DNA of 64,000 bases from Pseudoxanthomonas sp. CF385 (GTDB taxonomy: Bacteria > Pseudomonadota > Gammaproteobacteria > Xanthomonadales > Xanthomonadaceae): positions 1,019,443 to 1,083,442 of the forward strand of contig NZ_FNKZ01000002.1 in NCBI RefSeq assembly GCF_900104255.1. The letters run 5' to 3'. This document shows positions 1-64,000 of this stretch, piece after piece. The position numbers were made by a program, and so were the translations under genes. The notes beneath the pieces were generated by a model. It did no database searches and was not told the DNA's origin. It was given only the letters and a program-made list of their open reading frames with translations. Numbering within the stretch: position 1 is the first letter of the stretch; each line of letters opens with the position of its first letter.

Positions 1-128
1 GCATCGTCGCTGTCGAACTGATGCGCTCGACCGCGCTTCTGCGCCGCGCGACCGCCCTTGCTGGCGATCTCCTTGCGTTGCTCCGGGGTGAGCAGCGCGA
101 AGCCCCACTTGCGCTTCTTCTCATTCAT
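1..128 (-). CDS. KGG-motif stress-type small protein (3' end outside window)
   Basis: The reading frame starts at an ATG at 126-128 and runs off the left edge, so only the first 42 residues are visible. The protein begins MNEKKRKWGFALLTPEQRKE and continues into EIASKGGRAAQKRG. The S-K-G-G-x-A core is the short glycine-rich repeat of the KGG (GsiB/YciG-like) family of small hydrophilic general-stress proteins. Such proteins are usually 50-150 residues and disordered. Their molecular function is not settled. The C-terminal length and any further KGG repeats cannot be judged here. Confidence 0.8.
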   Translation of the reverse strand, partial: MNEKKRKWGFALLTPEQRKEIASKGGRAAQKRGRAHQFDSDD

Positions 129-430
129 CGGCGTCTTCCCCGCAAGCGGACGCAACCGCGCCACACGCAGCATGCGATGCGATGAGCGCGTGAACGCCAT
201 TCATGCACATGACTCGATGTGATGCAGTGCACGCATGCCCACATCACTGGCTTGTGGCTGAAGCGGACTCAACAGAAATCGTCGTGACGCCTTCGTACTC
301 TTTATGATCGGGACACACCAACAAGAACATCCGCGTTTCTCCGCGAAGAACCACGTTGCGTCCGTCGATGACGGACCTGGTCGCGTCCTGCGACCCACTC
401 TCCCCCCGTGCAAGCGAGAAGGCTGTCCCC
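129..430. other. Intergenic stretch without a recognised gene
   Basis: About 300 bases separate the KGG-type gene on the minus strand from a hypothetical gene on the plus strand, so both promoters should lie here. I see no convincing coding frame, tRNA or terminator. Open frames crossing it give arginine-rich translations typical of GC-rich antisense noise. Confidence 0.5.
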
Positions 431-808
431 ATGACCAAGGCTGTCCCCATGAAACTTCCCGACGATTTCCAGTGGGTGGAAGCAACGCCCGACGACGACT
501 GGAGCGGTGCGCGACTGGATCTCGCCGGGCATCCCGTGCTCGAAGTGGCCGCGTGCCGTGGCGGCTGGCTGGTGGTCGTCCTGATGGACGACCCCCGACA
601 ACCGCAGGCCAATGTCGCCGTGCGTTCGATCCCCGCGGGCATGCGCTGGTCGGCGCGCTGGGCGCTCGCACGCACCGATCGCCTGCGGGTGCTGGCGTCG
701 CGTCGCAACGCGCTGCGCGCCGCAGGCGGAGAAGTGGCGCCTCCCGGACTAGTGCGGGCGCCTCGCGCGCAGCCCTATGCGCGCGAGGAGGAAACGCTGG
801 ATGCGTGA
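431..808 (+). CDS. Hypothetical protein, about 125 residues
   Basis: I do not recognise the family. From ATG 431 the protein starts MTKAVPMKLPDDFQWVEA and has an acidic N-terminal third, a short hydrophobic beta-like stretch (GGWLVVVLMDD) and an arginine-rich C-terminus. There is no signal peptide or membrane segment. The start is ambiguous: an 18-bp tandem duplication (419-436 and 437-454) repeats both an AAGG ribosome-binding motif and an ATG, giving possible starts at 431 and 449 with the same 8-base spacing. The gene converges on the export gene at 826 with a 17-base gap. Cytoplasmic location is likely; function is unknown. Confidence 0.6.
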   Translation: MTKAVPMKLPDDFQWVEATPDDDWSGARLDLAGHPVLEVAACRGGWLVVVLMDDPRQPQANVAVRSIPAGMRWSARWALARTDRLRVLASRRNALRAAGGEVAPPGLVRAPRAQPYAREEETLDA

Positions 809-825
809 TCCGCATCGGCCCACGA

Positions 826-1932
826 TCAGTTGCCGCGGTCGAAGTTGTATTGCGCCGAGGCCGCATTGCTGATGATGCCGGACAACGGCAGCAGCTGGGT
901 CAGGAAGCGGTTCCAGCGCGTCACCCCGGCAGGTCCCACCCACACCACATCACCCGGCCGCAGCGAAAAGCGGTCCGCCAGCGTGAAGGCCACCGGTGAT
1001 GTGGCGTCCAGGTGGTACACCGTCGCCTGGTCGGCCGCATTGTCTTCCATGCCGCGGATCACGTAGACCGCGCCGCCCTTGGCCGTCACCGGATTCAGTC
1101 CGCCGGTGCGGCCGAGGGCCTGAGTCAGGCTCATGTCGGTGGTCTTGAACGTCAACGCCTGGGGACGCAGCACCTCGCCGATCACATACACCTGCTTGCG
1201 ATCGTTGAACGGCATGTACAGCCGGTCTCCCGGCTTCAGGTACACGTCGGCGGCGACGGTGCCGCGATTCAACGCATCGAGATCGAGCGGATAGTCGGTG
1301 CCGTCGCGCGTCAGCACGAAGCCGGAGAGATCCGCCTCTGCCACGTTGATGCGCGCACGGCCCACGGCCTGCGACAACGTCAGCGGCACAGTGGTGAATT
1401 CCTGCGGCGCCGTGTCCTCGAACGCGCCCTGCAGGCTGACCTTCGCGCCGTGGCCGACCACGTTGACGTCCACCTGGGGCGACTTGAGGTATTGGCTCAG
1501 GCGGCTTGCCAGCGTGCTGCGCACCTGCTCGATCGTCTGGTCGGTGACATTGAGCTTGCCGGCGTAAGGAAAGAAGAAGCTGCCGTCCGGCTGCACCAGG
1601 CGCCCGTTGGTGGTCGCCTGCTGCTGGTTGCCCGCCGGCGTCGTCAGCTCGGGGTGATCCCATACGGTGACGATCAGGGTGTCGCCCGGCTGGATGCGGT
1701 ACGCCTCCGGGCGGTACTGCGCCAGCGCGGGCGGCAACGCGACGGCGGTGCGCGGTGCGGCAACCAGCGATTGCGTGATCGGCACCATGCGCACGTCGCT
1801 CTGCGCATCGCCGTCGCCGCTGGGTACGCTGGCGTCGCGCATCATGCGCTGGCCGGGCCCGAGCGAACAGCCGGAGAGCGCGACGAGGATCGCCGTGGCG
1901 AGCAGGACTTGGACGGGACGTTGGATGTTCAC
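826..1932 (-). CDS. Outer-membrane polysaccharide export lipoprotein (Wza/GumB type)
   Basis: This encodes the outer-membrane channel component for exopolysaccharide secretion. The GTG at 1930-1932 is chosen because a GAGGTG ribosome-binding site precedes it and it gives a signal peptide, VNIQRPVQVLLATAILVALS, followed by the lipobox Cys. Further upstream codons in the frame have arginine-rich, non-coding composition. The polysaccharide-export domain is visible as YRIQPGDTLIVTVWDHPEL and FPYAGKLNVTDQT. Two SLBB-like segments follow (VSLQGAF and VYVIGEVLRPQALTF). The length (368 residues) fits the family. It is the last gene of the exopolysaccharide operon and should partner the Wzc-type kinase at 12523-14781. 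It could equally be named GumB or EpsA. Confidence 0.92.
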   Translation of the reverse strand: MNIQRPVQVLLATAILVALSGCSLGPGQRMMRDASVPSGDGDAQSDVRMVPITQSLVAAPRTAVALPPALAQYRPEAYRIQPGDTLIVTVWDHPELTTPAGNQQQATTNGRLVQPDGSFFFPYAGKLNVTDQTIEQVRSTLASRLSQYLKSPQVDVNVVGHGAKVSLQGAFEDTAPQEFTTVPLTLSQAVGRARINVAEADLSGFVLTRDGTDYPLDLDALNRGTVAADVYLKPGDRLYMPFNDRKQVYVIGEVLRPQALTFKTTDMSLTQALGRTGGLNPVTAKGGAVYVIRGMEDNAADQATVYHLDATSPVAFTLADRFSLRPGDVVWVGPAGVTRWNRFLTQLLPLSGIISNAASAQYNFDRGN

Positions 1933-2051
1933 TACCGGGCACCTCGCTGTTTCGGATGGCGGCGACGCATGCGCGGCATGTCGTCGCGGTCGTTGTCCGG
2001 ATCGTGGCAACGGTGGCGTGAAGAGAACGGCGGAAGCAGCACAACCGCGGA

Positions 2052-2813
2052 TTAATGCGCGTGCGCACCGATCCATGCGGCCGTCAGCGCAGCGAATTCC
2101 TTGAATGCGCGCCCGCTGCGCCACAGTGCACGTCGCGAAGGCAGCCAGCGTTCACGCACGCCGACGGCGCGCCGCCCTTCCGGCACCGGCACCGGCGTCA
2201 CCTCGGCGCCGGCCTGCGTGAAGAGCAACGCGGCGCGCGGCATGTGCAGCGCGGAGGTCACGAGGAGCACATGGCGCCCGCCCCGTTCGGTCGCGAGCGC
2301 GGTGCTGAAGCGCGCGTTGTCGCGCGTGTCGTGGCTGCGTTCCTCGAGCATCAGGGCAGCCGGCGGCACGCCGAGGCGCTGGATCGCGGCGGCCATCCTG
2401 CGCGCTTCGGTGGTGTTGCCGACACCGCCTCCGCTCAGGATCACCGTCGGTGCCTTGCCCGCGTGCCAGGCGCGCGCACCCGCCGCGAGGCGACTGCTGC
2501 GCAGCCGCGCCGGATCCACGTCCTCGCGGTCCAGCCACGCATAGTTGCTGCCGCCGCCCAGCACGACGATCGCATCGGCCGACGGCAGCGCGGCGGCCTC
2601 CTGCACGGCATAGCGGTGCTCGAGCGCGCCCCGCAACGTTTCCGAAGCGAGCGGAATCGACCACAGCGCAGACCACGCGAACGCCGCGCCCGCGATGCCG
2701 CCGGCGATCCAGTGCCGTCGCAGCAGCCACGCCAGCGCCGCGACGCCAAGCAGGCACAACGAGAACGCGGGCGGATAGCTCAACGACACCACCAGTTCGG
2801 CCAGGGTCTTCAT
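2052..2813 (-). CDS. YdcF/ElyC-family (DUF218) membrane-anchored protein
   Basis: This 253-residue protein has hydrophobic N-terminal segments (residues about 10-60) and then a DUF218 domain: DAIVVLGGGSNYAW, a Gly-rich ILSGGGVGN, a conserved acidic EERSHDTRDNA and LLVTSALHMPRA. These match the ElyC/SanA/YdcF family, whose members act in envelope carbohydrate metabolism; their biochemical activity is poorly defined. The gene lies between the EpsG-like polymerase and the export lipoprotein on the same strand, with a 9-base gap to the upstream gene. This suggests a role in polymer assembly or undecaprenyl-linked sugar handling. That role is inference from context. Confidence 0.82.
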   Translation of the reverse strand: MKTLAELVVSLSYPPAFSLCLLGVAALAWLLRRHWIAGGIAGAAFAWSALWSIPLASETLRGALEHRYAVQEAAALPSADAIVVLGGGSNYAWLDREDVDPARLRSSRLAAGARAWHAGKAPTVILSGGGVGNTTEARRMAAAIQRLGVPPAALMLEERSHDTRDNARFSTALATERGGRHVLLVTSALHMPRAALLFTQAGAEVTPVPVPEGRRAVGVRERWLPSRRALWRSGRAFKEFAALTAAWIGAHAH

Positions 2814-2822
2814 CGCGCGGCC

Positions 2823-3881
2823 TCAGATGACGATGCCGCGACTGACATAGAAGAACAGCACGCCACAAGCGGCCGCCAGACCGGCGCCGAGCAGCAGCGG
2901 TTGCCGCAATGGCGCGAGCCGGCTGTAGCAGCAGGCGGCGGCCAGGATGAGCGAGATGGCCAGCCAGCCCGGCAGCAGGTAGCGGTTGGAGAAGTAGCCC
3001 CACCCGATCACGAAGAACGGCAACACCATGACGAGGTAAGCCGACGCGCACGCCTGCAAGGGCTTGCGCGCCGCCGGCTGCACCCATGGCGACACCGCGA
3101 GCACGAGCAGGTACCAGAAGATCGTGAACACCGCGAAGTCGATGCGTACGCCGGCGCGATAGTTGTCGTTGGCCGTGTACTCCATGACCGTGGTGTACAG
3201 CGTCGGCGACACCATGCCCACCACCTTCATCGACAGGCCGCTGACGTAGGCAAGGAACGCCAGCGCCGCCAGCACGCGCAACGGATTCGGCTTCAACAGC
3301 AGCGCCGGCGCACAGATCAGATACAACAGGGAAGACACGTGCAGACTGGCCGCCACTGCGCCCAGCAGCACGAAGCTCCACCATCGGCGCTGCTGGAAGC
3401 ACAGCAGGGCAGCGAACACGAGCGGCGCCGCCAGGCCCTGGCGGATGGCGTTGATCGACGCGTTGACGAACATCGGCGAGATGAACAGCAGCAGCAACGA
3501 CGCGCACAACAGCGTCGGATACGCCTGCGTCGGCGGAAACACGCGATGATTGATCCGCACGGCGATGGCGACGCCGAGCAGCAGCAATGCGAACAGCGCC
3601 GCCTGGTATCCCGGCACGCCCAGGCCCAGCAGGCGCAAGCCGTAGCTCAGGTAGGCGAAACCGGGCTCCAGGCGGGTCTCCGGCACGCCCTGGTCCAGGC
3701 TCTCGAAGAAGCCCGCGTACGTCTCCGTGTCGGAGCCGATGTCCAGCGGGCGGCTGCCCACCAGCCAGCAACCGAACAGCGCCACGGCCAGCAGCCACAC
3801 GACGCCGAGCCAACGCTCCGCATTCGCCTGCGGGCTATGGGCCGAGCGCAGGTAGGGCAACTCGATGCCGGGACTCGTCAT
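2823..3881 (-). CDS. EpsG-family polysaccharide polymerase (Wzy-like)
   Basis: This is a 352-residue polytopic membrane protein with roughly ten hydrophobic segments. Near the N-terminus it has the family-typical periplasmic loop, PLDIGSDTETYAGFFE, and then EPGFAYLSYGLRLLG. EpsG-family proteins are thought to join repeat units of exopolysaccharides at the periplasmic face of the inner membrane. In this locus it is the only polymerase candidate and complements the flippase at 5858-7162. The ATG at 3879-3881 lies 4 bases after the stop of the upstream glycosyltransferase, so the two are likely co-translated. A Wzy or O-antigen ligase annotation is an alternative, since these families are distinguished mainly by profile searches. 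Confidence 0.82.
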   Translation of the reverse strand: MTSPGIELPYLRSAHSPQANAERWLGVVWLLAVALFGCWLVGSRPLDIGSDTETYAGFFESLDQGVPETRLEPGFAYLSYGLRLLGLGVPGYQAALFALLLLGVAIAVRINHRVFPPTQAYPTLLCASLLLLFISPMFVNASINAIRQGLAAPLVFAALLCFQQRRWWSFVLLGAVAASLHVSSLLYLICAPALLLKPNPLRVLAALAFLAYVSGLSMKVVGMVSPTLYTTVMEYTANDNYRAGVRIDFAVFTIFWYLLVLAVSPWVQPAARKPLQACASAYLVMVLPFFVIGWGYFSNRYLLPGWLAISLILAAACCYSRLAPLRQPLLLGAGLAAACGVLFFYVSRGIVI

Positions 3882-3885
3882 GCGG

Positions 3886-4728
3886 TCACCGTGTCGCGGC
3901 CGGCCGCATCATCAGCAACATGCGCCGGCGTCCGCGCCGCACCAGGCCCACGCTGCGCGCGAACCAGTGCTCGCCACGCGTGACCAGACCGGCGGCCAAC
4001 AGTTCGCGCCGCACCTCCTTGCCGGCACGATGCATCGCATCGAGGTCGCCACTGAGTCCGGCCGCGCCGAACGTGGGCTTGTGCCAGTAGGCGAGCACCT
4101 GGTTGAGCTTGACGCAGCGATAGCCGGAGAAGCCGATCTGCGCCCACAGCAGGAAGTCTTCCACCCGGCGGAACCGCTCGTTGAAACGGAACGGCAGGTC
4201 GCGGCGCAGGATGACCGAGGCGGTGGGGAACGGATTGTTGAGCAGCAGACGACGACGCCCGATCACGTGGGTACGCACGGCGCCGCGCACGGGCTCGGGC
4301 GTGGCGCCACGCGGCGCCACCTTCATGCGGTGCGCGATCAGGGCAATGCGCGGATCGCGTTCGAGTTCGGCCATCTGCCACGCGAGCTTGTCCGGTGCCC
4401 ACGTATCGTCGGCGTCGAGGAAGGCGATGTACGGCTGCACCGCCTGCTGCCAGCCGAGGTTGCGCGCACGCGACGGCCCGCCATTGGGCGATGCCGCGAC
4501 CACCTTGACCCATCCTGTCGGGTACGCACCGGCGACGCGATGCAGCGCATCGAGGGTATCGTCGCCGCTGGCATCGTCCACCAGCAGCACTTCCGCCGGA
4601 GGCCGGGTCTGCGCCGCGATCGACGCCACCGCGTCGCCGATCGTGTCGCCGCAGCGGTAGCACGGCACCACGACGCTGACGGGTGCCGGTGCGCCGGGAA
4701 GGGAAGGAGATGGGATGTCGTCGTTCAT
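3886..4728 (-). CDS. Glycosyltransferase family 2
   Basis: This is a GT-A fold transferase that should add one sugar of the repeat unit from a nucleotide-sugar donor on the cytoplasmic face. Diagnostic parts are PVSVVVPCYRCGDTI, the donor-binding EVLLVDDASGDDT, the metal-binding YIAFLDADDTWAPDK and the later RRVEDFLLWAQIGF (the ED acidic pair that usually supplies the base). The length of 280 residues is ordinary. The ATG at 4726-4728 overlaps the stop of the pyruvyltransferase as ATGA. The frame stays open further upstream, but that part overlaps the pyruvyltransferase. Donor and acceptor cannot be predicted. Confidence 0.93.
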   Translation of the reverse strand: MNDDIPSPSLPGAPAPVSVVVPCYRCGDTIGDAVASIAAQTRPPAEVLLVDDASGDDTLDALHRVAGAYPTGWVKVVAASPNGGPSRARNLGWQQAVQPYIAFLDADDTWAPDKLAWQMAELERDPRIALIAHRMKVAPRGATPEPVRGAVRTHVIGRRRLLLNNPFPTASVILRRDLPFRFNERFRRVEDFLLWAQIGFSGYRCVKLNQVLAYWHKPTFGAAGLSGDLDAMHRAGKEVRRELLAAGLVTRGEHWFARSVGLVRRGRRRMLLMMRPAATR

Positions 4729-5861
4729 GCCTGGGCCCATGGTGCGCATTGGAAGATGTCGGGCGCCCGCTGTGCGTAAGCGGCGCGTGAAACGCGCGGT
4801 TGCCGTTCGCCTGCGAGCAAGGCAGGCAACGCTTCGCTGAATGGATTCTCCGCCTCCGCCGCGGTGACACGCAGCAAGGGATGCAAGCCGATGTCGTCGG
4901 CGAAATCGCGGCACTTCGGGTGGTAGTCGATGATCATGAACGGCACCTCCTGCAGGTAGGCGACGATGGCGCCATGCAGACGCGCGCTCACCACCACGTC
5001 GCACGCGGCCAGCGCATCGACGGTCCGCAACGGGTCCTGGCTCGCGTATGCGCGCCACGTGGCCGCCACGCCTTCGGTGCGCAGCCGCTCCACCAGCGAT
5101 TGCGCCAAGGCGCTGTCGCCGTGGTGCGGATGCTCGTTGAGACTGAACACGTCGACGCAGACATCGCGCGTCCGGCGCAGGTCCGCCAGCGTGGCGATCA
5201 GGTGCTCCTCCCAGCGCCGCCGCGACGGGGCGGCGTACTCGCCGTCTTCGCGATAACGGCACGGCGCCACGCCGACACGCACGGGCGCATTCGGCATCTT
5301 CACCGGGGCGGCGGTGCGCGGGCCCAGCGCCGGCAGCAAGGCCGCCAGGTCGCATCCCGCGTGAGTGATCGCCTCCAGGCCCATCGCCTGGGCGAGGCGG
5401 TGCGAGCGCGCGTCGCGTACGGACAGGTAGCGGAACCGCTGCAGGAAGGCGGCGACCAAATCCTCGTCGCGCGCATCGTCGAAGGGCCCGATCGAAACGC
5501 CCACGGCCGCGAGCTGCACACCGCGCTCCACGGCGGACAGCATCATCGGCTTGCGGAACGATTCGCGCGCGGTGATCACCGAACCGCCGCCCATCACCAG
5601 CACGTCGCAGTCATGGATGCCACGGGCGAAGCTGAGCCACCGGCTCGCCTTGCCGACGACGCCGGTGCCGCCGTACCAGCGCGTCGGATAGCGACGCGGC
5701 ACGGTGCTGCGCGCGGGCGCCGCGGCCAACGGCGGCCCGACGACGCGCGGAGCCGCATGCCAATAGGCCTGGGCCGCGCGCGTGCACAGTACGCCGAACA
5801 GGTCGTCGCCGAAGTTGCGCATGCCGTAGTAGCCCGTGAAGGCCGTCCGCAACGCGGTCAT
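4725..5861 (-). CDS. Polysaccharide pyruvyl transferase family protein
   Basis: The 378-residue protein begins MTALRTAFTGYYGMRNFGDD, the N-terminal signature of the polysaccharide pyruvyl transferase family (G-x-x-N-x-G-D). Later it has VMGGGSVI, VSIGPF, YLSVRDARSH and SARLHGAIVAYLQEVPFM, with the conserved R-x-H-G-x-I-x-A motif. Family members such as GumL and CsaB transfer pyruvate from phosphoenolpyruvate to a sugar as a ketal, adding negative charge. The gene overlaps both neighbours by ATGA, so it belongs to the operon core. The product of this locus is therefore predicted to be acidic. Some family members have other roles, so the reaction is an inference. Confidence 0.88.
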   Translation of the reverse strand: MTALRTAFTGYYGMRNFGDDLFGVLCTRAAQAYWHAAPRVVGPPLAAAPARSTVPRRYPTRWYGGTGVVGKASRWLSFARGIHDCDVLVMGGGSVITARESFRKPMMLSAVERGVQLAAVGVSIGPFDDARDEDLVAAFLQRFRYLSVRDARSHRLAQAMGLEAITHAGCDLAALLPALGPRTAAPVKMPNAPVRVGVAPCRYREDGEYAAPSRRRWEEHLIATLADLRRTRDVCVDVFSLNEHPHHGDSALAQSLVERLRTEGVAATWRAYASQDPLRTVDALAACDVVVSARLHGAIVAYLQEVPFMIIDYHPKCRDFADDIGLHPLLRVTAAEAENPFSEALPALLAGERQPRVSRAAYAQRAPDIFQCAPWAQA

Positions 5862-7162
5862 GGCGCACCCCGCAGGGCCGCGGCGCGCCGCGCGCCGTGG
5901 TACATCGCCAGCAGCAACAGGGCTTCTGCGGCGAGCGTCGCGAACGCCGCACCCATCGCGCCGTGGGCGGGGATCAGCAGCAGGTTGAGCAAGGCCGCGG
6001 CCGTGGCGGCCGCGAGCATCGCGCCCACGCGGTAGGCCATCTGGCCTTCGGTCAGCAGCACGGCGCCCACTGCCGTGGACAGGAAGCGCACCGGTACGCA
6101 CACCGCCAACAGCATCAGCAAGGGCTGCAGGCCCGCGTAGCGTTCGCCGAACACGCGGACCGCTTCGCCCGACAGCGCCGCCAGCACGACGCCGACCAGC
6201 AGGCCGCTCGCCAGCATGCCGATGCAGCCCAGCCGGTACACCTGTCGGAAGCGCGCACGGTCATGCACCGCCCACCGGTGCAGGCGCGCGAGCAGGAACT
6301 TCTGGTACACCGTGGTCGGGAACAGATAGATCGCCGTCATCACCGCCAGCGCGATGCCGAACACGCCAGCCTCCGCGTCGCCGCGCAGGTACTTCAGCAG
6401 CACCGTGCCGATCTGGAAGAACACCGGGTACAGCACGGCGGCGACACCGTAAGGCCATGCCTGCCGGAACAGCATGCGGGCGTCGGGTCGCACGATGTCG
6501 CGGGCCAACAGGGGATCGCGCGGGCCGTGGCCCTTGAGCGTCCAATCGCCGCTGCGCATCGCCCGCCATTGCGGCACTGCCAGCATGAGCACCACGACCG
6601 CCAGCACGGCATGGCCCCAGGCTACGGCATGGATCGACATCGAGAGGCCCGCGACCGCCAGCAGGGCGATCGCCAGTCGGCCTGCCGGCATCAGCAGCTG
6701 CCACCCTGCCAGCGCCGCGTGCCGCTCTTCCAGGCGCAGCTTGCTGCCGATCTGTTCCACCGCCAGCAGGCCGAGGATGAAGGGGGCCAGCGCCAGCAGC
6801 ATGGAACGCGTGGCGGCATCGACCGGGGGCCCGGCCAGCGCCCACGCCACGACCCCGCCGACGGCCAGCACGCTGGTGAGGACGAGGAAGCGCGACGATG
6901 CCGGCTGCCACCGCTCGGCCGCCCATCCCTCCGCGCCATGCGCCTTCAGCCGGAACTGGGACAGGCCGAATCCGGCCAGCGGTGCGACCAGGCTGACCGT
7001 CGCCAGCGACGAAGCGAACAGGCCGTAGTGCGCCGGCCCGAAATGGCGCGCCAGCACCACCTGGGTGAGGAACACCATCGCTGCGCCTGCCGCCGTCGCC
7101 AGCGACAGCACGGACAACGCGGCGAGCGCGGGACGCCAGGGCACGGGCAAGGCCTGGCTCAT
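5858..7162 (-). CDS. Lipid-linked oligosaccharide flippase (Wzx/MOP superfamily)
   Basis: This is a 434-residue protein with about 12 hydrophobic segments, starting MSQALPVPWRPALAALSVLS. The first membrane segments contain VVLARHFGPAHYGLFASSLA and a loop GFGLSQFRLKAHG, typical of the polysaccharide-biosynthesis branch of the MOP/MATE superfamily. It should translocate undecaprenyl-diphosphate-linked repeat units to the periplasm, upstream of the EpsG-like polymerase. It overlaps the GT4 gene before it (ATGA at 7159-7162) and the pyruvyltransferase after it (ATGA at 5858-5861), which implies coupled translation. Confidence 0.9.
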   Translation of the reverse strand: MSQALPVPWRPALAALSVLSLATAAGAAMVFLTQVVLARHFGPAHYGLFASSLATVSLVAPLAGFGLSQFRLKAHGAEGWAAERWQPASSRFLVLTSVLAVGGVVAWALAGPPVDAATRSMLLALAPFILGLLAVEQIGSKLRLEERHAALAGWQLLMPAGRLAIALLAVAGLSMSIHAVAWGHAVLAVVVLMLAVPQWRAMRSGDWTLKGHGPRDPLLARDIVRPDARMLFRQAWPYGVAAVLYPVFFQIGTVLLKYLRGDAEAGVFGIALAVMTAIYLFPTTVYQKFLLARLHRWAVHDRARFRQVYRLGCIGMLASGLLVGVVLAALSGEAVRVFGERYAGLQPLLMLLAVCVPVRFLSTAVGAVLLTEGQMAYRVGAMLAAATAAALLNLLLIPAHGAMGAAFATLAAEALLLLAMYHGARRAAALRGAP

Positions 7163-8313
7163 GCCGCCGCCGCGAGCGGCTGCGGCAGCAGCTCGTCGTA
7201 GACCTCGCAGGTCCGGCGGATGACCGTGCGCTCGTCGAAGTCGGCGAGCGCCTTCTCCCGTGCCCGTACGCCCAGCGCGTGAAGCAGCACGCGATCATCG
7301 TCGAGCCGCGCCAGTACCCGGGCCAGCGAGTCGGCGCTGCGCGGCACCACGTGCAAGCCGTCGTGGCCATCCCGGGTCACCACCTCCCTGCAACCGGGCA
7401 GGTCGGTGGTGACGAGCGCGATGTTGCAGGCCGCGGCTTCGATGAGGCTCTTCGGCACCCCTTCGCGGTAGTAGCTGGGCAACGCCATCACGTCGACGTC
7501 GCGCAGCAGCGCAGGCATGTCGTCCACGTGGCCCAGCCATGTCAGCAGACCCTGCGACTGCCAGCCCTCGACCTCGCCGCGCGTGACCGAACTCGGGTTC
7601 CCCTCGTCGGGCATGCCCGCCAGCAGGAAACGGACGTCGCGACCCTCGGCGCGCAACTGCGCGGAGGCGTCCGCATACTCGCGCACACCCTTTTCCTTCA
7701 GCAGGCGGGCGGCCAGCAGCACGCGCAACGCGCCATCGCCGCGCGGTTGCCGGCCGTCGGCGTTGAAGCGCGCGATGTCCACGCCGGAACTGCGGATCAG
7801 GCGGATGTGCTGGGGCGGCGCCAGGCGCAGCGCATGGAAGGCCTCTGCGTCGTCCGGATTCTGCAGGATCACCCGCGAGCGCTCGCTGCCGAGCGCGGCG
7901 CGCATCAGCGCCGAGACCAGCGGGCGCAACACGCGGGCCTTCATGCGGTCGCTGGCGAATACGTAGCCCAGGCCGGTCACCGCATTGACATACGCCGGAA
8001 CGTTCGCCGCGCGCGCCGCCAGCGCGCCGTACACGGCGCACTTCAAGGTGAAGCTGTGCAGGAGGTCCGGGCGCTCCTCGCGCAGCAGCGCGACCAGGTT
8101 CGCCAGCGTGCCCGCCTCACGCAGCGGATTGAGACTGGCACGCTGCATGCGCAGCGGCACCCAGCGCACGCCGTGCGCGGCGAAGCGAGGACCGAACTCG
8201 CCCGGAGGGGAGACCATCACCACATCCACGCCGCGCGCCTGCAACGCACGCGCCGTCGACAGCCGGAAGTTGTAGAGGTACCAGTCGGTGTTGGCGAACA
8301 GGATGAACTTCAA
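7159..8313 (-). CDS. Glycosyltransferase family 4 (GT-B fold)
   Basis: The protein begins LKFILFANTDWYLYNFRLS, which fits the usual start of this GT4 subgroup. I therefore choose the TTG at 8311-8313, with a GGAG site 7 bases upstream. An in-frame ATG at 8377-8379 would add 22 atypical residues. The N-terminal acceptor domain includes LLHSFTLKCAVYGALAA and YVNAVTGLGYVFASD. The C-terminal donor domain has the classical sequence: ARLLKEKGVREYADA, WLGHVDDMPALLRDVDVMALPSYYREGVPKSLIEA, the E-x7-E region, and LPGCREVV. It is a retaining enzyme that adds a sugar to the lipid-linked repeat unit. Substrates are not predictable. Confidence 0.92.
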   Translation of the reverse strand: MKFILFANTDWYLYNFRLSTARALQARGVDVVMVSPPGEFGPRFAAHGVRWVPLRMQRASLNPLREAGTLANLVALLREERPDLLHSFTLKCAVYGALAARAANVPAYVNAVTGLGYVFASDRMKARVLRPLVSALMRAALGSERSRVILQNPDDAEAFHALRLAPPQHIRLIRSSGVDIARFNADGRQPRGDGALRVLLAARLLKEKGVREYADASAQLRAEGRDVRFLLAGMPDEGNPSSVTRGEVEGWQSQGLLTWLGHVDDMPALLRDVDVMALPSYYREGVPKSLIEAAACNIALVTTDLPGCREVVTRDGHDGLHVVPRSADSLARVLARLDDDRVLLHALGVRAREKALADFDERTVIRRTCEVYDELLPQPLAAAA

Positions 8314-8418
8314 GGCGGGCTCCGCGCGAATCGATACCCGCGATTCTAGGAAACGACCCCGCGGAATCCATTGACGCACTCACCACAAGCCGCAGGCACG
8401 CATGAACGCCCGAAACGG

Positions 8419-8444
8419 AAGAGGCGGCCTCGCGGCCGCCTCTT
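8419..8444 (-). terminator. Hairpin, possible weak terminator after the beta-helix gene
   Basis: A GC-rich inverted repeat has arms AAGAGGCGGC (8419-8428) and GCCGCCTCTT (8435-8444) around a 6-base loop. On the minus strand it follows the stop of the beta-helix gene at 8481. The downstream tract is only moderately T-rich, so it may attenuate rather than end transcription. It would lower expression of the seven following genes relative to the kinase half of the operon. Confidence 0.45.
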
Positions 8445-8480
8445 GACGCACTCTTCACTCCACGCGGCCTTCCCGCGCGA

Positions 8481-9716
8481 TCACTTCGCGAACTGGTTCG
8501 TCGTGACCCGGATGTCGGTGGCGGTAGACACCTTCGCGACGTGCGCGCCGTTGCCCTTGTTCCCCTCCACGATGCCGGTCATGGAGACGAGCGGGTTCAG
8601 GACGGTGTTGATGCCATGCAGCCGTGCATTGTTGTTACGGAAGACGTTCCCGCTCACCTGGTAGTTGTAGGTGTTGGCGCCCAGCATCAGGCCCACCAGG
8701 TGGTTGTGGCGGATCGTGTTGAGCGCGATGTAGCCGTCTTCCGGACCGATGGTCAGCAGGCCGTGACCGCCGTTGTACTCGAGGGTGCAACGCTTGACGG
8801 TGACGCCCTTGACCCGCTTGTAGAGCAGCACGCCGTTGCCGGCGTTGCCACGCATGACGCAGTTCTCGATATGCACGGTCGAAGTGATCCGCGCATCGTG
8901 GGAATCGGGCTCCACGTCGATGCCGCACTCGGGGGCGATGCCGCGCGTGTCGCTGAACTCGCTGTCGTAGACCTTGACGTTGGTGGCGCAGCCGATGGTC
9001 AGGCCCTGGCGGCGGTTTCCGGTGCTCACGATGTTGGCGATCACCACGTCGTTGCACGGGATCGTCGGCGCGTTGGTCACCATGGCGCCGCCGATGGAGA
9101 CGCCGTCGCCCCAGCACTTCGACACGTGGATGTCGCGGATGGTCACCTTGCTCGAGCCGCGGACCATGATGCCGTGGCCCCATTCGCCGGTGGTGCCCAG
9201 GTGGTTGTCGCGGTCGCCGATGATGCGGCCACCGGAGATCTCGACGTTGCTGACCTTGTAGACCATCAGCACGTAGGCGCGCTCCTGGTCGTTGCGCTTC
9301 GCCCGCAGGATGGCGCCGTCGGCGAGCTGCAGGTGCATGTTGCTGCGCAGGCGCACGTTGCGGGTCGGATCGATCACGTAGTCGCCCGCCGGCACGTGGA
9401 TCGTGCCGCCGGACGCAGGCAGCGCATCGACGGCCGCCTGGAACGACGCGGTATCGTCGCGCGCGCCGTCGCCGGCCGCACCCCAGTCGCGCACGCTCAA
9501 TGAAGCGCCACCACGCGCGCGCGCCGGCGGATCGTAGACCGCGGTCGCCGACATCGAGAGCGCCGGCATGTTGCCGGCCATGACCGCGCCGAGCGCACGC
9601 GGGATGCCGCTGGCCACGCCGATGGCGGGCAGCGCGAAGAGCATCGATTTCTGCAGGAAACCGCGCCGAGGCATCCCAGCCTCGCGCACGTCGTGCACGA
9701 GAACATTCTTCTTCAC
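8481..9716 (-). CDS. Tat-exported right-handed parallel beta-helix protein (first paralogue)
   Basis: This is a pectate-lyase-like beta-helix protein of 411 residues. The GTG at 9714-9716 has an AAGGGG site 8 bases upstream; an alternative ATG is at 9672-9674. The N-terminus carries a twin-arginine motif, [11 protein letters not shown], before a hydrophobic stretch ending in ALGA. The helix opens with [20 protein letters not shown], which resembles the start of pectate-lyase-superfamily tailspikes and GH28-like proteins, and repeats such as [20 protein letters not shown] follow. Such proteins cleave or epimerise acidic polysaccharide. Here it likely acts on the locus's own polymer in the periplasm or outside. 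No catalytic residues could be assigned. It is paralogous to the gene at 10027-11076. Confidence 0.85.
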
Positions 9717-9920
9717 AAACGTAACCCCTTGCGGGCAAGCGCCCGTCGGAAAAGTAGCCAGGTGATCGCCGCGTGAAATCGCGACGGGGGCGACTATAGC
9801 GATGGAGAAGCAACCGCTGGTTAACGCAACGACGTATCTGTGAACGCTTTCAAACACTTCGCGCATGCACAAGCTGTTCACGCGAACGCCGTCACGTATC
9901 CGCATGCATGCGATCGTGGT

Positions 9921-9988
9921 TGAGTCCGCTTCTCCAGCGCGGATGAGGCTGCTTGCTCAGCGCGGATGAGTCCGCTTGTTCGGGCGGA
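9921..9988. repeat. Three imperfect 23-bp tandem repeats in the gap between the beta-helix genes
   Basis: Units start at 9921, 9944 and 9967, with a decayed fourth at 9989. Each begins TGAG and contains a C/TGCTT core and a GCGGA end, for example TGAGTCCGCTT...GCGCGGA. They sit in the 310-base gap (9717-10026) separating the two beta-helix genes. Apart from this array and the likely ribosome-binding site of the downstream gene, I see no gene in that gap. The repeats could be protein-binding sites or slippage products. Confidence 0.7.
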
Positions 9989-10026
9989 TGCGTTCGCTTC
10001 GCGCGCCATCGTACTGCCGAGAGAGA

Positions 10027-11076
10027 TTATTCGAACCGGTTGCTTCGGTCGACGCGCACGTCCGTCGCGGTCTTGGCCACGTCGACGTGCATCCATCCCT
10101 TCATCGCCTGCGGTTTCTGCCGACGCAAGCCCATGGCATTGCCCGAGAACCGGTTGCCCGCAACGACGATGTCGCGCCCACCACCCCGCACGACGATGCC
10201 GCGCAGGCCATTGTCCGCGATGTCGTTGTCTTCGAGCACGCACTGTTCGCCGCCACGGATCAGCACCCCATCGCCGCGATTGCCGCGGATGATGCAGCGA
10301 CGGACGGTGATGCGGCGACCGCGCTCGTAGACCTGCAGGCCTGCGCCATGGTTGCCGCGCAGCGTGCAGGCTTCGATGCCGATATCCTCGGCGTCGGCGC
10401 CCGGATCGGGCTCGATGTCGATGCCGCAGCCCGGCAGCGTGCCCTGCGTGGCGAGGAAGTGGGAGCGCAGCACGCGGACGTTGCGCGATCGTCCGATCGT
10501 CAGGCCCTGCCGGCGGTTGCCGGTGCAGACCACGTCCTCGATGCGGATGTCGCGGCTGGGCAGCACCCTCGCGCCGCTGATGCCGCCGACCGAAATGCCG
10601 TCGCCCCAGCACTTGGTGATGTGCACATCGCGCAGCAACACGCGTTCCGCGCCGCGCACCATGATGCCGTGACCCCATTCGCCCGTGGTCGACAGGTGGT
10701 GGTCGCGATCGCCGACGATGCGTCCGCCACTGACCTGCACGTCATGCACGTCTTCGATCAGCAGGACGTAGGCCCGGGGCGCGGCGTTCGCCCGCGCGAT
10801 TAGCCGCGCATCGGGCGCCATGGACAGGCGCGTGCGCGAACGCAGGCGCAGGCTGCGCTCGGGATCGATCACGTAGTTGCCCGACCCGAGCGCCAGCGTG
10901 CCGCCGGCCGGCAGCGCGTCGATGGCCGCCTGCAGTGCGCGCGTGTCGTCGGTGACGCCATCGCCCCGCGCGCCGAAGGCGCGCGCATCCAGCGCCAGCG
11001 CACGCGGGGACGGCAACGCCGAAGCGAGCAGCAGGCCCGCGCCTGCTCCCATCCATCGACGCCGGGACAGCCGCAT
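10027..11076 (-). CDS. Tat-exported right-handed parallel beta-helix protein (second paralogue)
   Basis: This 349-residue protein starts MRLSRRRWMGAGAGLLLASA, a twin-arginine signal (S-R-R-x-W) with cleavage probably near ALALDA. It then shows AFGARGDGVTDDTRALQAAI, the entry strand of a pectate-lyase-superfamily beta-helix. Blocks shared with the gene at 8481-9716 include GGRIVGDRDHHLSTTGEWGH, HITKCWGDGISVGG and [19 protein letters not shown], so the two arose by duplication. The ATG overlaps the stop of the asparagine-synthase-like gene as TGATG. A role in trimming, depolymerising or epimerising the exported polysaccharide is inferred. The true substrate is unknown. Confidence 0.85.
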   Translation of the reverse strand: MRLSRRRWMGAGAGLLLASALPSPRALALDARAFGARGDGVTDDTRALQAAIDALPAGGTLALGSGNYVIDPERSLRLRSRTRLSMAPDARLIARANAAPRAYVLLIEDVHDVQVSGGRIVGDRDHHLSTTGEWGHGIMVRGAERVLLRDVHITKCWGDGISVGGISGARVLPSRDIRIEDVVCTGNRRQGLTIGRSRNVRVLRSHFLATQGTLPGCGIDIEPDPGADAEDIGIEACTLRGNHGAGLQVYERGRRITVRRCIIRGNRGDGVLIRGGEQCVLEDNDIADNGLRGIVVRGGGRDIVVAGNRFSGNAMGLRRQKPQAMKGWMHVDVAKTATDVRVDRSNRFE

Positions 11077-12509
11077 CAGGCCGCGATCGATTCGCGGCGC
11101 GGCTCCGTGGCCGTGCCGGCGGCCTCGGCTGCGTGCGCCGCCAGCCACGGCAACACCACCGCCAGCAGGTAGAACTTCGACGCGTGGTACTTGTTGTCCA
11201 GGCGGCCGCGGTTGCGCTCCAGCCACGCGACCGCACCGGGCAGCGTGTCGCGCGTTTGCGCGGCGAACGCATGGACCTGCTCGAATCGCTGCGCGGCCAG
11301 GCCGCAGACATCGAAGCGGAAGCTGCCCTTGCGCTGCACGTAGGGCAGCTCGCCGAAGTGGGCGGCGATGTGGCGCCGGATGAGGATCTTGTTCAAACCC
11401 GATTCCGGGTCCACCTTCTGCCTGCGCGGCACTTCATGATGGATCCATTCGCGCAGGGCGCGATCGCAGAAGGGATAGGCCGCGCCCAGCCCTGCCGCAT
11501 GCGACGTGTACAGACCCTTGGCGAACGCGCCGGCCGAGCCGGCGATGGACATCGACATGTCGCGCCATTCCCACGCGCTGGTGGCCGACGCGATCTCCGT
11601 CTTGAACAGCGACAGCCGCTCGCGCGAACGACGCGCCATGTCGGCGCCGAACAGCGCGTCCACTTCCGCATCGCTGAAGCGCGAGCCGGGGAAGACGCGC
11701 TCGATCGGCGTCATCTGCAGGGTGCCGAGCGCGAAACAGAGCGGGAAGCTGGCCGATACCCCTGGCAGGCCGGTGGCGTCGAACGGCAGGCGCAGTCCGC
11801 GCGCCATGCGCACCGTCAGCTGCTGCTGCAGGTCGACCGGCGTGCCGAAGTAGCTGTCGGCGCCGAGCCCATCGATGACGCCGTCGCCACCGCGCGCGGC
11901 CACTTCGGTCGCGAGGTCGGCATAGGACAGCAGGGCGAAATCCGCCGTCAGCAACGGCATGCGCGCGGCCAGTGCCAGGTAGCGGTCGTAGGCGCGCCCG
12001 GGATCGCAGACCAGCATCTCGTGGCGCAGGCCCAGCCGGGTCGCGACATGGCGTGCGGATTCGAGCTCGTTCTCCTCGCGCCCGCCCAGATAGGTGATGC
12101 AGGTGGCGTCGGGCCGCGCATCGGCGAGGGCGATCGCCAGGGTCGTGGAGTCCTTGCCACCGCTCTGCAGCAGCCACGGCGAGCGCATGTTCGCGCACGT
12201 CCGGGTGATCGCATCGCACAGCATGCGGTGGTAGACCGCGATCCAGTCCTGCGGCCGGTCCGCGACCTCCGGCACCTCGCCGGCGTTGCGGAACTTGAAA
12301 TGGAAGTCCGGTGCGGCACGCATGTCCTGGTGGGCGGAGAAGCCGAACGTCACCAGCTTGACGCCCTCGTAGATGGAATGCGGCGGATAGACGAAGGCGT
12401 TGCGCAGCAGGTCGGCGACCGACACCGGGTCGATCCGGTGGTACTCCGGATGGCGGTCCAGCACGGTGAAATCCGGCGTGCCGTAGTACGGCGACATGGT
12501 GATCTGCAT
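11076..12509 (-). CDS. Asparagine-synthase-like PP-loop protein lacking a glutaminase domain
   Basis: The 477-residue protein has the ATP-pyrophosphatase PP-loop SPWLLQSGGKDSTTLAIAL (about residues 143-161) and ATCITYLGGREENELESARH, as in the C-terminal half of AsnB. Its first about 100 residues contain FVYPPHSIYEGVKLV, like the AsnB linker. There is no catalytic Cys at position 2 and no N-terminal glutaminase domain, so any amide nitrogen would have to come from free ammonia or another subunit. The ATG at 12507-12509 has a GGAGG site that overlaps the stop region of the kinase gene. In this operon it may amidate a uronic or aminouronic sugar, which is an inference. Similar proteins occur in lasso-peptide and glycan loci. 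Confidence 0.8.
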   Translation of the reverse strand: MQITMSPYYGTPDFTVLDRHPEYHRIDPVSVADLLRNAFVYPPHSIYEGVKLVTFGFSAHQDMRAAPDFHFKFRNAGEVPEVADRPQDWIAVYHRMLCDAITRTCANMRSPWLLQSGGKDSTTLAIALADARPDATCITYLGGREENELESARHVATRLGLRHEMLVCDPGRAYDRYLALAARMPLLTADFALLSYADLATEVAARGGDGVIDGLGADSYFGTPVDLQQQLTVRMARGLRLPFDATGLPGVSASFPLCFALGTLQMTPIERVFPGSRFSDAEVDALFGADMARRSRERLSLFKTEIASATSAWEWRDMSMSIAGSAGAFAKGLYTSHAAGLGAAYPFCDRALREWIHHEVPRRQKVDPESGLNKILIRRHIAAHFGELPYVQRKGSFRFDVCGLAAQRFEQVHAFAAQTRDTLPGAVAWLERNRGRLDNKYHASKFYLLAVVLPWLAAHAAEAAGTATEPRRESIAA

Positions 12510-12522
12510 CGGTGGCGCCTCC

Positions 12523-14781
12523 TCAGCGGCCGGCGCCGGCACGCGGTGCCGGCAGGTACTCGTAGTAGGTGTAGGCGTACTCGCCCGCGCCGCGCTTCTC
12601 CACGCCATTGAAGATCGCGCCCTTCACCTCCACGCCGTTCTGCTCCAGGCGCTGCTTGGCCAGGGCGATCTCGCGCTGCTGGTTGAGGCCCCAGCGCACC
12701 ACCATCAGGCAGGTGCCGGCATGGTGGCCGATGACGGCCGCGTCGGTGACGGCCAGCACCGGCGGCGTATCGATCAGCACGATGTCGTATTCGCCCGACA
12801 CGCGCTTCAGCAGGTTGCTGAAGTTCTCGTGCATCAGCAGCTCCGACGGGTTGGACGGGATCGCGCCGCGCGAGATGAAGGAGAGGTTCTCGGCGCCCGC
12901 GACCCGGCGGACGGCTTCGTCCAGCGGGATGCGGCCCTCGATGACGTCCGACAACCCGTTCTGCCAGCGCACGCCCACCGCATCGTGCAGCGTGCCGCGG
13001 CGCATGTCGGCATCGATCAGCAGCACGCGTTGCCCCGTCTGCGCGATGGTGACCGCGAGGTTGGCGCAGATGAAGGTCTTGCCGACACCGGGGCTGGGCG
13101 CGGAGATCATCAGCAGGTTGTTGCGCATGCGCATCCGGGCGAAGTGCAGGCTCGTCCGCAGCGAGCGGAGCGCCTCCATCGCCAGGTCCGACGGCGCGTT
13201 CAGCGCGAGCAAACGCGATTTTCCGTCACGACGACGGTGGCTCATGCGGTAGGTCAGTGCCTGGCCCTTCTTGCTCAGCGGGATGGACGCATAGACCGGC
13301 AGGCCCAGCAGTTCGATGTCGACCGGGTCTTCCACGCCGCGGCGGAACATCTGCTGCACCAGCACCACGACCACCATCACCATCAGGCCGAGCAGCGTGC
13401 CGGCGGCGAGCACCGGCAGCGGCTTCGGCCACGCCGGGCTGTTGAGGTTCACGGCCGCCGGATCGATCACGCGCGCGTTGCCCACCGCGCTCGCCTTGGC
13501 GATCTCCAATTGCTGTGCCTGGTCCAGCAGGTTGGCGTAGGTCTGGTTGGTGACCTCGACGTCGCGATTCAGGCGGAACAGCACCTGCTGCGTGTCCGGC
13601 AGATCATGGATCCGGCCCTGCAGCCCATTGCGCTCGCCCTGGAACCGGTTGATCTGGTCCTGCAGCGCGCGGTAGGTCGGATGCGCCGCGGTGTAGCGGT
13701 TCTCCACTTCGGTCATCTTGATGCGCAGCTGCTGGATGCTGGAATCCAGGGCGATCGTCTGGTCGAGCAGCGCGCGGTTCTGCGTCGCCACATCCAGGGT
13801 CTGCGTTCGCGTCTGGAACGCAGTCAACGCGGCCTGGGCCTTGCCCAGTTCCTCGCGCACCTTCGGCAGCTGCTCGGTGACGAACTTCAGCCGGCTGGCC
13901 GCTTCGGCGGAGGTGCGCGCGACGTTCTGCCGCACATAGGCGCCGGTGACCTCGTCGAGGACGCGGCGCGCCCGCTCGGGATCGGCGTGCGCGTACACCA
14001 GACTGATCACGCCGGAATTGCGGCCCATTTCCGTCGCCGTGATGTTCTCTTTCAACGCCGCCATCACCGCCGACGGATCGTAGCGGGTCACCTGGAAGCG
14101 CATGCCGGGATGCGCCGTCAGCCTGCGCACCTGCATCGCCACGCCACCCGCATTCACCGGCGTACCGGCGCGGCCGCGCGCGAGCACCTGGCCCTGCGCG
14201 GACAGGACATAGCGCCCTTGCGCACCGGCCGTCAGTTCCATCGGCACGCCCTTAAGATGGTCGGGCACCTCGAGCCGGGCGATATCGAGGGTTTCGCCGC
14301 CCCAGCCGTACTGCGACAGGCCGAACCACGGCGACGCCAGCTGGCCCGGGTTGGACTGCTGGTAGCGGCGTGCGATGAAGTCGCCGACCACGGGCAGGTG
14401 CTGCGGCTTCACGTCGACCGCCAGATCCATCTTCGTGATGGCCTCGCCGATCACCCGTCGCGACGTCAGCAGCTGGACTTCGGTGGTGCCGGGGGTCGGG
14501 ATGGCAGGCGGTGCCTGCATCGCCGCATTCGGGCTGAGCCCTGGCGGAATGGCCGGGCGGCTCTCCACCTGGACCACGGCATTGGCTTCGTACTTCGGCG
14601 TGACCACCGCGAGGTAGGCGACGCTCGCCAGCACGAAGGCGGCGGTACCGAACAGGATGAGCTTCTTCTTCGCGCCCAGCGTGGAGACCAGGGCGGGAAT
14701 GTCGACGTCGTCGTTGCGTACGGAGGCGGCTGCCAGGGTCGGTCGTTCCGCGCTTCGTCGCGTGATCAGCTGGGTCGCCAT
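12523..14781 (-). CDS. Polysaccharide co-polymerase with cytoplasmic BY-kinase domain (Wzc type)
   Basis: This protein controls chain length and export of the polysaccharide. The 752 residues comprise an N-terminal membrane helix (about 40-60), a periplasmic Wzz domain with coiled-coil regions, a second helix (about 450-475) and a BY-kinase domain. The kinase has a Walker A motif SPGVGKTF (about 560), Walker A' LLIDADMRRG and Walker B IVLIDTPPVL. The C-terminus has a tyrosine cluster, EYAYTYYEYLPAP, with five Tyr at 735-742 as the autophosphorylation site. The ATG at 14779-14781 follows a GAGGTG site. The phosphatase at 17401-17982 should dephosphorylate it. Unlike classical GumC, the kinase is on the same chain. 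Confidence 0.93.
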   Translation of the reverse strand: MATQLITRRSAERPTLAAASVRNDDVDIPALVSTLGAKKKLILFGTAAFVLASVAYLAVVTPKYEANAVVQVESRPAIPPGLSPNAAMQAPPAIPTPGTTEVQLLTSRRVIGEAITKMDLAVDVKPQHLPVVGDFIARRYQQSNPGQLASPWFGLSQYGWGGETLDIARLEVPDHLKGVPMELTAGAQGRYVLSAQGQVLARGRAGTPVNAGGVAMQVRRLTAHPGMRFQVTRYDPSAVMAALKENITATEMGRNSGVISLVYAHADPERARRVLDEVTGAYVRQNVARTSAEAASRLKFVTEQLPKVREELGKAQAALTAFQTRTQTLDVATQNRALLDQTIALDSSIQQLRIKMTEVENRYTAAHPTYRALQDQINRFQGERNGLQGRIHDLPDTQQVLFRLNRDVEVTNQTYANLLDQAQQLEIAKASAVGNARVIDPAAVNLNSPAWPKPLPVLAAGTLLGLMVMVVVVLVQQMFRRGVEDPVDIELLGLPVYASIPLSKKGQALTYRMSHRRRDGKSRLLALNAPSDLAMEALRSLRTSLHFARMRMRNNLLMISAPSPGVGKTFICANLAVTIAQTGQRVLLIDADMRRGTLHDAVGVRWQNGLSDVIEGRIPLDEAVRRVAGAENLSFISRGAIPSNPSELLMHENFSNLLKRVSGEYDIVLIDTPPVLAVTDAAVIGHHAGTCLMVVRWGLNQQREIALAKQRLEQNGVEVKGAIFNGVEKRGAGEYAYTYYEYLPAPRAGAGR

Positions 14782-14854
14782 GGTTCACCTCGCTTGCATG
14801 TCGTGTCGTGGGCGTGCCGCTTTTCGCGGCACGCGGATGGGAACGGGATCGCCG

Positions 14855-17215
14855 TCATGACGCAGCCCGGGCATCGAGGGGTTCGCGCAGGTCGTGCGCG
14901 GCGCTGCGGGGCGCGTGCGGCGCTCGCAGGCCTGCGAGCGCTTCCAGCACCGGCGCGCAGCCGTCCTCGCGGGGGATGTCCAGGTCCGGTGCATCGCACA
15001 GCGAGACATAGACGGCGTCGTCGCCCAGCAGCGTCAGCACGCGGCCCGCGATCGCGACCGGCGTGACGCCGATGGCGACGGCCCCGTCTCCGGCGCCGGC
15101 TTCCTCCTGCGCTACCAGCACCGGCTTGCCCAGCAGGCGCCTCGGCGGCGGTGCGCCCGCGCCCACGAGCACCAGGTAGGCGCGCTCGAGCAGGTAGGCC
15201 CACGCCAGGAAGTCGTCGACGTCCAGCGGATGCACGTTCGCGAACGTGTGCAGCGGATCGCCGCCCTCGCCCGGCGCCACGCCCACGCCGCCGACCCAGA
15301 CGATGTCCACGTCGGGCCGGCGGCGCGCCACCATGGCGAGCGCGTCCGAGAACGCGCCCTCCTGGTCCGGCGCGTCGCTGCGCGCGCTGACGGCCAGCAG
15401 CAGGGGCGCATTGCCGCGCAGGAAGCCGAAGCCTTCGGCCAGCGAACGTGCGAGATCGGCATCGCGGCGCATCTGACGCAACGCGGTCCGCAACGCGTCA
15501 TCCGCCACGTCGGCCTGCACCAGGATGCTTTCCCTCGGCACGCCTTCGCCGCTCAGGCGACGGCTGGTCAGCTCGCTGGGGGCGACATGCAGCGCAGCGA
15601 GCGACTGCACGATGCGGCGGCTTGCTTCGCTGGGCCAGTGCTGCGTGCCGGAGGCCGGTGCATCCGCATCGACGCAGACCAAGGGCACGTCGCGCGCGTG
15701 CGCGGCCAGGCTCATCGCGAACGTCACCGGCGCATCGCCGGGCACCACGATCACGTCGGGGTTGGTGTCGCCGATCAGCTGCTGCATCTCGGCCTGCGCA
15801 TCGCCATAGGCCGCGCCGCCGCCTTCGGTGGACACGCTGGCCTGGGCCTCCAGCCCGAACATCTGCAGCAGGTGCCCGGCGTCGCCACCCGAGCCCTCGG
15901 CCACGCAGACGGTCGCCTGGAAGCGCGCATCGTCGGCCAGCCGCCGCGCGATCGGCGCCACGCCGGCGCCCTCACAGGATGCATTGACCAGGCACAGCGC
16001 ATGCAGCGGCGCATCGACGTCGCGGATGGCGCCCGACGCCGTCGCGGACGGGATGCCGACCGCTTCGAAAGGAAGCGGACCGAGCGGACGTACGGACACC
16101 GGTGCGTGATTGAGTTCGCCATCGTCCGGGAACTCGCGTCGCGTCCGACGCGATCCCGGTCCGGGTGCGGGTCCGGACGTCCAGCGCTCGATCGCCTCGA
16201 GCAGGCGCGGGAATGCGACGACGTACGTCGCGGTGTTGGCGACGAACACCAGGAAGCTCAGCGGCTGCGGCACGTTGCGGAGCGCATAGCCCAGCAACGC
16301 CAGCGCCGCGCCTATCGACACGATGATCCACAGCGAAGCGTTCGCCGACAGGCCGCCATCGATCAGCAGATGGTGCAGGTGCTGGCGGTCGGCCGCGAAC
16401 GGCGAGCGCCCGCGACGCAGGCGGCGGTACATCACCGCCGCGGTATCCATCAGCGGCAGCGCCACGCACCACAGCACCTCGACGGGCACCAGCCGGCCGA
16501 CACGCGGATGGCTCAGATAGATCAGGCTCCAACCGACCAGGAAGCCGATGACCGTGCTTCCCGCATCGCCCATGAAGATCTTGCGGCCGTCCGGCCATCC
16601 CAGATTGACGAAGACGTAGGGAATCAGCGATGCGAACAGGATCTGCAGCATCAGCGTCGCGCCGACATCGGGCGCGCCGTCGTGCGCGAACAGGAGGATA
16701 GCGGCGATCGACACCATCGCGGTGGAGGCGGCGAGGCCGTCGATGCCGTCCATCATGTTGAACGCATTCATCAGCCCGATCACCGCGACGATCGTGACCG
16801 GGATGCCGAGCAGTCCCAGCCGCAGCTCGAACACCGGGACGAGCCCGCCGACCTGGTCGAGGTAGTAGCCGGTGCTGAGGATGACCAGGCTGACGATCGC
16901 CGCTTCCACCAGCAGGCGCGTGCGCACGCTCAGGTGGCTGATGTCGTCCGCCACGCCGACCGCCACGATCAGCGCGCTGCCCATCATCAGGCTCATCACG
17001 AAACGGTCGACGTAGCCCAGGTAGCCCAGTCCCACCAGGGTGCCGACGAAGAAGCAGATGCCGCCGATCACCGGGACGCGGCCGACGTGCTGCTTGCGCC
17101 CGCTGGGACGGTCCACGAGACCGACCCGCCGGGCCCATGGCCGCATCGAGAAAATGGTGAACAACGTGGCGGCGAGCGCGATGGCGCTTGCCGCAACGAC
17201 CCTTGCATTCTCCAT
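14855..17215 (-). CDS. Initiating sugar-phosphate transferase (WecA/MraY-like) fused to a degenerate UDP-GlcNAc 2-epimerase-like domain
   Basis: Residues 1-345 form a polytopic PNPT transferase: VGVADD (86-91), NAFNMMDGIDG (150-160), IFMGDAGS (213-220) and HLHHLL (279-284). These are the Mg- and substrate-binding motifs that load a HexNAc-1-phosphate onto undecaprenyl phosphate. After a Pro/Arg-rich linker (345-400), residues about 405-735 follow the WecB 2-epimerase fold. PGDAPVTFAMSLAA stands where WecB has QGDTTT, WPSEASRR where it has PEE-x-NR, and HVAPSE and GKPVLV are recognisable. The HRREN histidine is replaced (SARSDAP) and the DSGG loop is VGAGAPP, so epimerase activity looks lost. 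It is probably the first committed enzyme of the locus. At 786 residues it is about twice the normal transferase length. Confidence 0.88.
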   Translation of the reverse strand: MENARVVAASAIALAATLFTIFSMRPWARRVGLVDRPSGRKQHVGRVPVIGGICFFVGTLVGLGYLGYVDRFVMSLMMGSALIVAVGVADDISHLSVRTRLLVEAAIVSLVILSTGYYLDQVGGLVPVFELRLGLLGIPVTIVAVIGLMNAFNMMDGIDGLAASTAMVSIAAILLFAHDGAPDVGATLMLQILFASLIPYVFVNLGWPDGRKIFMGDAGSTVIGFLVGWSLIYLSHPRVGRLVPVEVLWCVALPLMDTAAVMYRRLRRGRSPFAADRQHLHHLLIDGGLSANASLWIIVSIGAALALLGYALRNVPQPLSFLVFVANTATYVVAFPRLLEAIERWTSGPAPGPGSRRTRREFPDDGELNHAPVSVRPLGPLPFEAVGIPSATASGAIRDVDAPLHALCLVNASCEGAGVAPIARRLADDARFQATVCVAEGSGGDAGHLLQMFGLEAQASVSTEGGGAAYGDAQAEMQQLIGDTNPDVIVVPGDAPVTFAMSLAAHARDVPLVCVDADAPASGTQHWPSEASRRIVQSLAALHVAPSELTSRRLSGEGVPRESILVQADVADDALRTALRQMRRDADLARSLAEGFGFLRGNAPLLLAVSARSDAPDQEGAFSDALAMVARRRPDVDIVWVGGVGVAPGEGGDPLHTFANVHPLDVDDFLAWAYLLERAYLVLVGAGAPPPRRLLGKPVLVAQEEAGAGDGAVAIGVTPVAIAGRVLTLLGDDAVYVSLCDAPDLDIPREDGCAPVLEALAGLRAPHAPRSAAHDLREPLDARAAS

Positions 17216-17360
17216 CTGTCACCCAGGGTTGCTGTGGACGAAGTGCCCCAAGGAACCCTGGTCCGTTCGGGATCCTGCGCGTCAACACGGGGCGTTGTTG
17301 AGTGACCCGAGGCTACGGACAGGAATTTGATGAGCGCATGAAATGGCGCAGCGCGCGTAA

Positions 17361-17384
17361 CGGTCCAGTCAGGAAGCTGGACCG
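17361..17384. repeat. Perfect inverted repeat between phosphatase and transferase genes
   Basis: Arms CGGTCCAG (17361-17368) and CTGGACCG (17377-17384) flank an 8-base loop. A 10-base perfect palindrome, GCTGTACAGC, lies directly beside it at 17384-17393. Both are within the 185-base gap before the long operon. There is no following T-run on the minus strand, so this reads better as an operator or attenuating hairpin than as a terminator. Confidence 0.55.
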
Positions 17385-17400
17385 CTGTACAGCGACGTGA

Positions 17401-17982
17401 TCAGGCGGACAATCGGCGATCGTGCGCGCACCATTCGGAGACACAGCGCTCGATCAACGCGAAGGTGCGCTCGAAGTCGTCCTGCGTGCCCGCGATCGGA
17501 TCATCGATCTCCTGCGAGGGCGTCCACCGGCCCAGCAGGTGCATGCGCGGACGCGCGCTCGGCAGCAGCGCGCGCAAAGCCTGCAGGTGACGCTGCTGCA
17601 TGGCGAGCACGAGATCGTCCTGACCGACGGATGCGGGATCGAAGGCGCGCGCGGCCGGCTCCAGCGGGCGCAGGCCATGCGCACCGAGCACCGCGGCCGC
17701 GCGCGGATCGATCGTGCGTCCCGGCTGGGCGGCCAGGCCCGACGAGACGATCATGCAGCGTCCCGCGGGCACCCGGGCATGGAACAGCGCCGCGGCCAGC
17801 GGGCTGCGGCACAGGTTCCCCATGCAGACGACGTGTAAGGTGAACAACCGGGCCGGCCCCAGGTGGGAAAGGGCGTCCAGCCTAGCCAGCGCCCGCGCCC
17901 GGCGTGCGAATGCGGCGTGAGTCCCGGGCACGCATTCATATATATGGTGTCGCAGGCGGGACCGGTGTCCCGATTCAAACAT
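17401..17982 (-). CDS. Low-molecular-weight protein-tyrosine phosphatase (Wzb type)
   Basis: The phosphate-binding loop [11 protein letters not shown] carries the C-x5-R(S) signature (Cys53, Arg59 from the ATG at 17980-17982). The general-acid Asp is in EIDDPIAG. This is the usual LMW-PTP fold that dephosphorylates BY-kinases such as the one at 12523-14781. The start is uncertain: from the ATG the protein has about 45 extra N-terminal residues, whereas a TTG at 17845-17847 ([11 protein letters not shown]) would give the normal about 148 residues. Neither has a clear ribosome-binding site. The gene is divergent from aroQ and on the same strand as the polysaccharide operon, so it may be its first cistron. 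Confidence 0.85.
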
Positions 17983-18065
17983 ACGCTTAAAACGCGCGAA
18001 ACTTCGGCGAACTGGACAGCATCCCCCGCATCGCGCAGACTGCCGCCCTTCCGCTGGAGGCGCGA

Positions 18066-18506
18066 ATGGCGACAGTGCTGGTCCTGCATGGCCCCAACCT
18101 CAACCTGCTCGGCACGCGCGAGCCGGAGGTCTATGGCCAGGCCACGCTGGCGGATGTCGACCTTGCGCTGACCGCACAGGCCCAGGCCGCCGGGCATCGG
18201 CTGGAGACCTTCCAGTCCAATGCCGAACACGCGCTGGTGGACCGGATCCAGGCCGCACGCACCGACGGCACGGCCTTCATCCTGATCAACCCTGCCGCCT
18301 TCACCCATACCTCGGTCGCGATCCGCGACGCGCTGGCGGCGGTGGCCGTGCCCTTCATCGAGATCCACCTGTCCAACCCGCACAGCCGCGAACCCTTCCG
18401 CCACACCAGCTATTTCAGCGACAAGGCGGTGGGCGTGGTCTGCGGCTTCGGCGCCGACAGCTACCGTTACGCGCTGGACGCCGCCCTGTTGCGGCTGCCG
18501 GCCTGA
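18066..18506 (+). CDS. aroQ: Type II 3-dehydroquinate dehydratase
   Basis: This enzyme catalyses the third step of the shikimate pathway, dehydrating 3-dehydroquinate to 3-dehydroshikimate. The 146-residue protein starts [20 protein letters not shown], with the diagnostic N-L-L-G-x-R-E-P and catalytic Tyr in VYGQ. It continues with [32 protein letters not shown] and the catalytic-His segment [20 protein letters not shown]. The length is normal for the dodecameric type II enzyme. The ATG is preceded by CTGGAGG. It sits upstream of accB and accC, a conserved arrangement in this family of bacteria. Confidence 0.98.
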
Positions 18507-18556
18507 CTTTCCCTTTTTGTTCCCTGCGGGGAACAGCGTTCAACCACGAGGCTCCC

Positions 18557-19039
18557 ATGGATCTCCGTAAAATCAAGAAACTGATCGACCTGCTGGAAGA
18601 GTCGAACCTCGCTGAAATCGAGATCAAGGAAGGCGAAGAATCCGTCCGCCTGGCGCGCGCGCCCAAGGGCGGCTATGTCATGCAGGCCGCGGCGCCGATG
18701 ATGGCCCCCCCGGCGGAAGCGCGCCCCGCCGCGCCGATGCCGATGAGCTCGCCGACCGAAGCCTCCACCGGCGGCACCGCCAAGCCGGGCAGCGCCCTGC
18801 CCGACGGCCATGTCGTGCGTGCGCCGATGGTCGGCACCTTCTACGCCTCGCCGTCGCCCGACAAGCCGGCGTTCGTCAGCGTTGGCCAGTCGGTCAAGGC
18901 CGGCGAGACGCTGGCGATCATCGAAGCGATGAAGATGTTCAACCCCATCGAAGCCGATGTCTCCGGCACCGTGCTGTCGATCTTGGCCGAGAGCGGCCAG
19001 CCGATCGAATTCGACCAGCCGCTGTTCGTGATCGGCTGA
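18557..19039 (+). CDS. accB: Biotin carboxyl carrier protein of acetyl-CoA carboxylase
   Basis: The protein carries the biotin prosthetic group for acetyl-CoA carboxylase, the first step of fatty-acid synthesis. The 160-residue chain has an N-terminal dimerisation region ([20 protein letters not shown]), an Ala/Pro-rich linker (about 45-80) and a C-terminal biotinyl domain. The modified lysine is in [14 protein letters not shown]. The distinctive thumb is present as [19 protein letters not shown]. The ATG follows a GAGG site. The next gene, accC, starts 10 bases after its stop, so they form an operon as in most proteobacteria. Confidence 0.98.
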
Positions 19040-19049
19040 GGTCCGCGCC

Positions 19050-20417
19050 ATGCTGGACAAAGTCGTCATCGCCAACCGGGGTGAGATCGCGCTGCGCATC
19101 CTGCGCGCCTGCCACACCCTCGGCATCCGCACGGTCGCGGTGCATTCCACCGTCGACCGCAACCTCAAGCACGTGGCCATGGCCGACGAATCGGTCTGCA
19201 TCGGCCCGGCCGCCTCGAAGGACAGCTACCTCAACATCCCGGCGATCATCGCCGCGGCCGAGGTGACCGACGCGCAGGCCATCCATCCCGGCTACGGCTT
19301 CCTGTCGGAGAACGCCGACTTCGCCGAGCGCGTGGAGCAGTCCGGCTTCATCTTCATCGGCCCGAAGGCGGACACCATCCGCATGATGGGCGACAAGGTC
19401 GAAGCGATCCGCGCGATGCTGGCGGCCGGCGTGCCGTGCGTGCCGGGCAGCGGCGGTCCGCTCGGCGACGACATCGTCGCCAACACCAAGATCGCGCGCG
19501 AAATCGGCTACCCGGTGATCATCAAGGCCGCGGGCGGCGGCGGCGGCCGCGGCATGCGCGTGGTGCATGTCGAAGGCGCGCTGAAGGCGGCCATCGAGAC
19601 CACCAAGTCGGAAGCCAAGGCGGCCTTCGGCAACGGCGAGGTCTACATGGAGAAGTTCCTGGAGAATCCGCGCCACGTGGAGATCCAGGTGCTCGCCGAC
19701 GGCCAGGGCAACGCCATCCACCTGGGCGAACGCGACTGCTCGATGCAGCGTCGCCACCAGAAGGTGGTCGAGGAAGCGCCGGCGCCCGGCATCACCGAAG
19801 AACTGCGCAACGAGATCGGCAAGGTCTGCGTGGAGGCGTGCATCCGCATCGGCTACCGCGGCGCGGGCACGTTCGAATTCCTGTTCGAGGACGGGCGCTT
19901 CTACTTCATCGAGATGAACACCCGCATCCAGGTGGAGCATCCGGTGACCGAGCGCATCACCGGCATCGACCTGGTCTGCGAGCAGCTGCGCATCGCCGCC
20001 GGCCAGAAGCTGACCATCAAGCAGTCCGACATCGTGCTGCGCGGCCATGCTATCGAGTGCCGCATCAACGCGGAAGATCCGGACACGTTCATGCCGCACC
20101 CCGGCCTGATCCAACACTTCCATCCGCCCGGCGGCCCCGGCGTGCGCGTGGACACTCACATCTACGAAGGCTACCGCGTGCCGCCGAACTACGATTCGAT
20201 GATCGCCAAGCTGATCGTGCACGGCCCGGATCGCGACACCGCGATCGCCCGCATGCGGGTGGCGCTGAGCGAGATGGTCATCGACGGCATCAAGACGAAC
20301 ATCCCGTTGCAGCAGCGCATCATGCGCGACCAGGGTTTCCAAGCCGGCGGCCAGAACATCCACTACCTGGAAAAGCGCCTCGCCGAACGCAAGAACAAGG
20401 CGATCTCGCTGGTCTGA
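19050..20417 (+). CDS. accC: Biotin carboxylase subunit of acetyl-CoA carboxylase
   Basis: This ATP-grasp enzyme carboxylates the biotin on AccB using bicarbonate and ATP. The 455 residues cover the complete family: [20 protein letters not shown] at the N-terminus, the glycine-rich ATP lid [35 protein letters not shown] and the catalytic [14 protein letters not shown], with the C-terminal domain ending in [13 protein letters not shown]. No motif is missing. It is transcribed with accB. Confidence 0.98.
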
Positions 20418-20535
20418 CGCACCCGGCCCCGCGCCACCCCGCGGGGCCGCATGTGCCGTAAGTGGGGCGGGGCGCGTGTCCGGCAGGGCACCGCTCCGGC
20501 GTTGGAGGAAACGGATCCCCCGACGAGAACGCACG

Positions 20536-21765
20536 ATGCGTCCCCTGCCCCGCCCCCTGTTCCTCGCCCTCGCCACCGCCATCGCGGCCGCTCCCGCGGC
20601 CAGCGCGCCCACGTCCGGTCCGCCGACCCAGGTCTGGATCGACGTCGCCACCCACAGCATGGCCGGCATGCCCGACCTCGGCCCGCTCGGCGGCATGGCC
20701 TCGCGCATGATGGGCGGCGGCGGGCAGCAGGCGCATTACGGACAGACGCGGATGCCGAGGATGACGGGCCAGTACCTCGACATCGCCCTGTACAACCGCC
20801 CCAATCCCGGCAAGGACGCCGAGCAGCGCATCCCTGCCGGCCTGCGCCTGGGCAAGAGCCTGCCGCTCGTACCGCCCGTGCGCACGGGCGCATCTCCGGA
20901 GCGCACCGGCGAATACACCCCGCCGGAAGGCCAGGCGCGCGTGCTGGTCTATTGGGGATGCGGCACCACCGTCCGCAAGGGTCAGCCGAAGATCATCAGC
21001 ATCAGCGCGAGCGGCGGCAAGGTGGAGGTCAGCGGTTCGATGAAGGGACGCTACGCCCCGGATCGGGATATCGACGCCGATCCCGCCTACGCACTGTGGC
21101 CGAATCCCAAATCCGGCAAGCGCGTGCCGGACGGCGCTTCGCTGCAGGGCGCCCATCAGATCACCGGGCCCGGCGTACCCGAATCGCTGAAGTTCGAGCT
21201 GAAACAGGTCGCCGACTTCATGCCGAAGATCGACCTGCAGAGCACCGGGTCGCTGGCGGAAGGACAGACATGGCGCTGGGCGCCCGTCGATCGCGCGCAG
21301 GCTTACTTCCTTCATGCGATCGGTACCCACGGCAAGGACGTGGTGCTCTGGAGCAGCGCCGAAGTACCCGATGCCGGACAAGGCATCTTCGACTACCTGA
21401 CGGGCTCCCTGGTCGATCGCTGGACGAAGGAGAAGGTCCTGCTGCCGTCCTCCACGACGCAGTGCGCGGTGCCGAAGGGCATCTTCGCCGCGCCGGGCGA
21501 ACAGGGGAACGACCGGGGTGGCGGGCTGCTCAGCATCATCGCCTACGGCCCGGAGAGCCACATCGCGTGGCCGCCCAAACCGAGCGATCCGAAACAGGCA
21601 TGGCATCCGGAGTGGAACGTGCGCGTGCGCGCCAAGTCCACGAGCAGCGCGATGCTCGGCATGGACCTGGCGCAGATGCAGGACATGGACCAGGATGAAG
21701 AGGAAAAGCCGCAGGAGCAGAAGAAGCCGCTGCGCGGCCTGTTGAAGGGGCTCATCGGCGGCTGA
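20536..21765 (+). CDS. Exported protein of unknown function
   Basis: I do not recognise a named domain. The 409-residue protein begins MRPLPRPLFLALATAIAAAP, a clear Sec signal with cleavage near ASA-PTS, so it is probably periplasmic. The mature part is rich in Pro, Gly and Met (MAGMPDLGPLGGMASRMMGG), has a beta-rich region including VLVYWGCGTTVRKGQPKII, and ends with an acidic-basic tail (QDMDQDEEEKPQEQKKPLRG). The ATG is chosen because it gives the signal peptide; an earlier in-frame ATG at 20476 does not. It follows accC by 118 bases and ends before a strong terminator, so it closes this transcription unit. Confidence 0.8.
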   Translation: MRPLPRPLFLALATAIAAAPAASAPTSGPPTQVWIDVATHSMAGMPDLGPLGGMASRMMGGGGQQAHYGQTRMPRMTGQYLDIALYNRPNPGKDAEQRIPAGLRLGKSLPLVPPVRTGASPERTGEYTPPEGQARVLVYWGCGTTVRKGQPKIISISASGGKVEVSGSMKGRYAPDRDIDADPAYALWPNPKSGKRVPDGASLQGAHQITGPGVPESLKFELKQVADFMPKIDLQSTGSLAEGQTWRWAPVDRAQAYFLHAIGTHGKDVVLWSSAEVPDAGQGIFDYLTGSLVDRWTKEKVLLPSSTTQCAVPKGIFAAPGEQGNDRGGGLLSIIAYGPESHIAWPPKPSDPKQAWHPEWNVRVRAKSTSSAMLGMDLAQMQDMDQDEEEKPQEQKKPLRGLLKGLIGG

Positions 21766-21791
21766 CGCCGCCCTTCCTCCGCAGAAACGAC

Positions 21792-21823
21792 AAGGGCCGG
21801 GAGATCGCTTCCCGGCCCTTTTT
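21792..21823 (+). terminator. Rho-independent terminator
   Basis: A perfect 11-bp stem, AAGGGCCGGGA (21792-21802) and TCCCGGCCCTT (21810-21820), surrounds a 7-base loop and runs into TTTTT. It ends the unit containing the exported protein at 20536-21765. It lies just beyond the 3' end of the convergent gene at 21858, and could also act on the minus strand because a matching A-run precedes it. Confidence 0.92.
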
Positions 21824-21857
21824 CTTTGCGTGCGAGATGGACGTCGCGCGCGTCGCG

Positions 21858-22214
21858 CTATTCCTGCGCCTGCTGCGTGCCCGGCACCGGCTCGGCGCCC
21901 AGCGGGGAGGCCGGGTCGCTGATGCGCACCGTTTCGGCCGATCCGTCGGCCCACACCACCTTGATCGTGCTGCCGGGCGCGAGCGTGGAAAACGGCGTGC
22001 CGCTGCGTGCGCGATACAGCGCGGCGACCTGGGCCGCACCGAGGCGACGCGCATCGTCCGGCGCGTGGACCGTCATGTGCCCGACGCGCGACAGATCGCG
22101 GTATTCGGGATCGCGCGTTTCGATGACGATCGTCGCCGCCGCCGCCGCGTACGCCACCACCACCAGACCCCACACCAGGAGATTGACTCCCGGCCGCGTG
22201 CGCTTGTACTTCAT
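21858..22214 (-). CDS. Small membrane-anchored protein of unknown function
   Basis: The 118-residue protein starts MKYKRTRPGVNLLVWGLVVV, a single N-terminal membrane helix with positive-inside charge. A soluble domain of about 90 residues follows (SRVGHMTVHAPDDARRLGAA, GSTIKVVWADGSAETVRISD). The ATG overlaps the stop of the gene upstream as ATGA, so the two are co-translated. The VVWADGSAETV segment suggests a small beta-fold. I cannot assign a family. Confidence 0.72.
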   Translation of the reverse strand: MKYKRTRPGVNLLVWGLVVVAYAAAAATIVIETRDPEYRDLSRVGHMTVHAPDDARRLGAAQVAALYRARSGTPFSTLAPGSTIKVVWADGSAETVRISDPASPLGAEPVPGTQQAQE

Positions 22215-23143
22215 CCGTCCACTCCCGTGTGGGACAACAAAGTGCCCACCATGTCTTCCACGTTGTCCTCGCCCTGGCGCGGGACACCGGCGTCCCGTGC
22301 GAAGGTGCTGAAGTCCTGCGATTCGTCCTGCGAGCAGATGCCGCCGTTGACGCAGTAATTGGTCATCATCGAGCCGCCCGGGCTGCAGTCCATGCCGAGC
22401 CGGCACGACGCGATGCGCCATGCGATCTCGCTCAGCTCGCTGCCCGACACGTCGCCCAGCGTCTCGCGGCGCCCGCTGCCGGCGCTGCCCATCACGGGCG
22501 CGATGGCGACGAAGGCGAAGGGGTCGCCGGAATCCAGCACGCGCTGCACGAGCCCGCGCCGGTAGTCGTCGCCGGCTTCCAGCGGACGATCCATCGCGAG
22601 CAGCGCGGCCTCGGCGGCGAGACTGCCCGCGCGCGCGGCCTGCGTGCGCTGGTTGACGATCATCGGATGCGAAAAGCCATCCTGCGGGACGAAGCGCGCG
22701 CACCGCTGCTGCACGCGCTGGCGCGCCGTCAGCATCGCCGCGCCGCCCGACAGGCCCAGCTTCGCGATCACGCGTGTGTCCTGCGCATACCCGGCCGGGT
22801 CCGCGGCGAACCCGGCGCAGTAGTCCTGCACCAGGCTCAACAACCACATGGCATCGGCATCGCCGCCCGCGGCGCGCACCATCAGCTCGCGCGAGTAGGC
22901 GAACAGGTCGGCGCTTTCCTCGAAGCCGCGACGCAGCGGAGACAGTGGGGACACAGGGCGCATGACCATCGGCTGCAGGCGCGCGGCAGGCGGCGCATCC
23001 ACCCGCGCGGAAGACGGCGTCCCGGATTCGGCATCGAAGCCGCCGGAGGCAGCGCCGTTCCAGCCCGCCTGGCGCAGCGGCATCCACGCCAGCGCGCCCA
23101 GCAGGCCCACCAGCAGGATCGGCAGTAGCAGCTTCCGGGGCAC
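22211..23143 (-). CDS. Membrane-anchored or exported protein of unknown function
   Basis: The GTG at 23141-23143 gives VPRKLLLPILLVGLLGALAW, an N-terminal helix. A mostly helical domain of 310 residues in total follows. It has Ala-rich repeats (AAGGDADAMWLLSLVQDY, RAGSLAAEAALLAMDRPLEA) resembling tetratricopeptide or Sel1-type helical pairs. Several Cys occur near the C-terminus, in SCRLGMDCSPGG and NYCVNGGICSQDE, and could form disulphides in the periplasm. It is divergent from prmA and overlaps the next gene by ATGA. Function is unknown; the pair at 21858-23143 looks like a two-gene operon. Confidence 0.72.
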   Translation of the reverse strand: MPRKLLLPILLVGLLGALAWMPLRQAGWNGAASGGFDAESGTPSSARVDAPPAARLQPMVMRPVSPLSPLRRGFEESADLFAYSRELMVRAAGGDADAMWLLSLVQDYCAGFAADPAGYAQDTRVIAKLGLSGGAAMLTARQRVQQRCARFVPQDGFSHPMIVNQRTQAARAGSLAAEAALLAMDRPLEAGDDYRRGLVQRVLDSGDPFAFVAIAPVMGSAGSGRRETLGDVSGSELSEIAWRIASCRLGMDCSPGGSMMTNYCVNGGICSQDESQDFSTFARDAGVPRQGEDNVEDMVGTLLSHTGVDG

Positions 23144-23284
23144 GCCGCCATTATCCCGGCCGTTTCCCGCGCTTTCAACGAAGGCCGGGCGCGTCCGGCG
23201 GCCCGGTCCGGCCTTCCGTCGCCAGGCATCGGTCCCGGGCCCACGTGAGACACTAGACGGCCGTCCCTGCGGTTGCCCTGTCCC

Positions 23285-24202
23285 ATGCCTTACCTGGAAC
23301 TCTCCCTGCGCTGCACCGAAGCCGAGCAGCCGCGCTACGAGAACGCCCTGGAGGACGTCGGCGCGCTGTCGGTCACGCTGCTGGACGCCGATGCCGACAC
23401 CGGCAACGAGCACGCCATCCTGGAGCCGGGCGTGGGCGAGACCCCGCTGTGGAAGTCGCTGGTGCTGACCGCGCTGTTCGATGCGGATGCCGACGCGCTG
23501 ACCCTGCTGGCCGCGCTGGAAGCCTTCGACCCCGGCCTCGACTGGACGCAGGTCGGCTTCCGCACCGTGGCCGACGAGGACTGGGAGCGCGCGTGGCTGG
23601 ACCAGTTCAAGCCGATGCGCTTCGGCACGCGCACGTTCATCGTGCCGTGGAACCATGAGGTGCCCGAAGACGCCCAGGTGCCCGCGGCCGCCGTCGTGCG
23701 GCTCGATCCCGGCCTCGCCTTCGGCTCCGGCACCCACCCCACCACCGCCCTGTGCCTGCGCTGGCTGGACGGACTGGCGGGCGAGGGCGAACTGCAGGGT
23801 CGTCAGGTCCTCGACTTCGGCTGCGGCTCGGGCATCCTCGCGCTCGCTGCGCTCAAGCTGGGCGCGGCCGCCGCGATCGGCGTGGACAACGACCCGCAGG
23901 CACTGCTGGCCAGCGCGGACAACGCGCAGCGCAACGGCATCGAAGAACGTCTCCGGGTGTACCTGCCCGAAGACGAGCCCGTGACCACTTATCCGGTGGT
24001 GGTGGCCAACATCCTGGCCTCCGCGCTGGATGCGCTGGCGGATACGCTCGCCGCGCGCGTGGCGACCGGAGGCCGCATCGCGCTGTCGGGCATCCTCAAG
24101 GGACAGGAGGACGACCTGCTGGTCCGCTATGCCGCATGGTTCGATGCGTTGCAGGCCACCCAGGACGGCGACTGGATGCGCATCGACGGCGTTCGCCGCT
24201 GA
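23285..24202 (+). CDS. prmA: Ribosomal protein L11 methyltransferase
   Basis: This SAM-dependent enzyme trimethylates ribosomal protein L11. The 305-residue protein starts [20 protein letters not shown]. The N-terminal L11-recognition domain spans about 1-100. The Rossmann domain contains [20 protein letters not shown], then the SAM-binding [19 protein letters not shown] and the catalytic-region motif [11 protein letters not shown]. The ATG at 23285 is preferred over one 12 bases earlier because it gives the family's normal start. Its place before the DUF3426 gene and fis is conserved among relatives. Confidence 0.97.
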
Positions 24203-24252
24203 GCCACGCCGGTCACAACACCTGCGCGGGCGTGCGTGGTTGAATAGCCGCC

Positions 24253-25266
24253 ATGTTCGCCGCCTGCCCTCACTGCCAGTTCCTGGTCGCCCGCGATCCG
24301 CGGACGCACGCGCTGCCGGCCGCCTGCACGCGCTGCGGCAAACCCCTGGACCTCGAGGAGATCGCCAGCACGGCGGCATCGCCGAGCCTGGCGACCTTCC
24401 TGCACCCTGTGCTCTCGCCGACCGAGGACACCGCCACCGAGGCGACGCAGGCTGAGGCAACGCCGGCGGAAGCGAGCGAGGACCCCGCTGACGACACCGC
24501 CGTGCACGCCATCGAACACGACGGTACGGCGCCGGAGCCCGCGACCGACGCGCTCGAGGCGACGGTATCCATCGAACCGGACCTCGTCATCGCGACGGCC
24601 GACGCGACGGCAGCGGTGGACACCGCGAACGCATCCTCATCTGAAGATGCGGACACCTCGCGTGCCGCGGAGACGGAGGCGGTGCCGCACGATACGGTGC
24701 CCGGCGCCGTCCCGCAGACGGCAGCGGCGATCGTCGCGAAACCGAAGACGCGTCATCCGGCAGGCCCGCGTTTCCTGCATCGCACGCGCACCACGCCGGT
24801 GCGCGCTCTGCGCGGACACTGGGTGGCGGTGGTTGCACTGTCGTTGCTGCTGTGCGTGCAGGTGATGCTCGCCGATCGCGCGCGGCTCGCCACGCAGTCG
24901 GGCTGGCGACCGATCGTGGTCGCGCTGTGCGGCGTGTTGCGCTGCGACGTGCCGACCTGGCGCGAACCGGCGGCATTCACCATGCTGAGCCGCGACGTGC
25001 GTCCTATCTTCGAGCGCCCCGGCACGTTGCAGGCACAGGCCACGTTCCGCAACGAGGCGCGCTGGGCACAGGCATGGCCGGTGATCCTCCTGACCTTGAA
25101 GGATGCCGATGGGCGGACGCTGGGCGCGCGCGCGCTCGCACCCGCGGACTATCTGCCCCAAGGCGAGGCATCGCCTTCGATCGGCCCGGGCCAGAGCGCC
25201 CAGATGGCGGTGCGCGTGAAGGAGCCGAGCGCGAACGTCGTCGCGTTTTCCTTCGACTTCCGTTAA
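24253..25266 (+). CDS. MJ0042-type zinc-ribbon and DUF3426 membrane protein
   Basis: The N-terminus is a zinc ribbon, ACPHCQFLVA...ACTRCGKPL, with two C-x2-C knuckles. Residues about 45-165 are acidic and Ala/Thr-rich and look disordered. A single membrane helix (VVALSLLLCVQVMLA, about 200) precedes a DUF3426 domain of about 120 residues that ends in VAFSFDFR. The family is common between prmA and fis in xanthomonads and pseudomonads, but no function is established. The topology suggests a cytoplasmic zinc ribbon and a periplasmic C-terminal domain. The 337-residue length is within the family range. Confidence 0.87.
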   Translation: MFAACPHCQFLVARDPRTHALPAACTRCGKPLDLEEIASTAASPSLATFLHPVLSPTEDTATEATQAEATPAEASEDPADDTAVHAIEHDGTAPEPATDALEATVSIEPDLVIATADATAAVDTANASSSEDADTSRAAETEAVPHDTVPGAVPQTAAAIVAKPKTRHPAGPRFLHRTRTTPVRALRGHWVAVVALSLLLCVQVMLADRARLATQSGWRPIVVALCGVLRCDVPTWREPAAFTMLSRDVRPIFERPGTLQAQATFRNEARWAQAWPVILLTLKDADGRTLGARALAPADYLPQGEASPSIGPGQSAQMAVRVKEPSANVVAFSFDFR

Positions 25267-25386
25267 TCGCGCCGGTTCATCAAAAAAGCGGATGCACGCG
25301 CCCCGATCAGGCGCTAGACTCGTCCCCCCGCCGAAAACCGACAAGCACAAGGCGGGCCTCAGCATCCGTGGCATCAGGGGATCCGA

Positions 25387-25659
25387 TTGAACGCTGCCTC
25401 CACCCGTCAGGACCATCCGCGCGGCACGCAACGCCCGCCGCTGCGCGAGCACGTGGCGCAGTCCGTGCGCCGCTATCTGCGCGACCTGGACGGCAGCGAG
25501 GCCGATGATGTCTACGAGATCGTGCTGCGCGAGATGGAGATCCCGTTGTTCGTCGAAGTGTTGAACCATTGCGACGGCAACCAGAGCCGCGCCGCGGCCA
25601 TGCTGGGCATCCATCGCGCCACGCTGCGCAAGAAACTCAAGGACTACGGGCTGGCCTGA
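25387..25659 (+). CDS. fis: Fis family nucleoid-associated regulator
   Basis: This is the small DNA-bending protein that regulates growth-rate-dependent genes and site-specific recombination. It is 90 residues from TTG 25387-25389. The Fis core is [16 protein letters not shown] and [17 protein letters not shown]. The C-terminal helix-turn-helix is [20 protein letters not shown], almost identical to E. coli Fis. The TTG start is weakly supported because no ATG lies in the frame before the core. A TAGACT -10-like hexamer lies at 25315-25320. Confidence 0.95.
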
Positions 25660-25689
25660 GCGGCCTCCGGGCAGATTGCTGCGGCGCGT

Positions 25690-25695
25690 TATAAT
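25690..25695 (+). promoter_or_regulatory. Consensus -10 box upstream of purH
   Basis: A perfect TATAAT stands 28 bases before the purH start codon, within CGTTATAATTCGCG. No good -35 hexamer is present at 16-18 bases, so transcription may need an activator. The position is right for a short purH leader of roughly 20 bases. Confidence 0.6.
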
Positions 25696-25723
25696 TCGCG
25701 CCCCGCTAGGTACCGCCCTTCCC

Positions 25724-27310
25724 ATGACCCTCGATCTCCAGCCCGTCCGCCGGGCGCTGCTGTCCGTTTCCGACAAGTCCGGCCTGCTCGACCTGGCCCA
25801 TGCGCTTGTGCGCCATGGCGTTGAGCTCCTGTCCACGGGCGGCACCGCGAAGACATTGCGTGACGCCGGCTTGGCCGTGCGCGATGTCGCCGAGGTCACG
25901 GGATTCCCGGAAATGATGGACGGCCGCGTCAAGACGCTGCACCCGAAGGTGCATGGCGGCCTGCTCGGTCGCGCCGGCGTCGATGACGCGGTCATGGCCG
26001 AGCACGCCATCGGCGCGATCGACCTGCTGGTGCTGAACCTGTATCCGTTCGAAGCGGTCACGGCCAAGGCCGGCTGCACGCTGGCCGACGCGGTGGAGAA
26101 CATCGACATCGGCGGACCCGCGATGCTGCGTTCGGCCGCGAAGAACTTCGCGCGCGTCGCCGTGGCCACCGATCCGTCGCAGTACACGGGCCTCGTCGCC
26201 GAACTGGATGCGAACGGCGGCGCGCTGCCGGCGGCCACGCGCTTCGCGCTGTCGGTGGCTGCCTTCAACCGCGTGGCCCAGTACGACGCCGCCATCAGCA
26301 CCTACCTGTCTTCCGTCACCGACACCTCCGCCGAGGTGCCCGCCCGCGCGGCGTTCGCTGCGCAGGCCAACGGCAACTTCGTCAAGGTCATGGACCTGCG
26401 CTACGGCGAAAACCCGCACCAGCAGGCGGCGTTCTACCGCGACCTGTACCCGGCCCCCGGTTCGCTGGCGACGTTCACCCAGTTGCAGGGCAAGGAGCTG
26501 AGCTACAACAACATCGCCGACAGCGATGCGGCATGGGAATGCGTGCGCCAGTTCGATGCGCCCGCCTGCGTCATCGTCAAGCACGCCAATCCCTGCGGCG
26601 TGGCGGTGGGCGTGGCCTGCGGCGATGCCTACGAGCTGGCCTACGCCACCGACCCGACGAGCGCCTTCGGCGGCATCATCGCCTTCAATCGCACGCTGGA
26701 CGCGGCCACGGCGAAGGTCATCCTGGACCGCCAGTTCGTCGAAGTGCTGATCGCGCCGGACTACGAGCCGGGCGCGCTCGACTACGCGACGAAGAAGGCC
26801 AACGTGCGCGTGCTGCGCATTCCGCTCGCCCCGTCCTCGAACGGCTTCATCGACACCAAGCGCGTCGGCTCGGGCATGCTGATGCAGACCGCCGACGACC
26901 GCGTGGTGACGCGCGACGAGCTGAAGGTGGTGACGCAGCTGGCGCCGACCGACGCGCAGTTCACCGACCTGCTGTTCGCGTGGAAAGTCGCCAAGTTCGT
27001 GAAGTCGAATGCCATTGTCTACGCGAAGGACCACCGCACGATCGGTGTCGGCGCCGGCCAGATGAGCCGCGTCTACTCGGCGCGCATCGCCGGCATCAAG
27101 GCCGCGGACGCGAACCTTGTGGTCGAGGGCTCGGTGATGGCCAGCGATGCGTTCTTCCCGTTCCGCGACGGCATCGACGCCGCCGCCGCCGCCGGCATCA
27201 AGGCGGTGATCCAGCCCGGCGGGTCGATGCGCGACAGCGAAGTGATCGCGGCGGCCGACGAACACGGCATCGCGATGGTGTTCACCGGCGTGCGGCACTT
27301 CCGGCATTGA
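25724..27310 (+). CDS. purH: Bifunctional AICAR formyltransferase/IMP cyclohydrolase
   Basis: This enzyme performs the last two steps of de novo IMP synthesis. The 528-residue protein has an N-terminal IMP cyclohydrolase (MGS fold: [53 protein letters not shown]). The C-terminal AICAR transformylase shows [30 protein letters not shown] and [20 protein letters not shown]. The ATG at 25724 is preferred over an upstream in-frame start because it matches the family N-terminus. The stop overlaps the start of the next gene as TGATG. Confidence 0.98.
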
Positions 27311-27732
27311 TGCGTCAGAACCCGATCCATGATCGCGTCGTCCGGGCGGCCTTGTTGTCGGCGGCGCTCGTGCTGGCCGGATGCCAGGACTCGGGCGATG
27401 GCCTGGCGCAGGCGCGCGACGCCATCGCCCGTGGGTTGCCGGCCCCTTACTTCGAAGACCTCGTGACCGAGTCCGTCGCGATCGACGGACACCGCCTGGT
27501 GTTTCTTGTGCGCAGCCCCACGGGCGATGCCGTGAAGACCCGCCAGGCGCCTGGATTCGACGCCCTGCGCGACAGCGAGCAACGCGAAATGCAGACGCTC
27601 TGTTCGTTGCCGGCCATACAACCCCTGATCGGCACGGAGGCCGTGCTGGTACGCCGCTTCGTCGACCAAAACGGCACGCTGTTCTTTGAAACCGAACTCC
27701 CCGCACGCGAGTGCCCCGCCCCACCGGCGTGA
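27310..27732 (+). CDS. Small putative lipoprotein between purH and purD
   Basis: The ATG overlaps the purH stop (TGATG at 27308-27312). The 140-residue product has a signal peptide with lipobox ([13 protein letters not shown]), giving a predicted lipid-modified Cys around residue 21. The mature part is a compact alpha/beta-looking domain ([20 protein letters not shown]) with two further Cys (LCSLPA, ARECPAP). I do not recognise a family. The tight coupling to purH and the 27-base gap to purD place it in the purine operon, but the envelope location makes a direct metabolic role unlikely. Confidence 0.75.
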
Positions 27733-27759
27733 TGGCCGGTTCTGCCTGAGGAAATTCCC

Positions 27760-29052
27760 GTGAAAGTCCTGGTCATCGGTGCCGGCGGTCGCGAACACGC
27801 GCTGGCGTGGAAACTGGCGCAGTCGCCGCGCGTGGATGAGGTGCTCGTCGCACCGGGCAATGCGGGCACCGCGACGGAAGCCAAGTGCCGCAACGTGGCC
27901 ATCAAGGTCACCGATATCGAAGGCCTGCTCGCACTCGCGCAGGACGAAGGCGTGGGCCTGACCGTGGTCGGTCCGGAAGTGCCGCTGGTGGCGGGCGTGG
28001 TGGACCGGTTCCGCCTGGCCGGCCAACGCATCTTCGGCCCCACTGCCGCCGCCGCGCAGCTGGAAGGCAGCAAGGCGTTCGCGAAGGACTTCCTCGCGCG
28101 CCACGGCATTCCCACGGCGTTCTATGCGGTGCATACCGATGTCGACGCCGCGCTCGCCTACGTGCGCGACAAGGGCGCCCCCATCGTGGTGAAGGCCGAC
28201 GGGCTGGCCGCGGGCAAGGGCGTCATCGTGGCGATGACGCTGGACGAAGCCGAAGCCGCGGTGCGCGACATGCTGTCGGGCAATGCCTTCGGCGACGCCG
28301 GCGCACGGGTGGTGATCGAGGAATTCCTCGAGGGCGAGGAAGCGAGCTTCATCAGCATGGTCGACGGCACCACCGCGCTGCCGATGGCCACCAGCCAGGA
28401 CCACAAGCGCGTCGGCGACGGCGACACCGGCCCCAATACCGGCGGCATGGGTGCGTATTCGCCCGCGCCGGTGGTCACGCCCGAGGTGCACGCGCGGGTC
28501 ATGCGCGAGGTGGTGAATCCCACCGTGCAGGGCATGATCGCCGATGGCGTGCCGTTCACCGGCTTCCTCTACGCCGGCCTGATGATCGACCACACCGGCG
28601 CGCCGAAGGTGATCGAGTTCAACGTGCGCTTCGGCGACCCCGAGACGCAGCCTGTGATGCTGCGCCTGCAGTCCGACCTGGTGGACCTGGTGGAAGCGGC
28701 CATCGAGGGACGGCTCGACCGCACGCAGGCGCAGTGGGATCCGCGCCCGTCGCTGGGCGTGGTGATGGCGGCGGCGCCCTATCCGGAGACGCCGGTGACC
28801 GGCGACGTGATCGCCGGGCTGGACGACGTGCCCGCCACAGCCAAGGTCTTCCATGCCGGCACCGCGCTGGATGCCGAAGGCCGCGTGGTGAGCGCCGGTG
28901 GCCGCGTGTTGTGTGTGGCCGCGCTGGGCGCATCCGTGTCGGACGCGCAGCGCCAGGCCTACGCCGGTGTCGAGAAGGTGCGCTGGACGAACGCGTTCCA
29001 CCGCACCGACATCGGCTGGCGCGCCATCGCGCGCGAGCAGGGCACCGCCTGA
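27760..29052 (+). CDS. purD: Phosphoribosylamine-glycine ligase (GAR synthetase)
   Basis: This enzyme ligates glycine to phosphoribosylamine in de novo purine synthesis. The 430-residue ATP-grasp protein starts at GTG 27760 after a GAGGAAATT site. It has [52 protein letters not shown], the diagnostic [20 protein letters not shown] and [18 protein letters not shown]. The C-terminal domain is complete. Its stop is one base from the stop of the convergent gene at 29054. Confidence 0.98.
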
Positions 29053-29053
29053 C

Positions 29054-30160
29054 TCAGGCGGCCTGCACGAACCGCGCGGCGTGCTCGCGCGGTGCGCTGC
29101 GCAGGTACTGCGGCGCGACTGCGATGTCCTCGCCCAGCGCCGCGGCGGCGTGCCATGGCCAGCGGGGATCGTAGAGGATGCCGCGCGCGAGGCCGATGGC
29201 GTCGGCCTGGCCCTGCTGCAGGATGTCCTCCGCCTGCCGCGGCTCGGTGATCAGGCCCACCGCGATCACCGGCATCGCGACCTCGCGCTTGATCGCCTCG
29301 GCGAACGGCACCTGGTAACCCGGGCCGACGGCGATGCGCTGCGCCGGGTGCAAGCCGCCGCTGGACACGTGGATGAAGTGGCAGCCGCGGGCATCCAGCG
29401 CTTGCGCCAGCGCGATGCTCTGCGCCAGGTCCCAACCACCCTCCACCCAGTCGGTCGCGGAGATCCGCACGCCGAGGGCCATGGTGTCCGGCACCACGGC
29501 CTTGACCGCATCGAATACGCGCAACAGCAGGCGCATGCGGTTCTCCAGCGCGCCGCCGTACGCATCGCCGCGATGGTTGCTGAGCGGCGAGAGGAACTGG
29601 TGCAGCAGGTAGCCATGCGCGGCATGGATCTCGATCAGGTCCAGACCGAGTCGCGCGGCGCGGCGCGCGCTGTCCGCGAACGCGGCGACGATGCCGTCGA
29701 TGCCCGCCGCGTCCAGCGCTACCGGCGGCACGTCGGTCTCGGCATACGGCGCGGCGGACGCGGACACCGTTTGCCATCCGTGCTCCACATCCGGCGGAAG
29801 GGCGGCACCCTGGCGTTCCCACGGGCGATGCGTGGAGGCCTTGCGGCCCGCGTGCGCGAGCTGCACGCCGAGCGGCATCGACGAATGACGGCGCGTGGCG
29901 GCGAGTGCCGACGCGAAGGCGGCTTCGGTGGTGTCGTCCCAGAGGCCGAGGTCGGCCCAGCTGATGCGACCACGCGGTTCCACCGCCGTCGCTTCGATGA
30001 TGGCCAGTCCGGCGCCTGACTGGGCCAGGTTGGGCCAATGGAATGCGTGCCAATCGGTGGCACGGCCTTCTTCGGCGGAGTATTGGCACATCGGCGCGAT
30101 GACGATGCGGTTGGACAGGCGCAGCGGCCCCAGATCGAGGGGCGAGAACAGACGGCTCAT
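29054..30160 (-). CDS. Old yellow enzyme-family NADH:flavin oxidoreductase (XenA/YqjM type)
   Basis: This FMN-dependent ene-reductase reduces activated C=C bonds of enones and xenobiotics with NAD(P)H. The 368-residue protein starts [20 protein letters not shown]. The flavin-tuning Cys25 of the YqjM/XenA subclass is in [22 protein letters not shown], the paired His in [20 protein letters not shown] and the phosphate-binding PVIAVGLI and [12 protein letters not shown] complete the barrel. The ATG at 30158-30160 is the family start; upstream in-frame codons have no coding character. It is divergent from the LplT-PlsC gene. Confidence 0.93.
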
Positions 30161-30299
30161 GGCGGAGGGCAACGACGTGGGGCCGCCACTATCCGCCTGC
30201 CCGCCCACCCCATCAACGCCAGCAGTGGAACGCTGTCGGGCCGTCAGGCTGGCGCGGCCACCTTGATTTGCTAGGCTGCGCGCAACCCACGGAGGGCGC

Positions 30300-32195
30300 A
30301 TGTCCAGCTACAGCCAGTTCTCGCTGCTGACACAACGGCGATTCCTGCCGTACTTCACCGTCCAGGCGCTGGGCGCCTTCAACGACAACGTCTATCGGCA
30401 GGCGATCATCGCCCTGCTGTTCTTCCTGGGCGCCAGCGACGACCAACTGTCGCTTTACGCCACGCTGGCGCCGGCGATCTTCATCCTGCCGTACTTCCTG
30501 TTCTCGGCCATCGCCGGGCAGTTCGCCGAGAAGCTGGAGAAGCACCGGCTGATCGTGATCACCACGACGATGGAGATCGTGATCATGTCGCTGGCGGCGG
30601 TCGGCTTCCTGCTGCAGAACATGCCGCTGCTGCTGGTGGCGCTGTTCTGCACGGGCGTGCAGTCCACCCTGTTCGGGCCGGTGAAGTACTCCGTGCTGCC
30701 TTCGATCCTCAAGCCGGAGGAACTGACGGGCGGCAATGGCCTGGTCGAGATGGGCACGTCCATCTCGATCCTGTGCGGCATGATCGCCGGCGGCATGATC
30801 TTCCAGATCGCCGGCGCGCACGGGCCGCAGGCCGCCGCCATCGCCATCGTGCTGCTTGCGGTGCTGGGCAACGTGGTGTCGCGGATGATCCCGCGCATGG
30901 ACGCGGGCGCGCCGGACCTGAAGATCCGCTGGAACCCGATCCCCGAATCGCTTGCGGTGCTCCGGATGGCCAGGCGGCAACTGGCCGTGCGCAACGCCAT
31001 CCTCGGCGTGTCGTGGTTCTGGTTCTTCGGCACGCTGCTGACCTCGCAGCTGCCCGCATACGCGAAGCTGCACCTGGGCGCCGCCGACGGTTCGTCCACG
31101 CTCTACGTGTTCGCGCTGGCGCTGTTCTCGGTGGGCACCGGTATCGGCTCGCTGTTGTGCGAAAGGCTGTCCGGGCGCACGGTCGAAATCGGTCTGGTGC
31201 CGGTGGGCGCCTTCGGCATGACCGCCTTCCTGCTCGACCTGTACTTCGCCCGGCCGGGCGCGGCGCCGGCGGCCGGCCTGGGCATCGCGGAGTTCGTGCG
31301 CCAGGGCGGCAGCCTGCGCATCATGATCGACCTGGTCGGCATCGGCATGTTCGCCGGCATCTTCGTGGTGCCGCTGTTCGCGCTGATCCAGAGCCGCACC
31401 GACCGCACCCAGATGGCGCGCGTGTTCGCCGCCCTCAACATTCAGAATTCGGGCTTCATCGTGCTGGCGGCGCTGGTCGGCCTGGGCCTTCACGCGCTGG
31501 GCTGGAGCGGCCCGCAGATCTTCCTCGCGCTGGCGATCGCCAATGCCGTGGTCGCGATCTGGATCTTCACGATCGTGCCCGAATTCCTGATGCGCTTCCT
31601 CAGCTGGGTGCTGGTGCGCGCCCTGTACCGGCTGCGCCTGCACGGTATCGAGAAGCACGTGCCGGACGAGGGGCCGGCATTGATCGTGTGTAACCACGTC
31701 AGCTACATGGACGCGCTGATCCTGGCGGCGACGATCCCGCGCCCGGTGCGCTTCGTCATGTACTACAAGATCTTCAATATCCCGGTGATGAGCTGGATCT
31801 TCCGTACCGCCAAGGCGATCCCGATCGCCGGGGCCAGGGAGAATCCCGAACTGATGCAGCGCGCGTTCGAGGAGATCGATGCGGCGCTGGCCGAAGGCGA
31901 GATCGTGGGCATCTTCCCCGAGGGCGCGTTGACGAAGGACGGCGACATCGCCGCGTTCAAGTCCGGCGTGGAGAAGATCCTGGAGCGCCGCCCGGTGCCA
32001 GTCGTGCCGATGGCACTGAAGGGCATGTGGGCGAGCATGTGGAGCCGGCGCGACGGCCGCCTGGGCCGCATGCGCGTGCCGCGGCGCTTCCGCGCCCATG
32101 TGGAAGTCGTGGCGGGAGAACCGATGGACGGCGCCACGGCCACGGCGGAACTGCTGGAAGCCCGCGTGCGCGCCTTGCGCGGGGATGCGGCGTAG
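30300..32195 (+). CDS. Lysophospholipid flippase-acyltransferase fusion (LplT-PlsC type)
   Basis: Residues 1-435 are a 12-helix major-facilitator domain starting FLPYFTVQALGAFNDNVYRQ, the signature of LplT-like lysophospholipid transporters. Residues about 445-631 are a PlsC 1-acyl-glycerophosphate acyltransferase domain with the catalytic N-H-x4-D (NHVSYMD, 465-471) and the substrate motif FPEG (539-542) in IVGIFPEGALTKDG. The fusion should import lysophospholipid and re-acylate it at the inner membrane. The AMP-binding acyl-ACP synthetase domain found in E. coli Aas is absent. Acyl groups must therefore come from acyl-ACP or acyl-CoA made elsewhere. Confidence 0.92.
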   Translation: MSSYSQFSLLTQRRFLPYFTVQALGAFNDNVYRQAIIALLFFLGASDDQLSLYATLAPAIFILPYFLFSAIAGQFAEKLEKHRLIVITTTMEIVIMSLAAVGFLLQNMPLLLVALFCTGVQSTLFGPVKYSVLPSILKPEELTGGNGLVEMGTSISILCGMIAGGMIFQIAGAHGPQAAAIAIVLLAVLGNVVSRMIPRMDAGAPDLKIRWNPIPESLAVLRMARRQLAVRNAILGVSWFWFFGTLLTSQLPAYAKLHLGAADGSSTLYVFALALFSVGTGIGSLLCERLSGRTVEIGLVPVGAFGMTAFLLDLYFARPGAAPAAGLGIAEFVRQGGSLRIMIDLVGIGMFAGIFVVPLFALIQSRTDRTQMARVFAALNIQNSGFIVLAALVGLGLHALGWSGPQIFLALAIANAVVAIWIFTIVPEFLMRFLSWVLVRALYRLRLHGIEKHVPDEGPALIVCNHVSYMDALILAATIPRPVRFVMYYKIFNIPVMSWIFRTAKAIPIAGARENPELMQRAFEEIDAALAEGEIVGIFPEGALTKDGDIAAFKSGVEKILERRPVPVVPMALKGMWASMWSRRDGRLGRMRVPRRFRAHVEVVAGEPMDGATATAELLEARVRALRGDAA

Positions 32196-32321
32196 ACGAC
32201 GCAGACCTCGAGCACGTCGGCGCGGCGATTCTTAAATCCGCGATCGTCTGGCACTATGGGGCCGTCCGAGCCGGCGCGCGCCGGCTCTCGCCACCCTCCA
32301 TCCCGTACAAGGAATGCCCGC

Positions 32322-32657
32322 ATGAGCGCCGTACCCCCGATGCCCCCCACGACCGCACCGGAAAGCGTACCCAACCATCTCGCCTGGGCCATCGTGTCTA
32401 CGGTGCTCGCGACCTGCCTGTGCTGCCCGCTGGGCCTGATCGGCATCGTCGCCATCGTGTTCTCGTCGCAGGTCAACGGCAAGCTCAACCAGGGCGATCT
32501 GGAAGGCGCCCGTCGCGCATCCGCCAATGCCAAGACCTGGTGCTGGGTCGCCACGGCGTTCGCCATCATCGGCCTGCTGCTGAACATCGTCATGTTCGCC
32601 ACCGGCGGCATGGAGCAATACGTGGAGATGATGCAGCAGATGCAGCAGGTGCAGTGA
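32322..32657 (+). CDS. CD225/dispanin-family small membrane protein
   Basis: The 111-residue protein has a Pro-rich N-terminus (MSAVPPMPPTTAPESVPNHL) and two hydrophobic helices (LAWAIVSTVLATCLCCPLGL, then CWVATAFAIIGLLLNIVMFA). Between them is GIVAIVFSSQVNGKLNQGDL, and ARRASANAKTWCW leads into the second helix. This layout is the CD225/dispanin fold (the family of eukaryotic IFITM proteins), common but uncharacterised in bacteria. The ATG has an AAGGA site. It overlaps the next gene as GTGA. Confidence 0.85.
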   Translation: MSAVPPMPPTTAPESVPNHLAWAIVSTVLATCLCCPLGLIGIVAIVFSSQVNGKLNQGDLEGARRASANAKTWCWVATAFAIIGLLLNIVMFATGGMEQYVEMMQQMQQVQ

Positions 32658-33067
32658 CCGCGCTGCGCCTCCCGCACTGGATCGGTATCGCCGCGGCGGC
32701 CCTGGTGGCCGCCGTTGGCGTCTTGCTGCTGCTGAAATTCGATCCCAACGCGGCGAACAGCCCGTTCCCGGGCTGCATCTTCCGCGCGGTGACCGGCTAC
32801 TACTGCGTGGGATGCGGCCTGACCCGCGCGCTGCACGCGCTGGTCCACGGCGACCTGCTCCGCGCATTCGCCATGAACCCCCTGGGCGTGCTGCTGATTC
32901 CCATCATCCCCATGCTGATCGCGCACGGCCAGGGCTGGCGACCGCGCAGGCTCGAACCGGTCATGCGCGTGCTGACGGCACCGAAGTTCTGGCTGGTGCT
33001 GCTGCCGGCCTACTGGATCGCACGCAACCTGCCATGGGTGCCGTTCACCTGGCTCGCACCGGGCTGA
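32654..33067 (+). CDS. DUF2752 family membrane protein
   Basis: The start is the GTG at 32654, which overlaps the stop of the CD225 gene. The 137-residue protein has three hydrophobic segments. It carries the DUF2752 signature PFPGCIFRAVTGYYCVGCGL followed by TRALHALVHGDLLRAFAMNP, with Cys residues that are strongly conserved in the family. No function is known. DUF2752 genes commonly sit next to CD225-type genes, as here, so the two may act together in the membrane. Confidence 0.85.
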   Translation: MTALRLPHWIGIAAAALVAAVGVLLLLKFDPNAANSPFPGCIFRAVTGYYCVGCGLTRALHALVHGDLLRAFAMNPLGVLLIPIIPMLIAHGQGWRPRRLEPVMRVLTAPKFWLVLLPAYWIARNLPWVPFTWLAPG

Positions 33068-33073
33068 TCCGCG

Positions 33074-33964
33074 TCAGCTGACCCAGCCGCCGATCACGAA
33101 CACGGCGAGCACCGCCAGCCACAACAACAGGATGCGCCACACCAGGCTCATCGCATCGCGCAGCTCGGGCAGTTCGCGCATCGCCTGCACCATGCCTTCC
33201 TCGGCGTATTCCTCGGCTTCTTCGGCCAGTTCGCAGCGCACGCTGGCGCGCGCCGCGCTGCCAAGGAATCCCGCGTCCAGGCCGAACCGCGCGCCACCGG
33301 CCTCGCGCCAGGTGGAGAACACCGTGTCGAAGTTGCCGACCAGGGCCATCGCGAGCGTCATCAGCTGCGCGACCGGCCATTCCAGCGCGGCCTTCATCTT
33401 GCGCGCGCCTTCGCGGTTCGCAGGCGGCAGGTCGGCCCACGCGTCCTGGGCGGCGAGGACTGTCAATCGGTACAGCATGGCGCCGACCGGACCGAGCAGC
33501 AGGAACCAGAACAACACGCCGAACCAGCGCTCCAGCGCATTGCGGAACACGGCTTCCACCAGCGCGGGGCCATCCAGCGCGGCCGCCTCGCCGGTGAGGC
33601 CCAACCGCGCGATGGCCACGCGCCGGGTCGGCGGATCGTGCGCATCGATGACGGCCTCGACGTCGACGTCCAGATCGCGCGGTCCCCACGCGTACACGAG
33701 CACCGCGATGTCGAACAACAGGCCGACGATGCCGTAGACCGGACCATCCAGAAGCCACTGCAGGATGGCCACCACGAGCAGCACCGGGACGATCGCGAGC
33801 GCGATGCCGTAGCGCTCCTGCCACGCGGCCCCCGAGACCGTGTTGCGGGTGAGCCATTCCAGCCATGCGCGGTACCAGGCGTACTGGCGCAGCGATATCA
33901 CCAACGTGGGCGCGACATGCCCCAGCACGAGCGCAATCACGACGGCGACGAGAGTGATCGACAT
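33074..33964 (-). CDS. ampE: AmpE-like inner-membrane protein
   Basis: The 296-residue protein has about four membrane segments, including IALAIVPVLLVVAILQWLLD and an ALERWFGVLFWFLLLGPVGA stretch that is diagnostic of the AmpE/RsmE family. Then come ALEWPVAQLMTLAMALVGNF, a long cytoplasmic loop and a C-terminal helix LLLWLAVLAVFVIGGWVS. In Enterobacteria AmpE is a partner of the anhydro-muropeptide amidase AmpD and influences beta-lactamase induction; its own biochemistry is unclear. Here ampD is not adjacent within the window. It converges on the DUF2752 gene with a 6-base gap. Confidence 0.85.
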   Translation of the reverse strand: MSITLVAVVIALVLGHVAPTLVISLRQYAWYRAWLEWLTRNTVSGAAWQERYGIALAIVPVLLVVAILQWLLDGPVYGIVGLLFDIAVLVYAWGPRDLDVDVEAVIDAHDPPTRRVAIARLGLTGEAAALDGPALVEAVFRNALERWFGVLFWFLLLGPVGAMLYRLTVLAAQDAWADLPPANREGARKMKAALEWPVAQLMTLAMALVGNFDTVFSTWREAGGARFGLDAGFLGSAARASVRCELAEEAEEYAEEGMVQAMRELPELRDAMSLVWRILLLWLAVLAVFVIGGWVS

Positions 33965-34003
33965 GATGCGTCCTCCGGGCCGCGATTCTAGCGCGGCCGG
34001 GCG

Positions 34004-34978
34004 TTAATGGCCGGTCGGCGCCGGAGGACCCTGTTCCGCACGACGCTCGCGCATGGCGGCATGCCAATGTTCGATGAGCGCGCGCGCGATGGAGATCGAG
34101 GGCGACAGCAGCAAAGGGGCATCGGCATCGTCCCCACCCCGCAACGCCTTGTCCACCTCGTCGTAGGTGAACCAGCGCGCATCTTCGAGTTCGCCGTCCA
34201 CCCGCGGCGGATCGGGCTCGCCTTCCGCACTGAACCCGAGCATCAGCGATCCCGGGAAAGGCCAGGGCTGCGCGCCCAGGTAAAGACAACTCCGCACGCG
34301 TACGCGTGTTTCCTCGAACGCTTCACGGGCGACCGTCTGTTCCAGGGTTTCGCCCGGCTCGACGAAGCCGGCGATGACCGAATACCGCCGTGGCGGCCAG
34401 GACGCCTGCCGGCCCAGCAGCAAGCGCTCGCCATCGCTGATCGCGACGATCACCGCGGGATCCACGCGCGGGTAGTGATCCTTGCCGCATTGCGTGCAAT
34501 GGGCGATGTAGCCCGCGCGACGGAAAGTGATGGCGCCTCCGCAGGCGCTGCAGAACTGCGTGGACGCCTGCCAATGCAACAACGCGCGCGCCATCGCGAA
34601 GACCCCGGACTCGAACGGCGACCACGTCGCCGCGGCGCGCCGCAGGTCGGCATGGGCGGGCGCCTGCACGGGATGGTGCCGGGCGTGCGCGGCGAACCAC
34701 GCGACACCGTCCTTCAAACCGAGGAAAAGACTTGCACCCGGTCCGCCGCCCAATGACGCCCCCCGCGGCGCGAGCAGCGCGCCATGCGCCTCTGCCAGCG
34801 CGCGCCCATCGTCTTCCAGCAGGATGACGCGCGCGTCCGGCCACAGGCGGGCCAATGCATCGGCATCGTCACGCAATGCATCGGCGCGATCCAGCGTATC
34901 GCTGGCGAAGGCGAAACCGGTGAGGGGCGCGGCGGGAGGTTGAAGACCTGTCACGGAACGCGGCAGGCCGGCGGTCAC
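34004..34978 (-). CDS. nudC: NADH pyrophosphatase / RNA-decapping Nudix hydrolase
   Basis: NudC hydrolyses NAD(H) to NMN(H) and AMP and removes NAD caps from RNA. The 324-residue chain starts at GTG 34976-34978, overlapping the erpA stop as GTGA. It has a zinc ribbon (FCSACGG and HCTQCGK, both C-x2-C), the Nudix box from [13 protein letters not shown] to EAFEETRV, and the NudC-specific [20 protein letters not shown] that reads the NAD moiety. The N-terminal about 120 residues are divergent, as usual. It appears to be co-translated with erpA. Confidence 0.94.
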
Positions 34979-35361
34979 ATGCTGAAACTGCTGCCGCAGC
35001 CGCAGGTGGTCTTGGCGTTGGGGTTGCGGATGACGAACTGCGCGCCCTGCAGGCTCTCGCTGTAGTCGACTTCCGCGCCCATCAGGTACTGCAGGCTCAG
35101 CGGATCGACCAACAGTGCGACCCCATCGGTGTCCACGGCCACGTCGTCCTCGGCGCGGTTCTCGTCGAACTCGAAACCGTACTGGAACCCGGAGCAACCG
35201 CCGCCCTGGATATAGACGCGCAGCGCCAACGCCTCGTTGCCCTCGTCCTGGATCAGTTCGCGCACTTTCGCCGCCGCTGCGGGCGTGAAGTTGAGCGGCC
35301 GGTCGATGGACTGATAGTCCGGTGCGGCGGTCGCGACAGGCAGGGAAACGACGGTGGTCAT
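34975..35361 (-). CDS. erpA: Iron-sulfur cluster insertion protein ErpA
   Basis: This A-type carrier receives Fe-S clusters and delivers them to essential enzymes such as IspG/IspH. The 128-residue protein starts [20 protein letters not shown]. It has the three invariant Cys in [11 protein letters not shown] and [12 protein letters not shown], and [20 protein letters not shown]. The ATG at 35359-35361 is chosen because earlier in-frame codons extend a Pro-rich stretch without coding features. It is followed by nudC with a 4-base overlap. Confidence 0.96.
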
Positions 35362-35398
35362 GACGGAAGGATGGGGGCTGGCGGAAGGCAGTTCAAGT

Positions 35399-36124
35399 TC
35401 AGCGCGCAGCGGCGCCTTCGCCGGCACCGTCCTTCGCCGCCGCCTGCGCCCACGGGAACGACTGTTCCACGGCCGTGCCGCCCTGCGGCACCACCCGCGC
35501 GATCACCCGCACCGGCTTGAAGCCCTGGGGCAGCAGCAGGTCGCCCTCCACCTGCTGGAAATACTTGAACGAGTACGCCAAGCCGGGCGCGTTGGCTTGC
35601 TGGCGCAGATCCGACCAGGCCAGACGACGCAGCTTGCCGCCTTCGGTGCCTTCCACCGACACCAGCAGGCGGCCGGTATTCACGGCGCCGCGATTGACGT
35701 TCTGGGTCAGGGTGGCGGTGAAATGCCAGGCCTGCGCGTCCTGGGGGATCAGGGTGAGTTCGTGCACCGCCAGGCCACGGCGCTGGGCGGTCGCGCCGAC
35801 GAAACGCTCGTAGAACGCCACGTCGGCCCGCAGGCCCGAGATTTCCTCGTCGCGCTCGGCGAGCGTGGTCTGCAGGTCGCGGTTGGCGTCGCGGCTGATC
35901 TGGTCCGAGCGGGCGAGCGTCGCGGCCCGCTGCTCCAGCGTTTCGATGCGTTGCTGCTGGGCCCGCAGCTGCCCGGGGGTAGGCGTATCGCCCGCATGGC
36001 GTGCGAACACCTGCCAGGCGCCCCAGACGCCCAACCCCAGCGCGAGCGCCAGGACGGCGCCCAGCACCGGCCAGCCCACCGCGCGGGGCGGGGGGACAGT
36101 CGGCGGGGAAGGCCTGGTGCTCAT
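35399..36124 (-). CDS. DUF6776-family membrane-anchored protein (first of two)
   Basis: The 241-residue protein has one N-terminal helix ([20 protein letters not shown]), a heptad-rich coiled coil (about 50-110, [20 protein letters not shown]) and a C-terminal beta-rich domain with [21 protein letters not shown] second protein of the same build is encoded at 36599-37333. They share [19 protein letters not shown] and the YSF-x-YFQQ segment. The family is widespread in xanthomonads and pseudomonads and has no established role. The layout suggests a periplasmic coiled-coil anchored in the inner membrane, and the bactofilin beside it hints at a part in cell shape. Confidence 0.82.
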
Positions 36125-36171
36125 GGCTGCAGGATAGCGCGGCGTCTCACATCAGGCTCTGAATGACAGGC

Positions 36172-36597
36172 TCAGGCGTCGGCGGCCCAGGCTTCGGGCA
36201 GGGCGGCGCCCTCCCCCGGCTGGCCGGCCGCGACCACGTCGGCATGCACGAGGTGGCCGGTCAGCTGCGCGCCGGCGCTCATCTCGACCACCTTGTAATG
36301 CAGGTTGCCGTGGACGCGGGCCTTGGTGGCCAGCTCGATGCGCTCGTGGGCATGCACGTCGCCCACCATGCGCCCGTTGATCACCACCACCGGCGCCTGC
36401 ACCTCGCCCTCGATGCTGCCCTGCTCTGCCAGCGTCAGTACGGCGCGCTCGCCGGGTTCGGCGATCACCTTGCCCTGGATGCGCCCCTCGACATACAGCC
36501 CGCCACTGAACAGCACGTCGCCACGGATGGTGACCTGCGGTCCGATCAGGGTGTCGATGGCGCCCACGTCCGGGCGGATGGGCTTGGTCTTGAACAT
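36172..36597 (-). CDS. Bactofilin (polymer-forming cytoskeletal protein)
   Basis: Bactofilins polymerise without nucleotide into beta-helical filaments that localise cell-wall and stalk machinery. The 141-residue protein consists of a central right-handed beta-helix (about 25-110): TLIGPQVTIRGDVLFSGGLY, VEGRIQGKVI, GSIEGEVQAPVVVINGRMVG, and ERIELATKARVHGNLHYKVV. Short disordered ends flank it. The ATG at 36595-36597 has an AGGAGG site. It lies between two DUF6776 genes on the same strand with gaps of one and 47 bases. Confidence 0.93.
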   Translation of the reverse strand: MFKTKPIRPDVGAIDTLIGPQVTIRGDVLFSGGLYVEGRIQGKVIAEPGERAVLTLAEQGSIEGEVQAPVVVINGRMVGDVHAHERIELATKARVHGNLHYKVVEMSAGAQLTGHLVHADVVAAGQPGEGAALPEAWAADA

Positions 36598-36598
36598 C

Positions 36599-37333
36599 TC
36601 ACTTGCCTCCTGCGGCGGTAGCGGTCTTCCAGTCGAAGGCCTGTTCCACCGCCGTATCATCGCCGTGCAGCGTCACCTTGACGCGCTGCGGCGTGAACCC
36701 GGTCGGCAGCATCACGTTGCCATCCAACTGCTGGAAATATCGGAACGAGTACGCCTGTCCCGGCGCGCCGCGCTGCTGGTGCAGTTCGTCCCAGGCCACC
36801 GCGGCGAGCTTGCCGTTGCGCACGCCTTCCACGGTGAAGCGCATCTGGCCCTGGCTGATCGCGCCGCGGTTGAGGGTCTGGGTCAGCATGATCTGGTAGC
36901 GCCACGCGCCGCCCGACGCCGGCGCGAATTCCGCCACATGCACGCCCAGGCCCTTGCGCTGGCTGGTGGCGCCGACGAGGCGCTCGTAGAAGGCGACATC
37001 GGCACGCAATGCGGCGATTTCCTCGTCGCGTTCGGCCAGCGCGTCCTGGACTTCGGCATTGGCGGCCCGGCTGATCTGGTCGGAGCGCGCGAGGGTCGAT
37101 TCGCGCTGCTGCAGCGAGCGCAGTTCGCCGCGGACCGCCGCGATGTTGCGCTCGGCGCGCGCGCGCGCCGCGTCGGCCTGCGCCAGTCGCGGCGCCGCCG
37201 TGTGGCTGGCGATGAACCAGGCGGCGGCCACGCTGCCCACCCATGCCAGCACGAAGAGGAACGACGTACCGCGGCGACGCACGGCCGCATCGCGCGGCAC
37301 GATGCGGAAACGGGACGGAAGACGCTCGGACAT
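36599..37333 (-). CDS. DUF6776-family membrane-anchored protein (second of two)
   Basis: This 244-residue paralogue of the protein at 35399-36124 has an N-terminal helix (TSFLFVLAWVGSVAAAWFIA), a coiled-coil (ARAERNIAAVRGELRSLQQR) and the beta-rich C-terminus (GQAYSFRYFQQLDGNVMLPT). The ATG at 37331-37333 gives a short cytoplasmic tail. Its stop is one base from the bactofilin start codon, so translation is likely coupled. Function is unknown; association with the bactofilin is inferred from this arrangement. Confidence 0.82.
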   Translation of the reverse strand: MSERLPSRFRIVPRDAAVRRRGTSFLFVLAWVGSVAAAWFIASHTAAPRLAQADAARARAERNIAAVRGELRSLQQRESTLARSDQISRAANAEVQDALAERDEEIAALRADVAFYERLVGATSQRKGLGVHVAEFAPASGGAWRYQIMLTQTLNRGAISQGQMRFTVEGVRNGKLAAVAWDELHQQRGAPGQAYSFRYFQQLDGNVMLPTGFTPQRVKVTLHGDDTAVEQAFDWKTATAAGGK

Positions 37334-37431
37334 GACGGACAGACGGCGTCCGGCACTCAGCCGGCAGCCAGACGGGACCCCTATACTCGCCGCAGTGGCG
37401 CGAGTCCTCGAGTTTACCGGGAGTGGCTGAC

Positions 37432-38052
37432 ATGTCCGAAGCGCATCTTTTCGTAATTGGGATCCTGTTGGCATGGATGGCGGGCATCCGTGTCTATCTG
37501 ACCGTGTTCGGTCTGGGACTGGCCGGTGCGCTCGGTTGGCTGGACCTGCCGCCGGCCCTGCAGGTGACCGAATCCTGGTGGGTGCTCGGCACCTCCGGCG
37601 CGCTCGCGCTGACCGAGTTCTTCGCCGACAAGATCCCCGGCGTCGATTCGGGCTGGGACCTGCTGCAGACGCTCGCGCGCGTGCCGGCCGGCGCCTTCCT
37701 GGCTGCCGCCACCCTGTCCCCGGATGGCCAGCTCAGCGGGGGCGCGCTGGCGGCCGGCGCCGGCGTGGCCCTGACCAGCCACCTGCTGAAAAGCGGCTCT
37801 CGCGCGCTGATGAACACGTCCCCGGAGCCGGTCAGCAACTGGACCGCCTCCGTCGCCGAAGACGCCGTGGTGGTCGGCGGCCTCTCACTGGCCTTTGCCC
37901 ACCCCTGGATTGCGTTGTTCCTGGTAGTCGGAGTGTCGCTGCTGGTGGCCATCGCCGTGTGGTGGGTCTGGCGCACGTTGTCGCGCGGACTCAAGCGTCT
38001 TTTCCCGCCGCTGCCCGCATCGACGGCGTCACCCCCGACCTCTGGCCCGTGA
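37432..38052 (+). CDS. DUF4126 membrane protein
   Basis: The 206-residue protein has about five to six hydrophobic segments and begins MSEAHLFVIGILLAWMAGIR. DUF4126 is recognisable as ALTEFFADKIPGVDSGWDLL and AGVALTSHLLKSGSRALMNT, then SPEPVSNWTASVAEDAVVVG. The family is predicted to be an inner-membrane protein of unknown function. The ATG at 37432 follows GGGAG with 8-base spacing and is preferred to the GTG at 37423. The C-terminus is Pro/Thr-rich. Confidence 0.85.
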   Translation: MSEAHLFVIGILLAWMAGIRVYLTVFGLGLAGALGWLDLPPALQVTESWWVLGTSGALALTEFFADKIPGVDSGWDLLQTLARVPAGAFLAAATLSPDGQLSGGALAAGAGVALTSHLLKSGSRALMNTSPEPVSNWTASVAEDAVVVGGLSLAFAHPWIALFLVVGVSLLVAIAVWWVWRTLSRGLKRLFPPLPASTASPPTSGP

Positions 38053-38134
38053 CAGGCGCCAGCGCATCGGGGATCATGGGTCTGCCTCACCTGTGAACTT
38101 CATCGCATAATGGGGCTCAGCTTGGGGAAGCCTG

Positions 38135-40021
38135 ATGTCCGCCATCGATTCCACGTCCCGCATGCAGGATGAGCCCCCGCGCTCGCGCCTGCGTGCCGAA
38201 ACCCCACCGGCGCAGTACTGGCGCCGCTGGGCGGGCGATGCCGCCCCCGAAGACGCGGACCTGCCCGGAGCCGGAGAGCCCGTCGAAATGACCCCGCCGC
38301 CCCCTGCCGAACCCACCCCATCCCCCGTCCCGGTGCCCGCACCGGCGGCCAGCGATGCTTCCCACCCGGCGCCACCGGTGGATCCCGAGTCCCCGTACCG
38401 CGTGCTGATCGTCGAGGACGACCGCGGCCAGGCCCTGTTCGCCCAGAGCGTGCTGCACGGCGCCGGCATGCAGGCCGAAGTCCAGATGCAGTCCGATGGC
38501 GTCCTGGACGCGATGCGGCGCTTCCATCCGGACCTCGTCCTGATGGACCTGCACATGCCGGGCAAGGACGGCATGTCGCTGACGATGCTGATCCGCCAGC
38601 AGCCCGAATACCTGCACCTGCCGATCGTCTTCCTCACCGGCGACCCGGATCCGGAGCGCCAGTTCGAAGTGCTGGAAAGCGGCGCGGACGATTTCCTCAA
38701 CAAGCCGATCCGGCCCCGCCACCTGATCGCCGCCGTCTCCAACCGCATCCTCCGCTCGCGGCAGCGCCAGCAGGCCTTGCCGCGCGCGACGCTGAACACC
38801 GAAACCGGGCTGCCCACGCGCACGTTCGTCCTGCAGCACCTGACCGACAGCCTGCAGCGCAATGCCGGCGGCGGCCTGTTCTTCGTCGAGGTCAGCAGCG
38901 CGCTGAGCCTGCGCGAGCGCTACGGCTATGCCGTGTTCGAGCATCTGATGAACCAGGCCGGCCGCCAGCTCGCGGCCGCCGCCTCGCCGCACCCCGTCGC
39001 ACGCCTGAACGACAACAGTTTCCTGATGCTGGCCGACACCGTCGACGAAGGCACGCTGGCCGCCCTGGCGCAGCAGCTGCGCGACGGCCTGACGGCCCAC
39101 GACTTCCAGGCGCGCGCCAATGAGCCCCTGAAGCTGCGCGGCTCGGTCGGTTACACCGCGCTCTCGCTCGGCTTCGCCGATGCCGGCAGCGCGCTGGAAG
39201 CGACCGAACGCGCGGTGCTGCAGGCGCGCCTGAAGCCGGAGAGCCTTGCCGCTTACGAACCCGCGCAGATCGACGAGGATGCGCCGAGCATCTCGCTCGA
39301 GGACGGCCAGTTCGAACTCGCCTACCAACCGATCGTCGCGGTCGCCGGCAGCGACCAGGCGCAGTACCAGGTGCTGTTGCGCATGCGCCAGGCCGACGGG
39401 TCGCTGATATCGGCCTCGCAGGTCATCCCGGCGGCGGAGTCCGCCGGTGGCATCGCCCAGATCGACCATTGGGTACTGGAGCACGCGCTGTACGTGCTGG
39501 CGGAACGTCAGGCCGAAGGCCCGTCGCTGCGCCTGTTCGTCTCTCAGTCGCCGCGCTCGCTGGCGCGCGAGTCGCACGCGCAGTGGCTGCTCGATGCGCT
39601 GCGTGCGCGCGGCATCGAGGGCACTTCGCTGGTCATCGACCTGAGACTGGCGGATGCGCTGATCCACACCGTCACGCTGCGCCAGTTCTGCCAGCAGCTG
39701 ATGCCGGCAGGCGTGCAGTTCTGCCTGAGCCAGTTCGAACCCGGCACCGAGGCCGACGCGCTGCTGACGCAGTTGCCGCTCGGTTTCGTCCGCGTCTCCA
39801 GCAAGTACGCGAGTGCGCATGCCGACCCCGTGCTGCGCGACCAACTGCGCGGTGTCATCGACGCCGCGCATCGCCAGGGGCTGCAGGTCATCGGCCAGCA
39901 GATCGAGGACCCACAGGCCGCTGCGGCCATGTGGATGGGCGGTGTCGACTTCATCCAGGGCAACCTGGTGCAGGCCGTCGGCAGCGAGCTCGGCTTCGAT
40001 TTCCACAACGCGGTGCTGTGA
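38135..40021 (+). CDS. Response regulator with degenerate GGDEF and EAL domains (FimX-like c-di-GMP effector candidate)
   Basis: The 628-residue protein has a Pro-rich disordered N-terminus (1-85), a complete receiver domain (VLIVEDD, Asp138 in LVLMDLHMPG, Lys190 in LNKPI), a decayed GGDEF domain (ARLNDNSF at 289-296) and a decayed EAL domain. The EAL motif is QVLL (412-415) and most catalytic acidic residues are replaced (CLSQFEPG, IGQQIED). R416 and the QGN-LVQAVG-SELGFDF end, resembling FimX, remain. It probably binds rather than makes or degrades c-di-GMP. In Xanthomonas, FimX/Filp link c-di-GMP to type IV pili. It ends 3 bases before the hybrid kinase gene. Confidence 0.8.
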   Translation: MSAIDSTSRMQDEPPRSRLRAETPPAQYWRRWAGDAAPEDADLPGAGEPVEMTPPPPAEPTPSPVPVPAPAASDASHPAPPVDPESPYRVLIVEDDRGQALFAQSVLHGAGMQAEVQMQSDGVLDAMRRFHPDLVLMDLHMPGKDGMSLTMLIRQQPEYLHLPIVFLTGDPDPERQFEVLESGADDFLNKPIRPRHLIAAVSNRILRSRQRQQALPRATLNTETGLPTRTFVLQHLTDSLQRNAGGGLFFVEVSSALSLRERYGYAVFEHLMNQAGRQLAAAASPHPVARLNDNSFLMLADTVDEGTLAALAQQLRDGLTAHDFQARANEPLKLRGSVGYTALSLGFADAGSALEATERAVLQARLKPESLAAYEPAQIDEDAPSISLEDGQFELAYQPIVAVAGSDQAQYQVLLRMRQADGSLISASQVIPAAESAGGIAQIDHWVLEHALYVLAERQAEGPSLRLFVSQSPRSLARESHAQWLLDALRARGIEGTSLVIDLRLADALIHTVTLRQFCQQLMPAGVQFCLSQFEPGTEADALLTQLPLGFVRVSSKYASAHADPVLRDQLRGVIDAAHRQGLQVIGQQIEDPQAAAAMWMGGVDFIQGNLVQAVGSELGFDFHNAVL

Positions 40022-40024
40022 AGC

Positions 40025-42502
<2,478 letters not shown>

Positions 42503-43063
42503 TTCGGCTCGCCGATGCGGTCGATCACCGACAGCTGGGTTTCCAGCCAGTCGATGTGTTCTTCCTCTGAATCCAGGATATCGGCGAACAGCTTGCGGCT
42601 GACGTAGTCCGCGACGGACTCGCAGTACTTGATGGCGTCGCGCAGCGGGGGCAGCGCCTCCTGCTCGAGCGCCAGATCGCATTCGAGGATCTCGCGCGGC
42701 GTCTCGCCGATGCGCAGTTTGCCCAGCGCCTGGAAATTCGGCAGCCCGTCGAGGAAAAGGATGCGCTCCGACAGCTTGTCGGCGTGCTTCATCTCATCGA
42801 TGGATTCCTTGTACTCGTGCTCGGCCAGCTCCTTGAAACCCCAGTTCTTCAGCATCTTCGCGTGCAGGAAATACTGGTTGATCGCGGTGAGCTCGTTGTA
42901 GAGCGCCTTGTTGAGGTACTCGATGACCTTGGCGTCGCCTTTCATGGCCATGCTCCGTGGGCGGAAGGACGGCAAAGGTTAGCCCGTGCACGCGCTCCGT
43001 GACGGAACGCGAATCGTGATCATTCGGCAAAATGGGCGACGCCGACAGGCGGTCGCTGGTGCG

Positions 43064-43276
43064 TCAGGCCGCGTGCGACAGCGTCAGGATCGGAAGCAAC
43101 GGCTCACGCGGCGCGGGCTGCGCGGCGTGCAGCACATCCGTCGCCATGTCGAGGCAGCTGCCGCAGTTGGCGCCCGCACCGGTCCGCATCGTCAGCTCGG
43201 CCACGGTCGTGCATCCGGCAGTGGCGGCTTCGCGGATCTGGCGTTCGGTCACGCCGTTGCAGATGCAGACGTACAC
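43064..43276 (-). CDS. bfd: Bacterioferritin-associated ferredoxin
   Basis: Bfd is the [2Fe-2S] protein that reduces bacterioferritin to release iron. It has four Cys in CICNGVTERQIREA and NCGSCLDMA. From the GTG at 43274-43276 (VYVCICNGV) the protein is 70 residues, matching family length and start. Upstream in-frame starts exist at ATG 43316-43318 and TTG 43343-43345, but these would overlap the predicted promoter. No strong ribosome-binding site is visible for the GTG, so the start is uncertain. The gene is immediately downstream of rppH. Confidence 0.9.
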   Translation of the reverse strand: MYVCICNGVTERQIREAATAGCTTVAELTMRTGAGANCGSCLDMATDVLHAAQPAPREPLLPILTLSHAA

Positions 43277-43324
43277 GGTAGGCGCTGGAGCGACGGGCTC
43301 GAAATGGCCCACCGCCATTTCATC

Positions 43325-43343
43325 CAAAATGAGAATGATTGTC
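43325..43343 (-). promoter_or_regulatory. Fur box overlapping the bfd promoter
   Basis: The 19-base segment matches the consensus GATAATGATAATCATTATC at 14 of 19 positions, counted by hand. On the minus strand a TTGACA -35 box (43340-43345) and a TGAAAT -10-like box (43317-43322), 17 bases apart, straddle it. This gives a transcript starting near 43310, which would require the GTG start of bfd. The pattern predicts repression of bfd by Fur-Fe2+ when iron is plentiful. Confidence 0.8.
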
Positions 43344-43938
43344 AATTCTGAACGGGTTCGCTGCCGCCGCCGCGTTTACGCCCGGGTCGGTTACGTCCGC
43401 GCCAGCGGGCCCCGTCCTGGGGTCGGGCCGACGGCAAGGGGGGCGGGATGGCCTGTGCACCCGCCACGCCACGCGCGAACTCGGCCAGATGCCCCAGCGC
43501 ACTGGCGTAGACCCGGCGCTTGAACAGGACCACATGCTCGACCGGATACCAGAAATCCACCCAGCGCCAATGGTCGAACTCCGGGCTCTCGGTCAGGTCC
43601 AGACGCAGGTGGGCTTCGTCCCCGACCAGGCGCAGGAGAAACCAGACCTGCTTCTGGCCGATGCAGACCTGACGCTCGTTCCGGCGTATCGCCCGTGGCG
43701 GCAGCCGATAGCGCAACCAGCCGGGCGTGACGCCCAGCACTTCGACATGTTCGGGCAACAGGCCGGTTTCTTCGCGCAACTCGCGGTACATGGCTTCGAC
43801 CGGCGTCTCGTCCGTGTTCATGCCGCCCTGCGGGAACTGCCAGCCGTCCCGGCGCACACGTCGCGCCCAGAACACCCGGCCATCCGGCCGCATCAACACG
43901 ATACCGACATTGGGTCGGTAGCCGTCCGGATCGATCAC
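43342..43938 (-). CDS. rppH: RNA pyrophosphohydrolase RppH
   Basis: RppH converts 5'-triphosphate or diphosphate RNA ends to monophosphates, starting mRNA decay. The 198-residue protein starts [20 protein letters not shown]. The Nudix box is GGMNTDETP...[10 protein letters not shown], preceded by RRDGWQFPQ. It continues with [15 protein letters not shown] and [20 protein letters not shown], typical of RppH. The C-terminal 45 residues are Pro/Arg/Gly-rich, longer than in E. coli. The gene ends within the bfd promoter: its stop codon overlaps the -35 box. Confidence 0.95.
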
Positions 43939-44012
43939 GATGCGGACTCCTGAAATCTACTGTCCCCGACTCTGCCACGCCCTGCCGCGAGCGACAAGCA
44001 CACGCCGCGCGG

Positions 44013-44041
44013 TTGACAGACAGGGGGCGGAAATGAAGAAT
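44013..44041 (+). promoter_or_regulatory. tRNA-Met promoter
   Basis: A consensus TTGACA (44013-44018) and an AAGAAT -10-like hexamer (44036-44041) are separated by 17 bases. The predicted start site is about 44049, six bases before the tRNA 5' end, which would leave a short leader for RNase P. There is no obvious GC discriminator. Confidence 0.65.
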
Positions 44042-44054
44042 ACGCGGTTCACGC

Positions 44055-44131
44055 GGCTATGTAGCTCAGCCGGTTAGAGCACAGCACTCATAATGCTGGG
44101 GTCGGTGGTTCGAGTCCACCCATAGCCACCA
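44055..44131 (+). tRNA. tRNA-Met (CAT), elongator type
   Basis: The 77-base gene folds as a cloverleaf: acceptor arms GGCTATG (44055-44061) and CATAGCC (44121-44127), D-loop with AGCTCAG...GGTTAGAGC, anticodon stem CAGCA/TGCTG around CTCATAA with anticodon CAT, and T-arm with GGTTCGAGTCC. CCA is encoded at 44129-44131. The opening GGCTATGTAGCTCAG is like the E. coli elongator metT and unlike initiator tRNA, which has a C1-A72 mismatch and three G-C pairs in the anticodon stem. Confidence 0.95.
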
Positions 44132-44162
44132 GATTCCCGAACGGAATCAACGCGTTGAAGAG

Positions 44163-44186
44163 AACCCGCCGACAGGCGGGTTTTTT
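44163..44186 (+). terminator. Rho-independent terminator after tRNA-Met
   Basis: An 8-bp stem, AACCCGCC (44163-44170) and GGCGGGTT (44175-44182), closes a 4-base loop and continues into a six-T tract. It ends the tRNA transcript 31 bases after the CCA. The stretch from here to the operator at 44335 (about 150 bases) shows no gene. Confidence 0.92.
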
Positions 44187-44334
44187 GTTGGGCGTGATTT
44201 GGCCGCGGGAAGGGGTGGCTTCAGCAAGGTGCTGCCGACGGTCACGTGAGCCCGTACTTGCCAACAGCTCAGCCTGATTCCTCAGCCCTCACGTCCAGCA
44301 CCTACTTAGGCATTGCCATCTAGCTCGCTTGACT

Positions 44335-44354
44335 TACCTACCTATTGGTAGGTA
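44335..44354 (+). promoter_or_regulatory. TetR-type operator between -35 and -10 boxes
   Basis: A perfect palindrome, TACCTACC (44335-44342), 4-base spacer and GGTAGGTA (44347-44354), lies directly after a TTGACT -35 box (44329-44334) and overlaps a TAGATT -10-like box (44353-44358). A repressor bound here would block polymerase. The TetR protein encoded at 44883-45482 is the obvious candidate. This gives simple negative autoregulation. Confidence 0.8.
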
Positions 44355-44360
44355 GATTCC

Positions 44361-44873
44361 ATGCACTTCCTCCGAACCTCTCTCCCCATGGGCATTTCAC
44401 CAATCGGTTGGCTTCACACGCTGGGAAGCCTCCCCGCGATCCCGCTCGCGTTCTACATGCTGGTCAAGTACGGACGGATCGCGCCCGATACCAAAGCAGG
44501 ACGCGCCTACTTCTGGTTCATGCTGCTGGGCGTGCTCACGGTCTACCCCATCGCGCATCAGCCGGTGAGCTCCATCGCCGCCACCATTACCTTGGCGTTT
44601 CTCCTGATCGGATACGGCATCGCGATGTGGAAGCCAGCAAAGCCGCTATGGACGTACATCCAGGCGATTTCGCTGAGCCTTACCGTGTTCCTGCTGATGG
44701 TGCCGACGGTGAGCGAGAGCCTGCGCAGGCTTCCTGTCGGCGATCCGCTGGTGACAGACTTGAAGGACCCGCTGCTGCTCGGTGTCCAAGGCGCGCTCTT
44801 CCTGGCGCTGATCGTGGGCATCCCGCTGCAACTACGCGCGCTGTACAAGCAGCGCCCCTTCGAGACCAGGTAG
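44361..44873 (+). CDS. Small polytopic membrane protein under TetR control
   Basis: The 170-residue protein has four to five hydrophobic helices (for example AFYMLVKYGRIAPDTKAGRA with the flanking helices, ATITLAFLLIGYGIAMWKPA, QGALFLALIVGIPLQLRALY). I do not recognise the family. Two starts are possible: ATG 44361, with an AGGTAG site, or ATG 44388 (MGISPIGWLHTLGSL). If transcription starts near 44365, the later one is required. The gene is followed by the TetR gene 9 bases away. It may be an inducible transport or envelope-protection protein, but the ligand is unknown. Confidence 0.75.
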   Translation: MHFLRTSLPMGISPIGWLHTLGSLPAIPLAFYMLVKYGRIAPDTKAGRAYFWFMLLGVLTVYPIAHQPVSSIAATITLAFLLIGYGIAMWKPAKPLWTYIQAISLSLTVFLLMVPTVSESLRRLPVGDPLVTDLKDPLLLGVQGALFLALIVGIPLQLRALYKQRPFETR

Positions 44874-44882
44874 ATCCGTTTG

Positions 44883-45482
44883 ATGTCGTCCGCAGAATCC
44901 CAGCCCCAGTACTCAACCAAGGCCCAAGAGATCATCCAGCGGACCAACGAGCTGCTGGCGTCGGGTGGATACAACGGCTTCAGCTATGCCGACATTGCCG
45001 AACTCGTGGATGTCAGGAAGGCCAGCATCCACCACCATTTCCCGGCGAAGGTGGACTTGGTCAAGGCGACCGTTGCCCAGCACCGGCAGGCGTTGCGGCT
45101 AGGCCTGCAGTCCCTCACGGAATCGATTCCTGATCCCTACGCGCGACTCGTCGCCTACAGCCGCTATTGGGCCGACTGCATACAGGAGTCGAATCCTCCC
45201 ATCTGCATCTGCGCACTCCTCGCTGCCGAATTGCCGACCATCCCGGCGGAGGTCGCCGAGGAGGTCACAGGCCACTTCAACGATCTCCAGACCTGGCTTG
45301 CGCAGACCATGACAGAGGGCGCGACAACGGGCGTGATGCGCCTGACCGAAACGCCCGCGGGAGAAGCCGCCATGTTCATGGCTTCGATCCATGGGGCGAT
45401 GCTCTCGGCCCGGGCCACGGGCAATGCGTTGCTGTTCTGGCAGATCGCAAAGCTTTCGACGGATCGTCTGAAGGCTCGGTAG
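44883..45482 (+). CDS. TetR/AcrR-family transcriptional repressor
   Basis: The 199-residue protein has the N-terminal helix-turn-helix (KAQEIIQRTNELLASGGYNG, then FSYADIAELVDVRKASIHHH, FPAKVDLV), the TetR DNA-binding signature. A ligand-binding domain follows with a Cys-containing segment (PPICICALLAAELPTIP). The ATG at 44883 is preferred to the TTG just before it. It ends the two-gene operon and probably represses it through the palindrome at 44335-44354. The ICIC motif could sense electrophiles or oxidants, but that is speculative. Confidence 0.92.
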   Translation: MSSAESQPQYSTKAQEIIQRTNELLASGGYNGFSYADIAELVDVRKASIHHHFPAKVDLVKATVAQHRQALRLGLQSLTESIPDPYARLVAYSRYWADCIQESNPPICICALLAAELPTIPAEVAEEVTGHFNDLQTWLAQTMTEGATTGVMRLTETPAGEAAMFMASIHGAMLSARATGNALLFWQIAKLSTDRLKAR

Positions 45483-45616
45483 CCCCTCCTGCGTGCCGCT
45501 ACGAGGTGCATCCGGGCGGACCAGGCCATGCGCGGCAAGGGTCGCCGGCAGCAACCTCCCGCCCGACCCGGCGACGTCCTAGACTTAGCCACCATCGCCC
45601 GGCCAAGGATCGCGCC

Positions 45617-46351
45617 ATGCCATGCTGGAAGACCCGTGCCACCGGCATGCTCATGCCGACTCGCGGTTGCCGACGCCTTCTCCTCGCGCTCGGGCTCGCA
45701 CTCTTGGCCGTGCCCGCAGTGGCGCAGACGGAACTGCCGGGCATCGTCGTCAAGGCGCCACCGCACACCGTCGTGCGCGGTGGCTACGAGGTGTCGGGTG
45801 ACTTCAAGGTCGATCCGCGGATGCCGTACGTGGTGTTCGCGGCGCAGCCGCTGGTGGCCGGCGACATCCTGAAGGTCCAGCCGATCCGGCTCGGCGACGA
45901 TGCGTATCTGGTGCTCCAGGAATGTGCGTCACCCGATTGCAGCGTGGCCCGCGTAGTGCGGGTCTGGAGCCCGTTGGGCTCCACATCGCACGGCGGCAAG
46001 GAAGACCAGGTGCGCATCCAGCACGAGAACAAGTACTTCCTCTGGCTCAAGAAGCTGCCGAGCTTCTTTTCGCCACCCTGTTTCGGTTGCAGCACCCAGT
46101 ACAGCTCGTTCAAGTACGAAAGTCCGCCCCTGGTCCTCATACCGACCGGAACGCTGGCCGCCTACGCGGGCAATCGTCTCGAGCTGCCCGAGTACGCCGA
46201 CCCCATCCCGGTCGAGTCCCATCACCACGACGGCACCTATTTCCATGTGACGTACGCCGGCGGCACCCGCATCCGCGTACAGCGCCTGCGCGCGGTGGTG
46301 GACCGGCGTGACCAGGAACAAGAGGCTGCCGCACCCGGTGGCCAGCCCTAG
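45617..46351 (+). CDS. Exported protein of unknown function
   Basis: The ATG has an AAGGA site. The 244-residue protein contains a signal peptide (RRLLLALGLALLAVPAVAQ) and is probably periplasmic or secreted. If ATG 45653 is the true start, the signal is shorter and more typical. The mature protein includes a run of aromatic and Cys residues, NKYFLWLKKLPSFFSPPCFG and CSTQYSSFKY, with a basic-hydrophobic patch and two further Cys in LQECASPDCSVARV. I know no family with this layout. Confidence 0.75.
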   Translation: MPCWKTRATGMLMPTRGCRRLLLALGLALLAVPAVAQTELPGIVVKAPPHTVVRGGYEVSGDFKVDPRMPYVVFAAQPLVAGDILKVQPIRLGDDAYLVLQECASPDCSVARVVRVWSPLGSTSHGGKEDQVRIQHENKYFLWLKKLPSFFSPPCFGCSTQYSSFKYESPPLVLIPTGTLAAYAGNRLELPEYADPIPVESHHHDGTYFHVTYAGGTRIRVQRLRAVVDRRDQEQEAAAPGGQP

Positions 46352-46423
46352 GCCAGCGGAGCATGGGATGAAACGCCTGGCGGCGGCTGCGACACTACGC
46401 ATCCCACGTCGCGGAATGCCGCC

Positions 46424-47848
46424 ATGCGAAGCCTGCGCAACCTGCTGCTCAACACCGACAGCTACAAGGCCAGCCATTGGCTGCAGTACCCGCCGGATAC
46501 GGACGCCACGTTCTTCTACGTGGAATCGCGCGGCGGCATCCATGACCGCACGCTGTTCTTCGGCCTGCAGGCGGTCCTGAAGGAATACCTCGCCACGCCC
46601 GTCACCCACGCCGACGTGGACGAGGCGCGCGAGGTGTTCGCCGCGCACGGCGAGCCGTTCAACGAAGCTGGCTGGCGCGACATCGTCGATCGTCATGGCG
46701 GTTACCTGCCGATCCGTATCCGCGCAGTGCCGGAGGGCACCGTGGTGCCGACGCACGAAGCGCTGATGACCATCGAGTCGACCGATCCACGCGCGTTCTG
46801 GGTGCCGTCCTATCTGGAAACGATGCTGCTGCGCATCTGGTATCCGATCACCGTGGCGACCATCAGCTGGCACGCGAAGCAGACGATCCGCCAGTTCCTC
46901 GAACGCACCAGCGACGATCCCGATGGCCAGCTGCCCTTCAAGCTGCACGACTTCGGCGCACGCGGCGTGTCCAGCCTGGAATCAGCCGCGATCGGGGGCG
47001 CCGCGCACCTGGTCAACTTCCTCGGCACCGATACGGTGTCCGGCCTGATGCTGGCGAAGGCGCACTACCATGAGCCCATGGCGGGCTATTCGATCCCCGC
47101 CGCTGAACACAGCACGATCACCAGCTGGGGCCGCGAGAACGAAGCCGAGGCGTACCGCAACATGCTGCGACAGTTCGCGAAACCGGGTTCGATCGTCGCG
47201 GTGGTGTCGGACAGCTACGACATCTTCCACGCCATCCGCCAGCACTGGGGCACGACGCTGAAACAGGACGTGATCGACTCCGGCGCGACCGTCGTCATCC
47301 GCCCCGATTCGGGCGATCCGGTCGCCGTCGTCCACCAGTGCCTGGAATTGCTGGACGAGGCCTTCGGCCACACCGTCAACGGCAAGGGCTACAAGGTGCT
47401 GAATCACGTGCGGGTGATCCAGGGCGACGGCATCAATCCGACCAGCATTCGCGCCATCTTGGAGCGCATCACCAGCGCGGGCTACGCCACCGACAACCTT
47501 GCCTTCGGCATGGGCGGTGCGCTGCTGCAGCGGCTGGATCGCGACACCCAGAAGTTCGCGCTCAAGTGCTCGGCCGCACGCGTGGCGGGCGAGTGGATCG
47601 ACGTCTACAAGGACCCGGTCACCGACAAGGGCAAGCAGAGCAAGCGTGGCCGCATGACCCTGCTGCGGCACCGCGAGTACGGCGGCTTCCGCACGGTACC
47701 GGTGGCGGCGACGGCCGCATCGCTGGACGACGTGGAAAAGCCGGCCGGTTACGACGATGCGATGGTCACGGTGTGGGAGGACGGGCGCCTGGTGCGCGAC
47801 TGGACCTTCGCCGAGATCCGCGCACGCGCGGACGCGGCGCGGCTTTAG
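46424..47848 (+). CDS. Nicotinamide phosphoribosyltransferase (NAMPT/NadV type)
   Basis: This enzyme makes NMN from nicotinamide and PRPP, a one-step NAD salvage. The 474-residue protein starts RSLRNLLLNTDSYKASHWLQ. Diagnostic segments of the NAMPT branch are FFYVESRGGI, LHDFGARGVSSLESAAIGGA, HSTITSWGRENEAE, and IRPDSGDPVAVVH, which together form the NMN/PRPP site. The family resembles PncB but prefers nicotinamide over nicotinate. No adenylyltransferase gene (nadM-like) lies beside it. Its stop is 4 bases from that of the convergent aldolase-lactonase fusion. Confidence 0.9.
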   Translation: MRSLRNLLLNTDSYKASHWLQYPPDTDATFFYVESRGGIHDRTLFFGLQAVLKEYLATPVTHADVDEAREVFAAHGEPFNEAGWRDIVDRHGGYLPIRIRAVPEGTVVPTHEALMTIESTDPRAFWVPSYLETMLLRIWYPITVATISWHAKQTIRQFLERTSDDPDGQLPFKLHDFGARGVSSLESAAIGGAAHLVNFLGTDTVSGLMLAKAHYHEPMAGYSIPAAEHSTITSWGRENEAEAYRNMLRQFAKPGSIVAVVSDSYDIFHAIRQHWGTTLKQDVIDSGATVVIRPDSGDPVAVVHQCLELLDEAFGHTVNGKGYKVLNHVRVIQGDGINPTSIRAILERITSAGYATDNLAFGMGGALLQRLDRDTQKFALKCSAARVAGEWIDVYKDPVTDKGKQSKRGRMTLLRHREYGGFRTVPVAATAASLDDVEKPAGYDDAMVTVWEDGRLVRDWTFAEIRARADAARL

Positions 47849-47851
47849 GGT

Positions 47852-49312
47852 TCATCGTGGCAGCGTGATCCGGAACAGCCCGCCCGCGCCCGGTGCGCGG
47901 GCCAGCGCCTGCTCGTCCATGCGCACGCGCGCCGTGCTGACATAAACGGAACCGTCCGCGCCGATGCAGGCGCTGCCCACGTGCGGCGCGGGCACCTCGA
48001 CACGCTCGAGGACCGCGCCGTTCCGTGCGATGCGCACAACCTCGCCCGCGCCCCACATCGCCACCCAGAACGTGCCTTCCGCATCCAGCGCCATGCCGTC
48101 GGGCTTGCCGGGCAGGCCCAGGAAATCGGTCACGATCACCGGCTCGCCCAGCGTGCCGGCCTGGATGTCGCAGGGGTACGCCAGCAGCGTGCGGTACAGC
48201 GTGTCGATGACGAACAGCGTCTTCTCGTCGGGACTGAACGCCATGCCGTTCGCGACACCCAATCCGGACGCCACCTGCCGCACGGGCGCATCCGGCGCAG
48301 GCGCATGGAACAGCCCACCGCGGCCCGCCAACACGCCGCGATGCATGCTGCCCGCCCACAGGCCACCGCGGCTGTCCACGGCAAGATCGTTGAGCCGGCA
48401 GCCCGCGCCGACTTCGATCTCCGGGCCTGCCACCGGCACGGCGCGACCCTCATCGAACGCGACGAAGTGCGTTTCGCCGTTGCCGAACAGGCGCCCGTCC
48501 GGGCCCAAGCCAAGCGACCAGATCGGCTCCGGAAGCGCGGTGTCGCGCCACGTGCCCGCGGCAGTATCGAAATCGATCAGGCGGGGTGCCGTCGGATCGA
48601 CCCAGAGAATATGGCCGTCGTGCTCGACCGGCCCTTCGCCCACCCCGGCCTCGGGCTGGCAGGCCAGCGTGACGCGCAGGGCACGTGCGCGCTCGAGCGC
48701 ATGCGCCCAGTGGCGCGCGCGCATGCCGACGTCGGCCGCGCTGCGTCCCGGTCGGTAGAGGTCGCTGCCGACGCCGAAGCCGGATGCACCGGCTGCAAGC
48801 AGGGCGCGCGCATCGACCGGCGTTGCGCCACCGACCGCAAACACCTGCACGTCCTTCGGCAACACCGCACGCAACGCGGACAACAACGAGGCCTGTGCGG
48901 GATAGCATTTCAGATGGCGTGCGCCGGCCGCAACGGCCGCAAACGCCTCGGTCGCGGTGAGGAAACCGGGCAGCGGCAGCAGCCGGTGCTGCACGCAAGC
49001 ACCGATCACGTCCGGATCCATGTTCGGCGCCACGCAGAAACGACCGCCCACCTCGGCAACGCGCGCGACGTCATCGACCGTCAACACCGTGCCGGCCCCG
49101 ATCAGCAATCGCTCGCCGAAGTGCGTCGCCAGCAGGGCGATCGTTTCGAACGGCGCAGGCGAGTTGATCGGCACTTCCGCGACGGTGATGCCCGCCGACA
49201 GCAGCGCATCGCAGACGGGAATCGCATCGTCGGTGGTCAGCCCGCGCAGGATGGCGATGACCGGCATCGCGGCCACGCGCGCATCGAAGGCGTGCGCCAC
49301 GTCCTGCGTCAT
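47852..49312 (-). CDS. Fusion of KDPGal aldolase and SMP-30-family lactonase
   Basis: Residues 1-205 are a KDPG/KDPGal aldolase: base Glu46 in VAEVPINSPAPFE, the phosphate-binding GAGTVLTVDDV, and Schiff-base Lys135 in ARHLKCYPAQ. It would split 2-keto-3-deoxy-6-phosphogalactonate to pyruvate and glyceraldehyde-3-phosphate. Residues about 212-486 are an SMP-30/gluconolactonase propeller with metal ligands in GVGEGPVE (Glu226), RLNDLAVDSRGGLW, LGVANGMAFSPDE and GKPDGMALDAEG, so a sugar-lactone hydrolase is likely. No stop or frameshift separates the halves. The ATG overlaps the dgoK stop (ATGA). Two non-consecutive pathway steps sit on one chain. Confidence 0.92.
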   Translation of the reverse strand: MTQDVAHAFDARVAAMPVIAILRGLTTDDAIPVCDALLSAGITVAEVPINSPAPFETIALLATHFGERLLIGAGTVLTVDDVARVAEVGGRFCVAPNMDPDVIGACVQHRLLPLPGFLTATEAFAAVAAGARHLKCYPAQASLLSALRAVLPKDVQVFAVGGATPVDARALLAAGASGFGVGSDLYRPGRSAADVGMRARHWAHALERARALRVTLACQPEAGVGEGPVEHDGHILWVDPTAPRLIDFDTAAGTWRDTALPEPIWSLGLGPDGRLFGNGETHFVAFDEGRAVPVAGPEIEVGAGCRLNDLAVDSRGGLWAGSMHRGVLAGRGGLFHAPAPDAPVRQVASGLGVANGMAFSPDEKTLFVIDTLYRTLLAYPCDIQAGTLGEPVIVTDFLGLPGKPDGMALDAEGTFWVAMWGAGEVVRIARNGAVLERVEVPAPHVGSACIGADGSVYVSTARVRMDEQALARAPGAGGLFRITLPR

Positions 49313-50235
49313 GCCGGACACGCCTGGCGCAACCGGTCGAGAGCGACGAAGCCGTGCCGGATCGCGTTGCGCGACTCGACGCCATGGCTGGCCAGGCCGA
49401 GCACCGCCATCGCCGCGCCATACAGCTCGACCACTGGCGCCGCGCCGACGAGCGGCACGCTCGCGTCGGCGAGTCGCGGAAACAGCGCGCGCGCGTCGGC
49501 GATGTCCGAGCCGATCAGCACGCCACGCAGGTAGGACGCGCCCTCCGTTCGCGGAAGCTCTCCGCGTATCACGCGTGCGCGGGCACCGAACAGCAGCGCC
49601 CCCAGGCCCAGCGCGCGCCGCGCGCCGGCCTGCACGCCTTCGGAGAACGCGGGCGACGCGGTGGCGGGGCCGTCGACGACCGACGCGAGCAGGCCCGCCG
49701 CCGTCAGGCGATCGAAGATCTCGCCGGACATCGAGGTCAGGAACTCCGCCACGCCGCCGTCCTGCATACGCACCCATTTGGTATGCGTGCCCGGCAGCGC
49801 GACGACACCCGTCGCGGGCAGGCGCGAGGAGGCCAGCAGGCCGAAAAGCTCGGTCTCCTCGCCGCGCATGATGTCCGGCGCACCGTCGGCGTCGCGCGTG
49901 CAGGCGAGGCCCGGCACGATGTGGAGTTCGATCCCCGCGATGGACGTCGGCCGCAGCGCATCCGCCAGGCCCGTCAGCGCCACCGGGCACGCAACGTAGC
50001 CGGCATCCAGCCAACCGATGTTCGAGCCGACCATGCCGCAGGCGTAAATGGGGCCCGCGTCTGGCCAGCGCTTCGCGACTTCGGCCATCTGCCGCAGCAT
50101 GCCGTCGCGATCCAGGCCGGCGATACCGGGACCGGATTCGATCGCGTCGATCACCTCGGCGCTGTCGTCCAGGCGATAGGCGCGGAAATTGCTGCTGCCC
50201 CAGTTGATGCCGACGATGCTGCGTGTACCCATCAT
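49309..50235 (-). CDS. dgoK: 2-keto-3-deoxy-galactonate kinase
   Basis: This enzyme phosphorylates 2-keto-3-deoxygalactonate at C6. The 308-residue protein starts MGTRSIVGINWGSSNFRAYR, with the ASKHA-like phosphate loop. Family blocks follow: YACGMVGSNIGWLDAGYVAC, HIVPGLACTRDADGAPDIMR, ALPGTHTKWVRMQDGGVAEF and TSMSGEIFDRLT. The length is typical. It overlaps the SDR gene before it and the aldolase gene after it, both as ATGA, so the three form a translationally coupled operon. Substrate assignment follows from family and neighbours. Confidence 0.93.
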   Translation of the reverse strand: MMGTRSIVGINWGSSNFRAYRLDDSAEVIDAIESGPGIAGLDRDGMLRQMAEVAKRWPDAGPIYACGMVGSNIGWLDAGYVACPVALTGLADALRPTSIAGIELHIVPGLACTRDADGAPDIMRGEETELFGLLASSRLPATGVVALPGTHTKWVRMQDGGVAEFLTSMSGEIFDRLTAAGLLASVVDGPATASPAFSEGVQAGARRALGLGALLFGARARVIRGELPRTEGASYLRGVLIGSDIADARALFPRLADASVPLVGAAPVVELYGAAMAVLGLASHGVESRNAIRHGFVALDRLRQACPA

Positions 50236-50969
50236 CGCCTCGTCACGCCGGCGCCGCCGTCGAGCGGAAACACGCCGCCGGTGATCCAGCCGCTGCGCGG
50301 GGAGGCGAGGAACAGCGCGAGCTCGGCCGCATCCTCCGGGGTGCCCAGGCGACCCAATGGATGCCGGCCCACGTTGCGCGCGCGGGCGGCCGCAGGATCG
50401 GCATCGCGGTCGAACGACCCCTGCAGCATCGGCGTATCGATCGATGCCGGCGCAATGGCGTTGACGCGGATGCCGTCGGCCGCGAACTCGAGCGCGGCCG
50501 TGCGCGCCACGGACTCGAGCGCCGCCTTGGACGCCGCGTAGGCCGCCAGCGTCGGCGTGGCGAAGCGGGCGTTGATCGACGAGACCAACACGATGCTGCC
50601 GCCGCGAGCGCGCATGCCCGGCACGACCTCGCGCATCACGCGCACGGCGCCGAGCGCGTTCAACGAATAGAGTTCCAGCCAGAAGGCGTCGTCATGCTCG
50701 AGCACCCCGCCCGGCGGACTGGCGCCCGCGCAATGCACCACGGCATCGAACGCGCCTACGGCATCGCCCAGCCGCCGCAGCGCCACCGCCGTGTCCTCGG
50801 CCGACCGGAGGTCCGCACGCTCGAAGGCATCGACGTCCACGGCGGGCGCCAGGTCCAGCCCCGCCACCCGTGCGCCCTCGCGCCGCAACCGCGCAGCCAC
50901 CGCCGCACCGATCCCGCTGGCGACGCCGGTCACCAGCGCCGCCTTGCCGTGCATTCCACCTTCGCTCAT
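50232..50969 (-). CDS. Short-chain dehydrogenase/reductase, probably sugar dehydrogenase
   Basis: This is an NAD(P)-dependent SDR of 245 residues. It has the cofactor motif TGVASGIGAAVA, the conserved CAGA in VVHCAGASP, SSINARF, and the catalytic Tyr-x3-Lys AAYAASKAAL, then NAIAPASIDTPM and GWITGGVFPLDGGAGV. An Asp that ends beta-2 (GLDLAPAVD) favours NAD over NADP. In this operon it should oxidise an aldose, such as galactose, to the lactone that the SMP-30 domain opens. The ATG at 50967-50969 is chosen; an alternative is at 50952-50954. Confidence 0.9.
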   Translation of the reverse strand: MSEGGMHGKAALVTGVASGIGAAVAARLRREGARVAGLDLAPAVDVDAFERADLRSAEDTAVALRRLGDAVGAFDAVVHCAGASPPGGVLEHDDAFWLELYSLNALGAVRVMREVVPGMRARGGSIVLVSSINARFATPTLAAYAASKAALESVARTAALEFAADGIRVNAIAPASIDTPMLQGSFDRDADPAAARARNVGRHPLGRLGTPEDAAELALFLASPRSGWITGGVFPLDGGAGVTRR

Positions 50970-50997
50970 GCCCTGCACATCCGTCGGATCCCCGTCC

Positions 50998-53682
50998 TCA
51001 GAACCGGTACGTGAAGCTCGCCTTGTACGCACGGCCGAACACCACGTTCGTCCGCAGGCCCTCATCGTACCCGTCGTAGGTGCGCTGCTCGCTGTCCAGC
51101 AGGTTGTTGGCTTCGAACTTCAACGACGTGCGCTCGCCGAAGGCGTAGCTGATCGAGGCCGACAGATCCTTGTAGGTGTCGTTGTAGATGCCCGTGGCTG
51201 CGCTCGACAGGCCGACCAGGTACTCGTCGCGCCAGTTGTAGGCCAAGCGCACGCCGAACGGACCGTGTTCGTAGTATCCGATCAGGTTGACGTTGTTCTT
51301 GGACAGGCCGGGGAACGTCAGCGCATTGCCGTTGACATCCTGGATCGGCGTTTCCGAATCGATGTAGGTGTACGTGGCCACCATGCCGAAGCCGTCCAGC
51401 GCGCCGGAGAACGGCACCTGGGCCAGCAGCTCCACGCCGCGCACGGTAGCGCTGTCGCCGTTGATCTTCCGCAGCACCAGGTAGTTGGTGTTGTTGTAGA
51501 CCTCGGCGCTCTGGCGCTGGACGATGAAGGTCGACACGTCCTTGTAGAACACGCCGGCCGACATCAGGCCTTGGCCACCGAAGTACCACTCCAGCGACAG
51601 GTCGTACTGGGTGGCCTTGTACGGATCCAGGTCGGGCGCGCCGCCGCTGCCGGTACCGGGCGAGATCTGCGTGCCGTTGGTGTCGAACACCGCGTTGTTG
51701 TTGAGGGTGACGCCGTTGTTGAGGTCCTCGGTGTTCGGGAACGCCACCACCTTGGCCACGCCGCCGCGCAGGATCAGGTCGTCGCTGATCATCAGCTTGG
51801 CCACGGCCGAGGGCAGCACTTCGCGATCGTCGCGCTCGAACCGCGCGGGCGTGACGCCGCCGGTGCCGCTGATGAGGTTGCCGCGCGAATCCAGGTCGCG
51901 TTCCAGCCAGCGCACGCCGACGTTGCCGCTGAAGCCCAGGCCGCCGAGCGTCGTATCCCAGTTGAGCTTGCTGTACGCCTCGAGGAAGTCCTCGTCCACG
52001 CTGAAGGTGGCCGCGTAGGCCAGCGCGTTGTTGCGGGGATCCAGGCACTGCGCATTCTGGGAGATCAGCGCGACCGTGGTGAAGCTGCCGCAGCCACCGA
52101 ACTGGTCGCGGTAGGCGCCCAGGTACGAACGCGGCAGGCCGGCGAACTCGCCGCGCATGAAGTCCGCGTTGCTCCACACGCGCAGGTAGTCGGCCAGCAC
52201 CGTGGCGGGAATGCCGCCGGCCGGGCGGATGTCCGCGCGCCGCGGATCCTGCAGGCTTTCCAGGCGGCTCGCGCGCGCGCCGAAGTCCAGCGAGGTGAAC
52301 GCACCGTCGTCGAACAGCAGGCTCCAGTCGGTGCGCAGCGCGCGGCTGTCGGTCTCCGCGCGCCAGTCGTTGTCGAACATGATGGTCATGCGCCACTGGG
52401 CCAGGTCGGTGACGTCGACGCCGCTGATGTCGAAGCTGCCGAAGTTGCCCGAGCGCAGGTCGAAGTTGGTCACCGAGGTCAGGCCCGCCATCGGCGCCAG
52501 GCGCATGTAGCGCTGATGGTAGCGCGTGGTGGAGCTGCCCCAGTCGACTTCGGCCGAGCCGTCCAGCCGGTCGCCTACGCGGAACTTCGCGCGGATCGCG
52601 GACGACCAGGTTTCCGAATCGATGTCGGCCACTTCGGTATTCAGCAGTACGGTGCCGGTCGAACGGCCCGCCAGCAGGATGTTGTGGTCCGAGTACACGG
52701 CATTGCTCAGGCCCGCCGCGGGATTGAAGGCGATCCAGTAGCGGTCGCGCTCCGCGTCCTGGCGCGCGTAGAAGGTGTCGGCGGTGATCTCGACGCCATC
52801 CGCGGGGCGCCACTGCAGCACGGCGCTGACGCCGAGCTTCTCGCGGTCGTCGTCGATGTTCTGCGCGCGCATGTCGGTGCTGCCGAAGCGCGTGGCCGTC
52901 GGATCCGCCGGATCGGTGTAGCGCACGTAACCGGAGAACGTGTCCAGGCCCTGCTGGACGACGTTGCGCTTGCCGTACGTCGCGGTCACCAGCGCACCCA
53001 GCGTGCGGTCGCTGTTGCGCAGGGAGACCAGGCCGAACGCATTGGCGCCGGTGGAGGACGCGAGTTCGTCGTGCGTGCCGGCCAGGCTGACGACGTTCTG
53101 CTCGCTGTCGCCTTCCAGCGGATGCCGCGTCTGGATGTCGATGATGCCGCCCAGGCCGCCGGCGAACTGGTCGGCGCCGGCGAGCTTGGTCACGCTCAGG
53201 CGGGAAATCAGTTCCGACGGCACCAGCGACAGCAGGCCGTAGGTCGACGTGGCCAGCTGGTCCAGGCCGTTGCCGCCGCGACCGGTCGCATCGAAGATCT
53301 CGCGGCCGTTGTACAGGGTGACGTTCTGCTTCATGCCGCGCACGAGCACGTCGCTGCCCTCGCCCATGCCGCGCTCGAGCTGCACGCCGGCCACGCGGGC
53401 GAGCGATTCGGCCACGTTGGTGTCCGGCAGCTTGCCGATGTCGTCGGCGACGATGGCATCGACGATCTGCGCCGAGTCGCGCTTGATGTCGCGCGACGCC
53501 TCGAGGCTGCCGCGGATGCCCTTCACGGTGACGGTGTCGAGCGTCTGCGCCTGCTCGTCGGACGTCGATGCGGGTGCAGCGGTGGTCGCGGGTTCAGCGG
53601 CGGCCTGCGCGAACGCAACCGCAGGCGCCAGCAGGCAGGCGCCCAGGGCGGTGAACAAGGTCGAACGTCGAAAGCTGTGCAT
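50998..53682 (-). CDS. TonB-dependent receptor (Xanthomonas/Caulobacter subfamily)
   Basis: This outer-membrane active transporter imports an oligosaccharide or sugar. The 894-residue protein has a signal peptide (MHSFRRSTLFTALGACLLAP) and an Ala/Thr-rich linker. A TonB-box-like DTVTVKG precedes the plug IRGSLEASRDIKRDSAQIVD, DDIGKLPDTNVAESLARVAG. A 22-strand barrel ends in the C-terminal aromatic FGRAYKASFTYRF. This is the TonB_Xanth_Caul type usually found in carbohydrate-utilisation loci. It heads the operon of SDR, kinase and aldolase, with a 28-base gap. A candidate operator lies upstream at 53838-53852. Confidence 0.95.
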   Translation of the reverse strand: MHSFRRSTLFTALGACLLAPAVAFAQAAAEPATTAAPASTSDEQAQTLDTVTVKGIRGSLEASRDIKRDSAQIVDAIVADDIGKLPDTNVAESLARVAGVQLERGMGEGSDVLVRGMKQNVTLYNGREIFDATGRGGNGLDQLATSTYGLLSLVPSELISRLSVTKLAGADQFAGGLGGIIDIQTRHPLEGDSEQNVVSLAGTHDELASSTGANAFGLVSLRNSDRTLGALVTATYGKRNVVQQGLDTFSGYVRYTDPADPTATRFGSTDMRAQNIDDDREKLGVSAVLQWRPADGVEITADTFYARQDAERDRYWIAFNPAAGLSNAVYSDHNILLAGRSTGTVLLNTEVADIDSETWSSAIRAKFRVGDRLDGSAEVDWGSSTTRYHQRYMRLAPMAGLTSVTNFDLRSGNFGSFDISGVDVTDLAQWRMTIMFDNDWRAETDSRALRTDWSLLFDDGAFTSLDFGARASRLESLQDPRRADIRPAGGIPATVLADYLRVWSNADFMRGEFAGLPRSYLGAYRDQFGGCGSFTTVALISQNAQCLDPRNNALAYAATFSVDEDFLEAYSKLNWDTTLGGLGFSGNVGVRWLERDLDSRGNLISGTGGVTPARFERDDREVLPSAVAKLMISDDLILRGGVAKVVAFPNTEDLNNGVTLNNNAVFDTNGTQISPGTGSGGAPDLDPYKATQYDLSLEWYFGGQGLMSAGVFYKDVSTFIVQRQSAEVYNNTNYLVLRKINGDSATVRGVELLAQVPFSGALDGFGMVATYTYIDSETPIQDVNGNALTFPGLSKNNVNLIGYYEHGPFGVRLAYNWRDEYLVGLSSAATGIYNDTYKDLSASISYAFGERTSLKFEANNLLDSEQRTYDGYDEGLRTNVVFGRAYKASFTYRF

Positions 53683-53837
53683 GAGTGGGCCCTCCCCCAG
53701 AAGTTGGGACCACCGGCATCTGACGTCCGCTTGTGGCTAAGGCAGCAACGTACCACTCGCCTACGGCCACCTCACACGCCCTGCCCATGGTCCAGCGCTT
53801 TTACGTCGGTACTGCTGCGCTGCGACTTGGCAACGTG

Positions 53838-53852
53838 TAGCTAATATAGCAA
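53838..53852 (-). promoter_or_regulatory. Candidate IclR operator upstream of the TonB receptor
   Basis: On the minus strand the sequence is TTGCTATATTAGCTA, an imperfect 6-3-6 palindrome. It matches the perfect palindrome TTGCTATTGTAGCAA at 57352-57366 at 11 of 15 positions. It lies about 155 bases before the receptor start and 120 before the divergent lyase gene at 53973, so it could regulate both. No gene lies in the 53683-53972 gap. A second short dyad, GCAA-N6-TTGC, is at 53923-53936. Confidence 0.6.
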
Positions 53853-53972
53853 TATGATTTTGGCGTGCACGCTGCAGTGCAGCGAAAAATAGGCCTGATG
53901 GGCAGCCGGGCCGGATTCGCGCGCAATATATGTTGCTCTCACAGGAACAAAGCTTCACGAAGGACAGGACTC

Positions 53973-54902
53973 ATGGCCGAACTGCAGGGGGTTTTCCCCA
54001 TCCTCCCAACGATCTTCCGGGCCGACGGCGCGCTTGATGACGCCGGCACCGCCAACGTGTTCGAGTACCTGCTCGGCGCGGGCGCCGCCGGCGTGGTCTT
54101 CCCCGGGCTGGCCAGCGAGTACGACCTGCTCTCGAAGGAGGAGCGCCTGCACCTGACGGCCTGCATCGGCCGCTGGAACCGCGGCCGCGTGCCCTTCATC
54201 GTCGGCGCCAGTGCGAAGACGCTGGAGGACGCCATCGCTTACGCGCGCGCGGGCGCCGAAGCCGGCGCATGCGCCGCGATGGTGCTCACGCCGCATGCGC
54301 ACGCGGGCGATCCGGTCGCGATGGCCGGCTTTTTCCAGGCACTGGGTGAAGCATCCGGCATTCCGTTGATGCTGCAGAACGCGCCCGCGCCGATGGGCGT
54401 AGGCCTGGGCGTGGATGATGTGGTCGCGCTGGTAGAACGCGCGCCGGCGATCGCCTACGTGAAGGAAGAGACGATGCCGTCCGGCCACCGCATCACCGCG
54501 CTCGGCGAGCGCACGGCGTCGGTGCGCGCGGTGTTCGGTGGCGCGGGCGCTCGCTACGTGCTGGACGAACTCGGTCGCGGGGCGATCGGCACCATGCCGG
54601 CCTGCGAGATCACCGAAGCGCACGTGGCGATGCTGGACGCGTGGGCAGCCGGCGATCGGGAGCGCGCGCGCACGCTGTTCGAGCGCACGCTGCCGCTGCT
54701 GAGCATGCAGGCGGTGTTCCGCTGGCGGTTGACCAAGGCGGTGCTGCTGCGCCGTGGCTTGATCGGCAGCGACAAGGTGCGCGCGCCAGGGCCGGCCCTG
54801 GATGCCTTCGACCAGCGCGAACTGGATATCCTGCTGGCCCGCATCCACGACCTGGTGCCGATGGACTCGGTGCCGGGCGACGTGCAGAGGATTCCATCGT
54901 GA
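53973..54902 (+). CDS. Dihydrodipicolinate-synthase-family lyase or dehydratase
   Basis: This TIM-barrel class I lyase of 309 residues starts MAELQGVFPILPTIFRADGA. The Schiff-base Lys164 is in IAYVKEETMPSGHR. Early barrel segments include GAGAAGVVFPGLASEYDLLS. The usual catalytic Tyr in Y-N-x-P is replaced: the motif reads LMLQNAPAP (Gln135). That is unlike true DapA or N-acetylneuraminate lyase, and resembles the 2-keto-3-deoxy sugar-acid dehydratase/aldolase branch as I recall it. The stop overlaps the next gene as GTGA. It probably acts on a 2-keto-3-deoxy sugar acid; the exact reaction is uncertain. Confidence 0.85.
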   Translation: MAELQGVFPILPTIFRADGALDDAGTANVFEYLLGAGAAGVVFPGLASEYDLLSKEERLHLTACIGRWNRGRVPFIVGASAKTLEDAIAYARAGAEAGACAAMVLTPHAHAGDPVAMAGFFQALGEASGIPLMLQNAPAPMGVGLGVDDVVALVERAPAIAYVKEETMPSGHRITALGERTASVRAVFGGAGARYVLDELGRGAIGTMPACEITEAHVAMLDAWAAGDRERARTLFERTLPLLSMQAVFRWRLTKAVLLRRGLIGSDKVRAPGPALDAFDQRELDILLARIHDLVPMDSVPGDVQRIPS

Positions 54903-56068
54903 GCCAGGTCATCCAGGTCGAAACCTTCATCCTCACCGTCCCCAGGACCACGCCTTACCTGGGACCGCTGGGGCCGGGCGAACGCGTCAACAGCCGCGGT
55001 TACCTGGTGCGCAAGGGCAACGGCACGATCTATCCGACCGTCGACCGCTCGGTCGTCGTGCGTGTCACCACGGCCGATGGTGCGGTCGGCTGGGGCGAGA
55101 CCTACGGGATCTGCGCGCCGCGCGCGGTCTGCGAAATCATCAACGACCTGCTCGCGCCGGAACTGCTGGACCGCGAGCCCGATGACGTCGAGCGGATCTG
55201 GGACGACCTGTACGGCCTGATGCGCGTGCGTGGCTGCTTCGGCGGCTTCCACGTGGATGCGATCGCGGCGCTCGACATCGCCCTGTGGGACCTGCGCGCC
55301 CGCGCGCACGCCAAGCCCTTGTGGGCGCTGCTGGGCGAACGCCAGCGCGAGACCATTCCCGGCTACGTGTCGGGGCTGCCGGCGGCCACGCTGGACGAAC
55401 GCGTGGCGATGGCGCGCACCTTCGCCGCGCAAGGCCATGACGCCTTCAAGATCCATGCGGTGGTCAGCCACGAGGGCATCGTCGAAGAGATCGCCGCCCT
55501 GCGCGACGCACTAGGCCCGATCGCCCAGCTGATGGTGGACCTGCACTGGAAGTTCGACCTGGCGCAGGCGCAGGCGATGGCGCAGCAGCTTCAGCCGCAT
55601 GCCGTGACCTTCATCGAGGCACCGCTGAAGCCGGAAGATGTCGCTGGCCTTATCGAACTCGGACGCACGAGCCCGATTCCGGTCGCGGCCGGCGAGGAAT
55701 GGCATACCGAATACGAGGCGCGCTTGCGCCTGGCGGGCGGCACGCTGGCCTATATCCAGCCCGAGATGGGCCACACCGGCGTGACCCAGTTCCTGCGGAT
55801 CGCGCGCGAAGCGGAGCATCACGGCGTGCGGATCGCGCCGCACGCGACGATCGGCGGCGGCCTGTTCATGGCGGCCAGCCTGCATGCCGCCGCCGTGCTG
55901 CCGGGCCTGTGGCGGCACGAATGGCAGCACTCGATCTTCTCGCGCTCGGTGGAGATGCTGGACACGACGATGGCGTACCGCGACGGCGACTATGTGCTGC
56001 CCGAAGGTCCGGGCCTGGGCGCCGCACCCGGCGCCCGCTTCTGGGATCACGCCGAAGCGGTGGCCTGA
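54899..56068 (+). CDS. Enolase-superfamily sugar-acid dehydratase (GalD-like)
   Basis: The 389-residue protein has the capping domain (VVVRVTTADGAVGWGETYG) and the barrel with catalytic Lys184 in DAFKIHAVV. Metal ligands are Asp214 (VDLHWKFD, with the D-x-H typical of galactonate dehydratase), Glu240 (FIEAPLKPED) and Glu266 (AAGEEWHTEYE). His315 is in RIAPHATIGGG. The set matches galactonate/mannonate-type dehydratases, which convert an aldonate to its 2-keto-3-deoxy form. The GTG start overlaps the lyase stop. Its 3' end overlaps the convergent transporter gene by 22 bases. Confidence 0.88.
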   Translation: MSQVIQVETFILTVPRTTPYLGPLGPGERVNSRGYLVRKGNGTIYPTVDRSVVVRVTTADGAVGWGETYGICAPRAVCEIINDLLAPELLDREPDDVERIWDDLYGLMRVRGCFGGFHVDAIAALDIALWDLRARAHAKPLWALLGERQRETIPGYVSGLPAATLDERVAMARTFAAQGHDAFKIHAVVSHEGIVEEIAALRDALGPIAQLMVDLHWKFDLAQAQAMAQQLQPHAVTFIEAPLKPEDVAGLIELGRTSPIPVAAGEEWHTEYEARLRLAGGTLAYIQPEMGHTGVTQFLRIAREAEHHGVRIAPHATIGGGLFMAASLHAAAVLPGLWRHEWQHSIFSRSVEMLDTTMAYRDGDYVLPEGPGLGAAPGARFWDHAEAVA

Positions 56069-57300
56069 GGCGTTCCCTGGTATTCCTGGGTCAGCGGCGA
56101 ACGCCGCGCCAGGCGGAAGGCGGTCCACGCCAGCACCACCGCGATGGGGTGCAGCGCGGCCATCAGCACGAAGGTACGGTCGAACGCGCCATCCGACACC
56201 AGGGTGCCCACGACATGCGCGGACACCATGCCGCCGAGCGCGCTGCCGCACCCGATCAATCCGGCGACCGACGCGATGTAGCGCGACGGGAACAGGTCGA
56301 CCACCATCGAGGTGATGTTGATCTGGTACACGAGGTGGGCGAACGTCACCACGCACGCGAGCGCCATCAGCACCGGCACCGTCGGATGCAGGGTGATGAA
56401 GATGCCGATCGGCGCGAGCATCGCCGCGCCGGTCATCACCGCCAGGCGGCTGCGCGGCGGATGCCAGCCGCGCCGCACCAGCGCGCCGGACATCGCGCCG
56501 CCGCCGATGCTGCCGATGTCGGCGGCCACGTAGACGATCCACGCCAGCGAGGCGAGCGTGGCCAGGCTCATGCCGCGCACGTCGCCCAGGTACTTGGGGA
56601 ACCAGAACAGGTAGAAGTACCAGACCGGGTCGGCCACCGCGCGCGAGGCCACCAGCGCCCACACCGTGCGGTCGCGCGCCAGCTTTCCCCACACGCCCTT
56701 GATCGAGGGCTGCGGCTGCGCGGCCGCCTGCGCCTTCTGCTTCGGATACGCCCACCACCACGCGATCATCCAGAGCAGGCCGGCGACGCCGGTGATCCAG
56801 AAGGCGGAGCGCCATCCGTAGGCGAGCGCGATGCCGCCGATCAGCGGCGGCGCCAGGGTGGCGCCGATCATCGCGCCGGAGGTGTACAGGCCGAGGGCAA
56901 GGCCGCGCTGGCGTGCGGGGAACTGCTCGGACACCACTTTCGTGCCCACGGTGTAGTTGCCCGGCTCGCCCAGCCCAAGGGCGAAACGCGCCGCGCCCAG
57001 CTCGCCGGCACTGCGGACGAAGCCGGTAGCGATGTTGGCGAGGGACCACCAGCCGACGAACAGGATCAGCGCGGCGCGCGCGCCCAGCCAGTCGGTGACG
57101 CGCCCCGCCAGCACATAGGCGCCGGCGTAGGCCAGCAGGAACACCTGCACCACCCGCGCGTACTCGAGATCCGTCATGCCGAGGTCGGCCTGGATCGTCG
57201 TCGCCAGGATCGACAGGGCCTGGCGATCGAGGTAGTTGATGATGGTCGAGAAGAACAGGAGCCCCAGCAGCACCCACTTCGTGCGGCCGTCCCCGCTCAT
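56047..57300 (-). CDS. ACS-family MFS transporter for a sugar acid
   Basis: This is a 417-residue, 12-helix major-facilitator protein starting MSGDGRTKWVLLGLLFFSTI. It has the anion-cation symporter family features INYLDRQALSILA near helix 1, LGLGEPGNYT in helix 4 and WYFYLFWFPKYL at helix 7. These resemble ExuT, GudP and DgoT, which import hexuronates, glucarate or galactonate with protons. In this locus it is the likely importer of the aldonic acid used by the GalD-like dehydratase. A palindrome at 57352-57366 lies 52 bases upstream. Confidence 0.9.
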   Translation of the reverse strand: MSGDGRTKWVLLGLLFFSTIINYLDRQALSILATTIQADLGMTDLEYARVVQVFLLAYAGAYVLAGRVTDWLGARAALILFVGWWSLANIATGFVRSAGELGAARFALGLGEPGNYTVGTKVVSEQFPARQRGLALGLYTSGAMIGATLAPPLIGGIALAYGWRSAFWITGVAGLLWMIAWWWAYPKQKAQAAAQPQPSIKGVWGKLARDRTVWALVASRAVADPVWYFYLFWFPKYLGDVRGMSLATLASLAWIVYVAADIGSIGGGAMSGALVRRGWHPPRSRLAVMTGAAMLAPIGIFITLHPTVPVLMALACVVTFAHLVYQINITSMVVDLFPSRYIASVAGLIGCGSALGGMVSAHVVGTLVSDGAFDRTFVLMAALHPIAVVLAWTAFRLARRSPLTQEYQGTPQATASA

Positions 57301-57351
57301 GCGTCTTCCCGCTTGCCCATGGCCATGCTCCCCGGAGGAGCCCGCAACGTA

Positions 57352-57366
57352 TTGCTATTGTAGCAA
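57352..57366 (-). promoter_or_regulatory. Candidate IclR operator upstream of the ACS transporter
   Basis: A perfect palindrome, TTGCTA-TTG-TAGCAA, sits between the IclR gene and the transporter start. Its twin, TTGCTA-TAT-TAGCTA, precedes the TonB receptor. Both regulated genes belong to the same sugar locus, so this reads as the binding site of the neighbouring IclR regulator. The proposal rests on sequence similarity only. Confidence 0.65.
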
Positions 57367-57393
57367 CATGTCAAACCGCACTGCGGCAAAGTT

Positions 57394-58113
57394 TCAGCCG
57401 ATCTCGGCCGCCGCCGCCTGCAGGGCGGTGACCAACTCCGCGGTCGCCGACTCCGGGATCCAGCCGGACATGGCGATGCCCGCATGCACCGGTTCTCCCA
57501 TCGCGATGGCGACGATGTGGTGGTCGCGCTCGTCGGCCACGTGCACGCGCGCATAGCCCTGCGCGCGCGTCGCGGCGAGCGTGGCGAGCAGCTGGTCGAT
57601 GCCCTCGGGGAACATCGGGATGGCCTTGTCGCGATAGAGCTCGCGGACATCGTCGTCGGTCATCTGCGACAGCAGCACGATGCCGATGCCGCTGGTGCTC
57701 GCCGGCAGCAGGCCGATGCGGCCCAGGCCGCGCGCGGCCTCGATGCCCGGCGGCGCATGGAAGAGGTAGCTGACGCTGTCGTTCCACAGCACGCCCATCG
57801 CCACCGTGTGGCCGAAGCGGCGCAGGTCTTCCAGCACCGGCATGGCGCGACGGATCAGGCCCGACGCGAACAGGCTCTGCGCGGCCAGCACGTGCATGCC
57901 TGGCCCCGGGGTGTACTTGCGGTTGGCGGTCTGCCGGGCGATGCCCAAATAGGCCAGCGTCTTCAGCAGCCGGTTCACCCGCGTGGGATTGGCGCCCAGC
58001 TGGCGCGCCAGCTCACGGCAGCCGATGGGTTCGGGCGAGGACGCCAGCGCCTGCAGGGTGGCGATGCCATCGATCAGACTCTGGTTGGGCTGCGCATTCG
58101 GCTTGGTTCGCAT
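57394..58113 (-). CDS. IclR-family transcriptional regulator
   Basis: The 239-residue protein has a winged helix (SLIDGIATLQALASSPEPIG, CRELARQLGANPTRVNRLLK, TLAYLGIARQTANRKYTPG) and a C-terminal ligand-binding domain (LLPASTSGIGIVLLSQMTDD, ARVHVADERDHHIVAIAMGE). This family senses small metabolites, often sugar acids or keto acids, and usually represses. The ATG at 58111-58113 is chosen; an earlier in-frame ATG at 58164 adds residues not typical of the family. Its place inside the locus makes it the probable local regulator. Confidence 0.92.
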   Translation of the reverse strand: MRTKPNAQPNQSLIDGIATLQALASSPEPIGCRELARQLGANPTRVNRLLKTLAYLGIARQTANRKYTPGPGMHVLAAQSLFASGLIRRAMPVLEDLRRFGHTVAMGVLWNDSVSYLFHAPPGIEAARGLGRIGLLPASTSGIGIVLLSQMTDDDVRELYRDKAIPMFPEGIDQLLATLAATRAQGYARVHVADERDHHIVAIAMGEPVHAGIAMSGWIPESATAELVTALQAAAAEIG

Positions 58114-58185
58114 CGGGAAAGCGTACTTGGGCCACGCGCACTCCGCCACCGATGGCGCCGACACGGGGTCGGCGCCGCGCGTCCA

Positions 58186-59748
58186 TCACCAGAAGACGGC
58201 ATACAGCGCGGTGAGGATCGCCAGCACCGCGACCGCGCCGATGTTGAACGTTCCGCTCGTGCGGTAGTCCACGTCGCGGGTCTGGATGATGTCCTTCTCC
58301 GGGGCCGGCGCCGTGGCCAGCGAGACCCCGACGGCCAGCGCCAGCGCCAACAGGAAGACCAGGCCGACGCGGTCGATGAAGGGCAGCGACGGCCAAGCCA
58401 GTTTCAGCACGATGGACAACGCGAACGACCCGATCGCCGCGGCCAGCGCACCGGCTTCGTTGGCGCGCTTCCAGAACAGGCCCAGGACGAAGATCACCAC
58501 GATGCCCGGGGTGAAGAAGCCGGTGTACTCCTGGATGTACTGGAACGCCTGGTCGAAGCTGCCCAGCAGCGGCTTCGCTGCCAGGATGCCGAGCACCACG
58601 GTGACCACCGCGGCGATGCGGCCCACGCGCACCAGCCTCGCCTCGCTGTGCTGGCGCTTGCCCTTGGCGTAGAAATCGAGGGTGAAGATGGTCGCCACCG
58701 AATTGATCTTCGACGCCAGCGAGGCCACGATCGCCGCGACCAGCGCCGCGAACACCAGGCCGAGGATGCCGGTGGGCAGCAGGCGCATCATCGTCGGGTA
58801 CGCCTGGTCGGGCTTGTCCAGGCCCGGCGCCAGCATCACCGCAGCGATGCCCGGCAGCACCACGATCACCGGCATCAGCAACTTGAGGAACGCGGCGAAC
58901 AGCACGCCCTTCTGCGCCTCGCCGATGTCCTTCGCGGCGAGCGCGCGCTGGATGATGTACTGGTTGAAGCCCCAGTAGCTGATGTTCATGATCCACATGC
59001 CGCCGATCAGCACGCTGAGGCCCGGCAGGTCCTTGTAGAACGGGTTGTCCTTGCCGAGGATCATCTCGAAGTGGCCCGGCTGCGCTTCCCACAGTTTGTG
59101 GAAACCCGCGACCACACCCGCGCCGTCGCCGAGTTCGTTGAGTGTCAGGCCCGCGACCAGCAGGCCGCCCAGCACCAGCAGCGACACCTGCACGATGTCG
59201 GTCAGGGCGACGGCCTTCAGGCCGCCGTAAAGCTGGTACAGCAGCGCGAACACGCCGATCAGCACCACCGCCAGCATCTGGTCCATGCCGGTGACCTGCG
59301 ACACCGCGATGGCGCCCAGCCACAGGATCGAGGTGACGTTGACGAAGACGTACAGGCCCAGCCAGAACACGGCCATCAGCGTGCGGATGCGCGTGCCGTA
59401 CCGCTGCTCGAGGAACTGCGGCATCGTGTAGATGCCGTTGCGCAGGAACACCGGCAGGAACCACTTGCCGACGATCAGCAGGGTGGCTGCCGCCATCCAT
59501 TCGTACGACGCGATGGCCAGGCCGATGGCGTAGCCGGAGCCGGACATGCCGATGATCTGCTCGGCCGAGATGTTGGCGGCGATCAGCGACGCGCCGATGG
59601 CCCACCACGGCAGCGACTTGCTGGCGAGGAAATAGTCCTTCGCGTCCTTGGTGTGCCCGGCCTTCTCGCGCGACACCCATTGCGCGAGCACGAAGATGCC
59701 GGCCAGGTAGGCCAGCACGATGGCGATATCCAGTCCCGACAGTGTCAT
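58186..59748 (-). CDS. Sodium/sugar symporter of the SSS family (SglT-like)
   Basis: This is a 520-residue transporter with 13-14 helices starting MTLSGLDIAIVLAYLAGIFV. The SSS family fingerprint includes KDYFLASKSLPWWAIGASLI, AANISAEQIIGMSGSGYAIG, LYQLYGGLKAVALTDIVQV, and WGFNQYIIQRALAAKDIGEA. It most resembles Na+/galactose or glucose symporters such as vSGLT, in agreement with the galactonate-pathway genes beside it. The ATG at 59746-59748 has a GGGAAGGGGAG site. It probably takes up the monosaccharide released by the GH3 enzyme. Confidence 0.92.
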   Translation of the reverse strand: MTLSGLDIAIVLAYLAGIFVLAQWVSREKAGHTKDAKDYFLASKSLPWWAIGASLIAANISAEQIIGMSGSGYAIGLAIASYEWMAAATLLIVGKWFLPVFLRNGIYTMPQFLEQRYGTRIRTLMAVFWLGLYVFVNVTSILWLGAIAVSQVTGMDQMLAVVLIGVFALLYQLYGGLKAVALTDIVQVSLLVLGGLLVAGLTLNELGDGAGVVAGFHKLWEAQPGHFEMILGKDNPFYKDLPGLSVLIGGMWIMNISYWGFNQYIIQRALAAKDIGEAQKGVLFAAFLKLLMPVIVVLPGIAAVMLAPGLDKPDQAYPTMMRLLPTGILGLVFAALVAAIVASLASKINSVATIFTLDFYAKGKRQHSEARLVRVGRIAAVVTVVLGILAAKPLLGSFDQAFQYIQEYTGFFTPGIVVIFVLGLFWKRANEAGALAAAIGSFALSIVLKLAWPSLPFIDRVGLVFLLALALAVGVSLATAPAPEKDIIQTRDVDYRTSGTFNIGAVAVLAILTALYAVFW

Positions 59749-59821
59749 CCCGCTCCCCTTCCCCGTTCGTTCGCGATCGCGGGAAGCCCGGACGCTTGCG
59801 CGCCCGGGACTTCCGCCTTGG

Positions 59822-62374
59822 TCAGCGTGCGCAGTCCACGGTCTGCTCGGCCTGGTCCAGCGCGCCGAGCGCCACGCGCGACACCGAAATCGTCATCGTC
59901 CCGGCGGTACCGACAGACCACGGACGATCCAGCTTGGCGACATCGGCACCGGCCTTGGCCAGGCACTTCAGCGGCACGCCGACGCGCGTCCACTGGCCCA
60001 CCGGCAGTTTCGCCAGCGTCGGCGCCAGCGCCACGCGCGCCGTGCATCCCGTGCCACACCCGACCGACAGCCACGCATCGCCGCTCGGCGCAGCGTCCAC
60101 ACGCAGCGTCGTCAGCAGCATCACGTCGCCGTTGCTCTCGCGTTGCAGGTCGAGCGCCGTGTGCGATTGCAGCGCGGCGACCGCTTCACCCTTGCCCGAC
60201 CAGGCCAGCCGACGCGCGTCTTCCTGCGCCAGATGGTCCACGCCGGTGACTTTCAGCAGATCGGCATTCAATGCTTCCGGCACCTTGGTGACGGTGACGC
60301 CCTGCCCTTCGCCGGCTTCCAGACGCAACGCCATGCCGTACCCGGCATCGCCGCGCGCGAAGAACACGCCACTGGCGCCCTCGTCGCCGGTCACGCCGGA
60401 ATCTTCCGGCAACGCAGAAAGTTCGCCCTTGTCGGCATAGGTCAGGCCGAAGCCGAACGCGAACAGCGGGTCGTAGTTTTCCTGACCCACGTTGTTGGCG
60501 TACTGCGTGGCCGTGCGCGGCCAGCTGAAGCTCAGCTTGCCCTTGAAGTCGTGCTGCACGCTGCCGTCGGCCTTGCGCAACAGCACGTCGGCGATGCCCG
60601 CACCTTCCGAGCCCGGCAGCCACGCCGCCACGAACGCATCGGCCGCGTTGATCTCGCGGTTCATCCACAGCGGACGGCCGCTCAGGAACACCGCCACCAC
60701 CGGGATGCCTTCGGCCTTCAGACGCTTGAGCAGCGCCAGGTCGGCGTCATCGCCGGGTTTGTACAGCAGCGTCTGCAGGTCGCCCTGGAATTCCGCGTAC
60801 GGGTTCTCGCCGAACACGACCACCGCCACATCGGGCTTCTGTGTGTACTTGCCGTCGACCGCCAGGATCGCCTCGCCGCCCGCGGCCTTGGCCTGCTGCG
60901 CGATGCCTTCGTAGATGGAATCCGCGTTCGGGAAATCCTTGCGCGTCGTCCCGGTGCCCTGCCAGTTGAGCGTCCAGCCGCCGGCCTGCTTGCCGACATC
61001 GTTCGCGCCGTCACCGGCCACCAGGATGCGCTGCTTCGGCGCCAGCGGCAGCACACCGCCCGCGTTCTTCAGCAGCACCAGCGATTCGCGCACGGCCTGG
61101 CGCGCGACCGCACGATGCTCAGTGGAGCCCAGCAGCGCGAACTGCCCGCCGACCGCACGCGTCGACGGCTTGCCCGCCTCGAACAGGCCCAGGCGGATCT
61201 TCACCCGCAGGATCCGGCGCACCGCGTCGTCCAGTCGTTCCTGGCTGATCGTGCCCGCCTTCACGGCCGCCAGCGTGGTCTCGTAGAAACCCTTCCAGCT
61301 GTCCGACGCCATCGCCATGTCGAGGCCGGCGTTGATCGTCGCCGGGCAGTCGGTATTCGTGCAGCCCTTCACCTGGCCGTGACCGTTCCAGTCGCCGACC
61401 ACGAAGCCGCCGAAGTGCATGCGGCCCTTCAGCGCATCGGTCAGGTACGGCTTGTTGCCGTGCATCTTCTCGCCGTTGACGCTGTTGAACGAGGCCATCA
61501 CCGTCTGCGCGCCGGCCGCGATCGCCGGCGGATAACCCGCGCCGTGGATGCGTACCAGGTCGGCCTCGCTGATCTTCGTGTCGCCCTGATCCTTGCCGTT
61601 CGTGGTGCCGCCGTCGCCGAGGAAGTGCTTCACCGACGCGATCACGTGGCGTCCGTCGAGGAAACCCGGCGTGCCCACCTTGCCCTGCAGGCCCTCGACC
61701 ATCGCACCGGCGTAGCTGGCGACGATCTCCGGCGATTCCGAATAGCCCTCGTACGAACGGCCCCAACGGTCGTCCTGCGGCACCGCCACGGTCGGTGCGA
61801 ACGCCCACTCCATGCCGGTGGTGCGCGTCTCGAGTGCGGTGACCTCGCCGATCCGGCGCAACAGGTCGGGGTTGCGCGTCGCACCCAGGCCGATGTTGTG
61901 CGGGAACAGCGTCGCGCCGACGATGTTGCTCTGCCCGTGCACGGCATCGATGCCGAAGATCACCGGGATCGCCTTGCCGCCCTGCGAGGTGTCCATCGAT
62001 GCCTCGTAGAAGGCATCGGCCAGCGCCAGCCATTCCGCCGGCGACGCATCGTAGCGCCCGCCGGGATCGGAATTGCCGCCGGCGAGGATCGAGCCGAGCC
62101 GGTACTTGCGCACGTCGTCCGGGGTGATGCTGGCGATGTCGCCCTGCACCAGCTGGCCGACTTTCTCTTCCACGGTCATCGTGGCGATCAGGTCGGTGAT
62201 GCGCTTCTCGAGCGCGGCGTCTTCGGCCAGCGGCCAGGCGACCTGCGGCCAGGGGTTGGTATCCGCCGCTGCTGGCGCGGCCGCCGGTTCATCGCGCTTG
62301 CAGGCCCCGAGGGCCAGCACAAGGGCGGCCACCAGCACGCCAGCCCGGACGCGGGGGGAATTGCGGTTCGTCAT
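59822..62374 (-). CDS. Exported GH3 exo-beta-glucosidase lipoprotein
   Basis: The 850-residue protein has a lipoprotein signal (GVLVAALVLALGACK). A GH3 N-terminal TIM barrel follows (MTVEEKVGQLVQGDI, DAVHGQSN, SVKHFLGDG, with the nucleophile Asp in FGGFVVGDWNGH). The GH3 C-terminal domain shows SLVLLKNAGGVLPL and ILVAGDGANDVG. A C-terminal galactose-binding-like domain (SVGCGTGCTARVALAPTLAK) resembles ExoP-type beta-glucan exohydrolases. It should act in the periplasm or on the cell surface on beta-1,3/1,4-glucans. ATG 62372-62374 has an AGGA site; ATG 62381-62383 overlaps the upstream stop as ATGA. Confidence 0.93.
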   Translation of the reverse strand: MTNRNSPRVRAGVLVAALVLALGACKRDEPAAAPAAADTNPWPQVAWPLAEDAALEKRITDLIATMTVEEKVGQLVQGDIASITPDDVRKYRLGSILAGGNSDPGGRYDASPAEWLALADAFYEASMDTSQGGKAIPVIFGIDAVHGQSNIVGATLFPHNIGLGATRNPDLLRRIGEVTALETRTTGMEWAFAPTVAVPQDDRWGRSYEGYSESPEIVASYAGAMVEGLQGKVGTPGFLDGRHVIASVKHFLGDGGTTNGKDQGDTKISEADLVRIHGAGYPPAIAAGAQTVMASFNSVNGEKMHGNKPYLTDALKGRMHFGGFVVGDWNGHGQVKGCTNTDCPATINAGLDMAMASDSWKGFYETTLAAVKAGTISQERLDDAVRRILRVKIRLGLFEAGKPSTRAVGGQFALLGSTEHRAVARQAVRESLVLLKNAGGVLPLAPKQRILVAGDGANDVGKQAGGWTLNWQGTGTTRKDFPNADSIYEGIAQQAKAAGGEAILAVDGKYTQKPDVAVVVFGENPYAEFQGDLQTLLYKPGDDADLALLKRLKAEGIPVVAVFLSGRPLWMNREINAADAFVAAWLPGSEGAGIADVLLRKADGSVQHDFKGKLSFSWPRTATQYANNVGQENYDPLFAFGFGLTYADKGELSALPEDSGVTGDEGASGVFFARGDAGYGMALRLEAGEGQGVTVTKVPEALNADLLKVTGVDHLAQEDARRLAWSGKGEAVAALQSHTALDLQRESNGDVMLLTTLRVDAAPSGDAWLSVGCGTGCTARVALAPTLAKLPVGQWTRVGVPLKCLAKAGADVAKLDRPWSVGTAGTMTISVSRVALGALDQAEQTVDCAR

Positions 62375-62379
62375 CGCGT

Positions 62380-63795
62380 TCATCCTTCCATCTGCTCCAG
62401 TTCTTTGCCCTTGGTCTCGTGCACGTACTTCAGGACGAAGAATACCGAGATCACCGCCGAGACGAGATAGATGCTGTAGGTCGCGGCCAGGCCGATGGCG
62501 GCCAGGAGGATCGGGAAGGTCACGGTCACCGCGAAGTTCGATGTCCACTGCGCGGCGCCGGCTACCGCCAGTGCGGAACCGCGGATCTGGTTGGGGAACA
62601 TCTCGCCCAGCATCACCCACATCACCGGGCCCCAGGAGATGTTGAAGAACACCACGTAGGCATTGGCCGCCACCAGGGCCAGCGTGCCCATGCCTTCGGG
62701 CAGCTGCAGGTGGCCATCGACCAGCGAGCCGCTTGCGAACGCCCAGACGACCAGTGCCAGGGACACCGCCATGCCGGCCGAGCCGATCCACAGCAGCGGC
62801 TTGCGGCCGATGCGGTCGATCAGCAGCACGGTGACGATGCAGGCACCGATGCTGAGCGCGCCGGACAGCACGTTGATCGCCAGCGCATCGTTCTCGGAGA
62901 AGCCGACCGCCTGCCACAGCACCGCGCCGTAGTAGAACACCACGTTGATGCCGACCAGCTGCTGGAAGGTGGCCAGGCCGATGCCGACCCAGACGATGGG
63001 CCGGATCTTGCCGGTGGTCTTGTTCTTCAGATCGGCGAGTTGCGGCCGGTGATGATCCTGCGACAGCGAGGCATCGATCTCCGCGAGCTTGGCCTGCGCT
63101 TCGGCGCCACCAAACAACCGCGTCAGCACACGCAGCGCTTCATCCTTGCGACGTTTCACCACCAGGTAGCGCGGGCTCTCGGGAATCGTCAGCAGCAGCA
63201 CCAGGAACAGCAGCGACGGGATCGCCTGCATCCAGAACATCCAGCGCCATGCCGCATGCCCGCCCCACAAGGCTTCCGTGGAGGCGCCGGCTTTCGCGGC
63301 CAGCAGGTAGTTGGACAGGAACGCCGCGGTCAGGCCGCTGATGATGGCGATCTGCTGCACCGTCGCAAGGCGCCCGCGGTAGCGCGCCGGGGCGACCTCG
63401 GCGATGTAGGCCGGCGAGATCACGCTCGCCGCGCCGACGGCAAAGCCGCCGATCACGCGCGCGATGACGAAGAAGACCGACGACGTCGCCGCACCGGCCC
63501 CAATGGCCGACAACAGGAACAGCACGGCCGAGATGATCAGCACGTTGCGCCGGCCGAGACTGTCCGCCAAGCGGCCCGCCGTGAAGGCGCCGACCGCACA
63601 GCCCAGCAGCATCGACGCGACCTCGAAGCCGAGCCCCGCCTTGGTGGAACCGAATGCCTGCTGCAGGCCGTCCACGGTGCCGTTGATGACGCCGCTGTCG
63701 AAGCCGAACAGGAATCCGCCGATCGTCGCCACCACGCTGATCAGCACGATCAGCTTGGTGTTCTCGCCCCCGGTCATCGCCTGGTTCATTGCCAT
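62380..63795 (-). CDS. Sugar-porter MFS transporter (XylE/GalP type)
   Basis: This is a 471-residue, 12-helix sugar/proton symporter. It has IGGFLFGFDSGVINGTVDGL, RLADSLGRRNVLIISAVLF, IAEVAPARYRGRL, IPESPRYLVVKRRKDEAL, the helix-7 motif QQLVGINVVFYYGAVLW, and DRIGRKPLL. These are the hallmarks of the sugar-porter family, including the (D/N)RxGRR/K loops. Its position beside xylA suggests xylose uptake, although glucose is equally possible. An AGGAAGGGG site precedes ATG 63793-63795. It is transcribed toward the GH3 gene with a likely overlap. Confidence 0.93.
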   Translation of the reverse strand: MAMNQAMTGGENTKLIVLISVVATIGGFLFGFDSGVINGTVDGLQQAFGSTKAGLGFEVASMLLGCAVGAFTAGRLADSLGRRNVLIISAVLFLLSAIGAGAATSSVFFVIARVIGGFAVGAASVISPAYIAEVAPARYRGRLATVQQIAIISGLTAAFLSNYLLAAKAGASTEALWGGHAAWRWMFWMQAIPSLLFLVLLLTIPESPRYLVVKRRKDEALRVLTRLFGGAEAQAKLAEIDASLSQDHHRPQLADLKNKTTGKIRPIVWVGIGLATFQQLVGINVVFYYGAVLWQAVGFSENDALAINVLSGALSIGACIVTVLLIDRIGRKPLLWIGSAGMAVSLALVVWAFASGSLVDGHLQLPEGMGTLALVAANAYVVFFNISWGPVMWVMLGEMFPNQIRGSALAVAGAAQWTSNFAVTVTFPILLAAIGLAATYSIYLVSAVISVFFVLKYVHETKGKELEQMEG

Positions 63796-63835
63796 CCCCT
63801 TCCTCGGTATCTGTTGTCGATGCGACCTGCCGCGC

Positions 63836-64000
63836 TCAGCGCAGCAGGTACTGGTTGAGCAGGTTCTCGTAACGCTCCTGCTTGCCGCTGATCTGCTTCG
63901 GTTCGCCGAGCTGCGTGGCCAGACCGGCCAGGCCGGCCAGATCCAGCGCACCGGTCTCGAAATCCCTGCCCTGCCCGCTGTCGAAGCTGGCGTAGCGCGC
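63836..64000 (-). CDS. xylA: Xylose isomerase, C-terminal end only
   Basis: The frame enters from the right edge and ends at a TGA at 63836-63838. The last 54 residues are visible: [20 protein letters not shown], then [19 protein letters not shown] and [23 protein letters not shown] and the SGKQE-x-x-EN-x-x-N-x-Y-x-x ending are diagnostic of xylose isomerase, which converts xylose to xylulose. The active-site half is outside the window. It is upstream of the sugar-porter gene with a 40-base gap, so the two are probably co-transcribed. Confidence 0.9.

Follow-up and report, generated by a model that had tools for sequence, protein, structure and literature searches.

A WecA-type transferase fused to a WecB-like domain that appears to have lost its chemistry and been retained in Xanthomonadaceae

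Within the 64,000-nucleotide stretch of Pseudoxanthomonas sp. CF385 DNA that we analyzed (the window), one gene joins a WecA-type PNPT to a WecB-like domain that appears, from its residues, to have lost its chemistry and yet to have been retained by evolution. An earlier sequence-only reading had described a PNPT covalently fused to a decayed WecB-like domain, and this description is borne out by the intact motifs of the transferase half, by the catalytic residues lost from the other half, by the GT-B epimerase fold predicted for that domain, and by the fusion of all 60 strong PNPT matches among 390 genomes of the host's family. We think it probable, though far from assured, that the C-terminal half is a pseudoenzyme retained as a dimerization or docking module of the initiating transferase, its partner and function being those that we infer below.

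The trees suggest that an ancestor within the host's family joined a WecB to a PNPT, and that the C-terminal half derives from that WecB. Some descendants would have kept a motif-intact, wecC-linked and presumably active form (class I), while in the window's line, where the ManNAc branch is absent beside the fusion, the catalytic residues would have been lost once and the domain kept as a pseudoenzyme. The part that matters for function is most likely the first Rossmann half, with the C-terminal helix closing it. The domain would face the cytoplasm, the compartment in which a class I epimerase would have to lie to reach UDP-sugars, and would act by protein contact, most likely through self-association or docking. 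Such a cytoplasmic module could hold the membrane transferase in a dimer or dock onto Wzc or the assembly machinery, in a mode of action likened to that of the DUF in WbaP, an unrelated initiating enzyme; it would neither turn over UDP-GlcNAc nor sense it through the WecB sites.

Table 1. Coordinates in the window of the fusion gene, its parts, and the surrounding cluster.
Feature	Position	Strand	Remark
Fusion gene, WecA-type PNPT plus dead WecB-like domain, 786 aa	14855..17215	-	
PNPT domain, residues 1-340, transferase motifs intact	16196..17215	-	WecA-family match 272 bits
Linker, residues 341-403, fast evolving	16007..16195	-	dN/dS 0.371
Dead non-hydrolysing UDP-GlcNAc 2-epimerase-fold domain, residues 404-764	14924..16006	-	
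First (N-terminal) Rossmann half, residues about 404-570	15506..16006	-	
Second Rossmann half, residues about 571-746, present in window protein	14978..15505	-	
C-terminal helix (CAPVLEALAGL), equivalent of WecB alpha16	14924..14977	-	domain definition from PMC8869731
Low-molecular-weight protein tyrosine phosphatase (Wzb-like), neighbor upstream of fusion	17401..17982	-	
Wzc-type polysaccharide co-polymerase / tyrosine kinase, neighbor downstream of fusion	12523..14781	-	
Remainder of Wzx/Wzy-type cluster	826..12608	-	
Asn-synthase-like protein	11076-12608	-	
Beta-helix proteins, two	8481-9905 and 10027-11226	-	
GT4	7159-8379	-	
Wzx-like	5858-7162	-	
Pyruvyltransferase	4725-6101	-	
GT2	3886-5355	-	
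EpsG-family (Wzy-like)	2823-3881	-	
DUF218	2052-2813	-	
Wza	826-2124	-	

The cluster reads, on the minus strand from 17982 to 826, Wzb-like, fusion, Wzc, Asn-synthase-like, two beta-helix proteins, GT4, Wzx, pyruvyltransferase, GT2, EpsG family, DUF218, and Wza, and the fusion is the sole candidate for an initiating transferase seen within it. The protein matches PF00953 with 101 bits (cut-off 27), and the acidic and histidine motifs of the PNPT are conserved across an alignment of 34 fusions. Its score falls short of the cut-off of NCBIfam TIGR02380, the model for ECA WecA (272 versus 326 bits), but this is an 'exception'-type model for the enterobacterial enzyme, such that missing the cut-off narrows the name only. 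The gene product is most likely the sugar-1-phosphate transferase that initiates a Wzx/Wzy-type polysaccharide. Two further PF00953 proteins are encoded in the same genome, which we interpret from their sequences as an MraY-like protein (L003) and a 359-aa PNPT (L004), and profile searches of this genome gave no other Epimerase_2 protein above the cut-off and no UDP-ManNAc dehydrogenase (wecC) above its own, the best match being 188 bits versus 459.

Several other features of the locus deserve mention. An antisense ORF of 803 aa (14894-17305, plus strand) covers the entire fusion gene and probably results simply from GC-rich third positions. No glutaminase domain was detected in the Asn-synthase-like protein, which possibly amidates a sugar acid. 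The minus-strand region 8481-11226 carries the two right-handed beta-helix proteins of the polysaccharide cluster in tandem.

Homology of the C-terminal domain to WecB is detectable in its sequence, and it scores 77 bits against the wecB profile cut-off of 210; the structure model that yields its GT-B epimerase fold is poor for the PNPT half. The roles of WecB residues were taken from PMC8869731 and PMC11464976 and renumbered by us to E. coli WecB. On this ruler the window protein keeps D95 and R135 and carries the changes R10>S, K15>G, E117>D, E131>S, H213>A, H246>G, S290>A, and E296>P. D95 is thus the only one retained of the catalytic residues D95, E117, E131, and H213, and one of five substrate-binding residues is kept (R10, K15, R135, S290, and E296 read S, G, R, A, and P). 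Allosteric position 214 aligns with R here, and position 246 has G. Across 54 dead full-length domains, retention is 0% for R10, 4% for K15, 50% for D95, 24% for E117, 6% for E131, 98% for R135, and 7% for H213, along with 22% for S290, 6% for G292, and 67% for E296, these last three figures coming from a gapped stretch of the alignment. Allosteric Q38, H39, Q65, R214, and H246 are retained in 7, 4, 2, 11, and 0% of the same domains. Judged by the residues lost, residual epimerase activity would be ruled out. The idea that Wzc targets a conserved tyrosine of the dead domain was likewise rejected: across the 34 aligned rows no C-domain tyrosine is invariant, Y736 coming close. One member of the dead clade, L029 (from genome G074), retains the active-site traces HGDT and THRE with an Epimerase_2 score of 189 bits, and looks like an intermediate.

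A search with the PNPT alone of the 390 genomes of the Xanthomonadaceae returned 60 with matches of at least 315 bits, all in frames of 520-879 aa (the shortest cut by a contig end), and all other PNPT matches listed score at most 189 bits at 30-40% identity. Because every strong match sits in a long frame, this PNPT clade is always fused. We define class I as fusions that keep all six WecB motifs, class II as dead, and class III as dead with the second half gone. Motif-intact fusions do exist in relatives of the host: class I is found in 18 of the 60 genomes, with Lysobacter enzymogenes among the named carriers, and a dead fusion in the other 42 plus one more (G392), making 43, of which 42 were read directly and one (G024), split over two contigs, was placed from its pieces. 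A wecC gene (690-744 bits) lies directly downstream of the class I fusion in 18 of 18 cases, but is above the cut-off in only 6 of the 43 dead-fusion genomes, where it never adjoins the fusion and is always accompanied by a separate full-strength WecB. Separate WecB proteins of at least 390 bits occur in 12 of 43 dead-fusion genomes versus 1 of 18 class I genomes, with weaker relatives in four further class I genomes (154-197 bits) and in some dead-fusion genomes (155-174 or 270 bits). These contrasts, and that in gene order described next, derive from essentially one evolutionary split, and therefore are not independent trials.

A survey of neighbors that sought only homologues of the window genes gave the order wzb-wzc-fusion at all five class I loci examined. 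At the 16 dead loci examined, wzc is invariably the next gene detected after the fusion, with wzb upstream in 15; an Asn-synthase-like homologue is near the fusion in 16 of 16 dead loci versus 0 of 5 class I loci, and beta-helix homologues adjoin most of the dead fusions examined. The position of wzc at dead loci suggests, as a hint rather than a demonstration, contact between the fusion and Wzc.

Looking more broadly, the only close match in a 369-genome sample of the class is the window's own, followed by one of 213 bits in a 382-aa frame. A single-sequence scan of genome contigs yielded 18 loci, with only two fusions (both Pseudoxanthomonas) among distant PNPTs, and phage records gave no match. 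A separate 748-aa PNPT-WecB fusion (P0159) has a PNPT identity of about 31% and all six epimerase motifs, suggesting that motif-intact fusions originated more than once. Precomputed Pfam domains place WecB domains in P0150, P0156, P0147, and P0172-P0174 beside other partners, namely Wzz (PF02706), UDP-sugar dehydrogenase (PF03721 and others), and PF03808, which we take to be the WecG/TagA family.

The nearest PNPTs beyond the host's family, in a 250-genome sample of the order, belong to a sister family. It gave 18 matches, at 41-50% identity; the frames are 371-471 aa long for 17 of them and 1134 aa for the other. At the 15 loci of this family that were inspected, the 1134-aa frame included, no WecB match shares an ORF with the PNPT, and one locus has a wecB-like gene in its flank on the opposite strand; an unfused same-strand pnpt-wecB pair as precursor was sought at these loci and rejected, as none of them has such a pair. 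When the tree is rooted on 15 sister-family PNPTs, the dead proteins form one clade of 55 rows (99/99), or of 56 rows (100/98.6) once the long-branched P0120 and P0130 are included again, and class I falls outside this clade, but not as a single clade (two changes). An earlier tree with distant outgroups had left the base open. The epimerase-domain tree likewise gathers the dead proteins in one clade (97), on long branches. Because the trees place the dead proteins in one clade, fusion would have come first, followed by one loss of catalytic residues. A dead ancestor re-activated by gene conversion was considered and set aside, since the sister-family root puts class I outside the dead clade and therefore makes loss the simpler reading.

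The second Rossmann half, which includes the diphosphate-binding SGG motif, has been excised in three or four lineages, leaving the first half and the C-terminal helix as a remainder that is predicted to fold, in genes that stay intact and in place. Among 168 homologues that lack the HRRE motif, every one has the first half. Second halves are missing from 38 rows, whose ends were judged by eye; three are end-cut (L104, P0038, and P0079) and three look frameshifted or otherwise altered (P0065, P0081, and P0099), leaving 32. Frameshift or assembly error as the sole origin of the half-domains was rejected with tblastn, which detected a second half downstream in none of 10 loci (eight of which lack the half), and at those eight 51-113 bases separate the stop from the start of the wzc match. 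In one lineage without the second half (P0133, P0139, P0103, P0123, and L065 from genome G012), some members carry insertions within the first.

Far from being junk, the dead domain is under purifying selection. By the NG86 method, dN/dS in the window clade (six genomes, 15 pairs) is 0.117 for the PNPT and 0.127 for the dead domain (0.103 for the first half and 0.155 for the second), whereas the linker reaches 0.371 and the tail 0.623. Values for PNPT, first half, and second half are 0.120, 0.188, and 0.526 in the g45 clade and 0.151, 0.235, and 0.404 in a second Pseudoxanthomonas clade, and two class III clades (three pairs each) give 0.217 and 0.268 for the PNPT with 0.392 and 0.396 for the first half. 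The g39 clade (L026, L027, L030, L031, and L036) reverses the order of the other clades tested, with 0.263 for the PNPT, 0.368 for the first half, and 0.197 for the second. Because the class I PNPT itself gave 0.485 (epimerase 0.236), NG86 has limits in GC-rich, more diverged genes, and these values are more safely compared inside one protein.

Such constraint could also arise if the PNPT, once fused, merely needs the domain for folding or stability and gives it no regulatory or docking role. We regard this as unlikely, though deserving of serious weight: the domain is never wholly absent from the PNPT clade, its conserved part looks like a fold core, and its second half can be dropped, whereas the fast linker fits a tethered module better than a tight stabilizing contact and both halves remain constrained in some clades. 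Distinctly unlikely, in our estimate, is a nucleotide sensor that would restrain the transferase, much as UMP restrains WbaP, by binding a UDP-sugar or a uridine nucleotide at a remodelled site. The Rossmann fold is kept together with D95 and R135 at the frequencies given above, and PMC10942596 lists UMP, UDP, and UTP as candidate stabilizers of the WbaP DUF and UMP as an inhibitor of WbaP, but the known UDP-binding and allosteric residues are mostly lost, and several lineages have excised the second half from a gene that is otherwise maintained. A narrower version, in which the domain senses UDP-GlcNAc through the catalytic and allosteric sites of WecB, was rejected on the same evidence. The sequence-only reading had suggested a UDP-sugar sensor or a regulator of the committed step, possibly as the link to the Wzc kinase. 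Its decayed WecB on a PNPT stands, and is found to be under purifying selection in a Wzb/Wzc-type operon; a sensor that works through the WecB sites is not supported, the allosteric residues being kept in 0-11% of 54 domains, while a new nucleotide site, a regulatory or scaffold role, and a link to Wzc are possible.

It is quite improbable that the domain is a relic that has been eroding since the ManNAc branch was lost. Long branches in the epimerase tree, recurrent loss of the second half, and the relaxed second half of the g45 clade would suit such decay, but dN/dS is close to that of the PNPT in the window clade, no homologue of the 168 has lost the first half, and what remains after excision is predicted to fold. 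We give hardly any credence to a domain that is now a different enzyme, such as a glycosyltransferase or an epimerase acting on some other nucleotide sugar. The GT-B fold, the GT4 enzymes (such as BshA and PglA) that are its next structural neighbors after the epimerases, and GT4 Pfam matches in some homologues point that way; against it, no new conserved polar cluster stands out among the positions conserved in 90% of the 54 dead domains, and several lineages do without the second half. The dimerization or docking module that we favor faces contrary evidence as well: constraint is not uniformly strongest on the first half (g39 reverses it, and the window clade constrains both), D95 and R135 persist in the dead domains, such that part of the old pocket may still matter, and the majority of the dead domain's conserved positions resemble fold positions.

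The window protein shares with WecA, the polytopic UDP-GlcNAc:undecaprenyl-phosphate GlcNAc-1-phosphate transferase, its whole N-terminal domain and motifs, but differs by a C-terminal extension of about 440 residues and a score below the NCBIfam wecA cut-off. With WecB (MnaA) it shares the full-length predicted fold, but not most of the catalytic, UDP-binding, and allosteric residues. Class I fusions have the same PNPT clade and Wzb/Wzc neighborhood; unlike the window fusion, they have intact epimerase motifs, an adjoining wecC, and the order wzb-wzc-fusion instead of wzb-fusion-wzc. The WecB relative KasQ is a dimer in solution.

WbaP and other large monotopic PGTs with a PF13727 DUF likewise append a non-catalytic, nucleotide-binding-type cytoplasmic domain to an initiating transferase. 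Their transferase superfamily is unrelated, the domain family is another, and the DUF is N-terminal rather than C-terminal, so the likeness is one of working and not of membership; PF13727 is absent from the window fusion, for which Pfam at E values up to 10 gave PF00953 and PF02350. According to PMC10942596, the WbaP DUF makes most of the inter-chain contacts, mediates dimerization, and is implicated in the response to uridine nucleotides, and PMC12802240 proposes that a response regulator switches another WbaP-like enzyme by promoting its dimer. EcpK, a tyrosine pseudokinase of a Wzx/Wzy exopolysaccharide pathway, is proposed in PMC12004946 to be a scaffold acting by protein contact; it too is a pseudoenzyme kept in such a pathway, but belongs to another protein family and targets the co-polymerase rather than the initiating transferase.

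Among openly licensed papers searched by title or abstract start, none on a PNPT-WecB fusion was found, and both activities are already assigned to such fusions in some JGI records. NCBI calls two dead fusions (P0011 and P0021) UDP-N-acetylglucosamine 2-epimerase, which flags naming errors in public records.

More tentatively, and with rather less confidence than even, we suggest that this is a convergent control module, in which a polytopic transferase acquired a WbaP-like cytoplasmic module from a dead metabolic enzyme that was then trimmed independently in several lineages, such that the natural deletions would outline the minimal unit gating the first committed step, perhaps with Wzc. One bacterial family presents the motif-intact fusion, the pseudoenzyme, and the trimmed half-domain as steps of one series, with a likely pathway reason visible in whether wecC is adjacent or not, and the control of polytopic initiating transferases becomes testable with natural variants.
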